DNA of 64,000 nt, from positions 1,178,001 through 1,242,000 of the forward strand of contig CP038130.1 of NCBI GenBank assembly GCA_004519485.1. The letters are read 5' to 3'. This DNA comes from Nannochloropsis oceanica (Eukaryota; Sar; Eustigmatophyceae; Eustigmatales; Monodopsidaceae). Numbering within the stretch: position 1 is the stretch's first letter; each line of letters begins with the position of its first letter. Shown in pieces: positions 1-64,000 of the stretch. The translations under genes were made by a program, and so were the position numbers. The notes below the pieces were generated by a model. That model saw nothing but the letters and a program-made list of their open reading frames with translations, was not told where the DNA came from and did no database searches.

Positions 1-503
1 TATATATACGTGACTGAGAAAGAGGATGGGTGGGAGGAAGACGAACTTGACCTGGTGACAGTATCCCGATTGTAGGAGCATGAAGAGGCAGGTGAGGGTG
101 GCGCTCTTACGCGTGTATATATATCGCGCATGTATTCTTAATACATGGGTCGGTTGATGGGAGAGATGTGATGGTAATGTACAACGCAATAAGGGCAAAG
201 ACTCTTTCTCGACACACAAAGCAAAGAAGAGTGGGCTGAATCCAAACGGAGGAGGCTGGCTGTCTGTAAATCTGTAAAAATATTTGACTTTTGGGACCCT
301 GCCGTATGCACCTAGAAAGATACAACAGGTCTTGCTCTTGCTCATGGACCGTGCCTGCCGGCCAGGCATCTCATATCCTCTTTCCTATTCTGAAAAGGTC
401 ACACGTCTTTATTCTCCGTGTCGGTCCTATTTACTTCCCAGCCTCTTTGCGCATACCCTGTACAAAACCATGTCTATCCCCCCCTCCCTCCCTCTCTCCC
501 GTC
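1..503. other. No gene recognised
   Basis: Downstream (3') side of the Tvp15-like gene. It contains short pyrimidine-rich tracts near position 480 but no reading frame with recognisable protein character. It may include the 3' UTR of that gene. Confidence 0.5.
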
Positions 504-1615
504 CTAAATGACCACATTTGTGTAGCCTCCCCCACCGCCCGCTTGGTAAGTCGAGGGAATCGTCTCCACATCCTCCTTCCCGGTATCCCCATGCCTCCTT
601 AACGCCTCCTCCAGCTCCGCCTGGGAGCGGCAAATGGTATAGTCTGCCGCCTTTCGATCTCGCACTCCTTTCAAACACAAGATGCCCATGAAAAAGTAGA
701 GAATTCCGAGGCCCACGAGGCCTAGACCAGCGAAAAAAATAAAAAGATTGGCCAAGTTGACGGCAGCCCTGCGTTCGGCTTCCTGCTCTAGAGCCAGGAG
801 GCCGACAAAGGTGTAGATTGCCTGACAGGGAGGCAGGGGAGGGAGGGAGAAAACGATGTAAGAACGCGGTGAAGCAGTATGGCGGATGATATTTTCCGAT
901 CGCACATATATAGTGGCCTCTCTATCTCTACGCGACGTGTACCCTGTTTCCTCTCAGTCAGATATACAAATTAACTTACCCCACGGCTAACCCAGTTCTG
1001 CAATAGCCACGTGTCTCGAATCGCCTGTGCATGGAGGACAAGGGAGGCAAAGATGCGATGAGTGACAAGCTAAATGCAAGATATCTACGATGAAGTACAG
1101 TTTTTCTCTCCCATGACTTTCCTTTCACGTCCTTGCTCTACTTGGAATATCCCTCCCTCCCTCCATTTCCATTCACAAACCTGCGTCCATCCCATCTCCG
1201 TGAAAATTACGCCAAATGCAAAAATGACACCATAAACGCGAATGGCTACTGCCTGCGGCGATAGGTCGTGATAAATAATGGATAGAATTTCTGCTACTGC
1301 TACGGAGAGCGCGCTTAGCACAGTTACAGCGTTTATGGCGATGAAAACGTTCAAGCAAAAGCCGCGGCGGATGTCTCTTGGGTGGAGATAGGGACGATGC
1401 ATGACAGCTCGTTTGTAAGGCCGCCCAACCGAGGACGCAACGGAGGAAGGGGCACTGCGCAAGGGCGTGGACTCGTGCTGCTGCGAGTAGGCGTTCGAGG
1501 CGGCAAAGGACGGGTGAGGTTGAGCAGAGGCGCCGACAGCTTCTCCAGCAGCCTCTTCCCGCATCCACGACGGCTCGTGTTGCTGTTGTTGCGTCTCTAT
1601 GTCAGTCGTGCGCAT
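504..1615 (-). CDS. Tvp15/COPI-associated family membrane protein
   Basis: Three exons in phase: 1615-1181, 1024-980 and 821-504, with GT-AG junctions and all introns in phase 0. The spliced protein is about 264 aa. The first 85 residues are polar and Gln/Ser-rich. Four membrane segments follow, with the hallmark RG-x-IYTFVGLLAL stretch after a Trp-rich loop (TEMGWTQ then RDTWLLQNW). This matches my recollection of the COPI-associated (Tvp15) family, small tetraspan proteins of Golgi/vesicle membranes linked to COPI traffic. A short acidic, Gly-rich cytosolic tail follows. The ATG at 1615 opens the first exon. The family assignment rests on remembered motif spacing, not on a search; another tetraspan Golgi family is the main alternative. 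Confidence 0.65.
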
Positions 1616-2117
1616 ACCTAGATTGTGGTGCTGGAGATGATGCTAGTGCTTGGGCGAAAGTGCTTCCTAATGCGTAGATTCAGATTGCTCCCAGGCTGTG
1701 TTCTATCTGGTTTAAGGCAAGCGGCGGAGTTTTATGCCGGCTGTAGCGCGCCTGTTTGGTGCGTGGGGGCGCCACATGGATGTTGAATGAAGCAGGTACT
1801 TCGATTGAGTGTCAGGTATACGGGTGTGGAGAATGTCAAAGGCTTTGTGTGGGCACATGAGAGCAAGACGAGGAGGCGGACGTTGGCTCTGAGGCGGCTG
1901 TTGTTGATGACGGTGACGGCCCATCCAGATGCCTTTTTTCGGGGGGCGGGGGGTTTCAATAGAGACACGCAAACATAAAATAATGTACGCGTACATATTG
2001 CCTCACCCCTACTGCGAACTTTATAAAACCATATTATCGGCACCATCGCTTAATTTCTTAATTCATGTACGAAGCTACTTCCACTTCCCTCCCTCAGCCC
2101 GGATCAGCCTCGTAAAA
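1616..2117. other. Intergenic: upstream of Tvp15-like gene, 3' of CRY-DASH
   Basis: Both neighbours lie on the minus strand, so this stretch holds the promoter of the Tvp15-like gene and the CRY-DASH 3' UTR. Reading frames here are short and lack family features. A G run occurs near 1940. Confidence 0.5.
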
Positions 2118-4171
2118 TTAAAAGTAATCGTTCTGCAACCGATTGGCCGGTCGCCGGGGTCCCTTGAACGGCGCCCGTCCCTTACCTCCTCCTCCGCCTC
2201 CTCCTCCCCTGCCTTGTCCGCTTCCTCCCTTCCCCCCCCCTCCCTTCACGCCTCCTCCTCCCCCAAACTTCAGCGGCACGACAGGTCTCGGGTAAACGTC
2301 CTCATCCACGCCATACCTCGCCCGTACAACCGCATCAAGTCTCCCAGGGTTAATCAGCACATCCGCCGGCAGATCCTTCAATTCAGGGCACCAATGCTTC
2401 ATATACACCGCGTCAGGATCATAAGTCCCGCCCTGTTTCGGCAGGGAAAAGTACCGGTCCTCCCTGGGGTCGCTCCCCACGCCCGCGGCATAGCACCAAT
2501 TCCCATAATTCGAACACGGGTCATAATCCAACAAACACTCCTCAAACCAATACGCGCCCAAACGCCAATCCAAGCCCATGTCCCTCGTCATAAAAGATGC
2601 CACTATCTGCCGTCCGCGGTTAGACATGAACCCTGTTGCTTTCAACTCTCTCATGTTAGCGTCCACCAGGGGATACCCCGTCCTACCCTCTTTCCAGGCG
2701 TAGAACAATGCCCCATCCCTCTTCCATGGGTACTTCTTCGGGTTCTTCTGCGGCCCGCCCAATTTAAAGAAATCATTACCGAACGAGATGCCTGAATACC
2801 GAAAGAAGTCACGCCAGATCAGCTCGAACACTAACCAGTAGGTGCTGTCGTTCTCCACCCTCTCTCTCTCATATTTGGTGATCTCGGCAAAGACCACACG
2901 AGGAGAGATGCTGCCAGTGGCAAGCCAGGGGCTGAATTTGCTGCTGTAGTCGGGACCAAGCATGCCGTTGCGGGTCTCCTTGTAACTTTTGAGCTAGAGA
3001 ACGAGGAAGGGGAGGGAAGGAGGGAAGGGAAGACAATTCGTGAAGGAAAATCTCTCCCCGTCGAATACTCAAACTAGGACATACGACAAATCCTTCGTCT
3101 TCATCATCTTATACTTACCAGGTCCTTCTCCCACAAGTATTCCCTCAATCTGGCCAAGCCCGCCGTCTCCCCCCCCTTGAACATCAAGACAGCCGCGGGG
3201 TTCACCCTCGCATCCCTCCCGTACCCCACCACCGGCTCTAAGTCCTCCTCGGTCGTGAAGCCCAACGCCTGCAATGTCACGGGAGAAGGCATGGCATTCA
3301 CGGCCGACTCTTCCGCTGCAGCACCTGATAAGGCGGAGGGCGGAGGCTTGAGCGCAGACGGGACGGGGAAATATTTGCGGATGCGGGACTTGGATTCGAC
3401 AGCCTTGCGGAACTGAGTAAAGACATCCGGCATGTTTTGCTTCACGTCATCGAACGGCAAATCATTGATATGATAGAGGTAACCACCCCAGGCTTCCCGA
3501 AGCTTGCTTTTCCCGTCTGTCACCTTTCGCAGGCCCTCCTGCACTCCTTTTACCACGGTGAGCTCCTCGGACGTTACCTCGCGGTGGGCGTACACTGTCG
3601 TCGCCCCCAAAGCCTTGGCCAACCGGGGGACTTCCATCTCGGGCTTACCTATTTTAACGACAAGATTGCCTTGCAATCGGATTTTCAAATCCTGTACAGC
3701 TTCGAGCAGAAAGCGTGCGCGCAAAGCGCCTGTCTTGAGCGTGCCGGGTGCGGACGGCCCACCGGCCTCCCCGAACCAGCGGGGGTCGAAGCAGAAAAGA
3801 TGACAGACATTGTTGTTTTCAGCGTGGGCCAAGGACAGAGGCTCGTGATCGAGTGTACGAAGGTCCGAACATTTGTACCAAACGAGGCCGCACTTTGTCG
3901 CGCTTGGGGCTGATGCTGCGGTGGAGGAGGCAGCAGCAGACATTGTGGCGCTGCTGATGGGGCTGTGCGTGTAGTGCTTGCTTAGGGAATGCCCTCGTTG
4001 CTGACGTCGCTGGGCTGGGACAGATGAGACTCTGGATAATGAGAACAGCGCACGCCCGAAGGCAGGAGAGAGCCTTGTACTTGGCCGAGCGGCTGCTGAT
4101 GCGGTGGCGCTGTGGAGGATAAAGCAAACCACGGTTGCGAGAGCTGCCGAGCGAAAGGGCAGCCCAAACAT
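2118..4171 (-). CDS. CRY-DASH: Cryptochrome DASH (photolyase/cryptochrome family)
   Basis: Two exons, 4171-3119 and 2993-2118, joined in phase 0 (EKDL then LKSYKET) to give about 642 aa. CRY-DASH proteins bind FAD and usually an antenna folate; they repair UV-induced pyrimidine dimers in single-stranded DNA and may also act in signalling. The N-terminal photolyase lobe begins GLVWYKCSDLRTLDHEPL. The FAD-binding lobe carries TRNGMLGPDYSSKFSPWLA, then the DASH signatures MSNRGRQIVASF, DWRLGAYWFE and DYDPCSNYGNW. The C-terminal tail is Gly/Lys-rich. The frame stays open upstream to 4300, but only through a GTG. The ATG at 4171 gives a hydrophobic signal-peptide-like start ending in ATASAA-ARPS, resembling a heterokont plastid presequence, so plastid (or mitochondrial) targeting is inferred. 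Confidence 0.95.
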
Positions 4172-4417
4172 ACACAAAGCGGGTCTGCAGTTGTTATGAA
4201 AGAGCGTTGAATAATTAAGTGACAAGGCACGGATAAATGGACGAGAAAGCCCCGATTTCAAGCCAGAAAGGGGGGGACACAGGCGAAGAAAAGTTGCCAC
4301 GCACGTTGTGCTTGTTGGGCTGGCTCTTGATTCGTTCCGGGTCGGTTATAAGCCGTTTGGCCCATGCCCGGCAGTCAGTGAACTCACACCACACTCTTCC
4401 CGACTGACAGTGAAAGC
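4172..4417. promoter_or_regulatory. Divergent promoter of CRY-DASH and PH-like gene
   Basis: Only 246 bp separate the two start codons, so both promoters must lie here or overlap the genes. A TATA-like GGTTATAAG sits near 4345, oriented toward the plus-strand gene. No other motif was recognised. Confidence 0.5.
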
Positions 4418-5664
4418 ATGAAGGACCATATCGTGCGCCGCCTCTGTTGCGGCTGTATGGAGGCCGCAGCTGACGCGTCTTCTTCACCCCATCCTGTTTA
4501 CATCGAAATGTCGCCAAGTTCTCCTCGTCCCCCTGCTTCCTTCTCGTCGTTAGATCCCACTGTAAGCCCTGCAATAAGCTGTACTATCACCAGGATGACC
4601 AAAAGCACCAGTATTTCGAATATCATCAGCAGCCGTAGCCTTGCTACGTATTTCAAAGTCGAGGAAGAGCCCAAGCGTGCCCAGGAGAAAGGATTTAAGA
4701 AGATCGTCAGCGAGTGGCCCGCCCCGCATGTCACGGTCAAGCCCTTGTCCTCGGTTGTTATTGTTCCTGCTCCTTCTACTGACCCTTCTTCATCTGTCTC
4801 CCCCACTATATTCCCTCCTCAATTCCATGGCAACCTGCAGCCAGGGCCAACAAATGAACCCTCCCCTCTCGAAAAACACCGCGAGGAGCACGTCACCGAG
4901 AGCACCGGCACCAGCACGAACCAAAACAAAGCCCCAGGCACCTTTCTCCTCGCTGACAAAAACTGGGCCGCCGGCTACGTCCTTGCCTCTCCTTCATCCC
5001 CTTCCGCGGACCCGGTCCGCGAATCGTTTATTGCCAGGCTGATGGAGGGGGTGCAGGTAGCAATGCACAGCCACACCGGCCACTCCAGAATCCAATTGCT
5101 CTGCACACTGGATGGGGCAGAGACGTTCACTTGGCGCGAGGGAGAAGCGGGGAATCAGGTGGCCCACATGGAACATTGGTCTTCGGCGGGTTCAGGCATC
5201 TTTTGGGGAGCGCGGGAGTCGTATGCATTCGGAGATTTCATCGAGGTAGGTTTGTAGGAAGGAGGGAGGAATCAGATGTAGAGACTGCAGGAATATTGTG
5301 CTTTATTAGACGTCAAGTCAAGTGCGCATCCTCATTTATAACTTTGGTTATATCAATCGCTTTACATCAGGTGCGGAGGGGCATCACTCCAGACCTCTCG
5401 AACCCGGGGGAGACGGGCACGGCTTCTTTGCGGGCAGCCTGCAAAAATCGTGACTTGTCGAGATCCTTTTCTCTAATCTCTGCGGATGGCACCATATATC
5501 TTTCCTGTGAGCAAGTGGAAACTGCATCGTTCTTAGTTAAAGGCTTCATGGCTTTGTCGCATGAACAACGCCGGCGGCGCGTCCGTAGGTCGAGCTGTGA
5601 GAGGGGCCTAGGGAAGAGAGAGAAAGGAGAAGTGAATTACAGTATAGAGAGAAAGGAAAAGTGA
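4418..5664 (+). CDS. PH-like domain protein, function unknown
   Basis: Two exons, 4418-5245 and 5371-5664 (phase 0, DFIE then VRRGI), about 373 aa. The N-terminus carries a Cys cluster (RRLCCGC) that could be lipid-modified. Residues ~30-190 are Ser/Pro/Thr-rich and probably disordered. From about residue 200 to the end the pattern fits a pleckstrin-homology fold of the plant PH/PLC type: a GVQVAMHSHTGHSR strand pair, LDGAETFTWRE, then in exon 2 a SFSLISADGTIYLSCE strand and a closing helix (FLVKGFMALSHEQ). Such domains bind phosphoinositides or protein partners. The assignment is by pattern only. The stop codon lies in the second copy of a 16-bp direct repeat (5630-5675). Confidence 0.65.
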
Positions 5665-6134
5665 ATTACAGTATAGGAAGGTTACAAATAAGAGGATGGT
5701 ACGGAATGCTATTGGCAAACACGTTACCCGGAGCTTCATTCCTTCTTCGCCACCTCAGCGTATTATTCTACGCTCCATGTTTTATTTTGTTCAGTTTTGC
5801 CTTGCCAACCCGTGATATTGTACTCACGAGTACATTCGCAATTTGTCCCGTGTCTGCCACTTGTTTTCACCACGTTTGACCTTCTTTTATTACCCGTAGG
5901 CGCAACAGCATCAGAGCACATAGCCCCTCGCGGTCCCACATAACACCACGCACGCACGAAACGAAACACATGGCCTCCCTGTGGCGGCCCCTCCGGCCCC
6001 AAGGCGCAAAAACAGCCCCCACTGCATCATTGCGCGTGCTGGCATCGTCGTTTCCCACCAATTTGACGGTACGTTGATCGTCGGTTCTCGGGCAGCATTG
6101 GCAGCTTAGGGAAATTCGCAGTCAGGCATATCAA
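5665..6134. other. Intergenic between two plus-strand genes
   Basis: Holds the 3' end of the PH-like gene and the promoter region of the PPR gene. No coding signal or repeat was recognised beyond the short duplicated AGTGAATTACAGTATA at its left edge. Confidence 0.5.
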
Positions 6135-8960
6135 ATGTGTTGGTCTCTAAATGCGCTCTACGCACCAACACAGACAAGCCGCGGTACAGATAAAAAGAAG
6201 TCCTTCTCCTGTTTTGCGCGGCAGGAAGCCACTTCGCTCTTTTTGATCCTGCCCTCCCGCTCGATGTCGTCCACCTCTTCTATGAAGCGGCCCTCTGCCG
6301 CCACGTCCGTCAGGAATGGGCAGCGCAGGCCTCACATCATCAATTATCATCAGCACAACCAGGTACCTCCTCGGAACGGTGAAGAGATGAGTAATCTCGC
6401 GCCTACCCCGCGGGATCTTTTTCCAGCCCCGCCTGCGTTCGAAGCGCTCGCCCACCGCGTCACCCAGGCAGTCCAGGCCAAAGACCTCCCCGCCGCCATG
6501 ACCCATCTCAGGCAACTTGACGCACTATACCTACCTTCCCCTCCTTCCTCTCCGATCTCCTCTTCCGTGCGCCTTCTTATCTCAGGCACGGCCTATGCTG
6601 TCCTCCACCTTTGTCTTGCCGAGCGCAAGCGAACGGAGGGAGAAAAAGGGATCGAAGAAGCCCTCGATGTCTTAACCATGCCGAACCTCGCAACCTCATA
6701 CGACAAGGCCTGCACCCGAATAGCCTTTACCACCCTCCCCATCACTGACACCAGCTCATGGCCCACTACCATGGCATTTTTCCGAAACGTTCTCACCTAC
6801 TTAACGCCGGCGGCATGGCCAGCGCCTCACCAATTCCACCGTGCCTTGCGGCAGCTCGCCGATGCCGGCCAACCTACGCAATGCCAATGGCTGCTCGACA
6901 GAATGCGGCGTCCTCAAGCTCTTGCTCCCCCTCACGAAGAAGGAAAGGAAGACAGACGACAACCGTCATTCCTACCCCCTCCTCCCATCCCTATTGGGAG
7001 TGCTGGACAGTTGCACTCTCCTCGATGGCACCTCCTAAAGAGCTATCTGTACTCCCACCAACCCCTCCAAGCCGTCCGTCTGCTGCAGACCGAGAAGAAC
7101 CTCCGGCTCGACTGCAATACAACCAATATGGTTTTAAAAGGGTTGGCGAGGGAAAGATTAGGGCAGGACGCACTGAACTTCCTGAAATGGGCTGAAGAAG
7201 TAGGAGTCAAGACCACTACCGAGAGCTACAACAAGGTGATTATCGCCCTTGCGAAAACTAATCGTTCCTTCCATCCGTATGCGTCGTCTTCCTCCTTTCA
7301 GCGTTTTCCTCATCCTTGTCCCCCTTCAGCGGACAAGGACGGACATGCCATAAGCGCTCCTACTGCTGCAGTTGATGCTGAAGCTGATGCCGCCTCTCCT
7401 ATGGACACCACAGCCGCGGCGCGCGAAGTCCTTGCACGCATGAATGCGAAAGAAATATTACCGGATCACGTGTCTTACTGTGCATTGCTTGACGTGTATG
7501 CCGAAGCCAACGACGTAAAGGGCGCAGTGGCCATGTTCTTTGGTGAGATGTGTCAGGTGGGGAGGGAAGGGGGGGGAGAGGGAGGAAAGAGTGGAATCAT
7601 GCCGACGGATGTGGCATTTGGGACGTTGATGAAAGCGTTTGCAAGGGTGGGTGAGTGGAGGAAAGTCTTGATGTGTGTGGAAGGGATGCATGAGCTTGGC
7701 ATCACGGACGAGAGGGAGGTGTGTTATGCCTTAGCGGCGTATGCCTGCGGGAAGGCGGGGAGGTGGAGGGAGGTAGTGGGGCTGGTGGATGGGTTGAAAG
7801 AAAGGGAAGGAGGGGTGAGGACTCTCAAGACGTACATCTTTGCCATGCATACCTGCGGGAAGGCGGGAAGGTACGGGGAGGCAAGGCGGTTGTTGGAGGA
7901 AGTCCAGGGGAGGGGGGACTTGATGGAGGGCATGGATGCCTACGCGTATAATCTGGCCATGCATATATGTGCGCGGAATGGGGATCAGGGAGGGGCACTG
8001 CGTTGGTGGGGCATGATGAAGGAGGCAAGGCGAGAGAGAGGGCTGGATAACTTTAATGTGGGCGCGTTGTTGACGGCGTTTGGGGCCGAAGGACAGTGGG
8101 AGGAAGGGCTGGCGTTTGTTGAAGAGGTGGTGTTGTCTACTGGACGCCCTGTGCCCGACGCGGCCTTGGCCTTATTGGCTCTGCGGGCGGCAAAGGCTGG
8201 ACGGGGAGAGGAGGTGGTGGAGAGAGTGTTGGAGCTGTTGTCGAAGCATCAGCAGTCGATCCCTTCGTTTCTGCATGGAGCCATGTGCTTGGCGTTGGCG
8301 GAGAGCGGACAGTATGCGAAGGGGTTAGGGATGGCACTTGCCGAAGCCCCGCGCAAGGAACAGCTGCGGTCGGCTGGAATGGGAGAAGAGGAGTGGCGGG
8401 AGAAAGTAAAGGAGAAGGAAGAGGGGGAGGAAGGGGAGGAGAGCATGGATGACTACGTCAGGACGCAGTTGGCGTTTGTGCAGCTCAAGCAGACCCCGTG
8501 GCCGGTGGCCTGGTGTTTGGTGGACGGTCTGGAGGCGCAGGGGCTTCTCCATTCAACCGCTGTGGAGGTGGCGACAGAGGCATTGGCGAGGAAGGACGGC
8601 TATGAGCTGTTTGCGTGTGGGTTGGAGAGGCATCGAGGGAGGGCGTGGCGGGAGGCGGAAGTTGTGGCGGACGAGAGCAGCAGTGACGCCCATATCAGCA
8701 GCAGCCGCAGCTTGAATGAGGAAGGGGCGAATAGCCAAGAGGAGGACGAGGAAGAAAGGAGTAATGATGAAGAGGAAGCCGTGCGATGGGCCATGGTGCT
8801 GAATCCTAGAGCAGCACCCATTCCGTCGCGCTCCTCGCCTTCATCCCCCTCGTCCTGCTCCATGTCCTATATCGACAGGCACCACTCCCGCCACGCCGAG
8901 CATGGCTGGGCTGCAGCAGCAGCAGCGGCCTTCTCATCCTTTTCCGGACCTTGGCGGTAA
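6135..8960 (+). CDS. Pentatricopeptide repeat (PPR) protein
   Basis: A single open frame of 941 codons with no intron. PPR proteins bind organellar RNA through tandem 35-residue helical hairpins and control processing, stability or translation of plastid or mitochondrial transcripts. Repeats are recognisable from about residue 310 to 720, for example LDCNTTNMVLKGLARERLG, the TESYNKVIIALAKTNR motif, PDHVSYCALLDVYAEANDV and DVAFGTLMKAFARVGEW. The C-terminal ~130 residues are acidic and Ser-rich. The N-terminus is basic and Ser/Thr-rich, as expected for an organelle transit peptide; translation could start at 6135 or at the internal ATG at 6264 (MSSTSSMKRPS). No DYW or SMR domain is visible. Confidence 0.88.
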   Translation: MCWSLNALYAPTQTSRGTDKKKSFSCFARQEATSLFLILPSRSMSSTSSMKRPSAATSVRNGQRRPHIINYHQHNQVPPRNGEEMSNLAPTPRDLFPAPPAFEALAHRVTQAVQAKDLPAAMTHLRQLDALYLPSPPSSPISSSVRLLISGTAYAVLHLCLAERKRTEGEKGIEEALDVLTMPNLATSYDKACTRIAFTTLPITDTSSWPTTMAFFRNVLTYLTPAAWPAPHQFHRALRQLADAGQPTQCQWLLDRMRRPQALAPPHEEGKEDRRQPSFLPPPPIPIGSAGQLHSPRWHLLKSYLYSHQPLQAVRLLQTEKNLRLDCNTTNMVLKGLARERLGQDALNFLKWAEEVGVKTTTESYNKVIIALAKTNRSFHPYASSSSFQRFPHPCPPSADKDGHAISAPTAAVDAEADAASPMDTTAAAREVLARMNAKEILPDHVSYCALLDVYAEANDVKGAVAMFFGEMCQVGREGGGEGGKSGIMPTDVAFGTLMKAFARVGEWRKVLMCVEGMHELGITDEREVCYALAAYACGKAGRWREVVGLVDGLKEREGGVRTLKTYIFAMHTCGKAGRYGEARRLLEEVQGRGDLMEGMDAYAYNLAMHICARNGDQGGALRWWGMMKEARRERGLDNFNVGALLTAFGAEGQWEEGLAFVEEVVLSTGRPVPDAALALLALRAAKAGRGEEVVERVLELLSKHQQSIPSFLHGAMCLALAESGQYAKGLGMALAEAPRKEQLRSAGMGEEEWREKVKEKEEGEEGEESMDDYVRTQLAFVQLKQTPWPVAWCLVDGLEAQGLLHSTAVEVATEALARKDGYELFACGLERHRGRAWREAEVVADESSSDAHISSSRSLNEEGANSQEEDEEERSNDEEEAVRWAMVLNPRAAPIPSRSSPSSPSSCSMSYIDRHHSRHAEHGWAAAAAAAFSSFSGPWR

Positions 8961-9342
8961 AGAGGCCAAGAAAGATGAAAGCAGGGATATGGAGCAATCA
9001 TCTGGAAACAGATAGTCCCTATAAATGGATGTAGAGTACCGGACGAAAGGATCAGCGAGAGGGTGCGTGGAAGAAGATTTGTACAGGTCGACAGCGATGT
9101 GGCGGCAGCAATGCGTGGCCGCACTCCTTGTGAAGATAACGCTTATAGGGTAAAATATACAACGGGACTTCAATACGTCGGAAGGAAAGAAAGAAAGAAA
9201 AAATCGAAAAATCGATCAAATGACCAGACAGGCGATGCAGTCGCATCACACTAATTTCCCAGTATGCGTATTTTGCGGGGGGGGGTGTTTGCCTTGTCCT
9301 CCCCTTCTCTGTATCTACTGCCTATGTTCGCCATTTTTACTC
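8961..9342. other. Convergent 3' region between PPR and p24 genes
   Basis: 3' ends of two converging genes. It contains an A/G-rich run near 9180-9210 and a G run near 9278. No gene seen. Confidence 0.5.
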
Positions 9343-10065
9343 CTACAAAAGCTTCTTAGAGCGAAAGAAGGACTTGAGGAAAGTCACCTGCCATAAGCTC
9401 ACGGCCAATAGAATAACTATCGAAAAAATGGAAAACCACTGAATGCGGGTATTCGTCGAATCGCTGGTTTCCCGCAACACCGCCTCTCTTTGCCGGACGC
9501 TGTCCAATTCCTTGCTAACCCCCGCCACAGTCAACTCCGCGCGGCGAAATAAGAGCTGCAAAGGCCGCAGGTGCTCTTTGGTCTTGGCGGAATCGAATTT
9601 CTGGCCCAAAGTCACCGCTCGGTCCAACAACCCCACCTCCACCCGCTGCACCGCTGACCCGCCGTTCGAGAAGCAAATGCGATACAAACCGAAATTATCT
9701 GCGGACACGGGCACATTTTGCGTTTGAGCGGTGATGTAGCTACCCCACACGGACTGGCCGTCAGGATTGGAGACCGTGGCCCGGACGTTTTCTTGGACGC
9801 GACCAACTGCCCGCAACTTGATGGTTGAGTCCTCGTCGGATGCGTAGTCGTCAGAGATGCAGCGAGTGCTGTAGGGCTCCACATCCAACTGAATAGCGTG
9901 AAGAGGCCCAGGGAGCAGGAGGGCCAGAGAGACGACGAGGAGGAAGGGAAATGGAAGTGGGGCGCGTCTTCTTTCTGGGGTGATGATGGTGGTGGGAGGC
10001 GTGGTTGAGGAGCAGGCACCATGTGGCGGCACGGACGTGGGTTCTTGTTGGTTAGATGGCGCCAT
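9343..10065 (-). CDS. p24 / emp24-GOLD family cargo receptor
   Basis: A single exon of 240 aa. p24 proteins are type I membrane proteins that cycle between ER and Golgi and help package cargo into COPII and COPI vesicles. A hydrophobic signal sequence lies at ~residues 34-57 (FPFLLVVSLALLLPGPLHA). A GOLD-type beta domain with a conserved Cys pair follows (TRCISDDY and GLYRICFSNGG). A coiled-coil stretch (residues ~165-205) precedes one membrane segment (FSIFSIVILLAVSLWQV). The short tail ends in FFRSKKLL, with the FF and di-lysine features used for COPII and COPI binding. Length is normal for the family apart from a slightly long N-terminus. Confidence 0.92.
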   Translation of the reverse strand: MAPSNQQEPTSVPPHGACSSTTPPTTIITPERRRAPLPFPFLLVVSLALLLPGPLHAIQLDVEPYSTRCISDDYASDEDSTIKLRAVGRVQENVRATVSNPDGQSVWGSYITAQTQNVPVSADNFGLYRICFSNGGSAVQRVEVGLLDRAVTLGQKFDSAKTKEHLRPLQLLFRRAELTVAGVSKELDSVRQREAVLRETSDSTNTRIQWFSIFSIVILLAVSLWQVTFLKSFFRSKKLL

Positions 10066-10804
10066 TGTGAAGCGAGAGGCCTGCAGTTGGGGTTGTAAGG
10101 TGCCAAAGTGAGCGTGTTATGCGCTGTGGTGGAGATGTGTTTCTTATCATCGATTTAATCGCCTGAACTGCGGTCAGCGAGTCCGTTGCGATTCACACAA
10201 CCAGGTCACAGAGGCGTCGACAAGCAAAAAAAAGCGCTGCTTATGCGTGTATAAGAGAAAGCCAACCATAGAGATGGTGTGATACGTACGTGGTAAAGGG
10301 ACAAGGAACAGGCAAGCCTCGCTAGGCGCCAAACCTCTTCTCCCTTGCGTTTCGCCGCCACATTCCTTCCATTTGCTCCCACTCCTTGCGCGCCCAATTA
10401 CACGTATTGCATACAAACAACCACACCTAATCCCACTCTCACGCGCCAGGCGTGACCACCACGTGCACTACCAGGAACTATTGCATACGCCTAAACCACA
10501 GACCTGGCACCCAAACTGCTGCCTGTCTACGACCGCCACCAAGCTTGCCGCCTTAGCTCTTTGGGTCTACGTAACCAAATGAACGCATGGCGGACTAAGT
10601 CCCACGCTGCCCCGCGCCATCCATATGCATCGGGAACATTCTCTGAGATATCTTCAGATCGTTACAGCGAAATGTGCCTGCACTTTTGTTTTTCTTTCCC
10701 CGCTGCTTTTTCTGACACCGCTAGCCCACTCACCCCATCAACCCACGCACAGGTAGGAGGTCGAGCAGACGCCAAGAGCAATTCAAACCCACGAATCTGC
10801 AGTC
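10066..10804. promoter_or_regulatory. Divergent promoter region of p24 and F-box/LRR genes
   Basis: A 739-bp space between two divergent start codons. The sequence is mixed, without coding features, and short ORFs here show no family character. Confidence 0.45.
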
Positions 10805-12226
10805 ATGCCAATTGGAGGAGGTGCCCGTAAATCCTTTTGTACCGCCACTAAAGCCATAGCGGGCAAGCGGCGCCGGTCGCATGGACCTACCACGGTCGCT
10901 GTGGCTCTTCAACCCCGCAAGGTCGTAAAGCGCCGCTTGTCAGCCACGACTCAAAAGGAGCCACCACCCCGCGCCCGGCACCAGCGAGGCACCGGTATCG
11001 CCAGGAGCACCATGACGAGTAAGGCTACGAACAGCAACAAAGGGAAGCGTACGGAACACAACTGCAGTAGTGGCATAGGCAGCTGCTGCAGCAGCCATAG
11101 CCAGCGCTTCGGCTCGCGGTTTCCCGCGACAAGCACGACTAGCACCAGCGAGCCCGTGACCTTCAGCATGCTACCTGGAGACATTCAGGCGCGCGTCCTT
11201 TTTTCTGGTTACTTCGACTCGCTTTTCGTGTTGAACCGCCTGTCCCTAGTGAGCAAGCACATGTACCACATGGCTTCGTCTTGCTACAAAGAAATGGACC
11301 TCTCTCGCCTCCCTAAGCTCGGCATTGATGCCCTCAGCCACATAGAGTCTCGTTTCAAGGGTATCCGCAAGCTGGACATGTCATTTTGTGACGCTGTGAA
11401 TGACGAGGCGGTTATAAATCTTTTTCCTTTGGAAGGGACACTCACCAGCCTTATTCTCCGGGGGTGTCATGTCTCAGACATGGGCCTGGAAGCTATTGGA
11501 AAATTTACGCAGTTGGAATGCCTGGATATTTCCAAGCAGTATGAAGAGCAGAGCTTAATTGTGACGGATTATGGATTGGTGGCTTTGAGCAAGCTCCGAC
11601 GGTTGCGGGAGATCTCTCTGGCGTGGAATAAGTGTGTCACGGATGACGGGGTAGCCTCTTTGATTGGTGCGTCGCAAGGGGTCAAGCAGCTTCGCGTGTT
11701 AGACTTGTCGTGCTGCATGGGGTTGACAGATGCGGTGTGTGAGTCATTGGTAGGACAGCCGTTGGAGCGCTTGTCTTTTCTAGGTTGCCCCATGATCACG
11801 GACCAGAGCCTGGGCATGCTCTTTGCCAGCGAGTCCCTCTCCGCGCCCTACTCGTACTACCCCTACCATTATCCCGACCTTTCCCCCTCTCGCTCGTCAC
11901 AATCTCTTCCCGCCCTCCCTCTTACTCCTTCAGCTGTGTCTGCTGCAGGAAATACTCCGTTTGCTGCTACCCCGATCGCTGCAGCTCTGACCCGCTCTTC
12001 CTCCTCGCCCTTGCCCTCATCCTCTGCGGCGTCCTCATTCCCTACCAGCAGCATCACATCCCTGTCGCTGGCACACTGTGAAGCACTAACGGACGTCGGA
12101 GTGGAAATCCTGATGACGTTACCCAATCTGGTTGATTTGGACATGAGGGATTGTCGACGGCTGTCGGAGGAGGGAAGAAGCAAGCTACAGAAGTGGCTAC
12201 CAGTGGCGTCGGTGGGTTTGTCGTAA
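10805..12226 (+). CDS. F-box-like leucine-rich repeat protein (FBXL/AMN1 type)
   Basis: A single exon of 473 aa. Proteins of this build recruit substrates to SCF ubiquitin ligases. Residues 1-115 are basic and low in complexity. An F-box-like helix set follows at ~118-165 (FSMLPGDIQARVLFSGYFD, then LSLVSKHMYHMASSCYKEM). Cysteine-containing LRRs then run to the C-terminus (IRKLDMSFCDAVNDEAV; LTSLILRGCHVSDMGLEAI; LRVLDLSCCMGLTDAV; LTSLSLAHCEALTDVGVEI). Between the penultimate repeats a Ser/Pro/Ala-rich insert of about 75 residues (~340-415) interrupts the solenoid. The F-box is weak, so a plain AMN1-like LRR protein is the alternative. Confidence 0.8.
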   Translation: MPIGGGARKSFCTATKAIAGKRRRSHGPTTVAVALQPRKVVKRRLSATTQKEPPPRARHQRGTGIARSTMTSKATNSNKGKRTEHNCSSGIGSCCSSHSQRFGSRFPATSTTSTSEPVTFSMLPGDIQARVLFSGYFDSLFVLNRLSLVSKHMYHMASSCYKEMDLSRLPKLGIDALSHIESRFKGIRKLDMSFCDAVNDEAVINLFPLEGTLTSLILRGCHVSDMGLEAIGKFTQLECLDISKQYEEQSLIVTDYGLVALSKLRRLREISLAWNKCVTDDGVASLIGASQGVKQLRVLDLSCCMGLTDAVCESLVGQPLERLSFLGCPMITDQSLGMLFASESLSAPYSYYPYHYPDLSPSRSSQSLPALPLTPSAVSAAGNTPFAATPIAAALTRSSSSPLPSSSAASSFPTSSITSLSLAHCEALTDVGVEILMTLPNLVDLDMRDCRRLSEEGRSKLQKWLPVASVGLS

Positions 12227-12975
12227 CAATGCGGAAGGGAGGGAGGAAAGGGGAGGGAAGGGAGTATTTGGATAGACATCACTAATGACATGAATGTATT
12301 TTAGCGGATGGGGCGGACGGAAATGTAGAGGGGGGAATGAGGACGATAGGAGAGTATAGTTAGATAGGTAGTTTTACGCAAGCATTACACTTTATACCTA
12401 CATATGTGGAGATGGCGGGAAATGATGTTGAGAGCAATGAAGGTATCAGGGTGGAGGGGCCACATTCGCTTTCAAGGCGACAGAAGTAAAAATGGAAGCC
12501 CCGAAACATCCATTGGCCTACATGCAGACTTTTCTTACTTGTCTTGGCAGAGGGGGGGAGGGGGGCACCTAATAAATTACGACATCAACAGCATAGCGGT
12601 AGATACAGAGCGCTCTCGACAATTGCGAAGGCGCGGCACAGACGCATTGCAACAAATAGAGATCGGTTGATGGCGCTTCTAAATGCCATGAACAAGCGAT
12701 TTAAGTGTAACCACATCCAGTAATTTTCTCTCATCACAAGTTTATTTCTCTTTTGAATTTGTTGATTGTTGCATTCTTTTGCCTCCGGTACAATATGCCC
12801 ACTCTGCTATTCATGCCACCTTATCAAAATCAGAATCGCGGGTTCCCCTCGTCTTCAATGTGCTGCTTCCCTATACTTTCCCTTGGGTCACGATAAGGGG
12901 GAAACATAGTCACACACATGAGAAAGAATTAAGCCTAGCTATGTGCAACGCACACGACACAGTCTATATATATCA
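12227..12975. other. Convergent 3' region between LRR and EDR2-like genes
   Basis: 749 bp between converging genes. It is AT-richer than the genes, with no convincing reading frame; presumably two 3' UTRs and terminators. Confidence 0.5.
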
Positions 12976-15900
12976 TCACACGCTTTCCCTCCCTCCCTCT
13001 TCGGGCGACTCGACCGACGGCACGGGGGATACGGCAGTGGGGGCTGCCATCGCCCGCGCCGCCTCAAGCCTCTCCTTCAAGCTTTCCGCCAGCCCCCAAT
13101 CCAACCTCGAACACCGCAACGACCCCAACACCTTCTCAGGCAGCTCCCTCTCCTCCTCCCCCTGAATCAACACCGCCAACTCCACCACGATATTCTTGCT
13201 ATAGTCCCTCACCAATCCCAAGGTCCGTGATGCCATAATTGAACTCCCAATATCGATGCCCACCTCTAAGTACCCTGGACCAGACCAATACCGCTGCGTA
13301 AGCTTCTTCCCCAGCAACACTGGCTTGTTACCCACAGCAAAACTTATCATCCGAGGCCCCTCTACCATCGACGGAATGAGCTTGAATCGGGTATTTCTTT
13401 CCGCGTCGCTCCCCTCCAGGAACTCTGCCAGGAGCATCAAAAACTTCTTCTCCAGCTGCTTCGTCCTCATTCGCTCCTCGTCCATCTCTACTTCCTCTTC
13501 CTCTTCCTCGTCCTCTTCTTCGTCCTCCTCCCCCTTTTCCTCCTCCCCCTTTTCCTCCTCCCCCTTTTCCTCCTCCACTGACACTACCTGTCCCTCTGCA
13601 GCGACCGTAACAGCGGCGTGCATCTCCTCCCAATCCGCCCGGAAGCCTTTCGCTTCCGCTCTCCCCTGCAACCCTCCCCCCTCATCACCTTCCCTCCTTT
13701 GCTGCTCCGCCGCAGCCTCTACAGCAGCCGCCTCCCTTGCCCTCCTTCTCCTTACCCTCATCTGTGCCCTCTCTACCCCTTTCCTCGCCGCCCCACTCAA
13801 AGCAAAATAACACATCATACTACAAGGCGGGTTACCGGGTACTTGAAAATTCAAAATTAAAAGAAAGGGCGGGGGCCGCGAAGCCAGAAGCTGGCATCGA
13901 GTGTACACACCATCCAACCCCTGAAAAAGACCCGTCACATGATCTGCCCTTGGCGACAGCCCTGCACTTTCGACATCTAGAAGCTCCATGTGCACCAGCT
14001 CACACAAAGGCTGCGCCGCCTTCCCTCCCACCTTGATCCCGTCACTCATGTACGTCTCCCCTCGCACCTTCCACTCCGTCGTGGCATTGCCCCACGTCTT
14101 GTGGAAAGCCGGCTTCAAATCCCTCAAGCTCGACAATTGCTCCCTAATCACCAACGCCGTTACCTTCTCGTCTTCCTCCTCCTCCTCCCTCCCTCCTTTC
14201 CTCCTCCCCATCTTTCCTCCCTCCCTACCACCACCCCATCGTGCCTTGGCCCCCCCTCTGCCTCCTTCATCCCCCCCCCTGCCTAATGGCAAGGGAGGTC
14301 CAAGACCGGCCTCTGCCATTTTTCGCTGGAGAAAGGCCACCTGATGCTCGGCCGCGACGCGTTTTCTCACCTCTACTTCCGACACGGCGCGCGCCGCTTC
14401 TAATTCCGCCTGCAGTGCAGCCATTTCAACTCGGAGTTGAGTGTTGGGTTGCTGCTGTTGTTGCTGTTGTTGCTGTTGTTGCTGCTGTTGTTGGTGATGA
14501 TGATGATGATGATGATGTTGGCGATGATCGGTATGGAGGGAGGACATGGAGAAGGCGGCTGAGACAGCAGAGGGAAGGACGAGGGGGGTGGCCGTGGAGG
14601 ATGGGGACGAAGCAGTAGCCTTGGCCGGGGGAGTGATGCGATGCGGTGCTGCTAGAGCGTGTATTTGGCTACTCCCAGCTTTAGGGGAGCAATGGATCCC
14701 GTGACGACTGCTGCTGCTGCTGCTGTTTCTGTTGCTGTTTGTCCCTTGGTCGGCTCGCGAGTGGATCGCCAGAGGAGTGGGAAGAGGGGAAGGTGCAGCA
14801 GGCGCCCCTCCTCCTCCTTGTCCTCCTCTCCCTCTTCCTTCACTGCTTGCTTCAATCAGCTGATCTAGTGCATGGAGCGTCGAGGCCATGGTATGCTGGG
14901 TGGTGGGTGTCACCGCAAGCTGGTGCTGCTGCTGCTGCTGCTTGTGAGGTTGTAGCTGAGACCAATATTGCCGTTCCTGCAGATGCTGCTCGTGTCGCTG
15001 AGAGTAGTACAGCGACTGCTGATGCTGCTGTCCGTCCCCCATAATCAGTATTCCCCCTGTCGCTGGCACCGGAGAGTCGGCTAGAGGAAAATGCTCTGTC
15101 TCACCTACCTCGACAAGACAAGGCGTGCTCGCGGCCGACGCCCCCGCGGACGCAGCAGCAGAGGCAGAGGCCGTCACTCCATCCACCGCTTCACTCAACA
15201 TTCGCGTAATGCTCTGCTTCTCGTGCCGGTATCGATCGATCTCTACCTCCATCGTCGCTTCCTTGTAGTCCCTCGCACGCAACTTGCTCTTATACGCCGC
15301 CAATTCTCGCTTCAACCCCACCAGAAGCCGATCATGCCGCTGCTTCTCCTCTCGCAAAGCCACCAGCTCTTCCTCCAACATTTCCACCTGTCGTTGAAAG
15401 GCATGGAGCTCCTCTGCTTGAAATGCGTACTGGTCTTCCGTCAGGTGCAACTTCTCAAGAATCTGTCCCATTAAGAGGGACTGGGCATAATCTAAACTGT
15501 TGGTGCTGCTGTTATTGATCGCGTGACTGGTTAAGGGGGCGGATGAATGGACAGCGTGAGAGCATAGAACATTGCACGAAGCTATGGAGGAGGAGGGGGA
15601 GGAAGAGGAGGAGGCAGCGGCAGGGGTGTTGTCGGTTGAATAGAAGGGAATGATAGAGGAAGGAAGAAAACCGCTAATATACGAGTATAACCCCTGCTTT
15701 TCAAGTTCATTGGCCGGCGCCGCTGTTCCCACCTCCATACTGGTGCTGCTGTCAGCTGCTACTGCTTCTGTGGTTACTGTTTCTGTTGTTGTCTTTGCTG
15801 CTGCTGCTGCTGTTGCTGCTTCCTTGGCCATCACATAGTTCGACATCGGCATGGGCGTCGGGGCTAGCATCCTTGCCCCATGGCCTGTCGAGTTCGATCC

Positions 15901-16332
15901 ACTCTTTCCTTTCCCACCACCGCGCATTTCTTCCTGTCTGACACCACAACTCCCGCTGCCATCAGCATCGCACCCCACCACCTGGGCAAGCAGGCGCTGC
16001 AACGCTTCCACGTGGTGAGCCGTGTGTCGGCTCTCGCCATGCATCCGCGCAATTGTCTGAGTTAAATCCTTGATCTTCCGGCTTTGCTCCAGAACAGTCG
16101 TCTGCAATGCTCCGATCAATGCTTCTTGCTGTGCGAGGTCTTCTTGTTGCCGCCGGACAGCGCTGGCTTCGCTCCCCGGTGCAAGGGGTGTGCGTGACGC
16201 AGGACCGGCATCGGACGAGGAGAGAAGGGCGGGGCTAGAGGACTCAACCTGCTGGTGCGGATGTTGTCTGTGCTTTTCAAAGGATGTCTGACGACGCATT
16301 CCCCGCTTCCACAGCCGCTTAACGTAGGACAT
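12976..16332 (-). CDS. Coiled-coil protein with C-terminal EDR2/DUF1336 domain
   Basis: A single exon of 1118 aa starting at the ATG at 16332. The C-terminal third (~residues 740-1085) matches the plant EDR2 C-terminal domain (DUF1336), usually found beside lipid-binding START/PH domains. Recognisable pieces are FHKTWGNATTEWKVRGETYM, FQVPGNPPCSMMCYF, FKLIPSMVEGPRMISFAVGN and GPGYLEVGIDIGSS. In place of START/PH there are two long coiled coils (~45-110 and ~285-385) and disordered linkers, with a Gln run preceded by a His run at about residue 610-640. An acidic KGEEE tandem insert splits the DUF1336 region at ~residue 925-960. The domain is inferred to bind lipid or membranes; the coiled coils suggest a scaffold or tether. 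Confidence 0.85.
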   Translation of the reverse strand: MSYVKRLWKRGMRRQTSFEKHRQHPHQQVESSSPALLSSSDAGPASRTPLAPGSEASAVRRQQEDLAQQEALIGALQTTVLEQSRKIKDLTQTIARMHGESRHTAHHVEALQRLLAQVVGCDADGSGSCGVRQEEMRGGGKGKSGSNSTGHGARMLAPTPMPMSNYVMAKEAATAAAAAKTTTETVTTEAVAADSSTSMEVGTAAPANELEKQGLYSYISGFLPSSIIPFYSTDNTPAAASSSSSPSSSIASCNVLCSHAVHSSAPLTSHAINNSSTNSLDYAQSLLMGQILEKLHLTEDQYAFQAEELHAFQRQVEMLEEELVALREEKQRHDRLLVGLKRELAAYKSKLRARDYKEATMEVEIDRYRHEKQSITRMLSEAVDGVTASASAAASAGASAASTPCLVEVGETEHFPLADSPVPATGGILIMGDGQQHQQSLYYSQRHEQHLQERQYWSQLQPHKQQQQQHQLAVTPTTQHTMASTLHALDQLIEASSEGRGRGGQGGGGAPAAPSPLPTPLAIHSRADQGTNSNRNSSSSSSRHGIHCSPKAGSSQIHALAAPHRITPPAKATASSPSSTATPLVLPSAVSAAFSMSSLHTDHRQHHHHHHHHQQQQQQQQQQQQQQQPNTQLRVEMAALQAELEAARAVSEVEVRKRVAAEHQVAFLQRKMAEAGLGPPLPLGRGGDEGGRGGAKARWGGGREGGKMGRRKGGREEEEEDEKVTALVIREQLSSLRDLKPAFHKTWGNATTEWKVRGETYMSDGIKVGGKAAQPLCELVHMELLDVESAGLSPRADHVTGLFQGLDGVYTRCQLLASRPPPFLLILNFQVPGNPPCSMMCYFALSGAARKGVERAQMRVRRRRAREAAAVEAAAEQQRREGDEGGGLQGRAEAKGFRADWEEMHAAVTVAAEGQVVSVEEEKGEEEKGEEEKGEEDEEEDEEEEEEVEMDEERMRTKQLEKKFLMLLAEFLEGSDAERNTRFKLIPSMVEGPRMISFAVGNKPVLLGKKLTQRYWSGPGYLEVGIDIGSSIMASRTLGLVRDYSKNIVVELAVLIQGEEERELPEKVLGSLRCSRLDWGLAESLKERLEAARAMAAPTAVSPVPSVESPEEGGRESV
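14449..14520 (-). repeat. CAG/CAT microsatellite coding polyHis-polyGln
   Basis: A trinucleotide tract inside the EDR2-like gene. On the coding strand it reads a His run followed by about 16 Gln, with mixed CAA/CAG codons. It is probably length-variable between strains. Confidence 0.85.
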
Positions 16333-18141
16333 GGTGCTGGTGTCTTACGATGGGAGCTGGGGAGCGAAGCGGCAGAGATTCACAGCCAGCAGGAGCGGCT
16401 GCTTGGCTTGTCGAGTCGACTTACCGGGTTGCCTCGTGATCCCCGCCACCACAGTCAGTGCCAGAAGCAGAATGTTTAGCCTGTTTCAGTATTAGAAGGT
16501 GTGGCGAGACTGAATGAAAGGGCCAGCAAACGCATAACGCAAAAAAGCCAGGAACAAGGAACATTTCAGTCGCCTTGAGTGCTGCCACGCAGACGCACAC
16601 ACAATCACAAATAAACACGAAACGCACACATACACATACCGTCGAGGTATGCGTGACACATATATAGCGTTGCCGTTCAACTCCACACTACATGAAGGGA
16701 CGAGCCGGTGCTTTCTTCTGCTCACTTGTGGTCTCGGGAGACGTTGGACTTAATACTACAGAAGGCGTCGGCGAGCAGCGCGGAGGCGAAAAAGTCACAG
16801 GCGGCGAGGGAGGAGGTTGGGACCTGAGACCCCGACGCAACTCCCAAAGCGCTCAGAAAAGGCAAACCACATCAGAAACTTTATAGTCGGACGGATGTCA
16901 TGTTCTTTTCCTAAAAAAATGTATATATAAAAAACTCTCTATATATATGGAAAAAACTCCTTGCTTCAGTTTTTTGCTTTCTCCCCATGCGAAAGTGCTT
17001 GCTCCTACATTACAGTCGTCACACTGCCATAGGTGCTGGGCGGTCCGGAACTTTTTCTGTCCTCTTGAATATTATGCTGCAGAAGCCCCTGTCTCCTGTG
17101 TGGGAACAGCGAATCCCAATGTCGCGCCTGGCCAGGTACTCACAAGTCTTCATTTTCTCCGGTGCAACTCGTTCTAATCACGTGTGCCAATCATTAGTCA
17201 GCGCGCAGGAGCAAGCACCATTCCTGTCCACCTGAAAAATTGTAACTCGGTTTATTGGTCCCCTTGATTTCTCGTGAAAAAACATTGCGTGGAGGACCAT
17301 TCCCTCGCTCAATCGCTACTGAGTGCCAACTGGGCCGCCGCGGGCTAGGTAATAAAAAACTGAAGAGCTCCACCTTCCTACCAGCCGACCCAAAATATCA
17401 GTAACTGTACCGTTAACCTCTGTATCTCTATCTGCGAAAGCGTAATATCCCCCTGAACTCTCCTCCTCACCCTCTGGTGTGCAGGTGTGAAGCTCTGGTG
17501 CTGGTGTGCCCCGCTCACCCGGCATGCCCGATCACTGAGTATGGGGCAGGATTTGCGGGCATATCCTCGGACCACACAAATCCTTGCTAATTTTTCTCGC
17601 ATATGTTTGACAAACCTATGTCACCAAATTTATCCCATGTCTTGCAAAGCGCTGCAGCACCAATCGCCCCCCCCAACGGAGTCCCAATACCCTGGGATCC
17701 TCCCCTCAATACAATCGCAATGTGAAAGCCGCAAAATTAAGTTATCTGTGACCAAGAGTCGCCAGTTATATGGCGGCTTCTCAGCAGTGTGGAGAAGTGC
17801 CTGATTTGGTGGGGGCGGGTCATAGTAATGTGAGCGGGGGCGGTGCGGTGAGTTGAAGCAGGATGCACGCTGCCTCGAAGGAAGGGGTGGAGGCCTGAGG
17901 TCGCTCTGCTGAGATAAATGGACGGCACTTGGTATCCAGAGTGCCGCAAAGGTTATCCCTGTGGTTGGATGGCGGAACTACGGATACTTGTATGGGTACA
18001 AAATGTGAGGGGGAAACAGCAGTAGCCGGGAGGTTATTCGCAAATCACAATTTCACGCCTGTCCTCACACGCTCGAACACACCCGCTTACAGGTATGCCA
18101 CCCTTCTTAGCGCCCTCCTCGTGATCCTTGCCACGACCATT
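16333..18141. other. Large divergent intergenic region
   Basis: 1.8 kb between the EDR2-like gene (-) and the TTLL12-like gene (+). AT-rich ATATAT stretches lie near 16918-16950. Open frames here (for example 16692-16886) have no protein-like composition. The frame of the TTLL12-like gene stays open back to 17929, with another ATG at 17992, so the last 150-200 bp could be coding. No RNA gene was recognised. Confidence 0.45.
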
Positions 18142-21100
18142 ATGAGCATTTCCTCCAAGTCGCCATCCCTGCCCCTCCATCTACGCGCAACGCTCGCCCA
18201 GTTGGTCGAAGCCCGATATACACACCAGAGGGATGAGGTCGCGGGTTGGCGGGGGCTGCTCGAGGAAAGAGAATGCGACGATGGCACACGTTACTATATT
18301 GCCACGCGGGATATCCAACCGGAAGAGACGGTGTTCCTCATAGACCACCTCTGGTGTGCTACCCTTTTTTCTACGCGAGCCCAGTTGCAAGCCCACCCAC
18401 TCCCCCGCGGCAATCTGCGCTACATTTGCGGGCTGGAGCGGGAGGAGGAGGACGACGAGGATCAAGACCTGACAGGCATGTCCGATGGTACGGCTACTGC
18501 CGGCAGCTGGGACGACGAGGCCGACCTGGAGGACGAGCAGCTGCCGGTCTTGGCCACTGACGGGGAAATTGAACAATTTCTTGCCCAGCATACGGAAGAT
18601 GGGGAACTAGACCTGGATGGCTTGATCGATCGACGTTCTCGGCGGAGTTTAATATTACTCGAAACACTGCTTGCCGCCATTCCTCGCATCATACCTGACC
18701 TTCGAACATTCAGTCTGCGCGACACTCATTTGGACGGCACAGTAGCCCCGGCTCTGCGGGCCTTTTTACAGGCCATGCCGAACCTCAAGGCAGTTTGGTT
18801 GAATGGGAACCCCGCCCTCTTCAACGAATCTGAAGATCCCTTTGCTTCTTCTATTTTCGATGAAGACATGCTTCAGCAGCAATTTACATTGGTCAATCGA
18901 AAGCTGACCCCGGCCTATGGGGCCTGGACTCTTTCTTACCTGGGTGACGAAGGTTGTGAGCACGACCGGAGAGAGATAGAGGAGGATAAGCAGGGAATCA
19001 AGGAGGAGCAAAAAGAGAAAGCGAAGGCGGAATGGCGTCCCACCACCGCTATCTTGACCCTCGACTTGTCCGGTCGTCTCGTGCCTTTCCTGAAGCCTGC
19101 AGCTTTCGCGGTAGCCGTGCCGAACCTTCGCAGGCTGGACTTGAGAGATAACCCGATATTGCTTGCTCCTGCTGCTGCTGCCTCAAGTGCCTGGAAAGAC
19201 GTCCTTCTGCCCACGTTGTGTGTCCTCTCTTGCCTCGAGTCTCTCTGGGTAGACCCGCCGTGTGGTAGGAATTCTGGAGGTGATGGTGACACAGGCACCA
19301 GGGCGGAGGGAGAGTCGGAGCGAGCGAGAAAGTGGGAGGTAGAGGTGGCCCTCGCCGTCCCCCAGCTTCGATGGATCAACGGCCGAAGTATCACACGCCT
19401 CACTGATGATAGGGTGGTGATGGGCAGGGAGGGTGGGTCGGTTGCGGAGGGCATTGACAAGCTTTTGTTGGGGATGTGGCCCCACGTGGAGCCCATGCGA
19501 CTGGCGGCTTCTGAACGGCACCACGCCGAGGTGTATTGGTACGCCATGGATCTACCAGGTCAAGGGATTGCACACGCCTTTTCTTCTTCCCCTGGGGCAC
19601 ATTTGGCGTTTGTTCCCATGCGCGATCGGCGGTTGGGGATAACTTTTTCGGTTGCTTGGCCGTTGAGGGCCATCAAGGCCGGGGAGGTTGTGCGAAGGGA
19701 TGCTTTTGCGAGTTTTCCGTTTTTATCATCGTCGCCTTCGTCATCATCTGTTTCTGAAGAGAGAATAGTGACGGAGAAGGGAGAAGAGGAAGAGGAGGAG
19801 GAGGAGGAGGAGTTTCGAGCGCAGGTACTGCGCGCCTTGTGGGGGCAAAGGCTGTGGAAGAGGCAGAGGGGCCTCGCATTGCAGGAGCAGCAGCAGGAGC
19901 AGCAGCAGGAGCAGCAGCAAGTGAAGGAGACGCTGCAGCTTAAGACTTTCCAAAAGTTTCACGCCAAGAAAGACTTTCAAGCGCCAGCTGCGGCGACAGA
20001 GTCCTCACCTCCCCCTCCACCAGTCTTCCCCCTCAGTCAGGGCAGTACGTGCACGCCTCCGCCGCAACCTCTCTTGATCTACACAGACATGCCTGTGGTG
20101 CAGTCAAGCTTGGGTTTAACTGATCTATTTGCCTTCACTGAGGACCCTCGCGAAGCCGACATTTTGTGGGCCACGCCTGCCTTCCTTTCTGCCCCTACCT
20201 CGCCCATTCGGCGCCAGACGCAGTGGCGAGCAACCCTACCCAACCTGGATCGCGTGGACGACAAGTGCGAGCTGGTCAAGCTCCTCACCAACCAGTCGCA
20301 TTCCCTTCAAGAAAAGGACTCTAATCCGCCCCCCGCAGCACTGCCATGGCTTCCCCGCACTTACTGCCTCCCCGAGGACTTACCCTGCCTCCTCCAAGAG
20401 TGGGCGAAACTTTCCTCCTCCCCTTCCTCCGCAACCTGGATCTTAAAGCCTCCCCACCTTGCCCGTGGTTGGGACATTGTTCTCACTCGCTCCCTTCCCT
20501 GTGTCCTCCGCCATCTCCAAGCCTCGGGTAGGCTGGCCGTCTCTAATTACCTCCCTTCACCAGACCTGTGGAAAGACGGGCACAAATACGATTTGAGAAT
20601 GTACCTTCTTCTCCTCAGCCCATCCCTCGTCCTCATCCACGACCACTTTCGGGTTCGACGAGCAGCGCGGCCTTATTCCATGGCGTTGGATGATTTAGAA
20701 GATTTAAGTCGGCACCTGACTAACACAACCTTGGGGCTGGACGAGGATGGGAAGGAAGAAGGGACGGAAGGATGGGGAGGATGCCCGACGGAGACGGTGT
20801 CGTGCCTGGAGTTTGTGGGAAAATGGGAAGAATTGCATCCTGGGAGAGAGGAGTGGAAGATTGTTCGGCGGAGGATCGAGGGGATGTTAGCCGAGTGCTT
20901 TGGTTTGCTTTCAGTGGAAAGGGGAGGGAGGGATGGTAGGTCTTTGGGCTATGATGCGTACGGACGAGCGTTGGTGGGCGTGGATGTGTTGCTGGACCGC
21001 GAGTCATTGGCGCCGCACTTGATTGAGATCAATGCATCGCCCAACGTACAGGGTATGCTCTCGGAACGGCCGAGCTTCATGGACGAGGTCTTTGCGGCAG

Positions 21101-21153
21101 CGTTTGTGGAGGGTGGTGCTGAGGGAGGTCGAAGTGGCTTTCGTCCTCTATAA
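18142..21153 (+). CDS. TTLL12: Tubulin-tyrosine ligase-like protein 12 (TTLL12-like)
   Basis: A single exon; 1003 aa from the ATG at 18142. TTLL12 is a divergent member of the tubulin tyrosine ligase-like family, implicated in tubulin and histone modification and generally thought to lack classical ligase activity. The N-terminal part contains the family FLIDH-W motif (VFLIDHLWCATLFSTRAQLQ). A leucine-rich stretch follows (LKAVWLNGNPALF; LRRLDLRDNPILL). An acidic and Gln-rich linker (~residues 535-610) precedes the ATP-grasp TTL domain (~640-990): WILKPPHLARGWDIVLTRSL, YDLRMYLLLL and the closing LIEINASPNVQGML. The longer frame from 17929 needs a TTG, and the ATG at 17992 is possible, but 18142 fits the family best. 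Confidence 0.88.
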   Translation: MSISSKSPSLPLHLRATLAQLVEARYTHQRDEVAGWRGLLEERECDDGTRYYIATRDIQPEETVFLIDHLWCATLFSTRAQLQAHPLPRGNLRYICGLEREEEDDEDQDLTGMSDGTATAGSWDDEADLEDEQLPVLATDGEIEQFLAQHTEDGELDLDGLIDRRSRRSLILLETLLAAIPRIIPDLRTFSLRDTHLDGTVAPALRAFLQAMPNLKAVWLNGNPALFNESEDPFASSIFDEDMLQQQFTLVNRKLTPAYGAWTLSYLGDEGCEHDRREIEEDKQGIKEEQKEKAKAEWRPTTAILTLDLSGRLVPFLKPAAFAVAVPNLRRLDLRDNPILLAPAAAASSAWKDVLLPTLCVLSCLESLWVDPPCGRNSGGDGDTGTRAEGESERARKWEVEVALAVPQLRWINGRSITRLTDDRVVMGREGGSVAEGIDKLLLGMWPHVEPMRLAASERHHAEVYWYAMDLPGQGIAHAFSSSPGAHLAFVPMRDRRLGITFSVAWPLRAIKAGEVVRRDAFASFPFLSSSPSSSSVSEERIVTEKGEEEEEEEEEEFRAQVLRALWGQRLWKRQRGLALQEQQQEQQQEQQQVKETLQLKTFQKFHAKKDFQAPAAATESSPPPPPVFPLSQGSTCTPPPQPLLIYTDMPVVQSSLGLTDLFAFTEDPREADILWATPAFLSAPTSPIRRQTQWRATLPNLDRVDDKCELVKLLTNQSHSLQEKDSNPPPAALPWLPRTYCLPEDLPCLLQEWAKLSSSPSSATWILKPPHLARGWDIVLTRSLPCVLRHLQASGRLAVSNYLPSPDLWKDGHKYDLRMYLLLLSPSLVLIHDHFRVRRAARPYSMALDDLEDLSRHLTNTTLGLDEDGKEEGTEGWGGCPTETVSCLEFVGKWEELHPGREEWKIVRRRIEGMLAECFGLLSVERGGRDGRSLGYDAYGRALVGVDVLLDRESLAPHLIEINASPNVQGMLSERPSFMDEVFAAAFVEGGAEGGRSGFRPL

Positions 21154-21584
21154 GCTGAAAAGAGGGGAAAATATATTAAAATGATATAATGTCTTTAAAA
21201 GAATTTTGAATCGACACCAAAATTATGACAATGGATAACTTGCTTCTTCACGAAGAAATTGCAGGAGCCATGTGAAAGATCGCGTATTTTGCCGAAGAGA
21301 TCGTCGTCGAAGTGATGTGCCTTGTGGCTACGCTCTTTTTTGCTTTTTGTGACAAGCTTGTAAAGGATTCTTACGGTAGCAAGCTAGTGGATGAAGATGA
21401 ACTCAGTGTGGTGGCTTGCAGCCCAAGCGATGGAATTGTCCATTTACTCCTTCGTGCATCACTCTCGGAACAACTGACTCACGGTATTGCTATGTCGTGC
21501 AAATGTTCTTACACGCAGCACACTTCCACCACCACCACCATCACACGTAACTTAACGTGTAAAAACAGTGAAGTCCTAGCCGTC
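21154..21584. other. Intergenic between TTLL12-like and DUF1995 genes
   Basis: AT-rich just after the TTLL12 stop (AATATATTAAAATGATATAATG), probably its 3' UTR. The rest is the promoter of the next plus-strand gene. The frame of that gene is open back to 21312 but lacks coding character upstream of 21585. Confidence 0.5.
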
Positions 21585-22843
21585 ATGAGGAGCACACGCA
21601 GCACCACAGCCTTCTTGGCACTCTTGGTGGCCAGCAGCACTAACGCCTTCGTCCCCCCCTCGCATCCTGCCGCCACCTTGGCTGCCCGCCCCGCGAACTT
21701 ACCAGCCACGGCTGCTACCATCATGCACGCCACAACTGTGCCCCGTCGCGTGGGCCTTGAGGCTATACCCGATGCTGATTTGAAGGAGGCCGACAAGACC
21801 CCTCCCCCCTCAACTTTCTTTGAGTGCACCCTCCAGGCATATAACTCGGCCGCAGCGGCCATCAAAGACGGATATAAGCTGCTCGAGGTGGAGTTTCCTC
21901 CCCTACCCGCCGCGGAGATGGCGTCGCAGGTATGCTGACTCTGATAAAAAGTTGCTGTACTTTCGCTCTATGTCTTTTCTTCAAGAAAAAAAGATAGAAA
22001 GCATCAGGTCATCCTCATCCTCATCCCTCCTCATTTTCCTCCCTCCCTCCCTCAAAGGCCTCAAGTGCTAACAGCATTGGCTCCGCGAATATTAATCTCG
22101 CCACAGACGTCGCCAAATACTTCGTCCGTGAAGGCAAGCAAGTTGTCATCCTCGTCCCGGATAAGGACGAACTCGACCTAATCGAAGAAGGCATGGGCAC
22201 CCTCTCCCCTGCCCCAAATGTCACCATCCGTGCCGTCCGCGCCCGCAATTCAGAGTCCGCCGAGACGATGGGCGAGCTATTGCTCGGAATTTTCTCCCGT
22301 GCCGCCAAAGGACGTGTGTTGCCGTGGTACAATGCCGATATCTACATCAGCGTCATCACCTCCGGCCAAGAACTCCCTGACCTGGAAGCCCTCCACGCTG
22401 CAGACCCCGACAAGCCCATGATTTTTTTCAACCTTAACTTGGAGACGCACCGAGGCGACCTAGGGCTTCCCGCGTTTCCTTCTAAAGACCTCCACTACCG
22501 CTTTCTCTCTCAGATCAAGCCCGCCTACCTGTTGCGCACGCGGCAGTACGCCCAGACCCTCTCCCGGCCCCCTTTTATCCTCAACTACCAAGGCGCCCTC
22601 TTCCGCACCTACCCCGGTGGATATCAATGCATGCTTGACACGGGCAATGGACGATATCGACGGGTGGAGACCTCTAAGAACCGCCCAGCGTTGAACGGGT
22701 TTAAGGAAATCATCACGGAGGCATTGGATGTGGATGATAACGAGACGCTGGCTGCTTTGAGGAAGGGGGCTTTTAGCAAGGGAACGTGGTGGGAGAAGGA
22801 GGAGAATCAGGTGAAGGAGGTATCGGATAACTGGAGGACGTAG
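21585..22843 (+). CDS. Plastid-targeted DUF1995 protein
   Basis: Two exons, 21585-21929 and 22058-22843 (phase 0), about 376 aa. The DUF1995 family occurs in plants, algae and cyanobacteria; the plant member LPA3 helps assemble photosystem II. The N-terminus (MRSTRSTTAFLALLVASSTNA then FVPPSHPAA) is a typical heterokont bipartite presequence: a signal peptide with Phe at +1 of the cleavage site, followed by an Ala/Pro-rich transit region. The core has a nucleotide-fold-like pattern (VAKYFVREGKQVVILVPDKD; ADIYISVITSGQELPD; MIFFNLNLETHRGDLG) and ends in a small beta domain (GALFRTYPGGYQCMLD). The ATG at 21585 is chosen because it begins the signal peptide. The stroma or thylakoid surface is the likely location. 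Confidence 0.85.
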
Positions 22844-23174
22844 AGAGGTAAATGTAGAGAGAGAGGTAATGGAACGGGGAGGGAGGGACTGTTATGTGTT
22901 GATTTGTGATGTGTTGTTTGTGCGAGTGTCGGTGTGCGTGCTTGACCTGGGGATGGGATTCCCCGTTTATGCACACGACTTTGTCTGGAAAGAGGAGGTT
23001 GACACTCAGAAATCCTGAGAAGAAGGGCGGGAGGTGTACTATGTTTTTTTTCGAGGCGCTTGCTGTGTCGTGTTTGATAGGGGATCAAATGAGAAAAGTT
23101 TTGATTGATAGACTGGCGTCGTTGCCTCGTATTTGGCACGTCTTTGTTTTTTCTTTTGCCTTTAGTGCTGCGAC
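22844..23174. other. Convergent 3' region
   Basis: 3' flanks of the DUF1995 gene and of the minus-strand membrane protein gene. T-rich near 23040 and 23145. No gene seen. Confidence 0.5.
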
Positions 23175-23750
23175 TTAAATTTGTTTCCGTCTTTGTGCTT
23201 GCAGGTCTCGACCTCCTCGCCTTATTCTTCCTCCTCCGTCTCCTCGTTTCTTGTGAAGGGATCCCAGACATAACTTGCCCACCAGCACTAGACCCACAAG
23301 CGCGTTGGCCATCACTGCACATCGCAGCCATTCCTCCTCCAAAGACAAAGACAATGAAAGCAAGCCCCTTCCCTGCAGCCGCTGCTTGTTAAGCAATACC
23401 ATGCCGGGCAGGAGGAAGCTGTACCCAAAAGCAAGCACTGCCCAAAGCAGGGCGAAGCGGAGGAAGAGGGCAGGCTGGCGGGAGGGCATGAAAACGACTA
23501 CCGCCATGAATGCAATAGCTTTCCACGATTCCATCCGGGGGCGGGTGTAAATTTCGGTCGAAGGGTGCGAGAATATGGCATCAAGCTTGACCAGGGCCCA
23601 CGCAAGCACGGCGCTGAGGCGAAAGAGGGTCAAAAGGACACACGGGAACGCCTCAGCAGCTGAGTCGGATGATCGAGCAGTTGAAGCAGCTGCATTGGAA
23701 TTGGAAGAGGACGAAGTAGCCAAAAGCTTATCAGCCCGCAGTCGCACCAT
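23175..23750 (-). CDS. Unknown multi-pass membrane protein
   Basis: One open frame of 191 aa from the ATG at 23750; the frame extends six more codons only to a GTG. I do not recognise the family. About four hydrophobic segments are visible (LLTLFRLSAVLAWALV; WKAIAFMAVVVFM; LFLRFALLWAVLAFGYSFLL; CAVMANALVGLVLVGKLCLG), with a Ser/Ala-rich N-terminal leader and a strongly basic C-terminus (HKKRGDGGGRIRRGG). The gene is divergent from PurM with 386 bp between starts. No GT-AG intron is needed. It could be an organelle-envelope or endomembrane protein. Confidence 0.5.
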   Translation of the reverse strand: MVRLRADKLLATSSSSNSNAAASTARSSDSAAEAFPCVLLTLFRLSAVLAWALVKLDAIFSHPSTEIYTRPRMESWKAIAFMAVVVFMPSRQPALFLRFALLWAVLAFGYSFLLPGMVLLNKQRLQGRGLLSLSLSLEEEWLRCAVMANALVGLVLVGKLCLGSLHKKRGDGGGRIRRGGRDLQAQRRKQI

Positions 23751-24136
23751 TACAATGTTTTTGTTCACGTTATAATCGTTGTACCTGTTGTGGTGGTGGT
23801 GGGCGTAAAATGCGTGAGCGTTGAGTCTTCGTTATACCGAAAAAGTCTCGTTGCTTTTTCCTCTCAAGTTCGTCCATTCCATCCCGGGAAACCTCGAAAC
23901 AAATGCCGCGCACACGATTGCAAGCCTCGGTAAGCCTTGGCTGCGTCCTCGTTACACCCACAACGACTATCGACAACCCCTCTTGCCGATCCTCTCCTGA
24001 AGTTTTTTTATCCCTTTCCTAGATTTTCCTCCTTGGCCTTGGACGGACGCGACGACCTCCCCACCCCACCCGCTCCGACAAGCCCCCCTTTCGAGCTCAG
24101 GCACAGGTCAAGAACCCACCATTTCTCTATAGAAGT
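23751..24136. promoter_or_regulatory. Divergent promoter of membrane protein and PurM genes
   Basis: 386 bp between opposite start codons. Contains a CA-rich/TG-rich stretch near 23785-23800. No specific motif recognised. Confidence 0.4.
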
Positions 24137-25759
24137 ATGGCGGAAGAGTCCTCAGAGCGCTATGCGGGGCGGGGCGTCTCATCAACAAAGTCGGAAGTCC
24201 ATAGTGCCATCAAAAGAATAGACAAGGGCTTGTATCCCCAGGCCTTTTGCAAGGTCATACCAGACGTCTTGACTAACGACCCGGACTGGGCGTTGGTGAT
24301 GCACGCGGACGGTAGGATTGTGGGGGGAGAAGAAAGGATGGGATGAGGGACAGCAGAAACAGAGACAAAGGCATTCCAAAAGCATTGAGCACCGCTAATT
24401 TTCTCCCTCCCCCTCTCCCCCCTTCACAGGAGCTGGGACCAAATCCTCCCTCGCCTACATGTACTGGAAAGAAACTGGAGACTTAAGTGTTTGGAAGGGT
24501 ATTGCCCAAGATGCTCTGATCATGAACCTTGACGATCTTCTCTGTGTAGGGGTGACGGACAACATCCTCCTTTCCTCGACCATTGGCCGAAACAAAAATT
24601 TGATCCCTGGAGAGGTGCTTGCGGCTATCATCAATGGTACACAGGAGCTATTGGATGATTTAGCGAAGTGGGGGGTGCAGATCACGAGCACGGGGGGGGA
24701 GACGGCGGATGTGGGGGATTTGGTGCGGACGATCATCGTCGATTCGACAGTAACGGCCAGGGTGAGGAGAAGCGACATTGTGGATAACGCCAATATTCAA
24801 GCAGGTGGGCGAGGAAGGAAGAAAGGGATGAATGAATGAAGGAATGAAGGGGGGAGAGAAGAAGAGGAGAGGCATTCAGAAAGGTATGGCAGAAATCACG
24901 CTAGATTCTTACTTCCATCCATTTTGACCCTCTGCTCCCCTCCTTCCCAGGAGACCTCATAGTTGGCCTCTCGTCCTCCGGGCAAGCCAAATACGAACAC
25001 GCCTATAACGGTGGCATGGGCTCTAATGGCCTCACTTCTGCCCGACACGACGTTTTCAGCAAAATTCTCGCCGAAAAATACCCGGAGTCCTTCGACCCCT
25101 TCCTCCCTCCGGCCCTCGTTTACAGCGGCAGCAAAGCCCTGACGGACCCTGTGGAAGGGTCTCCATTGGACGCCGGCAAGCTCGTCCTCAGCCCGACGCG
25201 GACGTACGCTCCTATCATCAAAAAGATGCTCGATAAATACAGGGCACAGATCCATGGCATGGTCCACTGCTCCGGCGGTGCCCAAACGAAAATTCTCCAC
25301 TTTTTGAGCGAAGGGTTGCAGGTGGTAAAAGACGCCATGTTCCCCATCCCACCTTTATTTGGCTTGATCCAGGCAGAGAGTGGGACGGGCTGGAAGGAGA
25401 TGTACCAGGTAGGGAAGGAGGGAGGGAGAGGAGGGGGAGAGGAAGGGGCTTTCTGGAGCGGGGGGTGGTCGTCTCTGTGACATGGACATTTCCTTTACTC
25501 AGTTCATCTCTTCGCGATCTCACCACTTTTCCACCCTTCCTCTATCCCTCCCCCTCGCCCTCCTTACTTCAAGGTGTTCAACATGGGCCATCGCATGGAG
25601 CTCTATGTCCCTTCCGCTGAGGTTGCCGCCGGTCTGATTGCTATCTCGGAGGAGCTGGGCGTTAATGCCCAAGTAATCGGCCGCGTTGAGGCGGCATCGG
25701 AGGGGGTCAAGAGGCAAGTCACCATCTCGGGGCCGCATGGTGTGTTTACCTATGTGTAG
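24137..25759 (+). CDS. purM: Phosphoribosylformylglycinamidine cyclo-ligase (AIR synthase)
   Basis: Four exons, 24137-24311, 24430-24804, 24951-25408 and 25574-25759, all GT-AG; 397 aa. It catalyses ATP-dependent ring closure of FGAM to AIR, the fifth step of purine synthesis. Recognisable segments are RYAGRGVSSTKSEVHSAIK, the nucleotide/active-site stretch HADGAGTKSSLAYMYWKETG, GVTDNILLSSTIGRNKNLIP, STGGETADVGDLVRTIIVD and YNGGMGSNGLTSARHDVFSK. The long form (~390 aa) with HADGAGTKSSLAY and IGRNKNLIPGEV is what I recall from Bacteroidetes, not the ~345-aa E. coli form nor the fused GART enzyme of animals. There is no obvious transit peptide, so a cytosolic enzyme is inferred. A bacterial origin followed by intron gain is likely. 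Confidence 0.95.
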
Positions 25760-26478
25760 GGAGGGAGGGAAGGAGGGAGGGATGGAGGGGAGGGAATAGG
25801 GAGGGAAGAACGGACTAGATTGGGAGCAATGGAGGAGAAGAGAGGCGTGAGGAGGGAGGGAAGGGGGACAAAGAAGACGGTGGGAGGGCGTTCGATCGTG
25901 GGATTTGAAGGATGCTGTGTCACGCCACTTGACGTTTTATTGCTTGGTGAGTGGTGTCGATGACACGAGGGAGGGAGGGAGAGAGGGAAGGTGGACAAGG
26001 AAGAGGACGATAAGGCCCTCATGAGAGTGAACCATGTGGCCGGGGCCGAGGAAGGGACCTGTGGATCGGGGATGCGGCGGCGTGCTTTGATGGAATGGCA
26101 GCGGTGTGGTTGTTTGAATGCTGCTTGATCTTAGAGCGATCGGGAAAAGGGGGAAGAAGTAAAAGAAGGAGAAGAAGAAGAAGAAGAAGAGGGAGGAAGG
26201 AGAAGAAAAAGAAGAATTGAGACAGCAACAGCAACAGCAGCGACGACACTTTTTACACGTGAAACGAGGCGTCTCGTTTCATTCCTAATCGGTGAATTAT
26301 TGTTTCTCTGTCTGTGGCCTGTACAGTGAGTGTCCTTGTCGTTGCTTCAGTTTGACATTCCCCGTGTTTAATCCTAAGGCCTGCTGCTCTATCTACCTTA
26401 AGGCGGATTAGTCGTTGTGTTCACTGCTACTGCTGCTGCTGCTGCTGCTGCTGTTGATGCTGTTTCTGGTGGCTGCTG
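25760..26478. other. Convergent purine-rich 3' region
   Basis: Between PurM (+) and RAD51C (-). The first 250 bases are dominated by GGGAGGGA-type purine repeats on the plus strand, and 26160-26220 is a GAA/GGA-rich tract. A CTG-type triplet run lies at 26430-26460, probably in the RAD51C 3' UTR. No gene. Confidence 0.55.
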
Positions 26479-27655
26479 TTACTGTTGTTGACGGGGTGGT
26501 GGAGAGCGAGGGGGCAGCGCAGGCCGCTTCCGAGAGGAGGAGGAGGAGGAGGAAGAAGAAGAGGAAGAGGAAACGTCACGTATGCCCATAGTCGTGACTG
26601 GTCGAGGAGAGGGGGAAGGAGAGAGGGAGGGAGGGAAGCAAGAGCAAGAAAGAGTGAATGGATTCGAGGCTGCAGTGAACGGAGTAAGAGACAGAGCAAG
26701 GGCGGGAGGGCGGGAGGGCGGGAGGAAGGGAGGAAGGGAGGGAGAGATAGCCAGCAGTGGTTACATACCGCGAAAAGCCACAGTGGAATGTGCCTGTCCC
26801 GGGTGCTTCTGCAAGGTGGCGCATCGGAGACCCATCTGGGAGGGAGGGAGGGAGGGAGGGGAAGGGTGCATTATCCGACCACGGCCACTGAGGTATCCCT
26901 TCGTTCCTTCCCTTCCCCCCCCCCCCCTCCTTTCTTAGTCATGGCAACGTACGTCGTTCGTCCATAGCAGCAGGCGCACGGCGGGACCAGGGGCCCAGGA
27001 CTCGCCGAGGGTTGGGGCAAGGGAGGAGGAGGAGGAGGAGGAGGAGGAGGAGGAGGCAGTTGAATGGGCGTCATCGACCTTGGTCGTCATTTGATTGGTC
27101 ACCACCACCTGTGAAAAAGAGAAAGAACGCGGGAGCGAGGGAGGGAGGGAGGGAGGGAAGGTAGTGACTGCGTGAGCTTGCGGACATGTGCGAAGTGGTC
27201 CAATCTACCCTGCCTCCCTCCCTCCCTCCCTCCCTCCCTCCCTCCCTCCCTACTGCCACATTCCGCGCCTCGGCAAGGGCATTCAATTCGCGGGCCATGA
27301 CGTTCACGACTCGCGCTTTAGCCACTGCCGACTCCGTTTGGAACATCTTATCCTGTCGGAAGGGGAGGGCGATGCTGTCTATCACCACAAGAACCACCTG
27401 AGGAAGAGTCAGGAGGGAAAAGGGGGGGGGAGGGAGGGAGAGTGTGGATGAGCATGAGACACCTGTTGTCCCCTCCTTCCCTCCCGCCTTTCCTCCCTCC
27501 TTCCTTCCTTCCCTCCCTCCCTCACCTCCGGCTCACTATCCAAGAACGCAGGCAAGTGCTGCAGTGTCTGCATTAATTCTGCGTCATTCAAACACCGAAG
27601 CACCCACACGTTGCCCAACACCGTCTTCAGGGTCAAGCCCGCCACGTCCTCCGCC

Positions 27656-27689
<34 letters not shown>

Positions 27690-28621
27690 TGCATTGATTG
27701 GAGGCCAGGATGCGTTGGAGATGGTCGATAAGGGCTTGGCCCATCTCGGCGGCACGCTCGGCCATGAAAGCCCCTTCCGTATCTAGGACACACGGAGTAT
27801 AAGGGAGGGAGGAAGGGAGGGGGGGAGGGAGCGAGGGAGGGACGGAGGATCAAGGTGAGAGAGACCAGACAGCGTTCAAACTTAGTCAGCTTCATCTATC
27901 TGGCAAAAAACGGCGTCATCCTCCCCATCCTCCCTCTCTAACTTCCTCCTCCTCCTGACTCACCGATAAACACCGCCTTCCCCCCCGCCCCCCGGAATGA
28001 CCGCGGAATCTGCGCGTCAATCGCGAGCTGTATCCCCACCTGTGTCTTCCCACTTCCAGGTATGCCCACAATCTCCATCAATTGCCCTCGCTGTACGCCC
28101 CCACCCAGCATGGTGTCAATAGCCCTACAAAAGGTTATGATTTTGCTTCCTGTGCTGGTGGCGGGTTGACGCGCGGCCTTTAAGAGGTCCAGGGCCGAGG
28201 TGGGGAGGGGGAGGGAGGAGGAAGGAGGAGTATTGAGAGACTCGTCCGCCTCGGAGAGGACAGTGCGGATTAGGTCGACGTCGGAGGTGGTGGGCGTGAA
28301 GGCTGTCAGTGAGGGAGGGAATAAGTGAGGGAGTATTCGGGAAGGGCGGAGGGAGGAGGGGTAGTAGGGGACGTACCGCGGGTGGCGAGATCGGAGGCAG
28401 TGAGGATGGGGTGATCTTCGCCTTTCCCTTTTTGCAGGGCCTCCCGAAGCTCGCCTGCTTTGCGAAAGCCCTTACGACGAAGTGCACCTACGTAGTGGGT
28501 GGTGGTTGGGTTTATGCCAGGAAAAAGGGAGCAGGGATACGAGGGTAGGGCTTGACCTACCTTGGGTTGCGGGCCATTCCAGGTCAAAAGTGAAGAGTGG
28601 GCGACGCTTGCCCAGTGGCAT
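26479..28621 (-). CDS. RAD51C: RAD51C-like recombinase paralogue
   Basis: Eight exons: 28621-28561, 28487-28377, 28302-27964, 27782-27526, 27397-27254, 27108-26953, 26808-26769 and 26597-26479; 408 aa. RAD51C acts with other RAD51 paralogues in homologous recombination, helping RAD51 load and resolve intermediates in the nucleus. An N-terminal helical domain (ALRRKGFRKAGELREAL) precedes the RecA core: IITFCRAIDTMLGGGV, Walker A GIPGSGKT, AVFIDTEGAF, Walker B VVLVVIDSIALPF, VVVTNQMTTK, and the C-terminal HPGQAHSTVAFRVTTMGIRD. Exon phases join these conserved stretches exactly, which is strong support. Oddities are an 11-Gln run (27660-27690) between Walker A and B and Ser runs near the C-terminus. 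It shares a 219-bp divergent promoter with COX20. Confidence 0.93.
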
Positions 28622-28840
28622 CTATTGTGCGGCACGAGTACTAGGGGAGGGCGGGGCTTGGCTGTTATGGTGTGTGGTATTATGAAGGGCTTGGACAGGC
28701 AGTGGAGGCGAAATGCATGACGTTGAAAGCGGCGGTTCTTGGCGATGACCAAATAGCAGCGCATGACACTCTCTGTACCACATGCATATAGACACAGGGA
28801 ATAAAACAACAGCAGCGCCAACAGCAGCGTCAAGACTACA
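28622..28840. promoter_or_regulatory. Divergent promoter of RAD51C and COX20
   Basis: 219 bp between opposite start codons. No clear TATA box or other motif recognised. Confidence 0.45.
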
Positions 28841-29519
28841 ATGTCTAGCACGGTTCAGGACTCCCCGTCCGCCTCATCCGCCTCCACGAACTCCTCCCCC
28901 GAACCCTCCTTTCTCTCCAAGCTCTCCAACACCATCGAGACGGCGCCTTGCTTCCGGGTCCCGCTCATGTGGGGTATTGCATGTGGCCTGGCCGCAGGTC
29001 TGCACAAGTTTCGCGTTCATCGGGCGTCGCCACGTACGTTTTGATCGGGGGTGAAAGTGGAGTAGCGGTTGGGTAGGGAGGGGGCATCGAACAAAGTGAG
29101 GCGAGACCTCAGCTGCTCGAGGCCATGGCTCTCCTCCAAAAAAAAACACCCCATTGTCATGTTTATTGTCCAGCAGTTGTGTTATTCTCTTCCTTGGAAA
29201 GACCGGGACAGACGCCGGCCAAGCCGAAGGCTGTTGATTTAATCTACTCAACCCTCACTCCACACCCTCCCGCTTCCATCTCAAATACCCCTCACTCACC
29301 CGATCACCCTCAACTACCCACGTCCCCAAACTACCAGAGGCCATTATGAACGCCTGTGACTTTGCAGTGTTGGGCATGGGGGTCTCCACCTCCTTGGGTT
29401 GGTGGATGTGCATGCGAAATCGGCGGCAGGAAGAGGAGGAAATCGGCAAGATAATGGCCGTGCAAGGATTCAAGCCCATGACTGAGTTGGAAAAAGAAGA
29501 ACAAAAGTCAAAAAAGTGA
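28841..29519 (+). CDS. COX20: COX20-like cytochrome c oxidase assembly factor
   Basis: Two exons, 28841-29033 and 29338-29519, joined within a Gln codon to give 124 aa. COX20 is a two-span inner mitochondrial membrane protein that chaperones newly made Cox2 during complex IV assembly. Recognisable are IETAPCFRVPLMWGIACGLA (first membrane helix), a basic loop KFRVHRASP, then ACDFAVLGMGVSTSLGWWMC (second helix) and CMRNRRQEEEEIGKIM. This matches the human COX20 pattern, in which NTPCARHSILYG precedes a helix and a second helix is followed by a C-x-YN-like segment. Length is normal. The assignment is by pattern memory. Confidence 0.8.
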
Positions 29520-30456
29520 TTGTGAAGGGAGTATGTGGGAACATGAGACGTAGACGTATTTGCTTGTAGATATTGGAGAGAAATTAATCCAGTACGGCGT
29601 GATTGCCGCTCACAATTGGTTTGCGAGTAGGGATGGATGGACGGTGAGGGGGAGGGAGGGAAGGATTCAGTGATTTGTAAATGAGACGAAAAGAGCTCTG
29701 TCGATGAGGGATGTCTTTTGGAAAATCATCAAGGGAAGAGTAGTGGCCGCCAGGTGAGGGACTGAAATAATGTATGTCGATAAGAAATTGTATTTTTTTA
29801 AAATTAACGAAGACACCAAATCCAAACCGGGTTATACGCAGTTTACACTCAGCTGTGCAGCTATGCTCATTTATACCTCTTATGAAGGGGGCTATGTGCG
29901 CACCCCTGACTTTCGCTGGGAAGTCCGTGGAGGTGGGATGGCTGCTGTGCGGCTCCCTATATTTTGCGCAAAACGGAATGCCCTCCCCATCCGTTTCCCC
30001 ATCTTGGACACCTTTGGAGGTGCTGAATGGCATGGCACGTGCAAGCTCTAATACTTGGTCACACAAGTCTTCTAGTTGTTAAACTTAGCAAGTGTTTCGA
30101 CGGACCACAACTCTTGGATGGGAGTGACTTGTACGCTTTCTCTGTTTTGCTTGCTGGCCTCCTTGCGGAGGTTTCAGGCGGATTTTAAAACCCTGGTGCC
30201 TGATCCAAAATGCACTATACCACTGTGCATCCAGATGCTTTACGAAGATGTGGTCATCGTCATTGGGCTCTTTGTGCACGTGATAACGTGCCATAACAAC
30301 GCCTCTCGACGCCCTGGTAACATGGGCCACTAACACATGTGCTGCACATTTTTCAGTGAAATAGAACGGAGGAGGGAAGTGTGGTCTTGCAGAAAGGTTC
30401 ATTAATCAGAGGGACATGCGTATTGCAAGCAGGAAAAATAAATCATGCGCAAAAAA
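29520..30456. other. Gene-poor interval, content unresolved
   Basis: Between the COX20 stop and the 5S rRNA gene. Several short frames on the minus strand (29584-30066, 30085-30402) have locally protein-like composition but no recognised motif and no shared phase. They could be a worn-down gene or chance. Nothing can be named with confidence. Confidence 0.35.
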
Positions 30457-30457
30457 A
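30450..30457 (-). terminator. Pol III oligo-T terminator of the 5S gene
   Basis: A run of seven A on the plus strand (T on the RNA strand) directly after the 3' end of the 5S rRNA. Confidence 0.85.
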
Positions 30458-30575
30458 GAATCGACACCCGACCTTCCAACCTGGTCACCCACGGTAGTAC
30501 TATTCGGGCTCGAACGCGCTTAGCTTCGGAGAGCGGACGGGTTCCGGCGTATTCCACGTTGAGATGGCCGATTCT
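30457..30575 (-). rRNA. 5S ribosomal RNA
   Basis: Read on the minus strand, this 119-nt stretch has the layout of eukaryotic 5S rRNA. The two ends pair (AGAATCG with CGATTCT, helix I). An internal CTCCGAAGCTAAGCGCG (helix III/loop, A-box region) precedes AATAGTACTACCGTGGGTGACC, the box C of the Pol III internal promoter, and then the helix V closing stretch. A run of seven T follows immediately, as expected for Pol III termination. It is a single solitary copy among protein genes. I recognised it from the conserved AAGCTAAGC, TAGTACT and GGGTGACC words. Confidence 0.94.
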
Positions 30576-31720
30576 ATGGATTTGGAAGGAAGACATATTT
30601 ATAAAGCACGGTGTAGACGGAGACCCTGCATAACTTTTACGGCAAAAAAGTCCAAGAGATCTGTATACACCACGAGAATGCTCCGTCATCCTTTTTTCTT
30701 GTTGTTTACGATGGTAGATAGTTTTTACCTTTCAACCCATCTCATTCGAAGGGAGAGAATATCCCATGCACACTTTCGCAACTAAGGGTCTCCAATTAAA
30801 AGGGAAGAGAAACGGGGAGTTCCTCCAATAGAGCTTAAGCCATTTCCCTTTTTTTTTACTCATTGATCCAATTGAAATATTGATTTACGATTTCTTTTCA
30901 CCACATTGATTTGTTATTTCATCTTCAGCGTATCTGTCAATTGGTGCACGTTTCTAGCTAACGGGCAACGACGCGGGAAAAAAATGCGTCTCGCGGGCAA
31001 CCAATGTAGAGCCATCAAGTATGCATAGTGGCATATTTTTTTAATCAGGTCGTTCCTTTTATTAAAGTCTTTTAATTACACGTGAGTAAGTCAGTTTCTG
31101 TCCCCTTATTTCATGTGTTTCCGTCGAATTAGGTGTCTCTTCAAATTGCATGCCTCCCTCCTTTCCCAATCTCTTCCGTACATACATACACACTGACCAT
31201 TCTAGAGCATTCCCCTTGCCCCTGTTCTCTTTCTGTTTGACTGTTTTCTCCCTTTTTCTTTTTTTCCTCCTCCCCCCACTATCTCCTTTCTGTTTGTTCC
31301 TCTATTTGGAGCGGACGCCGCCTGCTGCCTCCCATACACTTCAATGTAATGTTTACTTTCTTTCTATCCACGCTATCCACACCCTGGAAACCACTGCCAC
31401 CGGTGCCTGTGCGCCACCTGGCCCTCTACGTGTCATCACGCCACATCACGTATTCAGTCCTCCCACAGAAAAACACAAAGTACCTTCGACATCCTCCCCC
31501 CCTCCCTCCCTCCTTCTTTACATCCCCTCCCACTTAACAGCCTTCCTCCCCTCCTTCCCTCCCTCCGTCCCCCCCTCCTTCTTTACAACCCATCCCACGC
31601 GGCAGCTATTTCCGCTACATACCGCAACGCATCAGTCTCGCGCCAAACGATACCTCCCTCCTTGACTCCCTCCCTCTCTCCCACCTATTTTATCTACTGT
31701 CCTTCCCAAGCCCACTCATC
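30576..31720. other. AT-rich intergenic stretch
   Basis: Upstream of the 5S gene and 3' of the CAX gene. Positions 30780-31140 are AT-rich with T runs. From 31150 to 31720 the plus strand is C/T-rich, so the long pyrimidine ORF there is composition-driven and not considered a gene. Confidence 0.5.
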
Positions 31721-34490
31721 CTACAGGCGACGACCTATCCCCTCCACCCCCGTTATCGGCGTCTCATCCTCATGCCAGATGGCGAAGGCGATGAAAATGT
31801 AGCACGTGATGAGGAGGGAGCCGTGGATCCAGTTGCTGCTCCCGGCGCTAAGGGGGAAGGAGAGCAGGAAATAGGAGAAGGAAGGAGGAGAAGGGGAAAA
31901 ATTAGGGAGTGGTTCGATTCAATTTGGGGTTGAGAAGACTCCGCCGCCAGCTCCTCCCTCCCTGCTTCCCTTCCTTTTTTCCTCCTCAATGCTCTTTGCT
32001 TCAAAATCGGAAGGTTAATGGTACTTCACTCACGGCATCCATCCAAAAAAGGAGCGAACGGGCATTTCGAACTGTGAGTCATATCCCTCCCTCCCTCCTT
32101 CCCGCCTTCCCTCCTTCCCTCCCTCCCTCCTTCCCTCCCTCCCGTACCTCAACACGGGAATTGTAATTATCACACTCATAATGTAGAGGACGAGCTCGAC
32201 GGGCGTGAAGTTAAGGGTCATAGGCTTGTCCATGATCCATCCGGCAATCACCAAAAATGGGATGACGAAGACGCTAAGGGAAAGGGAGGGAGGGAGGGGG
32301 GGAGGGAGGGGAGGGAAGGGGGGGGGATTCAACAGGTGAGAGACCTGCGAGCAAGTGAATACCCTGGAAGGATGGAGGGAGGGAAGGGGAGGGAGCGAGG
32401 GAGGGCAAGCACCCACCTGATCTGCGTCGCAGAACCCACAGCGATGCCCATAGCGAGCTCCATCCTGTTCTTGTACGCCACACTGACAGCTGTCATGTGC
32501 TCGGTGGCATTCCCCACGATGGGGATGAGGATCACGCCCACAAACACCTGAGGGGGGAGGGACGGAGGGATGGACGGAGGGAGGGATGAAGGGTGAGTTT
32601 CTGTTATTAAAGGCCACGCTGACAGCTGTCATGAGCTCGGTGGCATTCCCCACGAAAATTTCATCATCCATCCATCCCTCCCTCCCTCCTCCCTACCTTG
32701 CTAATGTCATACGTCTTACATACGTCATCGATGCTCGCCACCAACAGCTCGGAGAAAACGGCCACGATGGCCGTGACCACCACCAGCCCTACCACTGCCG
32801 GCCACAGCCCCAGCTTTTCCTCCTCCTCCTCCTCCTCTTCCTCCTCCCCTCCCTCCTCCTCCTCCTTCTCCCTCCCTTCCACCTCCCCCTCCGCCCCCCC
32901 CTCCCTTCCCCCTGCCGCGCCCCCCGCCCTCGTCAGGAGGGGTTCCCCCCTGTCCGTGTCGATGAAGAGGTGCTTGTGGGTGACCATCTGGAAGAACAAC
33001 AACTGAATGTACATGGCCAGAAGGAACAAGGCCGCCGCTCGCGAGATCCGCAACTCCTCTTTTAGGGTGAGGTCGTAGGAGTGTCCGATGGGGGTGGGGA
33101 CGACCAGGGCGATGGTTGCGAGGAAGAGGAGGGCCAAGTTCGCAACGGCGGCCGTGCTGTTGAATTTCTGCGGGGGAAGGGGGGAGTGAGCGAAGGGGAG
33201 GGAGGAAGGGAGGGAGGGAGGGAGAGGGCGTGCCAGTAAGCTTCCCTTGTGGGAGGAGACAACGGGGGAGGGAGGGAGGGAGGGAGGGGCTTTTTACCTG
33301 TTCCGGGTATTTGATCCCTCCGAACAAGAAGGAACAACCGAGGACCAAGAGCAGGTTGGAGAGCACGGACCCCAGGAGGGAGGCCTGAACGACGCGAATT
33401 TCGTTGTGGACAAGGGCCTGTACCCCGATCACCATCTCTACAGCGTTGCCGAAGGAGGCGTTCATGAGCCCCCCGACTGGAGGGGAGAGAGGGAAGGAGG
33501 AAGGGGATGAGTGAAAAGGAGCTTCTGCTTATCAATGTCATCACCGTATCGAGTGTATGAATGAGTCTATATGATCCCCATCCCCTCCCTCCCTCCCTCC
33601 CTCCCTCCCTCCTCACTAGTGTCGCCCATGTAATCAGCGACCTCCTCCGTCAAATCCCCGAGCATCGAGGCCAACGGTATCAACGCCACAAAATTCAAAA
33701 AAAACACCGGCCCGGGCCCCCACTCCATGTACCGCGCCATCAGTCCCAAGGGCATGAACACAAACAGCACATTTAGATATTTGCCCAGGACCATGTTGCC
33801 CAATATCCGACACGCCTGTCCCAAGCTCTGCTTCGGCCTTACCATCCTTCCCCCTCCCCCTCCTCCTCCTCCTCCTCCTCCCCTCCGTCCTCCCTCCCCC
33901 CCTGCCCCGTTCACGATCCCACCAATCGCCGGGCTCTCTGTCCTTCCGATCCTTCCTGTGCTCCCCCCCATCCCCCCCAACTTGCCCCCCCCCGCCCCAT
34001 CGCTCTTGAAACTCGATTGCCTCGAAAAGTCCTCCCGGTCCGAGTCCGAGTACGCCAGCCCTCCCTCCTTCTCCCTCTCCTTTTCACGCATCACCAGCTC
34101 AAACGCCCCCTCCCTCGCACTCGATCCTCCACTGCTGCTGGCGCCACTGCTGCGACGGAGGGCGGCGGACGCTTCTTTCTTGATTAGTCTCCTCGCTTCC
34201 CTGCTGTGCTTGTAGGCCTAGATATGAGTGGAGGGAAGGGGGGAAAGGAGGGTAAGGTGAATGAGTAGTGCGTGAGGACAAATCAATAAAGATAGACGTC
34301 TTTCCCTCCCTCCCCGCCCCCCCTTCATTTCTTTCATCATCCCTTCTGATCGTTCGAATTTGAAAACCCCAGATCGTACCAAGTGGCTCACCCCCGCCGC
34401 GGAATGGGAACTGGAACCAGTGCCACCTCCTCCGACCCCACTGCTGCCGGAGAGGGGGAAATTGGAATCGTCCAGCGCGGGGCTAGCCAT
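31721..34490 (-). CDS. CAX: CAX-type Ca2+(cation)/H+ antiporter
   Basis: Seven exons: 34490-~34380, 34217-33617, 33476-33298, 33167-32697, 32547-32417, 32273-32148 and 31847-31721; about 581 aa. CAX proteins move Ca2+ or other divalent cations into vacuoles in exchange for protons. Two conserved repeats are present: [15 protein letters not shown] (c-1) and [20 protein letters not shown] (c-2), each with the GN-x-x-E cation site. Eleven or so membrane segments surround an acidic Glu-rich loop, as is canonical. The N-terminal ~170 residues are Gly/Ser-rich and polar, probably regulatory. The first donor is uncertain (34380 or 34392, both phase 0). The intron before the c-2 exon carries a partial copy of that exon. 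Confidence 0.92.
32601..32653 (-). repeat. Partial in-frame copy of a CAX exon within the adjacent intron
   Basis: On the minus strand these 53 bases repeat the core of the exon at 32547-32417 (VGNATE, a Leu for His, MTAVSVA, then F-N-N). By hand roughly 45 of 53 positions agree. It lies in the intron just upstream of that exon, close to the 5' splice site, without clear splice signals of its own. Confidence 0.8.
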
Positions 34491-35324
34491 GCTCGATCTG
34501 CTTGGGGCCTCGGACGTCAGGCTCTGCAGTACATTGGGGAGCGTGGTGTGGGGGGGAGTGTGGGCGGGTCCGCGTGTCTTTTAGGGTATGATGTCGAGTA
34601 AGAGAACAGGAGGCACAGATACAATCAAATCGACAAGGGTTGCTGCGAACGGCATACAAGCATTTATTAGATAGTGGGCGTGCTGCCGGCCCTATGAGGG
34701 TTGGGCTTTGTGGCGTGGTGGGGCAGTTGGTGACATTGCGACACGAGCACGTTGGCACACGGCATGCTTACCCTGGCGCTACTCGAGCGGATCTCCGCCA
34801 TGGGGACGATGAATGGAGGAGCGCCGGTATCCTCTGCGTTGTTTGTTCGAGGCGTGGACATGTGTTTTGCCGCCTGCCGACTGTAGGTCGGGCGAACGTT
34901 GGGTCAAACCCCGCGTAGAGGAAGGGTGCCTGTGTGTTGGGGAAGAAATTACCGTGAGTGAAGGCAGACGACGGCACCTGCTGCTTTTCTCTGCCAGGAC
35001 TTGCATCGCGTTCATATACCGAGCGGTGGACTGGTTCATCCATGGGGTTTTGGGGAAGCAAATGCCATGCGAAATGGGGTGCCGCCGTTGAATGCCTCAG
35101 CGAGGACCCGGGAGTCGTCTCACTCTCATCAACTCGTTCTCACTCGAACAAGCAAAGTCTTGAACCCTTAAGACAACAACTCATAACACACTCCATCCTA
35201 TGCGTACTAACCATATGACAACACAGACGTGGTGTCGGAGCCAGCCGGGCAAAAATAGGCCCCGGAACCCACGACTTCCTTTCTTCCATTCTTCACCTCC
35301 CGACCCTAGCCTCCTACAACGATC
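34491..35324. promoter_or_regulatory. Divergent region between CAX and WDR33 genes
   Basis: 834 bp holding both promoters and 5' UTRs. Mixed composition; no RNA gene or protein motif recognised. Short ORFs here overlap each other in several frames. Confidence 0.45.
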
Positions 35325-38300
35325 ATGCCTCCCGGCCCTCCTCTAAGCAGCAGCACCAACGCCTATGGCCCTGCCTCAGTCGTCTCCTCATCACTTAATG
35401 ACAGAGGCGCAGGAGCCCCCCGCGTACGTCGACCCAAGCGAAAGAAGCCATTGGATCCCACGGGGTCTATCATGCTGCAAATGGAAGGCGAGCCCTTTTG
35501 GACGGATTGGCGGGACAAGCCTGTCATTCAGGTATGGCCAGAAAGGAATGAAGAGAAATGGGCGAGGGGTAGCAAAGCCATCCTAGAGAGCAGGGACAAA
35601 TACATGGCGACGTGTCCACCGAACCAATTTGTCCATCCTCACCTCTCCGTCTCCCTCCCTCCCTCTTCCCTACCCCAAGCCCCACTCCTCCTACTTCAAG
35701 TACCTCACCCCCCCGGCCGCCAATCTGCACAATCCCATTTCCTCCCTCCCGCTCTTTCACCTTCGTTCCATCGTCATCCGCGACAAGGAGAAACAAAAAG
35801 GGCCCATCTTCGTCGCGAAGTGGGACCCCACGGGTCGGCGTCTCTTGACAGGGAGCGAGTCGGGCTATGTGGTGGTGATCCAGGGAACGCCCATCAAGAC
35901 CTGGATGGTGAGTTGGAGGGAGAGAGGGAGGGAGGGAAGGAGGGAAGGAAGGGGGTTGGACCCTTGCATTGGGCTCAGCGCGCAGGGAAACTGAAACGCT
36001 GACTCTCGCTTTCATTTCTCTGCTCCTCCTCCTCCCTCCTTCCTTCCCTTCCTCCCTCCCTTCCTCTCTTTCTCTCTAGGCGCACGATAATGCGATCAAG
36101 TGCATGCAGTGGTCAGCTAACGGCAACTTTATGCTTACCGGTGCCCGCAACGGCATCATCAAGTACGTCCCTCCATCCCTTCCTCCCTTCCTTCCTTCCT
36201 CCCTCACGCCCCCTGCCTTTCACCTCCGGTCTACTCATCCCTCCCTCCCTCCATTTTCCTCCCTCCCTCCCTTCCTTATCCCGACATAAAGATACTGGGC
36301 GCGGCTCAACAGTGTGTCGGCCTATGACCTCAAGGCGCATGATGGGGAGGTCACAGCCGTTTCCTTCGCGCCAAGCGACACCAAGTTTGTGTCGTCGAGC
36401 GATGATCAGGCAGGGAGGGAGGAAGGAAGGAAGGGAGGGAGGGAGGGAGGGTAGACGATGAACATGAGAGGATTGACTGTTTGTTCACCCTCCCTCCCTC
36501 CCTCCCTTCCTTCCTCCCTCCCTCCCTCCCTCCCTCGTGTCCATGAGAGCAGACGTTGAAGGTGTGGGATTTTGCACGGCATGAGGTGGATGTGGACTTG
36601 CAGGGGCACACCTGGTGAGGAGAAGGGAGGGAGGGAGGGAGGGAGGGAAGGAATAAGGAAATGGAACAAATGCCAACTAAAGCCCCCTCCCTCCCTCCTT
36701 CCCTCCCTCCCTCTCTCTCTTTCGTTCGTTAACTGCTATCGTCGCAGGGACATAAAATCCGCGCAATGGCACCCGCATAAAGCCCTCGTGGCCTCGTGTA
36801 GCAAGGACAGCACTGTGAAGCTCTGGGATCCCCGGGCGCCTGCCGGAGGTCGGTGTGTCAACACGCTTTACGGCCACAAGAGCCAGGTGTTTAAGGTACA
36901 CCCTCCCTCCCTCGTTCCACCCCTCCCTCCCTCCTTTTCACTGCTTAGACATGCGTCTTCATGGATTCGGTCCTGACCCTCCTTCTCATACATGCATTAC
37001 CCTCTCTATCTTCCCTCTTCCCCTCTCTCCTTCCGTCCCTCCTTTCCTTTTTCCTGCAGGTGGCGTTCAATCCCAACGGCCGCTGGCTCTTGAGTGGAGG
37101 CCAAGATGCCCTTATCAAGATGTGGGATCTGCGGATGATGGTACGCCCTCCCTCTCTCCCTCCCTCCCTCCCTCCCTCCTCCTCCGGGCTTTTTCGTGTT
37201 CGTTTCCCTTCCATCCCAAAATTGTCGACACCCCCCTCCTCATGCACCCGCCCTCCCTCCCTCCCTCCCTCCCTCCCTCCCTCCCTCCCCCTCTTGTCAC
37301 AGGCGCAAGACATGGCCACCCTGAGGGGACACAGGCGAGAGATCTCCTGCCTGGCCTGGCATCCATTCCACGAAACCCTCCTCGTGTCAGGGGATAAAGA
37401 AGGCTGTCTGTTGTACTGGCTGACGGATCTCTCCGACAGGCCGCAGGCTGAGGTCTACGGGCACGCCCGGTAAGGAGGGAGGGAGGGAGGGGGGGAGGAG
37501 ACGATCCGATCCGCAGGAGGGGAGGAGACGATCCGATCCGCTGCCAGCTCCAGTTTTGACGGTCTGAGGAATCACCTTCACTAATCCATCGCTTCCTACC
37601 CCCCGCCCTCGCCCAGAGACCGAGCCGTGTGGGACCTGGATTGGCATCCTCTCGGTCACACGCTGGCGAGTGTCGGACACGACCACATGTGCAAGTTCTG
37701 GGCACGCAGTCGGTACGCCCTCCCTCCCTCCCTCCCTCCCCCTCTTAAAGTTGGGCGGCCTGGGACTCGGATTGGCATCTTCTCGGTCACATACCTGGCC
37801 GTGCCCGAAGCCTCCCTCCCTCCCTCCCTCCCTCCCTCCCTCCCTCCCTCCCTGATTCTTTTGTATTCTGACGAGATACCCCCTGTCTGTGGCTACATTT
37901 ACTACCCTCTTTCATCTTGAACCTCCCTCCCTCCCTCCCTCCCTCCTAGTCCTGGCGACCCCCTGGCTGGGGATGCCAATGAATACGAACACGCCACCTT
38001 ATTGGGGGGAATACGTCCTCTCTTGCTGGAGGAAGGGGAGGAGGACGAGGACGAGGACGAGTCAGGGGGCGAGGAGGGGGAGGAAGAGGAGGAGGAGGAG
38101 GAGGAAGAGGAAGGGAATGGAGGAAAAAAGAGGAGGAGAAAGAAGAAGAAGCGGCGGGAGGGTGATGAGGAGGTTGTGGAGCTGCCGGGGGTGGGCGCCA
38201 CGCATGTGATGGACAAGACCGTCGGTACGTCCTTCCCTCCCTCCCTCTCTCCCTCCCTCCCTTCTTCCCTCCCTCCCTCCCTCCCTACATTTCCCTTCTG

Positions 38301-38816
38301 TCCGCCCACGTCTTGTCTCTCCCTCTCTCTCTCTCTCCCTTCCTCCCTCCCTCCCCTTTCGCAGTCGCCACCACGGGCCCCAATTCTCTTAACATCGAGT
38401 CCGTTCGCGCCAATCTCCGCGACCAAAATATCATTCCTATGCCTGCCCGACGGGGCGGGAGGGACGGAGGGTGGGAGGGAGGAGGAGAGGGAGGACGAGG
38501 TGGAGGAGGAGGGAGATTTTTCGGGGGGAGGGGGAGGGGGGAGGGAGGGAGGTACGGAGGGAGGGGGAGAGGGGAGGGGGGAGGCAGATTTGGAGGAGGG
38601 GGAGGGAGAGGGGATTTTGTCTGTCATGGATGTGGGGGTACTGGACATATAAGGAGGAACTGTCCGGCTGAGCAAGGAGAGGGGGGAGGGGGACGGGGAG
38701 GAGGGGGCTATCGGGGGAGGGGGGGCGGGAGGGGCTATGAGGGGAGGGGCGGAGGAAGAGGAGGGGGAGGAGGGGAAGGAGCAGGGATGGAGGAAGGGCA
38801 TTACGGTCCGCGGTAG
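35325..38816 (+). CDS. WDR33: WDR33/FY-like polyadenylation factor with zinc knuckle
   Basis: Eleven exons: 35325-35531, 35680-35907, 36080-36162, 36292-36409, 36553-36614, 36748-36895, 37060-37140, 37303-37469, 37617-37712, 37950-38224 and 38365-38816; 638 aa. WDR33 (plant FY, yeast Pfs2) is the CPSF subunit that reads the AAUAAA signal during pre-mRNA 3' processing. After a basic N-terminus, IQPHSSYFKYLTPP enters seven WD repeats (LKAHDGEVTAVSFAPSDTKF; LKVWDF; AQWHPHKALVASCSKDSTVK; LASVGHDHMCKFWARSRPGD). An acidic/basic linker (~430-500) and an Arg/Gly-rich tail with one CCHC knuckle (CHGCGGTGHIRRNC) follow. The knuckle is a lineage-specific addition by my recollection. Exon 4 to 5 uses a GC donor. 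Confidence 0.93.
36410..36552 (+). repeat. GC-AG intron with complementary GGGA and CCCT arms
   Basis: Intron 4 of the WDR33 gene begins GCAGGGAGG, not GT. Its 5' part is a (GGGA)n/(GGAA)n tract and its 3' part a (CCCT)n/(TTCC)n tract; they are self-complementary over about 40 bases and leave a loop of about 35. Confidence 0.8.
37492..37541 (+). repeat. Tandem duplication in a WDR33 intron
   Basis: GGGAGGAGACGATCCGATCC occurs twice, about 26 bases apart, just inside the intron after exon 8. Confidence 0.85.
37757..37800 (+). repeat. Partial in-frame copy of WDR33 exon 9 in the following intron
   Basis: The intron after the exon at 37617-37712 contains a copy of that exon's core (TGGGAC, GGATTGGCATC and TCTCGGTCACA in the same order and spacing). 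About 33 of the first 38 positions agree by hand. Confidence 0.8.
37810..37851 (+). repeat. (CCCT)n tract in intron
   Basis: A pure CTCC tetranucleotide run of about 42 bases on the coding strand, one example of the pyrimidine tracts found near the 3' end of most introns here. Confidence 0.85.
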
Positions 38817-39221
38817 GAGTGGCCTGGTTAGTGTGTGGGAAAGTGTAATGAAGAGGAAGGAGAGATCCAAATCCGTATCCATGAGGGTATCTTGGATGAA
38901 TCATGCTCATTTTTTACGTCTATTTTCCGTTATTGTGGCTTCTTCCTCCATTCTCTTTCTTTCTTTCTTTCTTTCTTTTTCTTCTTGCTCTCGTTTCCCT
39001 TCTTCTTCTTCGATTTCTGGGTCTTCCCCATCCCCTTCTCGGGGTGTATCTTTACATCACTTCGCGCATTATTGTGCCACTCCGTCATTCATTCGTTCAG
39101 TCATGGCCTCCTTTTCCCAACTACTTACTGCAACACAAAAAGCTCTCATCGGTATGTATGGCTGTCAGTCTTCCAATAAGTTCTACTATAAATGATGATG
39201 ATGATGCTGCTGCTGCTAACA
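38817..39221. other. Convergent 3' region of WDR33 and importin-11 genes
   Basis: 405 bp, T-rich with a CTTT run near 38955-38980 and an ATG/CTG triplet stretch near 39192-39240. No gene. Confidence 0.5.
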
Positions 39222-42200
39222 CTATTGCCGCTGCTGCTCAACCTGCACCCAAATCGAAGGGTGCACTGCCTGTATCGCCTGCCTTATCACTTCCTCCCCT
39301 ACCACCCTTCCCGCCCTCCCAAGGGCCTCGCCCACTGCAGCCCTCAAGGCTTCTCCCTCCCTATGCATATATACCACCTCCCCCCTCTCCACCACCATCA
39401 CCCCCACTCCAGGGTGTGGTGGGAACCCTCCTCCTCCCTCCCCCCCTCCCTCTGTCGCGTCCTCCACTAGCAGCAACTCGTCGCCGAGCCCCCCATAGAG
39501 ACGGCCGGAGTCCATTCCTTTCAGAAGACGCTCGTCTCTCCCCACCTCTGCATGAACCCCTCCACCACCTGCTGCCGTCCCTGCGGCGACAGGAGCTGCT
39601 GCAGCTGCAGCAGCTACTGCTTCTTTCGCTTCCTCCTCCAGCTGCTCCTGGCGTTCCTTGGCCTCGCCCTCCGCCTCTACTATCACGTCGACACAAATGC
39701 TCAATACTTGCTCCAACCGCTGCAGAACACCCATGACGAGAGGCCTGCGGAAATTCAAGTCCTCCAGCTCCCCTCCCTCTCTCCCTCCCTCGCCACCCCC
39801 AAGAAGAAATAGCAGGCATAGACACCAAAGCTTCCGACGACTCGAAGAGGAGCAGGCGAGGAACGAGGAGGAGGAGGAGAAAGAGAGGGAAGGGGTGGCG
39901 GGAGGTGACCCGGCAGGAACGTGGTCGAAATGTACAAGAAGGGAATCAACCACAAGTAGGACGTCCAGCCGGAGGGCGTGGAGGAGGGGAAGGAGGACAC
40001 GAGGAGCCGTCAAAAGGGCACGTGCGATTAGGGAGAGGTATTGCACTTGTATCCCCTCATCCCGTCGTCGTCCGGCCTCTCCTTCCTCCAGGCGTTTCGG
40101 GAGCTGAGAAGAGGAAGAAGGAGGAGGAGGAGGGGAGTGGAGGCCAGAGTAATCAAGGAGGAAACTTAAGATGTTCGAGTTTATGAGGGCCCGTATGCCG
40201 GCTTCGGGGAAGGCGATAAGAAAGGTCTCCATTACTCTTGTGACGTGCACCAAGCCTCGAGGGGCAACACCCTGGAGAGAGTGAGATAAGGCGTCGCAGA
40301 GAGGGGAGAAGCACAGTTGTTGCTGGGGGATGGAGGAGGAGAGAGGGGGGGAGGAAATGGAAAGGACGACAATGTAGTCTTCAAGGAGAGTCATCATGGG
40401 TTTGATGAGCTCGAAGCCGTGATGCTCCAAGAGGCGAGGCAGGCGGGGGAGGAGGGGGAGGAGGGGGAGGAGGAGGGAGGGGGAGGAGGGAGGGGAGGGG
40501 GGAAGGTAGAGAAAGGTGGTGTGCCAGAGCCTCAGGGCATCCTCAAGGAGGGCTCCAGCTTCCGGGCGGGAGGTATCGGTGGCGTCGGTGAGGAGGGGGA
40601 GGAGGAGGGAAGAGACCAGATGATGCTGCTGATGCTGCTGCTGCTGAGTTTGGCCGTTATTGCTTTCTACCGCTGCCGCGGCGGCGGCCAGGCGAGGGAG
40701 CAACCCAATGAGCACCTGCATGATGCTTATTCGCAAATCCGCCACCACCCCTCCTTCCCTCCCTCCCTCCCCATCCCCTCCCCCGCCTGAAAACGTCCAC
40801 AATCCCGGCAAGGGCCCTAGTATCACAGGCGCAAACGAGGCAACCACACCATGGTCAACCACACTTTTCAAAAGCAGGTTTATGAGTCCCAAGGCTTTCC
40901 GTTTATTTTCCATCTCGGTTGCAGTTTCAATCACTCGGTACACATGGGTGAGGTACAGCCCGAGGAAAGGAGGAAGGGTGGGGTCCCTCTTTTCGGATTC
41001 CGCGAACGTCCAATCGTGGAGCAAGGCCGAGACAGCCTCGATGGCTTGGAGGGCGGCCACCAGGTCTGTGCGTGGATTATTGGGGTCGAGCGCGCAGGAA
41101 AAGAGGTGAAAGACACCCCCCTCCCCTCCTCGAAAGCGAGCAGGGACATCGGGAGCGGCGCACGCCACAAGGTAGAGGAGGCGGCGGAGGAGGATGGGGG
41201 GAAGGGATGGTGCTACAGAGGGTGGGAGGGAGGGGGAGAGGAGGAGGATTCGCATCATAGGGATGAAACATTGGGTGTACCAGGATGGGAGGTCGAGGAA
41301 ATCTCGGAGGGAATAGGAAGCAACACCTAGCAAGAGGTAAACTGCATCCCAAAAACACACTTCTGGAGGAGGAAGGGGGGAGGAAGTCGAAGCTGAGGAT
41401 GAGGACGAGGACGACGTGACGGACAGAGAGGCAGCGTGGAGCTGACGTGGGTAGTCTGAGAGGATGGCCGCCAAATGTGGACCGAGGACATCTCTTCTCG
41501 CGTCAAACATGGCCAAGAAAAGGTGCTCGGCCGCTGCTTGCAAGTCATCGTCCGGACGTCGCTGTTCCTCCTCCAACATGAACTCCTCCGGGGCCTCCCT
41601 CCACTCCTCCATCTCCGCGTGTCTCAACCTTAACAATGACGCAAGTAACAAATTGTACAAAGCCAGTAACCGCTCTTCGGTATAAAACTCGGTTATCTCT
41701 CTCGACATCTCCCTTTGACATGGGGGCCTCTCTCCGTCCGCGGCGAACGAAATCGAACGCGGCGACCCCCTTTTACTACTCGTGCCACAGTTCTGGCCAT
41801 TGGAGGGACTGGTGGAGGAAGAGGGAGGGAAGGAAGGATTGTGAGAGGCATGCTCCGAATGTTGGTAGTCAGGACAAGTGAGGCAGTTCCCTAGAAAGGC
41901 ACACGCGTTAAGGTAGAATTTTCTGCAGGGATCAGCGGGATCGGGGTCCCAAAGCATGGCTTCCATGACCGCTGCAGGGGCAGGTGAAGACAAGGTGGAG
42001 AAAGCGAAGGATGATGAGCAGAAGGAGGAGGAAGAGGTGGAGGAAGAGACGCCAGTGATACTGCAGATCTCGTCATAAAAGAAGTGGAGGAAGAGGGGAA
42101 GCGCCCCACCGCGCAGTACAAGGGGAGAGCGACTTTGCGTCTCGACAATTAATGCACTCAGATTCTTGGTGACTTTGGCCAGTTGATGGAGGACAGGGGG

Positions 42201-43235
42201 TAAAACAGAGAAGGAGGAGAGGGAAGCAGCAATGAGCTCCTTCTCGAAGGTCAGGAGGAGGCGCAGTGCTCCGTGGGCGTCGTGAAAGAAGGCGAGCAGG
42301 GCATCGGGGTCCAGGGCATCGGCGTGCTGTACTGAGAGGAAGTACAAGATCTTGGTGCACGTTTTGACAATCTGCGCCAAGCCTATCAGGTTCTCCGTAC
42401 CTCCTTCCCTCTCGAGGGCACGTAGGAGGCTATCGAGTCGTGAACGCCAGAGGTGCTGGTATACAATTGGGAACAGGAGGCGAGCCATTCCTTGAAACGC
42501 CATCTTGTCTGCTAAAAGACCCTTACCTGCAAGTTCCTTGGTAACGCGATGTAATGCATGAATGACACGGATAGTTTGAAGGTCATCCTCTTGATGGTAG
42601 TCCTGCCCAGCGCTGTTGCTCGGGGGAGAGCTGGGTGGAAGGAAAGCAAGGAGCTGCGGGAAGAAGTCAGGCCATTTCCGTGGCCAGTCGGCACGAACCA
42701 CTTTCGCAAGGACGTGCGCCGTATTTTTCGCGAGCAAGTCATGTGGTTCTGTCATGCGGGACAGCAAAAAAGCACGGAAGCGCGCCTTTTCTTCCTCGCT
42801 CACAGGTCGTGTTTGTCGCTGCTGCTGCTGTAGGTACATTGCATGCGGGCTATCACAGCTCGCTCCTGTCGCCATACCCCCACCCTCGCGCCGTCGCATG
42901 AGTTCTCCAATCCTTTCGCCCCCGAACTTTCCTAATCTTAGTCCATCCTCCCCGTCAGCGCTGCTGCCGGCGTTCCGCCAATGTCGTCGAACAACATTTT
43001 GCATGAGCAGTACTGCGAGCAAGCGCGCGTTGTTATCCACGTCGGCTTCAGAACCTTGAATGATAACCGCCAGGACATCCAAAAAATTGGGTACAGTCTC
43101 AAAGGCGCGCAGAACTTCTTCCGCTTGATGACGACCGGCAGGGTCGGTGGTGTCGAGGGCGGCAAGGAGAGTTGAATACAACGGCGAGACATGCTCAGGT
43201 CCAAGGGTGGCGGGAAGGGAGGGTTGGGAGACCAT
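39222..43235 (-). CDS. IPO11: Importin-11-like nuclear transport receptor
   Basis: A single 4-kb exon, 1337 aa from the ATG at 43235 (the open frame continues two codons to a GTG). Importin-11 is a beta-karyopherin that carries ubiquitin-conjugating enzymes, PTEN and ribosomal proteins into the nucleus in a Ran-dependent way. The importin-beta N-terminal domain is clear at ~20-110 (HQAEEVLRAFETVPNFLDVL; LLAVLLMQNVVRRHWRN). Next come the exportin-1-like stretch NTAHVLAKVVRADWPRKWPD and helical HEAT repeats throughout, with ALLEDALRLWHTTF matching the LLEDGLELW segment of the human protein. Poly-Ser, poly-Gln and acidic inserts in the loops make it longer than the human ~975 aa. It has no intron although its neighbours have many. 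Confidence 0.88.
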   Translation of the reverse strand: MVSQPSLPATLGPEHVSPLYSTLLAALDTTDPAGRHQAEEVLRAFETVPNFLDVLAVIIQGSEADVDNNARLLAVLLMQNVVRRHWRNAGSSADGEDGLRLGKFGGERIGELMRRREGGGMATGASCDSPHAMYLQQQQRQTRPVSEEEKARFRAFLLSRMTEPHDLLAKNTAHVLAKVVRADWPRKWPDFFPQLLAFLPPSSPPSNSAGQDYHQEDDLQTIRVIHALHRVTKELAGKGLLADKMAFQGMARLLFPIVYQHLWRSRLDSLLRALEREGGTENLIGLAQIVKTCTKILYFLSVQHADALDPDALLAFFHDAHGALRLLLTFEKELIAASLSSFSVLPPVLHQLAKVTKNLSALIVETQSRSPLVLRGGALPLFLHFFYDEICSITGVSSSTSSSSFCSSSFAFSTLSSPAPAAVMEAMLWDPDPADPCRKFYLNACAFLGNCLTCPDYQHSEHASHNPSFPPSSSTSPSNGQNCGTSSKRGSPRSISFAADGERPPCQREMSREITEFYTEERLLALYNLLLASLLRLRHAEMEEWREAPEEFMLEEEQRRPDDDLQAAAEHLFLAMFDARRDVLGPHLAAILSDYPRQLHAASLSVTSSSSSSSASTSSPLPPPEVCFWDAVYLLLGVASYSLRDFLDLPSWYTQCFIPMMRILLLSPSLPPSVAPSLPPILLRRLLYLVACAAPDVPARFRGGEGGVFHLFSCALDPNNPRTDLVAALQAIEAVSALLHDWTFAESEKRDPTLPPFLGLYLTHVYRVIETATEMENKRKALGLINLLLKSVVDHGVVASFAPVILGPLPGLWTFSGGGGDGEGGREGGVVADLRISIMQVLIGLLPRLAAAAAAVESNNGQTQQQQHQQHHLVSSLLLPLLTDATDTSRPEAGALLEDALRLWHTTFLYLPPSPPSSPSLLLPLLPLLPRLPRLLEHHGFELIKPMMTLLEDYIVVLSISSPPLSSSIPQQQLCFSPLCDALSHSLQGVAPRGLVHVTRVMETFLIAFPEAGIRALINSNILSFLLDYSGLHSPPPPPSSSSQLPKRLEEGEAGRRRDEGIQVQYLSLIARALLTAPRVLLPLLHALRLDVLLVVDSLLVHFDHVPAGSPPATPSLSFSSSSSFLACSSSSRRKLWCLCLLFLLGGGEGGREGGELEDLNFRRPLVMGVLQRLEQVLSICVDVIVEAEGEAKERQEQLEEEAKEAVAAAAAAAPVAAGTAAGGGGVHAEVGRDERLLKGMDSGRLYGGLGDELLLVEDATEGGGEGGGGFPPHPGVGVMVVERGEVVYMHREGEALRAAVGEALGRAGRVVGEEVIRQAIQAVHPSIWVQVEQQRQ

Positions 43236-44092
43236 GACCACCGGACAGGCAGGGCGCTGAATTTTTGCTGGATACAGATGCCGTGGCTCTGGCCTCCCTG
43301 TTTGTTGGGATGGTGGGGCAGGCGAACGTGAGAAAGAGAGGGGCGAGATGTGGGAAAGTCAAGATGACGAGATGGTTCAACGGGAATGGCGTATTGCTTC
43401 AAGCAGTGCCTTTTTCTGCAAAGGAAGACGCCTACCACCCTGTCACAGCAGGATAACAAATCCTTCGATCAAAAGACGACAGCCGACCGAAATCTTGCAC
43501 TGTCTCCATGGTAAATGGCACTCAAGCCCGTTTCTTGACCACTCTTTCGCAACAAGCAACCTCCTCACCCCCCCAAGCCGCTACGCTCCCTCGTTCTATT
43601 CTGAGTACACTCTTATTTTGTTTGCACGCTCAGGAACCCTGGTGTCGTCCATACAAGAAAGATGCGACTGGAATCAAATCTTATGAAAAAAGGACGTCCC
43701 CTAATGATAATCTAGGTGCATGTGTCCACCAAAGCACGAAAGACAATATCTACTACCACCACCTGCCATATAGGCGGTGAACATGGGAGCGAAGTGAAGC
43801 GGACAACAATGTTCTGCGAGCATAGGGACAGTAGTGAAGCGCAGGAAGAGGGATGACGTACATGTGGAGAGTATATGAGGAGGAAATGAGGGGCATGGGG
43901 AGGAACAAAGGAATTAGACAGATGTAAGACACGACCCATAAAAGTTGACGTCAAAATTAGTGGCAAAAGGGAAGTCAACTAAGCAAGGCACAACTAAAAC
44001 TCTCAGGCTTTCCCTTAAAGCAAGCTCAACGAGTCTCTCACACCTCTTTAATTCTCCCGTTGATTCTTGTACATTCCTGTGTCCCAACAAAT
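43236..44092. other. Intergenic between importin-11 and DUF4954 genes
   Basis: 857 bp with both genes on the minus strand: importin-11 promoter and DUF4954-gene 3' UTR. Composition is mixed and nothing else was recognised. Confidence 0.5.
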
Positions 44093-46473
44093 TTAAACGT
44101 CCTTTATCATCACTGAATCATTGGCCCGCTCTGCTAACCAACCCTTAACATATGCCCTGATCTCCACCAAGCCGGCCTTGGCCCCCATAATAACCTTATC
44201 TTCTTCCAATGGAGGCCGCGTTGCTGCGTAGTCGTCTAAAATCTCCGCCCCTCGTACTTCATCTCTCCGCTTGCTAGCTTCCACCGCCCTCACCACCCGC
44301 TCTTCAATTACGACCAAGTCCTGAAGCAGATTTGAGATCGAAGGCATGTTTAGTGGGTCTTCCTCTGCCCCCTCGTCTTCACGCGAGGGAGCAACATCCG
44401 CATTTCGTGCTCCTTCCCCACCATATTCGGCCCGGAGAACTGACCGCTGGTGCCACCACATGTCGTAGTCTTCAACATCATTTCTTCCCCCTCTCTCCTC
44501 TCCCTCCTTTCCCCCCCGTCTTTCCTTCACTAGATGATCAAACAGGCCCCGCAAGGCATACCTTTTGATCCACTCCGTGTACGTTGCCAACCCTTCCTCT
44601 GCCCCCTTCCAAGTCACCATGTTGGCACCCGCACCTTCCAATTCATTCGCGGTGAAAAATGCTCCCCCATTTCCTTCCTCCCTCCCCCTCTCCCTCCCCA
44701 CTGCACGCCGCAACCGCGCGCGGGCCTCGATCATCGCATCAACAATATCCGGTCGAAACACCGGCTCTCGCACGAGGCGCTTATGCCTCTGCGACTTGCT
44801 CCTCTGCATAAACTTGGCTTCATTCCTAAGCACTGTATAAGGGCTTGCACGCAAGACCCAAGCCGGTCGCAGGATATTGGAGAGGAGAAAGCTGCTGCTA
44901 CTGCTGCTTCCATGCATTATGTTCCCCAGTACTGTCGCCAGATATCGCGCATCCCGGCACGCACTTACAAGCGAGAAGGGGAAATGCAAGCGCTGCTGCT
45001 CCAACGTCGTGTCGGCGGCCACCAGGGTGTAGGGGGAAGCGGAAAGGTTGACGGGTAGTTTCACCGACGACCCCAATCCGAAAAAGACGCCTTCGCCCAA
45101 CAGACACTCCTGATCGGCCGCGCGGCCTGTGTGGTTGCTCCCGATCTTAGCGCCGTACGCGACGTTTCCCCGACCTTTGGGCCAGAGCGCCGCGATAAGG
45201 AGGGACTGGTGGTGGAACCCCACAAAGGGACCTAGCAGGCTGTGGTGGCACTCCCCAGTGGCGACTCCACTGTCCGGACAAGCAATGACATGGCAGCACT
45301 TCCCCTCAGTCTCGACACTGCTGTGTTCCATCAGGAGAGAGTCGCGGACTATGGCGTGCCCGCTTACCTTGACTCCTGGCTGCAGAATGCTCCTTTGGAC
45401 GATGGAACCGCCCGTGACATAAGTTCGCCCAATACGACCTGTCAATATAGCGGTGGAGTCCACCTCGCTGTTCTCCACAACGGCGCGTGGGCCAACAAAT
45501 GATGCACTAATGCGGGGACAGCTGCGGACACTCGCGTTCCGGGCAATTATAGCGCAGAAGGATGTGTTGGTTCTACGGAGCGCATTGAGATTCAACAGAT
45601 GCCGGATGCCGGGCAGGTAGTCCTCTTGTACCCATGCCATGTGCGCTTGATGATCGATGGTAGAAGTAGTGCCCGAGGAGAACGATGAAGACGAAGGAGA
45701 TGGAGATGGAGTACACGTCGGGAAGGCCTGGGCCAGGACCTCTTGCATTGACGAGTTATGGTGGATGACGACAGGGCGCCCTCGGATCTCGGAACCTACG
45801 CGGACCGTGTGGCCGCACGAATACGGCGACGAAATGTGATCATATGAGCCGTTGCTTCCTTCTATCGTGCCATTTCCCACGACCTCTGCTCCCTCTTGAA
45901 TCACGACATTGGAAAGGCACTTATTCCCTATGATTTTTATACCCGGGCCAGTAACTATGCAATCTATGAGAGTAGAGTCAAACAAGCCACATGGCTCCTT
46001 CTCCATTTCATCATAACTGTGGATGTTGCCGTGTAAAAAGATGTCGCCATAAAACGAGCAGCGGACAATGCGCGGATGACTGTTTTCCTTGTCTTGGGGA
46101 AGGAGTGTGTTCTCAGTTCTCACAAACACCCTGCACCACTCTTTCGATACGCAGCCATGAGCCTCTAGGTACTCTATCTCATCCCGCGAAATCGCACGGT
46201 ACGATTGGTCGCTAATCTCTAAAATAAGAAATAAGAAAATTAAAAAAGGGGGAGGGAGTTAGAATGATGAGTTTTATGGCTATGATGAGTTTGATGGCTT
46301 GTTGCTATAGAAATAAGCGTTCAGAGACAGGGAGCGGGTAGGGGGGAGGAGGAGCCGGGGGACAAGCAAGCGCAAACGAAACGTGACTTCTACTATTACG
46401 TACCTGCACAGCTTTTAAGGGTTTGCAAAAAATCATCATCCTCCGGCGCGAGCCCTCCGGTTGAGTTCGCCAT
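44093..46473 (-). CDS. DUF4954 left-handed beta-helix protein
   Basis: Two exons, 46473-46404 and 46218-44093, 731 aa; the junction falls in a Glu codon (SCA then EISDQSYRAISRDEIEYLE). The family is known to me mainly from Bacteroidetes, about 650 aa long, with hexapeptide (left-handed beta-helix) repeats as in sugar-nucleotide acyltransferases; no activity has been assigned. The start YRAISRDEIEYLEAHGC and WCRVFV fits the family opening. Repeat-like stretches follow (CIVTGPGIKIIGNKCLSNVV; GSIVQRSILQPGVKVSGHAI), then GPFVGFHHQSLLIAALWPKG and LPVNLSASPYTLV, which match the conserved HHKSTLLIAG and YL-region of the bacterial proteins. A charged C-terminal helical region of ~200 residues contains inserts. 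A role in sugar or lipid acyl transfer is a guess. No targeting signal was seen. Confidence 0.8.
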
Positions 46474-47063
46474 TTTGGCTCTGAAGCTGGAGTACGCGGT
46501 GTGTGGGTGCCGGTGCTGCGGGGGAGGAGCGCGAGGCGGGAAGCAAGACGAAGAGGCACGTGTGGCTTGACGACTTGAAGATAATGCGGCGAGTTCCCGG
46601 GTGTAGACACACTGGAAGCCTGTGAGTTACGTAGGTTGCAGGAATGCTATTGTGAGTGTTTGTGGTAGTGTGAGTGGATCGGCTGGCAAGCAAGACGGGC
46701 TCGCGGCCTTCATCTGGCTCATTTTTATTCCTCCTCCGAGTCATCATCACGTCATCCCCTCCGAGCCCATGCTAAGCAATGCCGCCAAACTCGTGTTAAT
46801 TCAATCACATGGACCGCCCTTCACCCTCCAAGCCCACGCTCGTCACTCATGCGATGACGTCTCCACTATTTTCACACACGCTATAGGCATCTTGTTTGCG
46901 CAGCCGTCCAGCTTACCTCACCCAGAAAGTCATCTCGCTAAGAGCACCCAGAGCGGCAGCGGCTCCTTTTCCCCTTCCCACGCCGTGCTTCTATCACCAC
47001 TACGAGCAGCAGCACCACCACAACGATAAGATTCACAGCCGGGAGCGCGATAAATGCGCCCTT
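46474..47063. promoter_or_regulatory. Divergent region between DUF4954 and Sec14-transporter genes
   Basis: 590 bp between opposite starts. The frame of the downstream gene is open from 46896, so an earlier ATG there is possible but lacks protein character (Ala/His-rich). Confidence 0.45.
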
Positions 47064-50000
47064 ATGGATTATGAAAGCAGTCGAACCAGTCGACAACCGA
47101 GTCAGCACCAGCGGCATCATCTGCACCCACAAGAGGACTCCTTGGAACTAGGAGGCCGTTTACCCACCATCAATCCAGGCGTGACCAAGCCGTTTACGAC
47201 CCGTTCTTCCTCTGCCACAGCACCACATTCATCTTCTACAACAGTTTCGCCGGCGACAGCGCCAGCACCTGCAGCAACGAGAGACACGTGCATTCGGCGC
47301 TTCGTCAACATGCTTCTCGAAGGCACTACAATGCAATTTAGTCTCCTTTGTCTCGATGCCCTCGTCATTGCTGCCCTCTTGCCCGAGCTCCCTGCGCTTG
47401 CTGCCTCGATGACTGATGCCCCTAAAAACGTCCCGTTGGTCGTGGCGTTAATAGTCGGCGGCCTCTTTCTAGGGCGGGCTGGAGGGGGGCTTTGGTGCCA
47501 TTACCGTTCCCAACCCTCCAGCAACAACACTCATCACGACGGTCATTACCATCAGAAGCCTTTTTCTCTTAAGACTGTCCTTGTTGCTGCTTTGGTCTAT
47601 AGCGTGGTCTGGTTCGTCCAAGGCTTTGTGAATCGCCTCTCCGTCTTTATCATCGGACAATTCGTCATCGGCTTCCTGATAGGCAAACACTCCATCTTTA
47701 AAAATAGGGCGCACCCCGGTACCACCCTCTCCTCCCCCTCCTCATCCTTCCCCGTCCTCCTCGGGGCCATGATCGGTGTCCTGATCGGCGGGTTTTTCGA
47801 CGCCCAGCACACCCTCAACCCGTGTCCGGCAGACGAGGGGATAGCTTGCACCCGATGGGCCGATGGGGCGCCCATGGCCCCGGTAGGTGTAGCAGTTTTC
47901 GCTCTTGCAGTAGGGATAGGAATTTTGTCGTCAGTGGCAGCCCAGTGGCAGCGCGCGGCCGCCGCGGCGGCGGTGGCGCAGAGGGAGAGGAGGGAGGAAG
48001 GGAGGGAGGGGGGGGGGGAGTATCGACTTTTGAGTGGAGGAGGGAGTGGGGCCATCGCGGCGACGGCGAGTCGGCGCATGAGCGAGGAGGAGGTGATGGC
48101 AGTTTTGCAGGAGGCGGAGGAGGGAGGTAGGGGGGGCGGGTATGTGCAAACGCCCCATCATCATGTGCATTTGTTGCGGATTCCCGAGCGGTATGTGAAG
48201 GGCTGCAATGGAGACATGGAGGAAGCGGCGAGGCGGTGGAAGGACACATTGGCCTGGAGGGAGGAGCAGGGAATCGATCGTATACTGCTGGAGCCACAGA
48301 GAAATTTTGCATTGATTAAGGAGTGTTATCCGCATTTCCTGCACCGGAGGGATAGGGGGGGACGGCCGGTGTATTATGAGCTGCTAGGGTAGGGAGGGAG
48401 GGAGGGAGACGGGTTGTCACTCCGAAAGGTACCGCCTGACCTTCGTATTTTGCTTCATTTCTATTGAACACGAACAGGCAGATTAACTTGAAGAAGCTGA
48501 AGGCGCAGGGCGTGACTTTGGACGAGGTGGTTCGATACTACATCTTCCTCACTGAGTAAGCAGGGGGGGCAGGCGGGACGAAGGGACGGAGGGACAGACG
48601 GGCGGAGGGTTAGGTTGATGTTTATACGAAGCTCATTTATCCTACCGCTTCATTGCACTCGACTATTTTATGGATCTGTTATTCACTGAATCTTCATGCC
48701 CGTCTCCTACCCCCATTCAGGTATATTTGGAACAAACTCCAGCCCGAGGATGATGAGCGTGGGGCGATGATCTCTGTCCTAGACGTGGAGAATGTGGGCA
48801 TAATGGATTTACGGGGGGATGCGCTGGAGTTCCTTAAGGCGGCGAGTAAAGTGGTGCAGCTTCATTACGTGGAAAGGTCGCATAAGATGTTTATATTGAA
48901 TGCGCCTTCGTGGTTTAATGTGCTGTGGAAGGTAGGGAAGGAGGAAGGGAGGGAGGGAAGGAGGGAAGGGGGTAGAGGAGGAAATATATGTAAATCAGAT
49001 TTGTCGACGATGTCCAGTATGCGTATTTACCCTCCCTCCCTCCCTCCCTGTGCAGGTCATCGCCCCTCTCCTCCATGAGAACACCCGCCAAAAAATCAAT
49101 ATCTTGGGGAAGGACCACAAGGCCGTCCTGGATGTCATTGACGCCAGCTGCTTACCAGTGAGGTACGGAGGGACGGATGACATGGCCCTGGGGGAGGCGC
49201 CGGAGGAGGTAGACTTCAGGGCGTATCTGGATGACGTGCTGAGGGGGAAGGTGGGGTGGGAAGGAGGGGATGAAGAGGAGGGAGGGAAGACGACGACGGC
49301 GGTAGTTGCTGCTGGTTGTGGTAGTGGTGGTAATAATGGTGGAGGAGGTGGAGGGGGAGGAGAAGGAGGAGGAGGATTGCCAACAGCAGCAGCGGCACCA
49401 ACAGCAGCAGCAGCACCACCCGCAGCAGCACCAGCACCACAACCGGCATCTTCCTTGTGGGGCGCTCGCTTAGTAGGGGTGGGTCAGCGCGTGGCGGGAG
49501 GGATGGTGGGAGGCTTCAAGGCGCTCAGGCCCGCTTTTTTGACACCCTTGTCAGACGCCCAGAAAGCAAATCTGGGAAGGGAGAATAGGTTTGTGTATGA
49601 CGAGGGGAGGAGACAATGGATTCTGATTGAGGAGGAACCGGAGGAGGAGGAGGTGGACGAGGAGGAAGAGGTGGAGGCTGAGGAGGAGGAACGGTTGGTT
49701 CGTGCCATCCAGGCGGCGCACGAGGTGGGGGGGAGGAGCAGTAGTATTAGAGGACGTTTAGCGGCCGTTTTGAGGGGAGGGGGAGGGAAAGAGGGAGCAA
49801 GGAACAATGCGGACGCAGTGGCGGCCGCAACAGCAGCGCAGGCGCGGAATGTGGAGGAGTTGGAGGCAGGGAGGAAGGAGGAGGAGGAGGAGGAGGAGGA
49901 GGAGGAGGAGGAGGAGGGGGGGGAGGAGGAGGAAGAGGGGGAGAATAAAGCGTCTGCTGCAGCAGCAATAGTGGAGGGGGAGGAAGTGGAATCAATAGTG

Positions 50001-50663
50001 GAAGATCGAGAAGAGCTGGCCAGGACAAGGAGCGGTTCGATTCTGCTGCTGCTCCTGGTGGCTTGGCGGGCGCTCGCTCTCTCCCTCCTCCTTGTCCTCC
50101 CCCTGTGGTTGGCAGATCAGCATGGTAGTGCCCCTTATGAGATCGCCTTATTGCTTTTCTGCGGAGGAATTGTAGCTACTGCCCTGTGGGCCCTGATCGA
50201 GAGGACGCATCTCCTCCCTCCCTTCCCCACCTGCCTTGCCACACTCGCCTCCCTTGCCGTGGCATGTCTGTTGCTCGGGCCTCTCAGCAGCAGCAGCAGC
50301 AGGCATCCAGAGGCATACAGGGAGGCGGCGGGACGGGGATTGAGTGTCGTAATAGCAGCATTTGCCGTCCTGATGATGGGGGGCTCCGTCTCGTGGGCAG
50401 TACTTTTGTCTATGGCTTTGTTTGGTAAGGAGGAGAAGGGGGCCAGGGATGATCTTCTTCCCTCTCTCCTCCTTGCCGATGTGCTGGGCGCGGTGCTTGG
50501 GCCGGTGATCTACTCGGCGTCGATATCGTACGGAGGGGAGGGGGGAGGGGAGGCTACGTGGGTGAGTGTGGTTGGATGGGTGGGGGTGGGGAGTGTGCTG
50601 CTTGTTGGAGGATTGGGAAAGTCTCTGCCTCGGCCGATGATGACGACGGAGGGGGGTAGATAG
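47064..50663 (+). CDS. Twelve-span transporter-like protein with inserted Sec14 (CRAL-TRIO) domain
   Basis: Four exons, 47064-48388, 48478-48555, 48721-48931 and 49056-50663; 1073 aa. Six hydrophobic segments lie at ~residues 89-297 (for example VALIVGGLFLGRAGGGLW and FPVLLGAMIGVLIGGFF). A full Sec14-like CRAL-TRIO domain follows at ~340-595: the N-terminal helix EEAARRWKDTLAWREEQGID, GRPVYYELLGQINLKKL, VLDVENVGIMDL, FILNAPSWFNVLWKVIAPLL and INILG. An Ala/Gly- and Glu-rich linker (~600-860) leads to six more segments (~865-1065). Six plus six spans with a long central loop is the plan of a major facilitator, so the Sec14 domain sits where the cytosolic loop should be. Sec14 domains exchange phospholipids or phosphoinositides; lipid-sensing or lipid-handing transport is inferred. 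Exon phases all agree, so the fusion is not an artefact of joining two genes. Confidence 0.85.
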
Positions 50664-51071
50664 GGAGGAAAGGAGGGCGAACAGGATGTAAGAAGGAGGA
50701 CGAGGGTGGGGAAGACGGTAGAGGTATTGTGGAAGACGTGGATACAAGCTTGAAGGTGTTGAGGGAAGAGGGGGGGCAGGGAGTTAGAATATGTGTACAT
50801 TGTGTAGGGGCACAAAAATGATCGAAGACACATTAAGGCTGTTCAATAAACATTACGTAAGGGCCAGGCCAAAAGTGGAGGAACCCCCGGAAGAAAAGAT
50901 GCGCGAAAAATATAAAAACAGTCGGGAAGGCAACAGTAAAAAGAGGAGCAGGAGCAGGAGCAGGAGGGAGGAAGGGGGAAGGGCGAGGCAGCAGGAGGAG
51001 GAGCATTAGGAGCATGGGAGGGAGGGAAGGAGGGCGAGGGGGCAACGCACACGACACATGGTCCAACTGCA
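50664..51071. other. 3' flank of the Sec14-transporter gene
   Basis: Purine-rich; includes AGGAGC-type repeats near 50945-51005. The plus ORF at 50791-51009 is low-complexity and not accepted. Confidence 0.45.
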
Positions 51072-51458
51072 TCACGTACACAGAGATGAGAAAAGCTGAA
51101 CTACAAGTGACTGACAAAGTATCATTACCATTACCTTAAGATCATTCATTCTTTGTCGAGTTCCCCTTTTCCCTGTTTCGGACGATACAAGTCCCACCGC
51201 CCTCTCCCCACCTTCCAACCGAGACCCAGGAGCATGTCGCCCTCGATTCTGCCCAACGAAGTTATAAGAAAACAGACATACAACCAGGAGGAGTGAAATC
51301 ACGTCACCGTGCTTCAGCCGCGAAGCCCCTTCTCCTCCTTTCTCCTCCTCCTCCATCTCTTCCTCCTCCTTCTCCTCCTCCTCTACATCTTCCTCGGCCT
51401 CCTTCCCCTCCTTGCCACCATCGCCTCGTATCGTCGTCATCGGCGTCGGTGTTTTCAT
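51072..51458 (-). CDS. Doubtful small ORF, acidic with one membrane segment
   Basis: 128 aa from the ATG at 51458. The N-terminal third is Glu-rich (about 25 acidic residues), followed by one hydrophobic stretch (VISLLLVVCLFSYNFVG) and a polar tail with a second weak hydrophobic end. No family recognised. The acidic part is coded by a GAG/GAA repeat, so the frame may be open by composition alone. It lies between two confident genes with no sign of splicing to either. Confidence 0.3.
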   Translation of the reverse strand: MKTPTPMTTIRGDGGKEGKEAEEDVEEEEKEEEEMEEEEKGGEGASRLKHGDVISLLLVVCLFSYNFVGQNRGRHAPGSRLEGGERAVGLVSSETGKRGTRQRMNDLKVMVMILCQSLVVQLFSSLCT

Positions 51459-51758
51459 TGTAGACACAGCATCATTACCATCAATAGTAGACTATCACAC
51501 GTGAAGGTATCTTCCATACCCTTACATTATACTCATACACTCACATACACATATGCACCTTAAATTCCTTTCTCAGAAATCCCAACCCTTTTTTAAATGA
51601 ATAAATAAATAAAATTAATCCAAATCCTCCGTTTCAGATCCAAGCTCCTAATTTGCTTCCTCTCTTCCTGACCCTCCTCACTTCGGTTCCTCCAAAAGAG
51701 ACATAGGAAGAGTGAAACCCCCGCATCTTTCCTTCCGACTTTCCTTCCCACTCCAGGC

Positions 51759-52709
51759 TTATGTCATCGCCTGAGTAGGAGGGATAATCGCAGCTGTGGC
51801 CGTGGCTGTTGGTGCTACTGCCGGAACAGTTTCTGCCACCGCCGCGGCAAGCGTTGAAGCAACTGCCTCCTCAACCGCGGGTGTTGCAGGAGCAGCAGCA
51901 GCAGCAGCAGCGGAAGCAGCAGGAGCAGGAGCAGCAGCAGTAGCGGGTGTATCGATGGATGCCTCGACAACGGGAGGGCTGGGAGAGGCAGATGGGGTGG
52001 CAGTGGCGCTGGAGTCGGTCCCTAGAACGGCAAGGATCTTCATGATCTGATTTGTTCCGGGAGGAGAGAGGAGGGAAGGGAGGTAGGCGTGGGTGATAAT
52101 GATGGGCTTGGGAGTAATGATGCACGGAGATAGAAAAGGATGTGAGAAAGGACGGGAGGATCGATGTGGGTTACCTCGATTGAAACAAATTCATAGAGGA
52201 GGAATGGGAATCACCAAAAGGAGAGAGGATTGGAACAAAGAGAAAAAAGAAGGGGGAAAACAACTAGCCACGGACCTTTTCCGCGCCCTTCACATCTTTC
52301 AGCTGTCCCATGGCCTGATCACGGAGCGCCAGCACCATTTTTTTCAAAGGGCCATCATCTAGTGTGTCGACCATCGTGGAAAATTGGCCTAGTTGAGTGG
52401 TAAGGCCTGCGAGTTCGTCACTGCTGCCTTCGCCGGCGGCGAACTGGAGGGGAGGGAGGGAACGAGGAAGGGAAGTCGGGTTTTGAATGGCCCGAGAGAA
52501 AGGAAGAGACAGAAGAAGGTAAGGAAGTGGGGATACATGGTAAAACGAACCTTCTTGCCGGTGCTGACGAGGTCCTTGAGGGTTGTCACGAGGGGCCCCA
52601 AATTCTCAGGCACGTGGAGGGACTCCTTGACGGCAGTCGTTACCTTGTCACCCATGTCGTTGACCATCTCCTTGACCGCGTTGATAATGGTGTTAATCGT
52701 GTCGGACAT
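51759..52709 (-). CDS. Unknown Ala-rich protein with N-terminal helices
   Basis: Three exons, 52709-52551, 52443-52276 and 52046-51759, all phase 0; 204 aa. Donors are GTTCGT and GTCCGT, weaker than elsewhere in the window. The first 110 residues look like amphipathic helices (INTIINAVKEMVNDMGDKVT; LVTTLKDLVSTGKK; KKMVLALRDQAMGQLKDV). The last ~80 are an Ala/Pro/Thr-rich tail without charge pattern. I do not recognise the family. No signal peptide or membrane span. The regular helices and matching phases support a real gene. Confidence 0.6.
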
Positions 52710-53707
52710 TTGTTTGGCTTGGGTGGTGGTAAGGTGGAGAGTGTTGGCTGTTCATGTGGAATGGGGGGATGGAGGGAAAAATGGGGCGTGATGGGAGGGT
52801 TAATGCAAGGAAGAAAACGCAACAGTACAGGACACACTATGAGTAGGTCTTCCGCCAAGTACCTATAGTGAGTAACACAATAACATTGTGACTACTGTCG
52901 AAAATTGGCGCTTAAAAGTAAGCTGTCACGTCAGGGAAATGAGCATGGCGCGTAAGAGGCCCCAGGTGCTAATACCTCCCCGGGCACAACAGCAGCGCAA
53001 ACAGCAGCACAGGGCGACACCACATGTAGGCACGTGGCACGTTCGCAGCATGTGGATGAAGCGAAGACCGGAGGTGTATGTTGCCGTGATCGTAGCCGTG
53101 TAATGGTGGTAGTGTCCGGTGCATGTGGGGAGGAGTGTATCCCTTCAGACAAGATGGGGCAGCGTGCAACCCCATAAAAGAGGGACAAGTCTCGTTGGCA
53201 CAAGGCACCCCTGAGGATAGTTAAGCCAGTTGCTCTGCATACAGTCATATTGTCAGCAGTGATCATGCCCCCGCACTGTCTATGTCCGACAGTCGCAGTG
53301 GTGGGCAAATCATCAACAACCCTTCGGAAGCGCAGCATTAAAATTGTCCGTCACCACCGCTCTCTTCCGTAAATGCTTGATAATGGCCAAACTGACCTTC
53401 CAATGCTTCCACGCTATAGCCAATATCCTATGTAAGATGATCACGCAGAGACAATGCTTGAAGTGCAGGCCTGTAGGAGTATATATTGCGGACAGGAAGG
53501 GCAAGTACTATACAAACGAACAGACAACAGCCCCTGATGATCCGCTCGCCGACCTTTCGCCAGCTCGCTCAACCCACCCCGCGCCAGCACTTTCCAACAC
53601 GTCACACCACCACCAAGCACATTTTACTCACAGAGCCAGCATCTACCCTACGTTCATCACGACAGCTTGCAATTAAATCGTCCACGACCGTGTATTCTGC
53701 CGCCAGA
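52710..53707. other. Divergent intergenic region before the SNF2 gene
   Basis: 998 bp between the Ala-rich gene (-) and the SNF2 gene (+). The SNF2 frame is open from 53486 (with an ATG) but that extension is Thr/Ser/Arg-rich without conservation cues. No RNA gene recognised. Confidence 0.45.
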
Positions 53708-57634
<3,927 letters not shown>

Positions 57635-58039
57635 GGGAGAGATGGGGGAAGGAGGTAAGACTAATGTTCCAATAGTAAGGAAAGCTGAGGATGAGGATGA
57701 CAATAAACATGAAAAGGAAATAGAGATGACAAAAAGTACTTCTTTGAGTTCAGCCCCTTGGTCTTGCTTTCTCCTTGTGTGTTAATGCCGTCCAGTAAAA
57801 CATGCTATCCACACATGTGAGTACTTTGTGTCAGTGTCTCTGTCTCTTCCTTTCTCTTTGTTATTTTTATTTTTATTGAATTTGATTGATTTGTTTCATT
57901 TTTATAAAGGGACAATGCATTTGATTGCCACACGAGACAGAAAGCTTTTTCCTTCCCACTCTGCTTCCTCTTCTCGTCAGCGCCTCCCTTGGTGACCGTG
58001 CGTCTCCCTCATTTTGGATGATCTGCAGTCAACGCCCTT
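57635..58039. other. Convergent 3' region of SNF2 and DUF72 genes
   Basis: 405 bp, AT-richer with TTTTATTTTTATTG near 57865-57880. No gene seen. Confidence 0.5.
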
Positions 58040-58202
58040 CTAGCGCTGCTGTTTGTCGTCCATCACCTTCTTCCCAAAAAATTGAGTGATGCGAAGCATG
58101 CTCCCACTGCCGGGGCTCCTGCTCTTTGTACTACTGTTGCTGCTCGGGGTCGTCTTTGTCTTCAATCCTCCTCCTCCTCCTCCTCCTCCTCCTCCTCCTC
58201 CT

Positions 58203-58234
<32 letters not shown>

Positions 58235-60124
58235 GCGGCCGCCTCCTCCTCCTCTCCCTTCCCCCCCCCCTCCTCCTCCTTCTATAGGCGAAGGCAGCGT
58301 GTTCGCACTTTTCCAGTAAACTCCCGGCAGAGGGACTGACGTTGCAGGCGCCGTTTCCCGCCTCTCCTCTATCCCTGCCTTCGCTTGCCTCTCTTCCCTT
58401 CCTCCGGATTCACCCGTTTGTTCGTTACCCACACTTAAACGCCCTCCATCCATTTTCCCCTCCCCATCGTCCTCTCTCTCCCTCCTCTTCTTCCCTCCCC
58501 CTCGTCCCCCCCCCCCTCGTTCCACCACTTCCTCCTTTGTTTTCTTCGCGCCAAAAAAACGAGTTATTTGCATCCCCGCCTCTGGTTTTCTCGGGGCCCT
58601 CTCCCCCTCTCCCATCTCATAAGCCACCATTCCCCCCATCAGCAAAGCATTTTCTGGTGCCTTTCCTTCGGCGTCATTCAAGAAAAAAACGTACACATCC
58701 CGCCCTCCCTCCCTCCCTCTCTCCCTCCCTCCCTCCCTCCATCTCTTCACTTTGTCCACATACAACGCTAGTTCCTCCCGTGAGTAATCCCAGGCATGCT
58801 CTTCCTTCAGTCCATGCAGCCTTAAGTAGACACACGAAGGAGAAGGCAGCTCCTCGATCTCCTTGCTTAGAGCTTTGGTTTGAGGGAGCGCATGGAGGAC
58901 GAGGATCCACCCGTGGGAGTGAAGGAAGGTGTACGTCTCCGCGCAAAACCACGAGGGATGACGGAATTCGAAGGCGACCTTCCAGGGACAGGGGGAAACA
59001 AGAGATGTGTAGGGATGGAGGGCAGTGGCGAGGCGGTGGAGGGAGAGGAGGTCAAGGGTGAACGAAGGGGGGAATTGAAAGAGTATGGGGCCACGAAGGG
59101 AGGGAGGGAGGAGGGAGGCGCGATCGAAGAAAAGGGGAAGCTCGTGCGCGAGAGCGGCAGGATGCAGGGGGCGGGAGTGTTGCTCTTTTTTGAGTAGAGA
59201 GGAGGAGGAGAAGGAGGAAGGTGGAGAAGAGGATGAGGGGGAGACATCTGTCGGCGTGTTGCTGCTGGTATTGGCGCTCCTGCTCCTGGTGGCTTCCCCC
59301 CCGTGGGTGATGGTTTTCTTCATCTTGAGCGTGAATTTGAAGTTTGGGTTGACGGGCTGGACTTGGGCAATCCAGGTGGCGATTGTTGCTTCGCTCGGTA
59401 CGCCTGATCGTATGGATTTACGTAAATAATAGAGTGTATTGTAAGGAGACGGCTGGTGCGGGCCCCTGCTTCAGTGTGTTTTCATTTGTCGCTCCTTCAC
59501 ATCGTGCCTGGCACGCCTTGCAGGACGAGGGAGATTTAAGTGAGGGACAAGAAAAGGATTGAGAAGGAGAATGAAACATCAGGCACCAAACCAGCGAACA
59601 GTGGCAGTGGTAGCACTAAAGTGGCAAGCACTCTTCTCTCCTTGTTATGTCCCTCCTCCTCTCTCTACCTCTCGACTCTCTTCTTTTCCCTATTCCCCCA
59701 GTAGCAACTATAGACTCTCATGAATAGTCAACCCTCTCCCTTCAATGCTTTAAGTCTCGCGTACCATAAAAGGTGGTGTTTATCTCGCACGCGTTGAACG
59801 TCTGGGCGTAAAACTGCAACTCCTTGGCATGGGATAGTCCTATTTGTTTTGTTGCGGAAAAAAGGGGGAATGATGCGACGTCGTCTCCATACAATCACAA
59901 ATTATCGGATGTATCACAGGGCACGTGAAAGAAGGAGCAGGGAGAGGCTTGAGGGTATGCACATGTGCTCCCTCCCCGTAAGGCTCAGCACACAAAAAAG
60001 ACTTACCGTGAGGGTAAAAGCTCTTCCGCCAGTGTGGGTACGAATAACCCGCCGTCCCAAGGAAGAGGCGGCCATGCGATGCAGGAGGGACGTTAGTGGT
60101 ACCATTGTCCTGCTCCCCCTTCAT
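58040..60124 (-). CDS. DUF72 (YecE-like) protein with FF-type PCNA-box-like motifs
   Basis: Three exons, 60124-60007, 59839-59765 and 59403-58040, about 518 aa; both introns in phase 1. DUF72/YecE proteins are TIM-barrel-like and of uncertain function; a link to nucleic-acid or iron-sulfur metabolism has been proposed. The opening LFLGTAGYSYPHWRKSFYP, then ELQFYAQTFNACEINTTFYG, FKFTLKMKKTITH and, later, AFEFRHPSWF and YVFFLND follow the family order. The C-terminal ~170 residues are disordered, with two FF motifs, MQITRFFGAKK (near 58550-58573) and MLRITQFFGKKV (near 58065-58100), like PCNA-interacting boxes lacking the leading Gln. A long Gly run (58180-58240) lies between them. The upstream open frame to 60298 starts only with a GTG. 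The gene is divergent from RPA2. Confidence 0.85.
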
Positions 60125-60635
60125 TGACGCGACGTGGCTGAGGTGGGGAAGGGGAAGGCGCGGGGGTGGCGGTTTGGGAGACGTGCGGAACAATTGGAGC
60201 AACGTCTTTGGCGAGAGAAGGAGGAGGGGCGCTTCGGTCAGAGACTTCCATGTAGATGCCACGGATAGGTGTCCAGCAATCGTTACAAATTGTTGCACTT
60301 GCCTATCCAGCGTTAAAAAGACGCCCGTAAATCAAGCGAGGTCCGCTCAATTCTGAGCCTGAAAATGCGATCGCCAGTGCGGCGCGAAGCTTGGCTTCTT
60401 TCCTCCTTTTCTCTCTGTTTTCTGTTCGTTAGCATCCTTCTCGCTTCTTCCACCTCTCACACCCTGACTCATTGACGTCCGAAATTAGCGGCAAGAGAAA
60501 TATACCGTCTGCACGTGCGTCACTTTCCGCGCTCACCTTTCCCACACCCTATCTCCCCCTTCCTCACCCTCCCTCCCCCGACACTACAACCATCCCACAC
60601 CACATCCCACAGACACTCCCACACACAACACCCTC
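60125..60635. promoter_or_regulatory. Divergent promoter of DUF72 and RPA2 genes
   Basis: 511 bp between opposite start codons. The right part is C/A-rich just before the RPA2 ATG. No TATA box recognised. Confidence 0.45.
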
Positions 60636-61514
60636 ATGTCCTACGGCGGCTACGAATACGGCGCACCCACAGACGCTTACGGTGGCGGGGGCGGGGGAGG
60701 CTTCATGCCCGGCCATGGCGACTTTCAGGGCGGGGCGATGGGCTTTGGGTCTCCCGACGCGGGCGCGGGCGGTGGCGGCAAGGTGAGTAAGGAGCAAAAG
60801 ACACTGCTGCCTTTGACGGTCCACCAGCTCTTGAACGCGGGGCAGGACGAGCCGGACGCGCCGACATTCACGGTGGATGGATGTGATTTGCACCAGGTGA
60901 AGATCGTGGGGCAAGTGCTGGAGATTGTCGAGACAGCGACGATGCGGGCCTACAAGGTGGATGACGGGACTGGAGTGTTGAGCTGCCGTGTGTTTGTCGA
61001 GCAAGACGAGACGGAATATGCACAGGAACGACGGAGCTACTGTCAGAAAGGCTCTTACATTCGTGTGGTGGGCCAGCTGAGGGAGTACCAGGGACAGAGG
61101 CATTTGAGTGTGCATGACATGCGGGTAGTGAAGGACGGGAACGAGATTACGCACCACTTGCTTGAAGTCATTTGGGTGCACTGTCAGAACACTAAGGGGA
61201 GGATGCAGAAGCCTGGGGCGGTAGGGGTGATGGGAATGGGCTTGGGGAACATGGCGGGAGGAATGATGGGTGGGTATGGACAGAAGATGATGGGAGGGGG
61301 AGTAGGGGGAGGAATGAGCAACCTGAACCAAGCGGTGTTGGACGCGTTCATGGAGCATAATGATGGGGATGTGGGCGCGGATCTGGCGACTGTGATTCGG
61401 TCATTATCTACGCGGAACATCACCCCGCAGCAGGTGCAGCAGGCGGTTGATTTCCTGGCGCAGGAGGGGCAGCTGTACACGACGACGGATGAGAACCACT
61501 ACAAGGCCACTTAG
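60636..61514 (+). CDS. RPA2: Replication protein A 32-kDa subunit (RPA2)
   Basis: A single exon, 292 aa, normal for the family. RPA2 is the middle subunit of the heterotrimer that coats single-stranded DNA in replication, recombination and repair. A Gly-rich N-terminus (usually the phosphorylated tail) covers residues 1-50. The OB fold spans ~55-180: LPLTVHQLLNAGQDEPDAPT, VKIVGQVLEIVETATMRAY, VDDGTGVLSCRVF, YIRVVGQLREYQGQRHLSV. A Met/Gly-rich linker and a C-terminal winged helix end the protein (DVGADLATVIRSLSTRNITP; QQAVDFLAQEGQLYTTTDEN). It would partner RPA1 and RPA3, not in this window, and functionally neighbours RAD51C. Confidence 0.96.
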   Translation: MSYGGYEYGAPTDAYGGGGGGGFMPGHGDFQGGAMGFGSPDAGAGGGGKVSKEQKTLLPLTVHQLLNAGQDEPDAPTFTVDGCDLHQVKIVGQVLEIVETATMRAYKVDDGTGVLSCRVFVEQDETEYAQERRSYCQKGSYIRVVGQLREYQGQRHLSVHDMRVVKDGNEITHHLLEVIWVHCQNTKGRMQKPGAVGVMGMGLGNMAGGMMGGYGQKMMGGGVGGGMSNLNQAVLDAFMEHNDGDVGADLATVIRSLSTRNITPQQVQQAVDFLAQEGQLYTTTDENHYKAT

Positions 61515-62149
61515 AGGGAGGGGAGGGGGGAGGGCGGAAGGGGCTGCAGTGGTAGTGGTGGGAGCTTGGTTGGGCGGGAAAAGGTGGGTGAGTGCGAAGA
61601 GCAAGCAGGAAGGCGAAGGCAGGATCCGAGAAGGGGGAGAAGGAAGATGTTTACCTGTGTCCATGTACGTGTGTGGAGACAGAGGATGGAGGGGGGGAAA
61701 TGATGTGAAGGGGAGAGGCAACAAAAAGAAATCATGAACAGTGGTAGCAACCCCAATGACAACAGAAGCAGCAACGGCGAAATTCCTGCCAAAAGAAAGA
61801 TATGAAAACCCAAAACGAGAGAAACGGGGGTAACGGTTGCTTGCTGACGTAGATCTAAATAACGTGCTTTTTCTTTGGACTCCCTCAGGCGTGCTTGCTA
61901 ACGCATCAATGGCACGGCTGCTCCACATTTATGAATATAGTCATTTTTGGGAGTGCTGCAGCTATTGTATCCATACCCACTTTACATCCGTCCTTCTTTC
62001 TCTCCCTCCCCCTCCGCCTCCCCTCTCCCTCTTCGCGCATTCCGTTTCTCTCCTTTTCTGCAGAGGATTGCCTCTTTGTTCATACAGCTCTGTCGTCCTT
62101 CGATTTACTTTCTTCCCTCTTCCCTTTCAACCTGCTCCCTCCTTCCCTC
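61515..62149. other. Convergent 3' region of RPA2 and PP2C genes
   Basis: 635 bp; G/A-rich after the RPA2 stop, C/T-rich before the PP2C stop on the plus strand. ORFs here are composition-driven. No gene seen. Confidence 0.5.
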
Positions 62150-63544
62150 CTACTTCTTCCAATCCCCCAAAAACGCCACGCACACCGTTGTGTCATCTAC
62201 CACCTGCTCTTCCCTCAACCATCGAGCGGTCGCCTCTTTGATCAACCCCTCCACTGCATCCTGTGGGTCTCTGGCCCTCCCCACCATGGTCACCACCTCC
62301 CCATCACTACAAAACTCCCACAACCCGTCCGTGGCCAAGATTAAAAACACTTCCTTTTTCGGATCCAGGGTGTATTCAAACACCTCCGGCTCGCTGCTCA
62401 CTCCCACTGAGTGAGCTACTGCATCCCCCAGTGACCTTGACATTGCCAAGCCAGGCGCGTCGATGTGGCCTAACCACACCCTCTGAGGCCCGTCCACTCC
62501 GTCGTCGTAACGGACGGCAAACACCCTTCCGCCTGCTGCCAAAATCCGCGCCTTTTCCGATGGAATGTCTGGCTTGTGGTCGATCGAGAGCGCGGTGGCT
62601 TTTAATAGGGGAGGAGCGGTGGCAGCTTTTGAGGAAGAGAGGGAGAGGGACCGGCGGGAGAGGAAGGAGGAGATCTTGGTGGGGGTTGGTTTGGAGATGG
62701 AGGACGAGGAAGAGTTGTTACCCTCCCTTGCAACTGCGGCTGTTGATGTTGCTGCCGTTGGAGTGGATGGCTCTTCCTTGACTCCGACCGTGACGCGGGA
62801 GTCGCCGCAGTTAAATACCAGCATGCGATCCCCCCTTAGCAACACCGCCGACATAGTGGTCCCCGAAAAATCTGTATCAACCTTCGTGTCCCGCAGCAAT
62901 GCCTTCTCCAGTGCTGTCAGAACCTCGACGAATGCCCGGCGTGGGTCATGCTCGAAGCAATCGTGCGCGAACAAATTGCGGGCCAGTTCTCTTTGGAAAA
63001 ACCCTGAGACGAGCTCCCCAAACTCGCCGTGGCCATCCAAGACACAAAAGAAGAGGGTAGAGGTATGCGGCTCCTCCGCCATAATCAAGGCGTCCTGATT
63101 CTTTTTTCGGCTGTGGTATGGGGCAAAGCCCTTTTGGCTCTTGCCCGCGTAGGCACTCACCAGACACGGCAGCACGCTACCTTTGTCTCCCCCTACGTTC
63201 AGCGTTTCGTCCAAGTGAATGTCTTGAATCCCATCGACAAGTACATTCTCGCTTACTACACTCAGCTTCCGCCGAGCTTTGCGCAGGCCTGTGTGCGTGG
63301 TCTGCACCGAGGTGGTGCCCGCTGCGGAGGGAGAATCCGGAATGTCATGCCACTGGTCGTCGAGCTGTTGTTCGTGTTCGTCCCCCCTCCGTTGAGCTAC
63401 CGCTTTCTCCTGCTCCTGACGCTCCTGTATCGTCGACGTCGGGGAAGTCATGCCGCTGTCATCCTCCTCGTCAACACTGGTCGCGGTGCGGGTCATCATG
63501 CTCCGAGTTACACGGACCGGGAGGGCGATTATGGGGTCTGTCAT
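62150..63544 (-). CDS. PP2C-type protein phosphatase
   Basis: A single exon, 464 aa from the ATG at 63544 (an upstream GTG at 63574 is in frame). PP2C enzymes are Mg/Mn-dependent Ser/Thr phosphatases, often in stress signalling. Residues 1-120 are polar and probably regulatory. The catalytic core has the usual metal-binding aspartates: KKNQDALIM (normally ENQD), FFCVLDGHGEFGELVSGFF, DFSGTTMSAVLL, MLVFNCGDSRVTVG, LAMSRSLGDAVAHSVG, ILATDGLWEFCSDGEVV and DDTTVCVAF. A Ser/Thr/Pro-rich insert of about 55 residues interrupts the core after GDSRVTVG. No signal peptide or membrane span, so a soluble enzyme is inferred. Confidence 0.93.
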   Translation of the reverse strand: MTDPIIALPVRVTRSMMTRTATSVDEEDDSGMTSPTSTIQERQEQEKAVAQRRGDEHEQQLDDQWHDIPDSPSAAGTTSVQTTHTGLRKARRKLSVVSENVLVDGIQDIHLDETLNVGGDKGSVLPCLVSAYAGKSQKGFAPYHSRKKNQDALIMAEEPHTSTLFFCVLDGHGEFGELVSGFFQRELARNLFAHDCFEHDPRRAFVEVLTALEKALLRDTKVDTDFSGTTMSAVLLRGDRMLVFNCGDSRVTVGVKEEPSTPTAATSTAAVAREGNNSSSSSISKPTPTKISSFLSRRSLSLSSSKAATAPPLLKATALSIDHKPDIPSEKARILAAGGRVFAVRYDDGVDGPQRVWLGHIDAPGLAMSRSLGDAVAHSVGVSSEPEVFEYTLDPKKEVFLILATDGLWEFCSDGEVVTMVGRARDPQDAVEGLIKEATARWLREEQVVDDTTVCVAFLGDWKK

Positions 63545-64000
63545 CTGATATGGGCGGGGAGCTAACTCTGTCACAGGGACGATCTGCAGCGAATCGAAGC
63601 GTTCCAGCGACTGGATTGCAGGATGCGGCGCCCTATATAACGAGTTTTAAGGCGAGGATTGAGTGCATGGGTGTGATGTGTGGTCTAGAAAATAGAGAGC
63701 ATGTGATTTCTAAGTTTGGTACCTCGTGACGAAGGAGCTCTGGTGGTCGCTCTGGTCGGCTCTGGTTCAAATTTGGCGATAATGGCGGTTCAAGCGGCCC
63801 GTTTGTTTTTGTCTTGCTTCATATATATGTGTCGTGCTGAAGGCCATCTCTGCTAAGAGGGTTCTTTATTGGTGGCCTGCTTTTGCTCCTTTGGCAGGAG
63901 CACACACTTACAAAAATCGTGACCCCTCCTAAATGGTTTGAGGGGCCAGCCAAGTGCCTCCCTCTGCCCCTCCCTTTGTATGTCCCCCTGGAGGGTAAGT
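63545..64000. other. Upstream of PP2C gene, to window end
   Basis: Likely PP2C promoter/5' region. An ATATATAT stretch lies near 63822-63830. No gene or RNA recognised before the window ends. Confidence 0.45.

Follow-up and report, generated by a model that had tools for sequence, protein, structure and literature searches.

Does the stretch 47064..50663 encode one protein in which a Sec14 lipid-exchange domain interrupts a membrane transporter, and what might such a protein do? The stretch lies within a window of 64,000 nucleotides, the whole piece of DNA that was analysed, on contig 4 of a Nannochloropsis oceanica genome of 29.26 Mb in 32 contigs. A sequence-only reading had proposed four exons in consistent phase that encode six membrane spans, a complete Sec14 domain and six further spans, which is the plan of a major facilitator superfamily (MFS) transporter with the lipid-binding domain in its central loop. 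The features of the locus, by position in the window, are as follows.

47064..48388, + strand: exon 1, residues 1-441 plus 2 bases; N-terminal tail, spans 1-6 and Sec14 start; open frame, donor GT
48478..48555, + strand: exon 2, Sec14 domain; GT-AG borders, homology over the junctions
48721..48931, + strand: exon 3, Sec14 domain; GT-AG borders, homology over the junctions
49056..50663, + strand: exon 4, Sec14 end, linker, spans 7-12 and stop; open frame, acceptor AG
47274..48008, + strand: MFS-like first half, helices 1-6, residues 71-315; from the exon 1 model
48183..49172, + strand: Sec14/CRAL-TRIO region in exons 1-4, residues 374-577, Pfam core 421-577; PF00650, E 1.3e-30
49563..49625, + strand: linker motif KANLGRENRFVYDEGRRQWIL, residues 708-728; five invariant positions, profile above shuffled level
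49689..49721, + strand: second linker motif ERLVRAIQAAH, residues 750-760; Q757 in 19/22
50040..50618, + strand: second half, spans 7-12, residues 867-1059; from hydropathy and 40.2 bits against the second-half profile of the relatives

The spliced exons form a single frame of 1073 amino acids with 0 internal stops, and all three introns (3/3) have GT-AG borders. The ATG at 47064 is the earliest ATG in the translated open frame 46887-48392. Moreover, the protein aligns without gaps over every junction with the relatives P0001-P0003, P0005, P0014 and P0029, and the earliest gap in the alignment with the same six members occurs several residues past junction 2. Judged from splice sites and homology, the splicing of this gene as four exons is confirmed, and the consistent phase that had been proposed is borne out. 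The order of six spans, Sec14 and six spans within one protein was recovered as well, with six hydropathy segments before the CRAL_TRIO match and six after it.

Several other features were recognized in the window. The neighbour on the opposite strand, 44096-46258 (-), has a DUF4954 match (E 5.4e-11), and a second match, to a GlmU-like hexapeptide, is barely under the cut-off. An open reading frame of 1122 codons at 12979-16344 (-) contains an EDR2_C domain (E 3.8e-49), and a protein of the tubulin-tyrosine-ligase family at 17899-21150 (+) matches SET_TTL and, weakly, LRR. The remaining features are open reading frames for a DNA photolyase (3104-4342, -), a PPR-repeat protein (6078-8957, +) and an LRR-repeat protein (10757-12223, +), and a 5S rRNA gene at 30456-30575 (-; Rfam, 84.2 bits).

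Protein searches, each of which scored approximately 8000 candidates so that the count of relatives is a lower bound, found at least 31 distinct database proteins. At least 20 of these were judged to be family members because they contain the linker motif as well as the Sec14 domain (P0001-P0009, P0014-P0023 and P0025); with the window protein and P0029, a paralogue in the same genome, they form the set of 22 rows used below. The oomycete proteins P0010, P0011 and P0012 were rejected as members, since their Sec14 domain is related but is preceded by two spans and the linker motif is absent; P0013, P0024, P0026-P0028 and P0030-P0032 were also excluded. Species names are attached to members from Scytosiphon and Ectocarpus, which we take to be brown algae, and from Phaeothamnion and Choristocarpus, which are ochrophyte stramenopiles according to a taxonomy look-up; the remaining members have none. 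The sequence-only reading had suggested a search of stramenopile genomes for this domain order, and the family members found include proteins of all four genera. Where members have descriptive names, these are hypothetical, unnamed or CRAL/TRIO only.

The paralogue (G000:C16, L030:2125-5589) lies on contig 16 in a one-exon open reading frame that runs for 1155 codons between two stops. It has the domain order of the window gene, with a Sec14 domain (E 3.1e-21), both linker motifs and eight segments above the crude hydropathy threshold. In four further Sec14 stretches of this genome (L027, L028, L029 and L031), no linker motif scores higher than shuffled sequence, and the whole domain order occurs in none of the open reading frames. 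It was also noted that the paralogue keeps the helix-4 arginine discussed below and has lost the equivalents of the Sec14 residues E207 and T236, which is the reverse of the window copy.

These relatives bear on the possibility that a pair of neighbouring genes, or a mis-spliced model, has been mistaken for one protein. The gene model was derived solely from splice sites and homology, and when a half is counted as present at 60% or more of the residue number of the corresponding part of P0014, most of the first half is absent from 5 of the 20 database relatives (P0001, P0002, P0003, P0006 and P0016) and the second half from 1. These five proteins may be cut models or genuine short forms. However, the first half is found within single proteins in 15/20 relatives and the second in 19/20. 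The Sec14 domain is divided among all four exons, and exons 1 and 4 each encode a portion of Sec14 along with one membrane half; therefore, separate genes for the two halves are unlikely. Furthermore, because the paralogue has the same order in one exon, it provides an independent check on the model of the window gene. We consider an annotation artefact to be highly improbable.

The origin of the fusion is less clear. In a tree of the Sec14 domain, 20 of the 22 rows fall into one group with moderate support (89/80), within which the window protein and P0001-P0003 form a firm set of four (99/97), and P0025 and P0029 form a separate group with a long-branched Sec14 locus (L006) of the same genome. 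The family label requires three changes on this tree, and the well-supported branches force at least two. Given this split of the 22 rows and the two or more forced changes, the tree does not establish that the fusion arose only once. No description of an MFS-Sec14 fusion was found in the open-access literature searched, which is weak evidence of absence because subscription papers fall outside that literature, and none appears in the available portions of PMC7335047, PMC11503967, PMC13036492 and PMC7886885. The first of these reports 40 CRAL-TRIO genes in a diatom genome (PMC7335047).

The Sec14 domain of the window protein is complete, since the Pfam match to CRAL_TRIO at residues 421-577 covers profile positions 3-153 of 153. 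It is also the only Pfam family to exceed a cut-off when the whole protein is scanned. The best solved relatives by sequence are Arabidopsis SFH5 (E 8.8e-24) and yeast Sec14 (1aua, E 4.8e-22), and the pocket residues were placed in the 22 members by alignment to 1aua. We take R65, E207, T236 and K239 of yeast Sec14 to be phosphatidylinositol-binding residues, and S173, T175 and R208 were followed as further positions of the pocket. Among the 22 members, the positions of R208 and K239 are kept in all, those of E207 and T236 in 20 each, and the position of T175 is T or S in 22/22. Ser is found at the S173 position in just 3/22, and Cys stands at the R65 position in 20/22. The equivalents of E207 and T236 are lost in P0025 and P0029. 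According to the accessible part of one study, Sec14 proteins have a phosphatidylinositol-binding barcode to which E204 of Sfh5 belongs, and changing this residue effectively abolishes binding; the same source describes a Sec14 protein that binds haem instead and whose barcode is intact (PMC7462610). Phosphatidylinositol is thus no more than a fair guess as the ligand, and for the main group only. The ligand of the paralogue may differ.

The membrane halves are more difficult to classify. Against a profile of the first halves of the relatives, the first half of the window protein scores 29.5 bits, and the best of 1970 scored shuffles reaches 12.8; the second half scores 40.2 bits against the second-half profile, with 19.2 for the best of 1995 shuffles. 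The first half of the paralogue scores 18.8 bits when taken alone, which is above every control, and the full-length paralogue scores 4.1 bits, which is inside the control range. The second-half profile gives the paralogue 24.4 bits (second half alone) and 25.7 bits (full length). Span counts by crude hydropathy vary among the relatives (4+6 in P0014, 3+6 in P0019 and 6+3 in P0008).

Models of the whole relative P0014 and of the first half of the window protein (exon 1) were examined for an MFS fold. The predicted structure of P0014 has twelve helices in two halves of six that pack as one MFS unit, and VIA-align matches both halves to MFS structures. In the exon 1 model, VIA-align recovers the MFS fold of the first half, more weakly than in P0014. 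The 6+6 plan with Sec14 in the middle, and the packing of the hydrophobic halves as a single transporter fold, are thus borne out in the predicted model of a relative, and for the first half of the window protein less strongly. A Foldseek search with the whole P0014 model gave only CRAL-TRIO proteins among the 50 matches listed; the case for an MFS fold is drawn from VIA-align and the profile test.

Foldseek with the window exon 1 gave a best E of 0.012, with FLVCR first. A weak profile match between the first half and FLVCR1/2 (E 8e-4 to 0.011) agrees with an MFS fold, but chance matches of hydrophobic chains, such as the acetylcholine receptor (E ~0.6), stand lower in the same list. An identity as a choline transporter (FLVCR) is not claimed, because FLVCR leads the Foldseek matches for exon 1 but not the VIA-align lists. 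An identity as DUF4010 was rejected; its match (E 0.01 for the whole protein and 0.0012 for the first half alone) is below the cut-off and occurs in 1/10 members.

Pfam MFS profiles matched none of the 20 proteins scanned at a limit of E 10; these were 10 members that include the window protein, 9 further members and the paralogue, with P0017 and P0020 left out, and the filters of HMMER drop most matches above E ~0.1 despite that limit. The Pfam check suggested in the sequence-only reading therefore upheld the complete CRAL_TRIO domain and returned no match to an MFS profile. Divergent MFS halves are able to evade Pfam detection. On the predicted models, we would assign the protein to the major facilitator superfamily through its fold and not through a sequence family.

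Residues of the helices were counted in the 17 rows that have a first half. We take an acid in helix 1, an arginine in helix 4 with a glycine four residues on, motif A between helices 2 and 3, and the helix-5 sequence GAMIGVLIGG to be sequence hallmarks of the MFS. In helix 1, which is LDALVIAALLPELPAL in the window protein, Asp or Glu occurs in 13 of the 14 members with a residue there, and the paralogue has Asn. Arg occupies the helix-4 position in 15/17, the exceptions being the window protein (Gln) and P0025 (Phe), and a Gly follows four residues after this position in 17/17. Helix 5 of the window protein is GAMIGVLIGG, whose glycines are partly common to the members (12/16, 9/17 and 4/17). 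Motif A is reduced to a remnant, with G in 14 and R in 9 of the 15 members with a residue there.

Such a pattern could also belong to a protein in which the MFS part is dead for transport and serves only as an anchor that holds the Sec14 exchange domain, with the linker motif, in position at a single membrane. Among the 13 members that hold both halves, the mean pairwise identity is 54.4% in Sec14 and 51.5% in the linker motif, whereas the first and second membrane halves average 21.7% and 21.1%; the invariant columns of these four regions number 34, 6, 2 and 1, respectively. Conservation as poor as that of the membrane halves would also fit a membrane anchor, as would the Gln that replaces the helix-4 Arg in the window copy and the reduction of motif A. 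However, the predicted fold of P0014 retains twelve helices, and a pure anchor has no obvious need for the helix-4 Arg, the Gly that follows it or the acid of helix 1, all of which are kept in most or all members counted. We consider a transport-dead anchor to be unlikely, albeit the most serious competitor of a working transporter.

The linker motif is situated between Sec14 and span 7, and its residues A709, L711, G712, N715 and W726 are identical in 22/22 members. A profile of the motif from 21 members, among them the window protein but not the paralogue, was run on 4065 open reading frames from the parts of the genome that were analysed, and only the window gene and the paralogue exceeded the best shuffled score. 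The motif matched no Pfam family in our scans, and it probably serves for docking or targeting. The best match beyond these two genes is the locus of a Sec16-like protein of the same genome (TPR_Sec16, E 1.6e-11), in which ADLGEKMEAYFDKERNRWVFPG has a pattern similar to the linker motif. At this locus (L010, G000:C27:321171-321650, minus strand), the stretch that was analysed ends near ADLGEKMEAYFDKERNRWVFPG. The linker motif might accordingly be an element of the Sec16 C-terminal type, and the protein mainly an organizer or client of ER exit sites; the C-terminal region of Sec16 is described, in the part of the source available, as binding Sec12 and interacting with Sec23 (PMC3275590). However, the match scores 8.4 bits (E 0.33), which is not significant because shuffled open reading frames score up to 9.3 bits. 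The similarity is a lead at most, and a Sec16 origin of the motif with a role centred on ER exit sites appears improbable.

Taken together, the evidence supports the interpretation made in the sequence-only reading, and we consider it probable that the protein is a twelve-helix transporter of MFS fold whose loop between helices 6 and 7 houses a lipid-binding Sec14 module, with lipid loading that would be coupled to transport. The basis of this reading is the gene structure predicted from splice sites and homology, the domain order, the relatives and the paralogue, and the predicted fold of a relative, from which the coupling is inferred. The full Sec14 domain with its kept equivalents of E207, T236 and K239, the predicted MFS fold with its hallmarks, the same order in the paralogue, the moderately supported group of 20 rows in the Sec14 tree and the PATELLIN2 precedent described below count in its favour. 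The poor conservation of the membrane halves, the Gln at helix 4 of the window protein, the Cys at the R65 position, the rare Ser at the S173 position, the lack of Pfam MFS matches, the modest Foldseek result for exon 1 and the relatives that lack most of the first half count against it.

The halves of an MFS protein rock in the course of transport, and the cytosolic loop from helix 6 to helix 7 connects them. By analogy with these proteins, the loop with Sec14 would be on the cytosolic side, where the Sec14 pocket could take a lipid (phosphatidylinositol or another lipophile) out of the cytosolic leaflet. Because Sec14 would be linked to both rocker-switch halves, its loading could be coupled to the transport cycle in two ways: the loaded state may gate the transport of a different solute, in which case the domain senses lipid, or the lipid itself may be presented to the cavity of the transporter. 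We believe that gating is more likely than hand-over.

A stronger version of hand-over holds that Sec14 extracts a specific lipid or lipophile and passes it directly to the joined MFS cavity, which flips or exports it, and that this arrangement is an old ochrophyte invention. SPNS2 is an MFS protein that moves lipid, and the transport of lipids by some MFS proteins is the only observation that helps direct hand-over; we regard this version as doubtful. If it were true, then lipid transfer and lipid transport would be combined in one polypeptide.

Sec14 proteins link lipid metabolism with membrane traffic; the substrates of MFS proteins are solutes and, in some cases, lipids. With the two in one chain, at the loop that joins the moving halves, lipid control of a transporter becomes directly testable. 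Lipid hand-over from the loop to the transporter, if it occurs, would represent a new way of moving lipids through a membrane, and if the domain merely senses lipid, then the regulatory design would still be new.

Among known systems, the MFS transporters NorA, SotB, VMAT2, SPNS2 and FLVCR1/2 resemble the predicted fold of P0014 in both halves and that of the window protein in the first half, and the family has a similar pattern of helix-1 acid and helix-4 Arg. Sec14 and the plant SFH phosphatidylinositol transfer proteins, which are soluble or peripheral, share the complete CRAL-TRIO domain and the equivalents of E207, T236 and K239 (each in at least 20/22 members); in contrast, the domain of this family is built into a membrane transporter and usually has Cys at the R65 position. 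The SPX-MFS phosphate transporters also combine an MFS protein with a cytosolic ligand-sensing domain, SPX, which senses inositol pyrophosphates; SPX is fused at the N-terminus, whereas Sec14 occupies the central loop here. The iron transporter IRT1 is not an MFS protein. In Arabidopsis, its intracellular variable region is bound by PATELLIN2, a SEC14 protein, which provides a precedent in trans for a SEC14 protein that acts at the intracellular region of a transporter, with two separate proteins in place of the one chain found here (PMC10152663).
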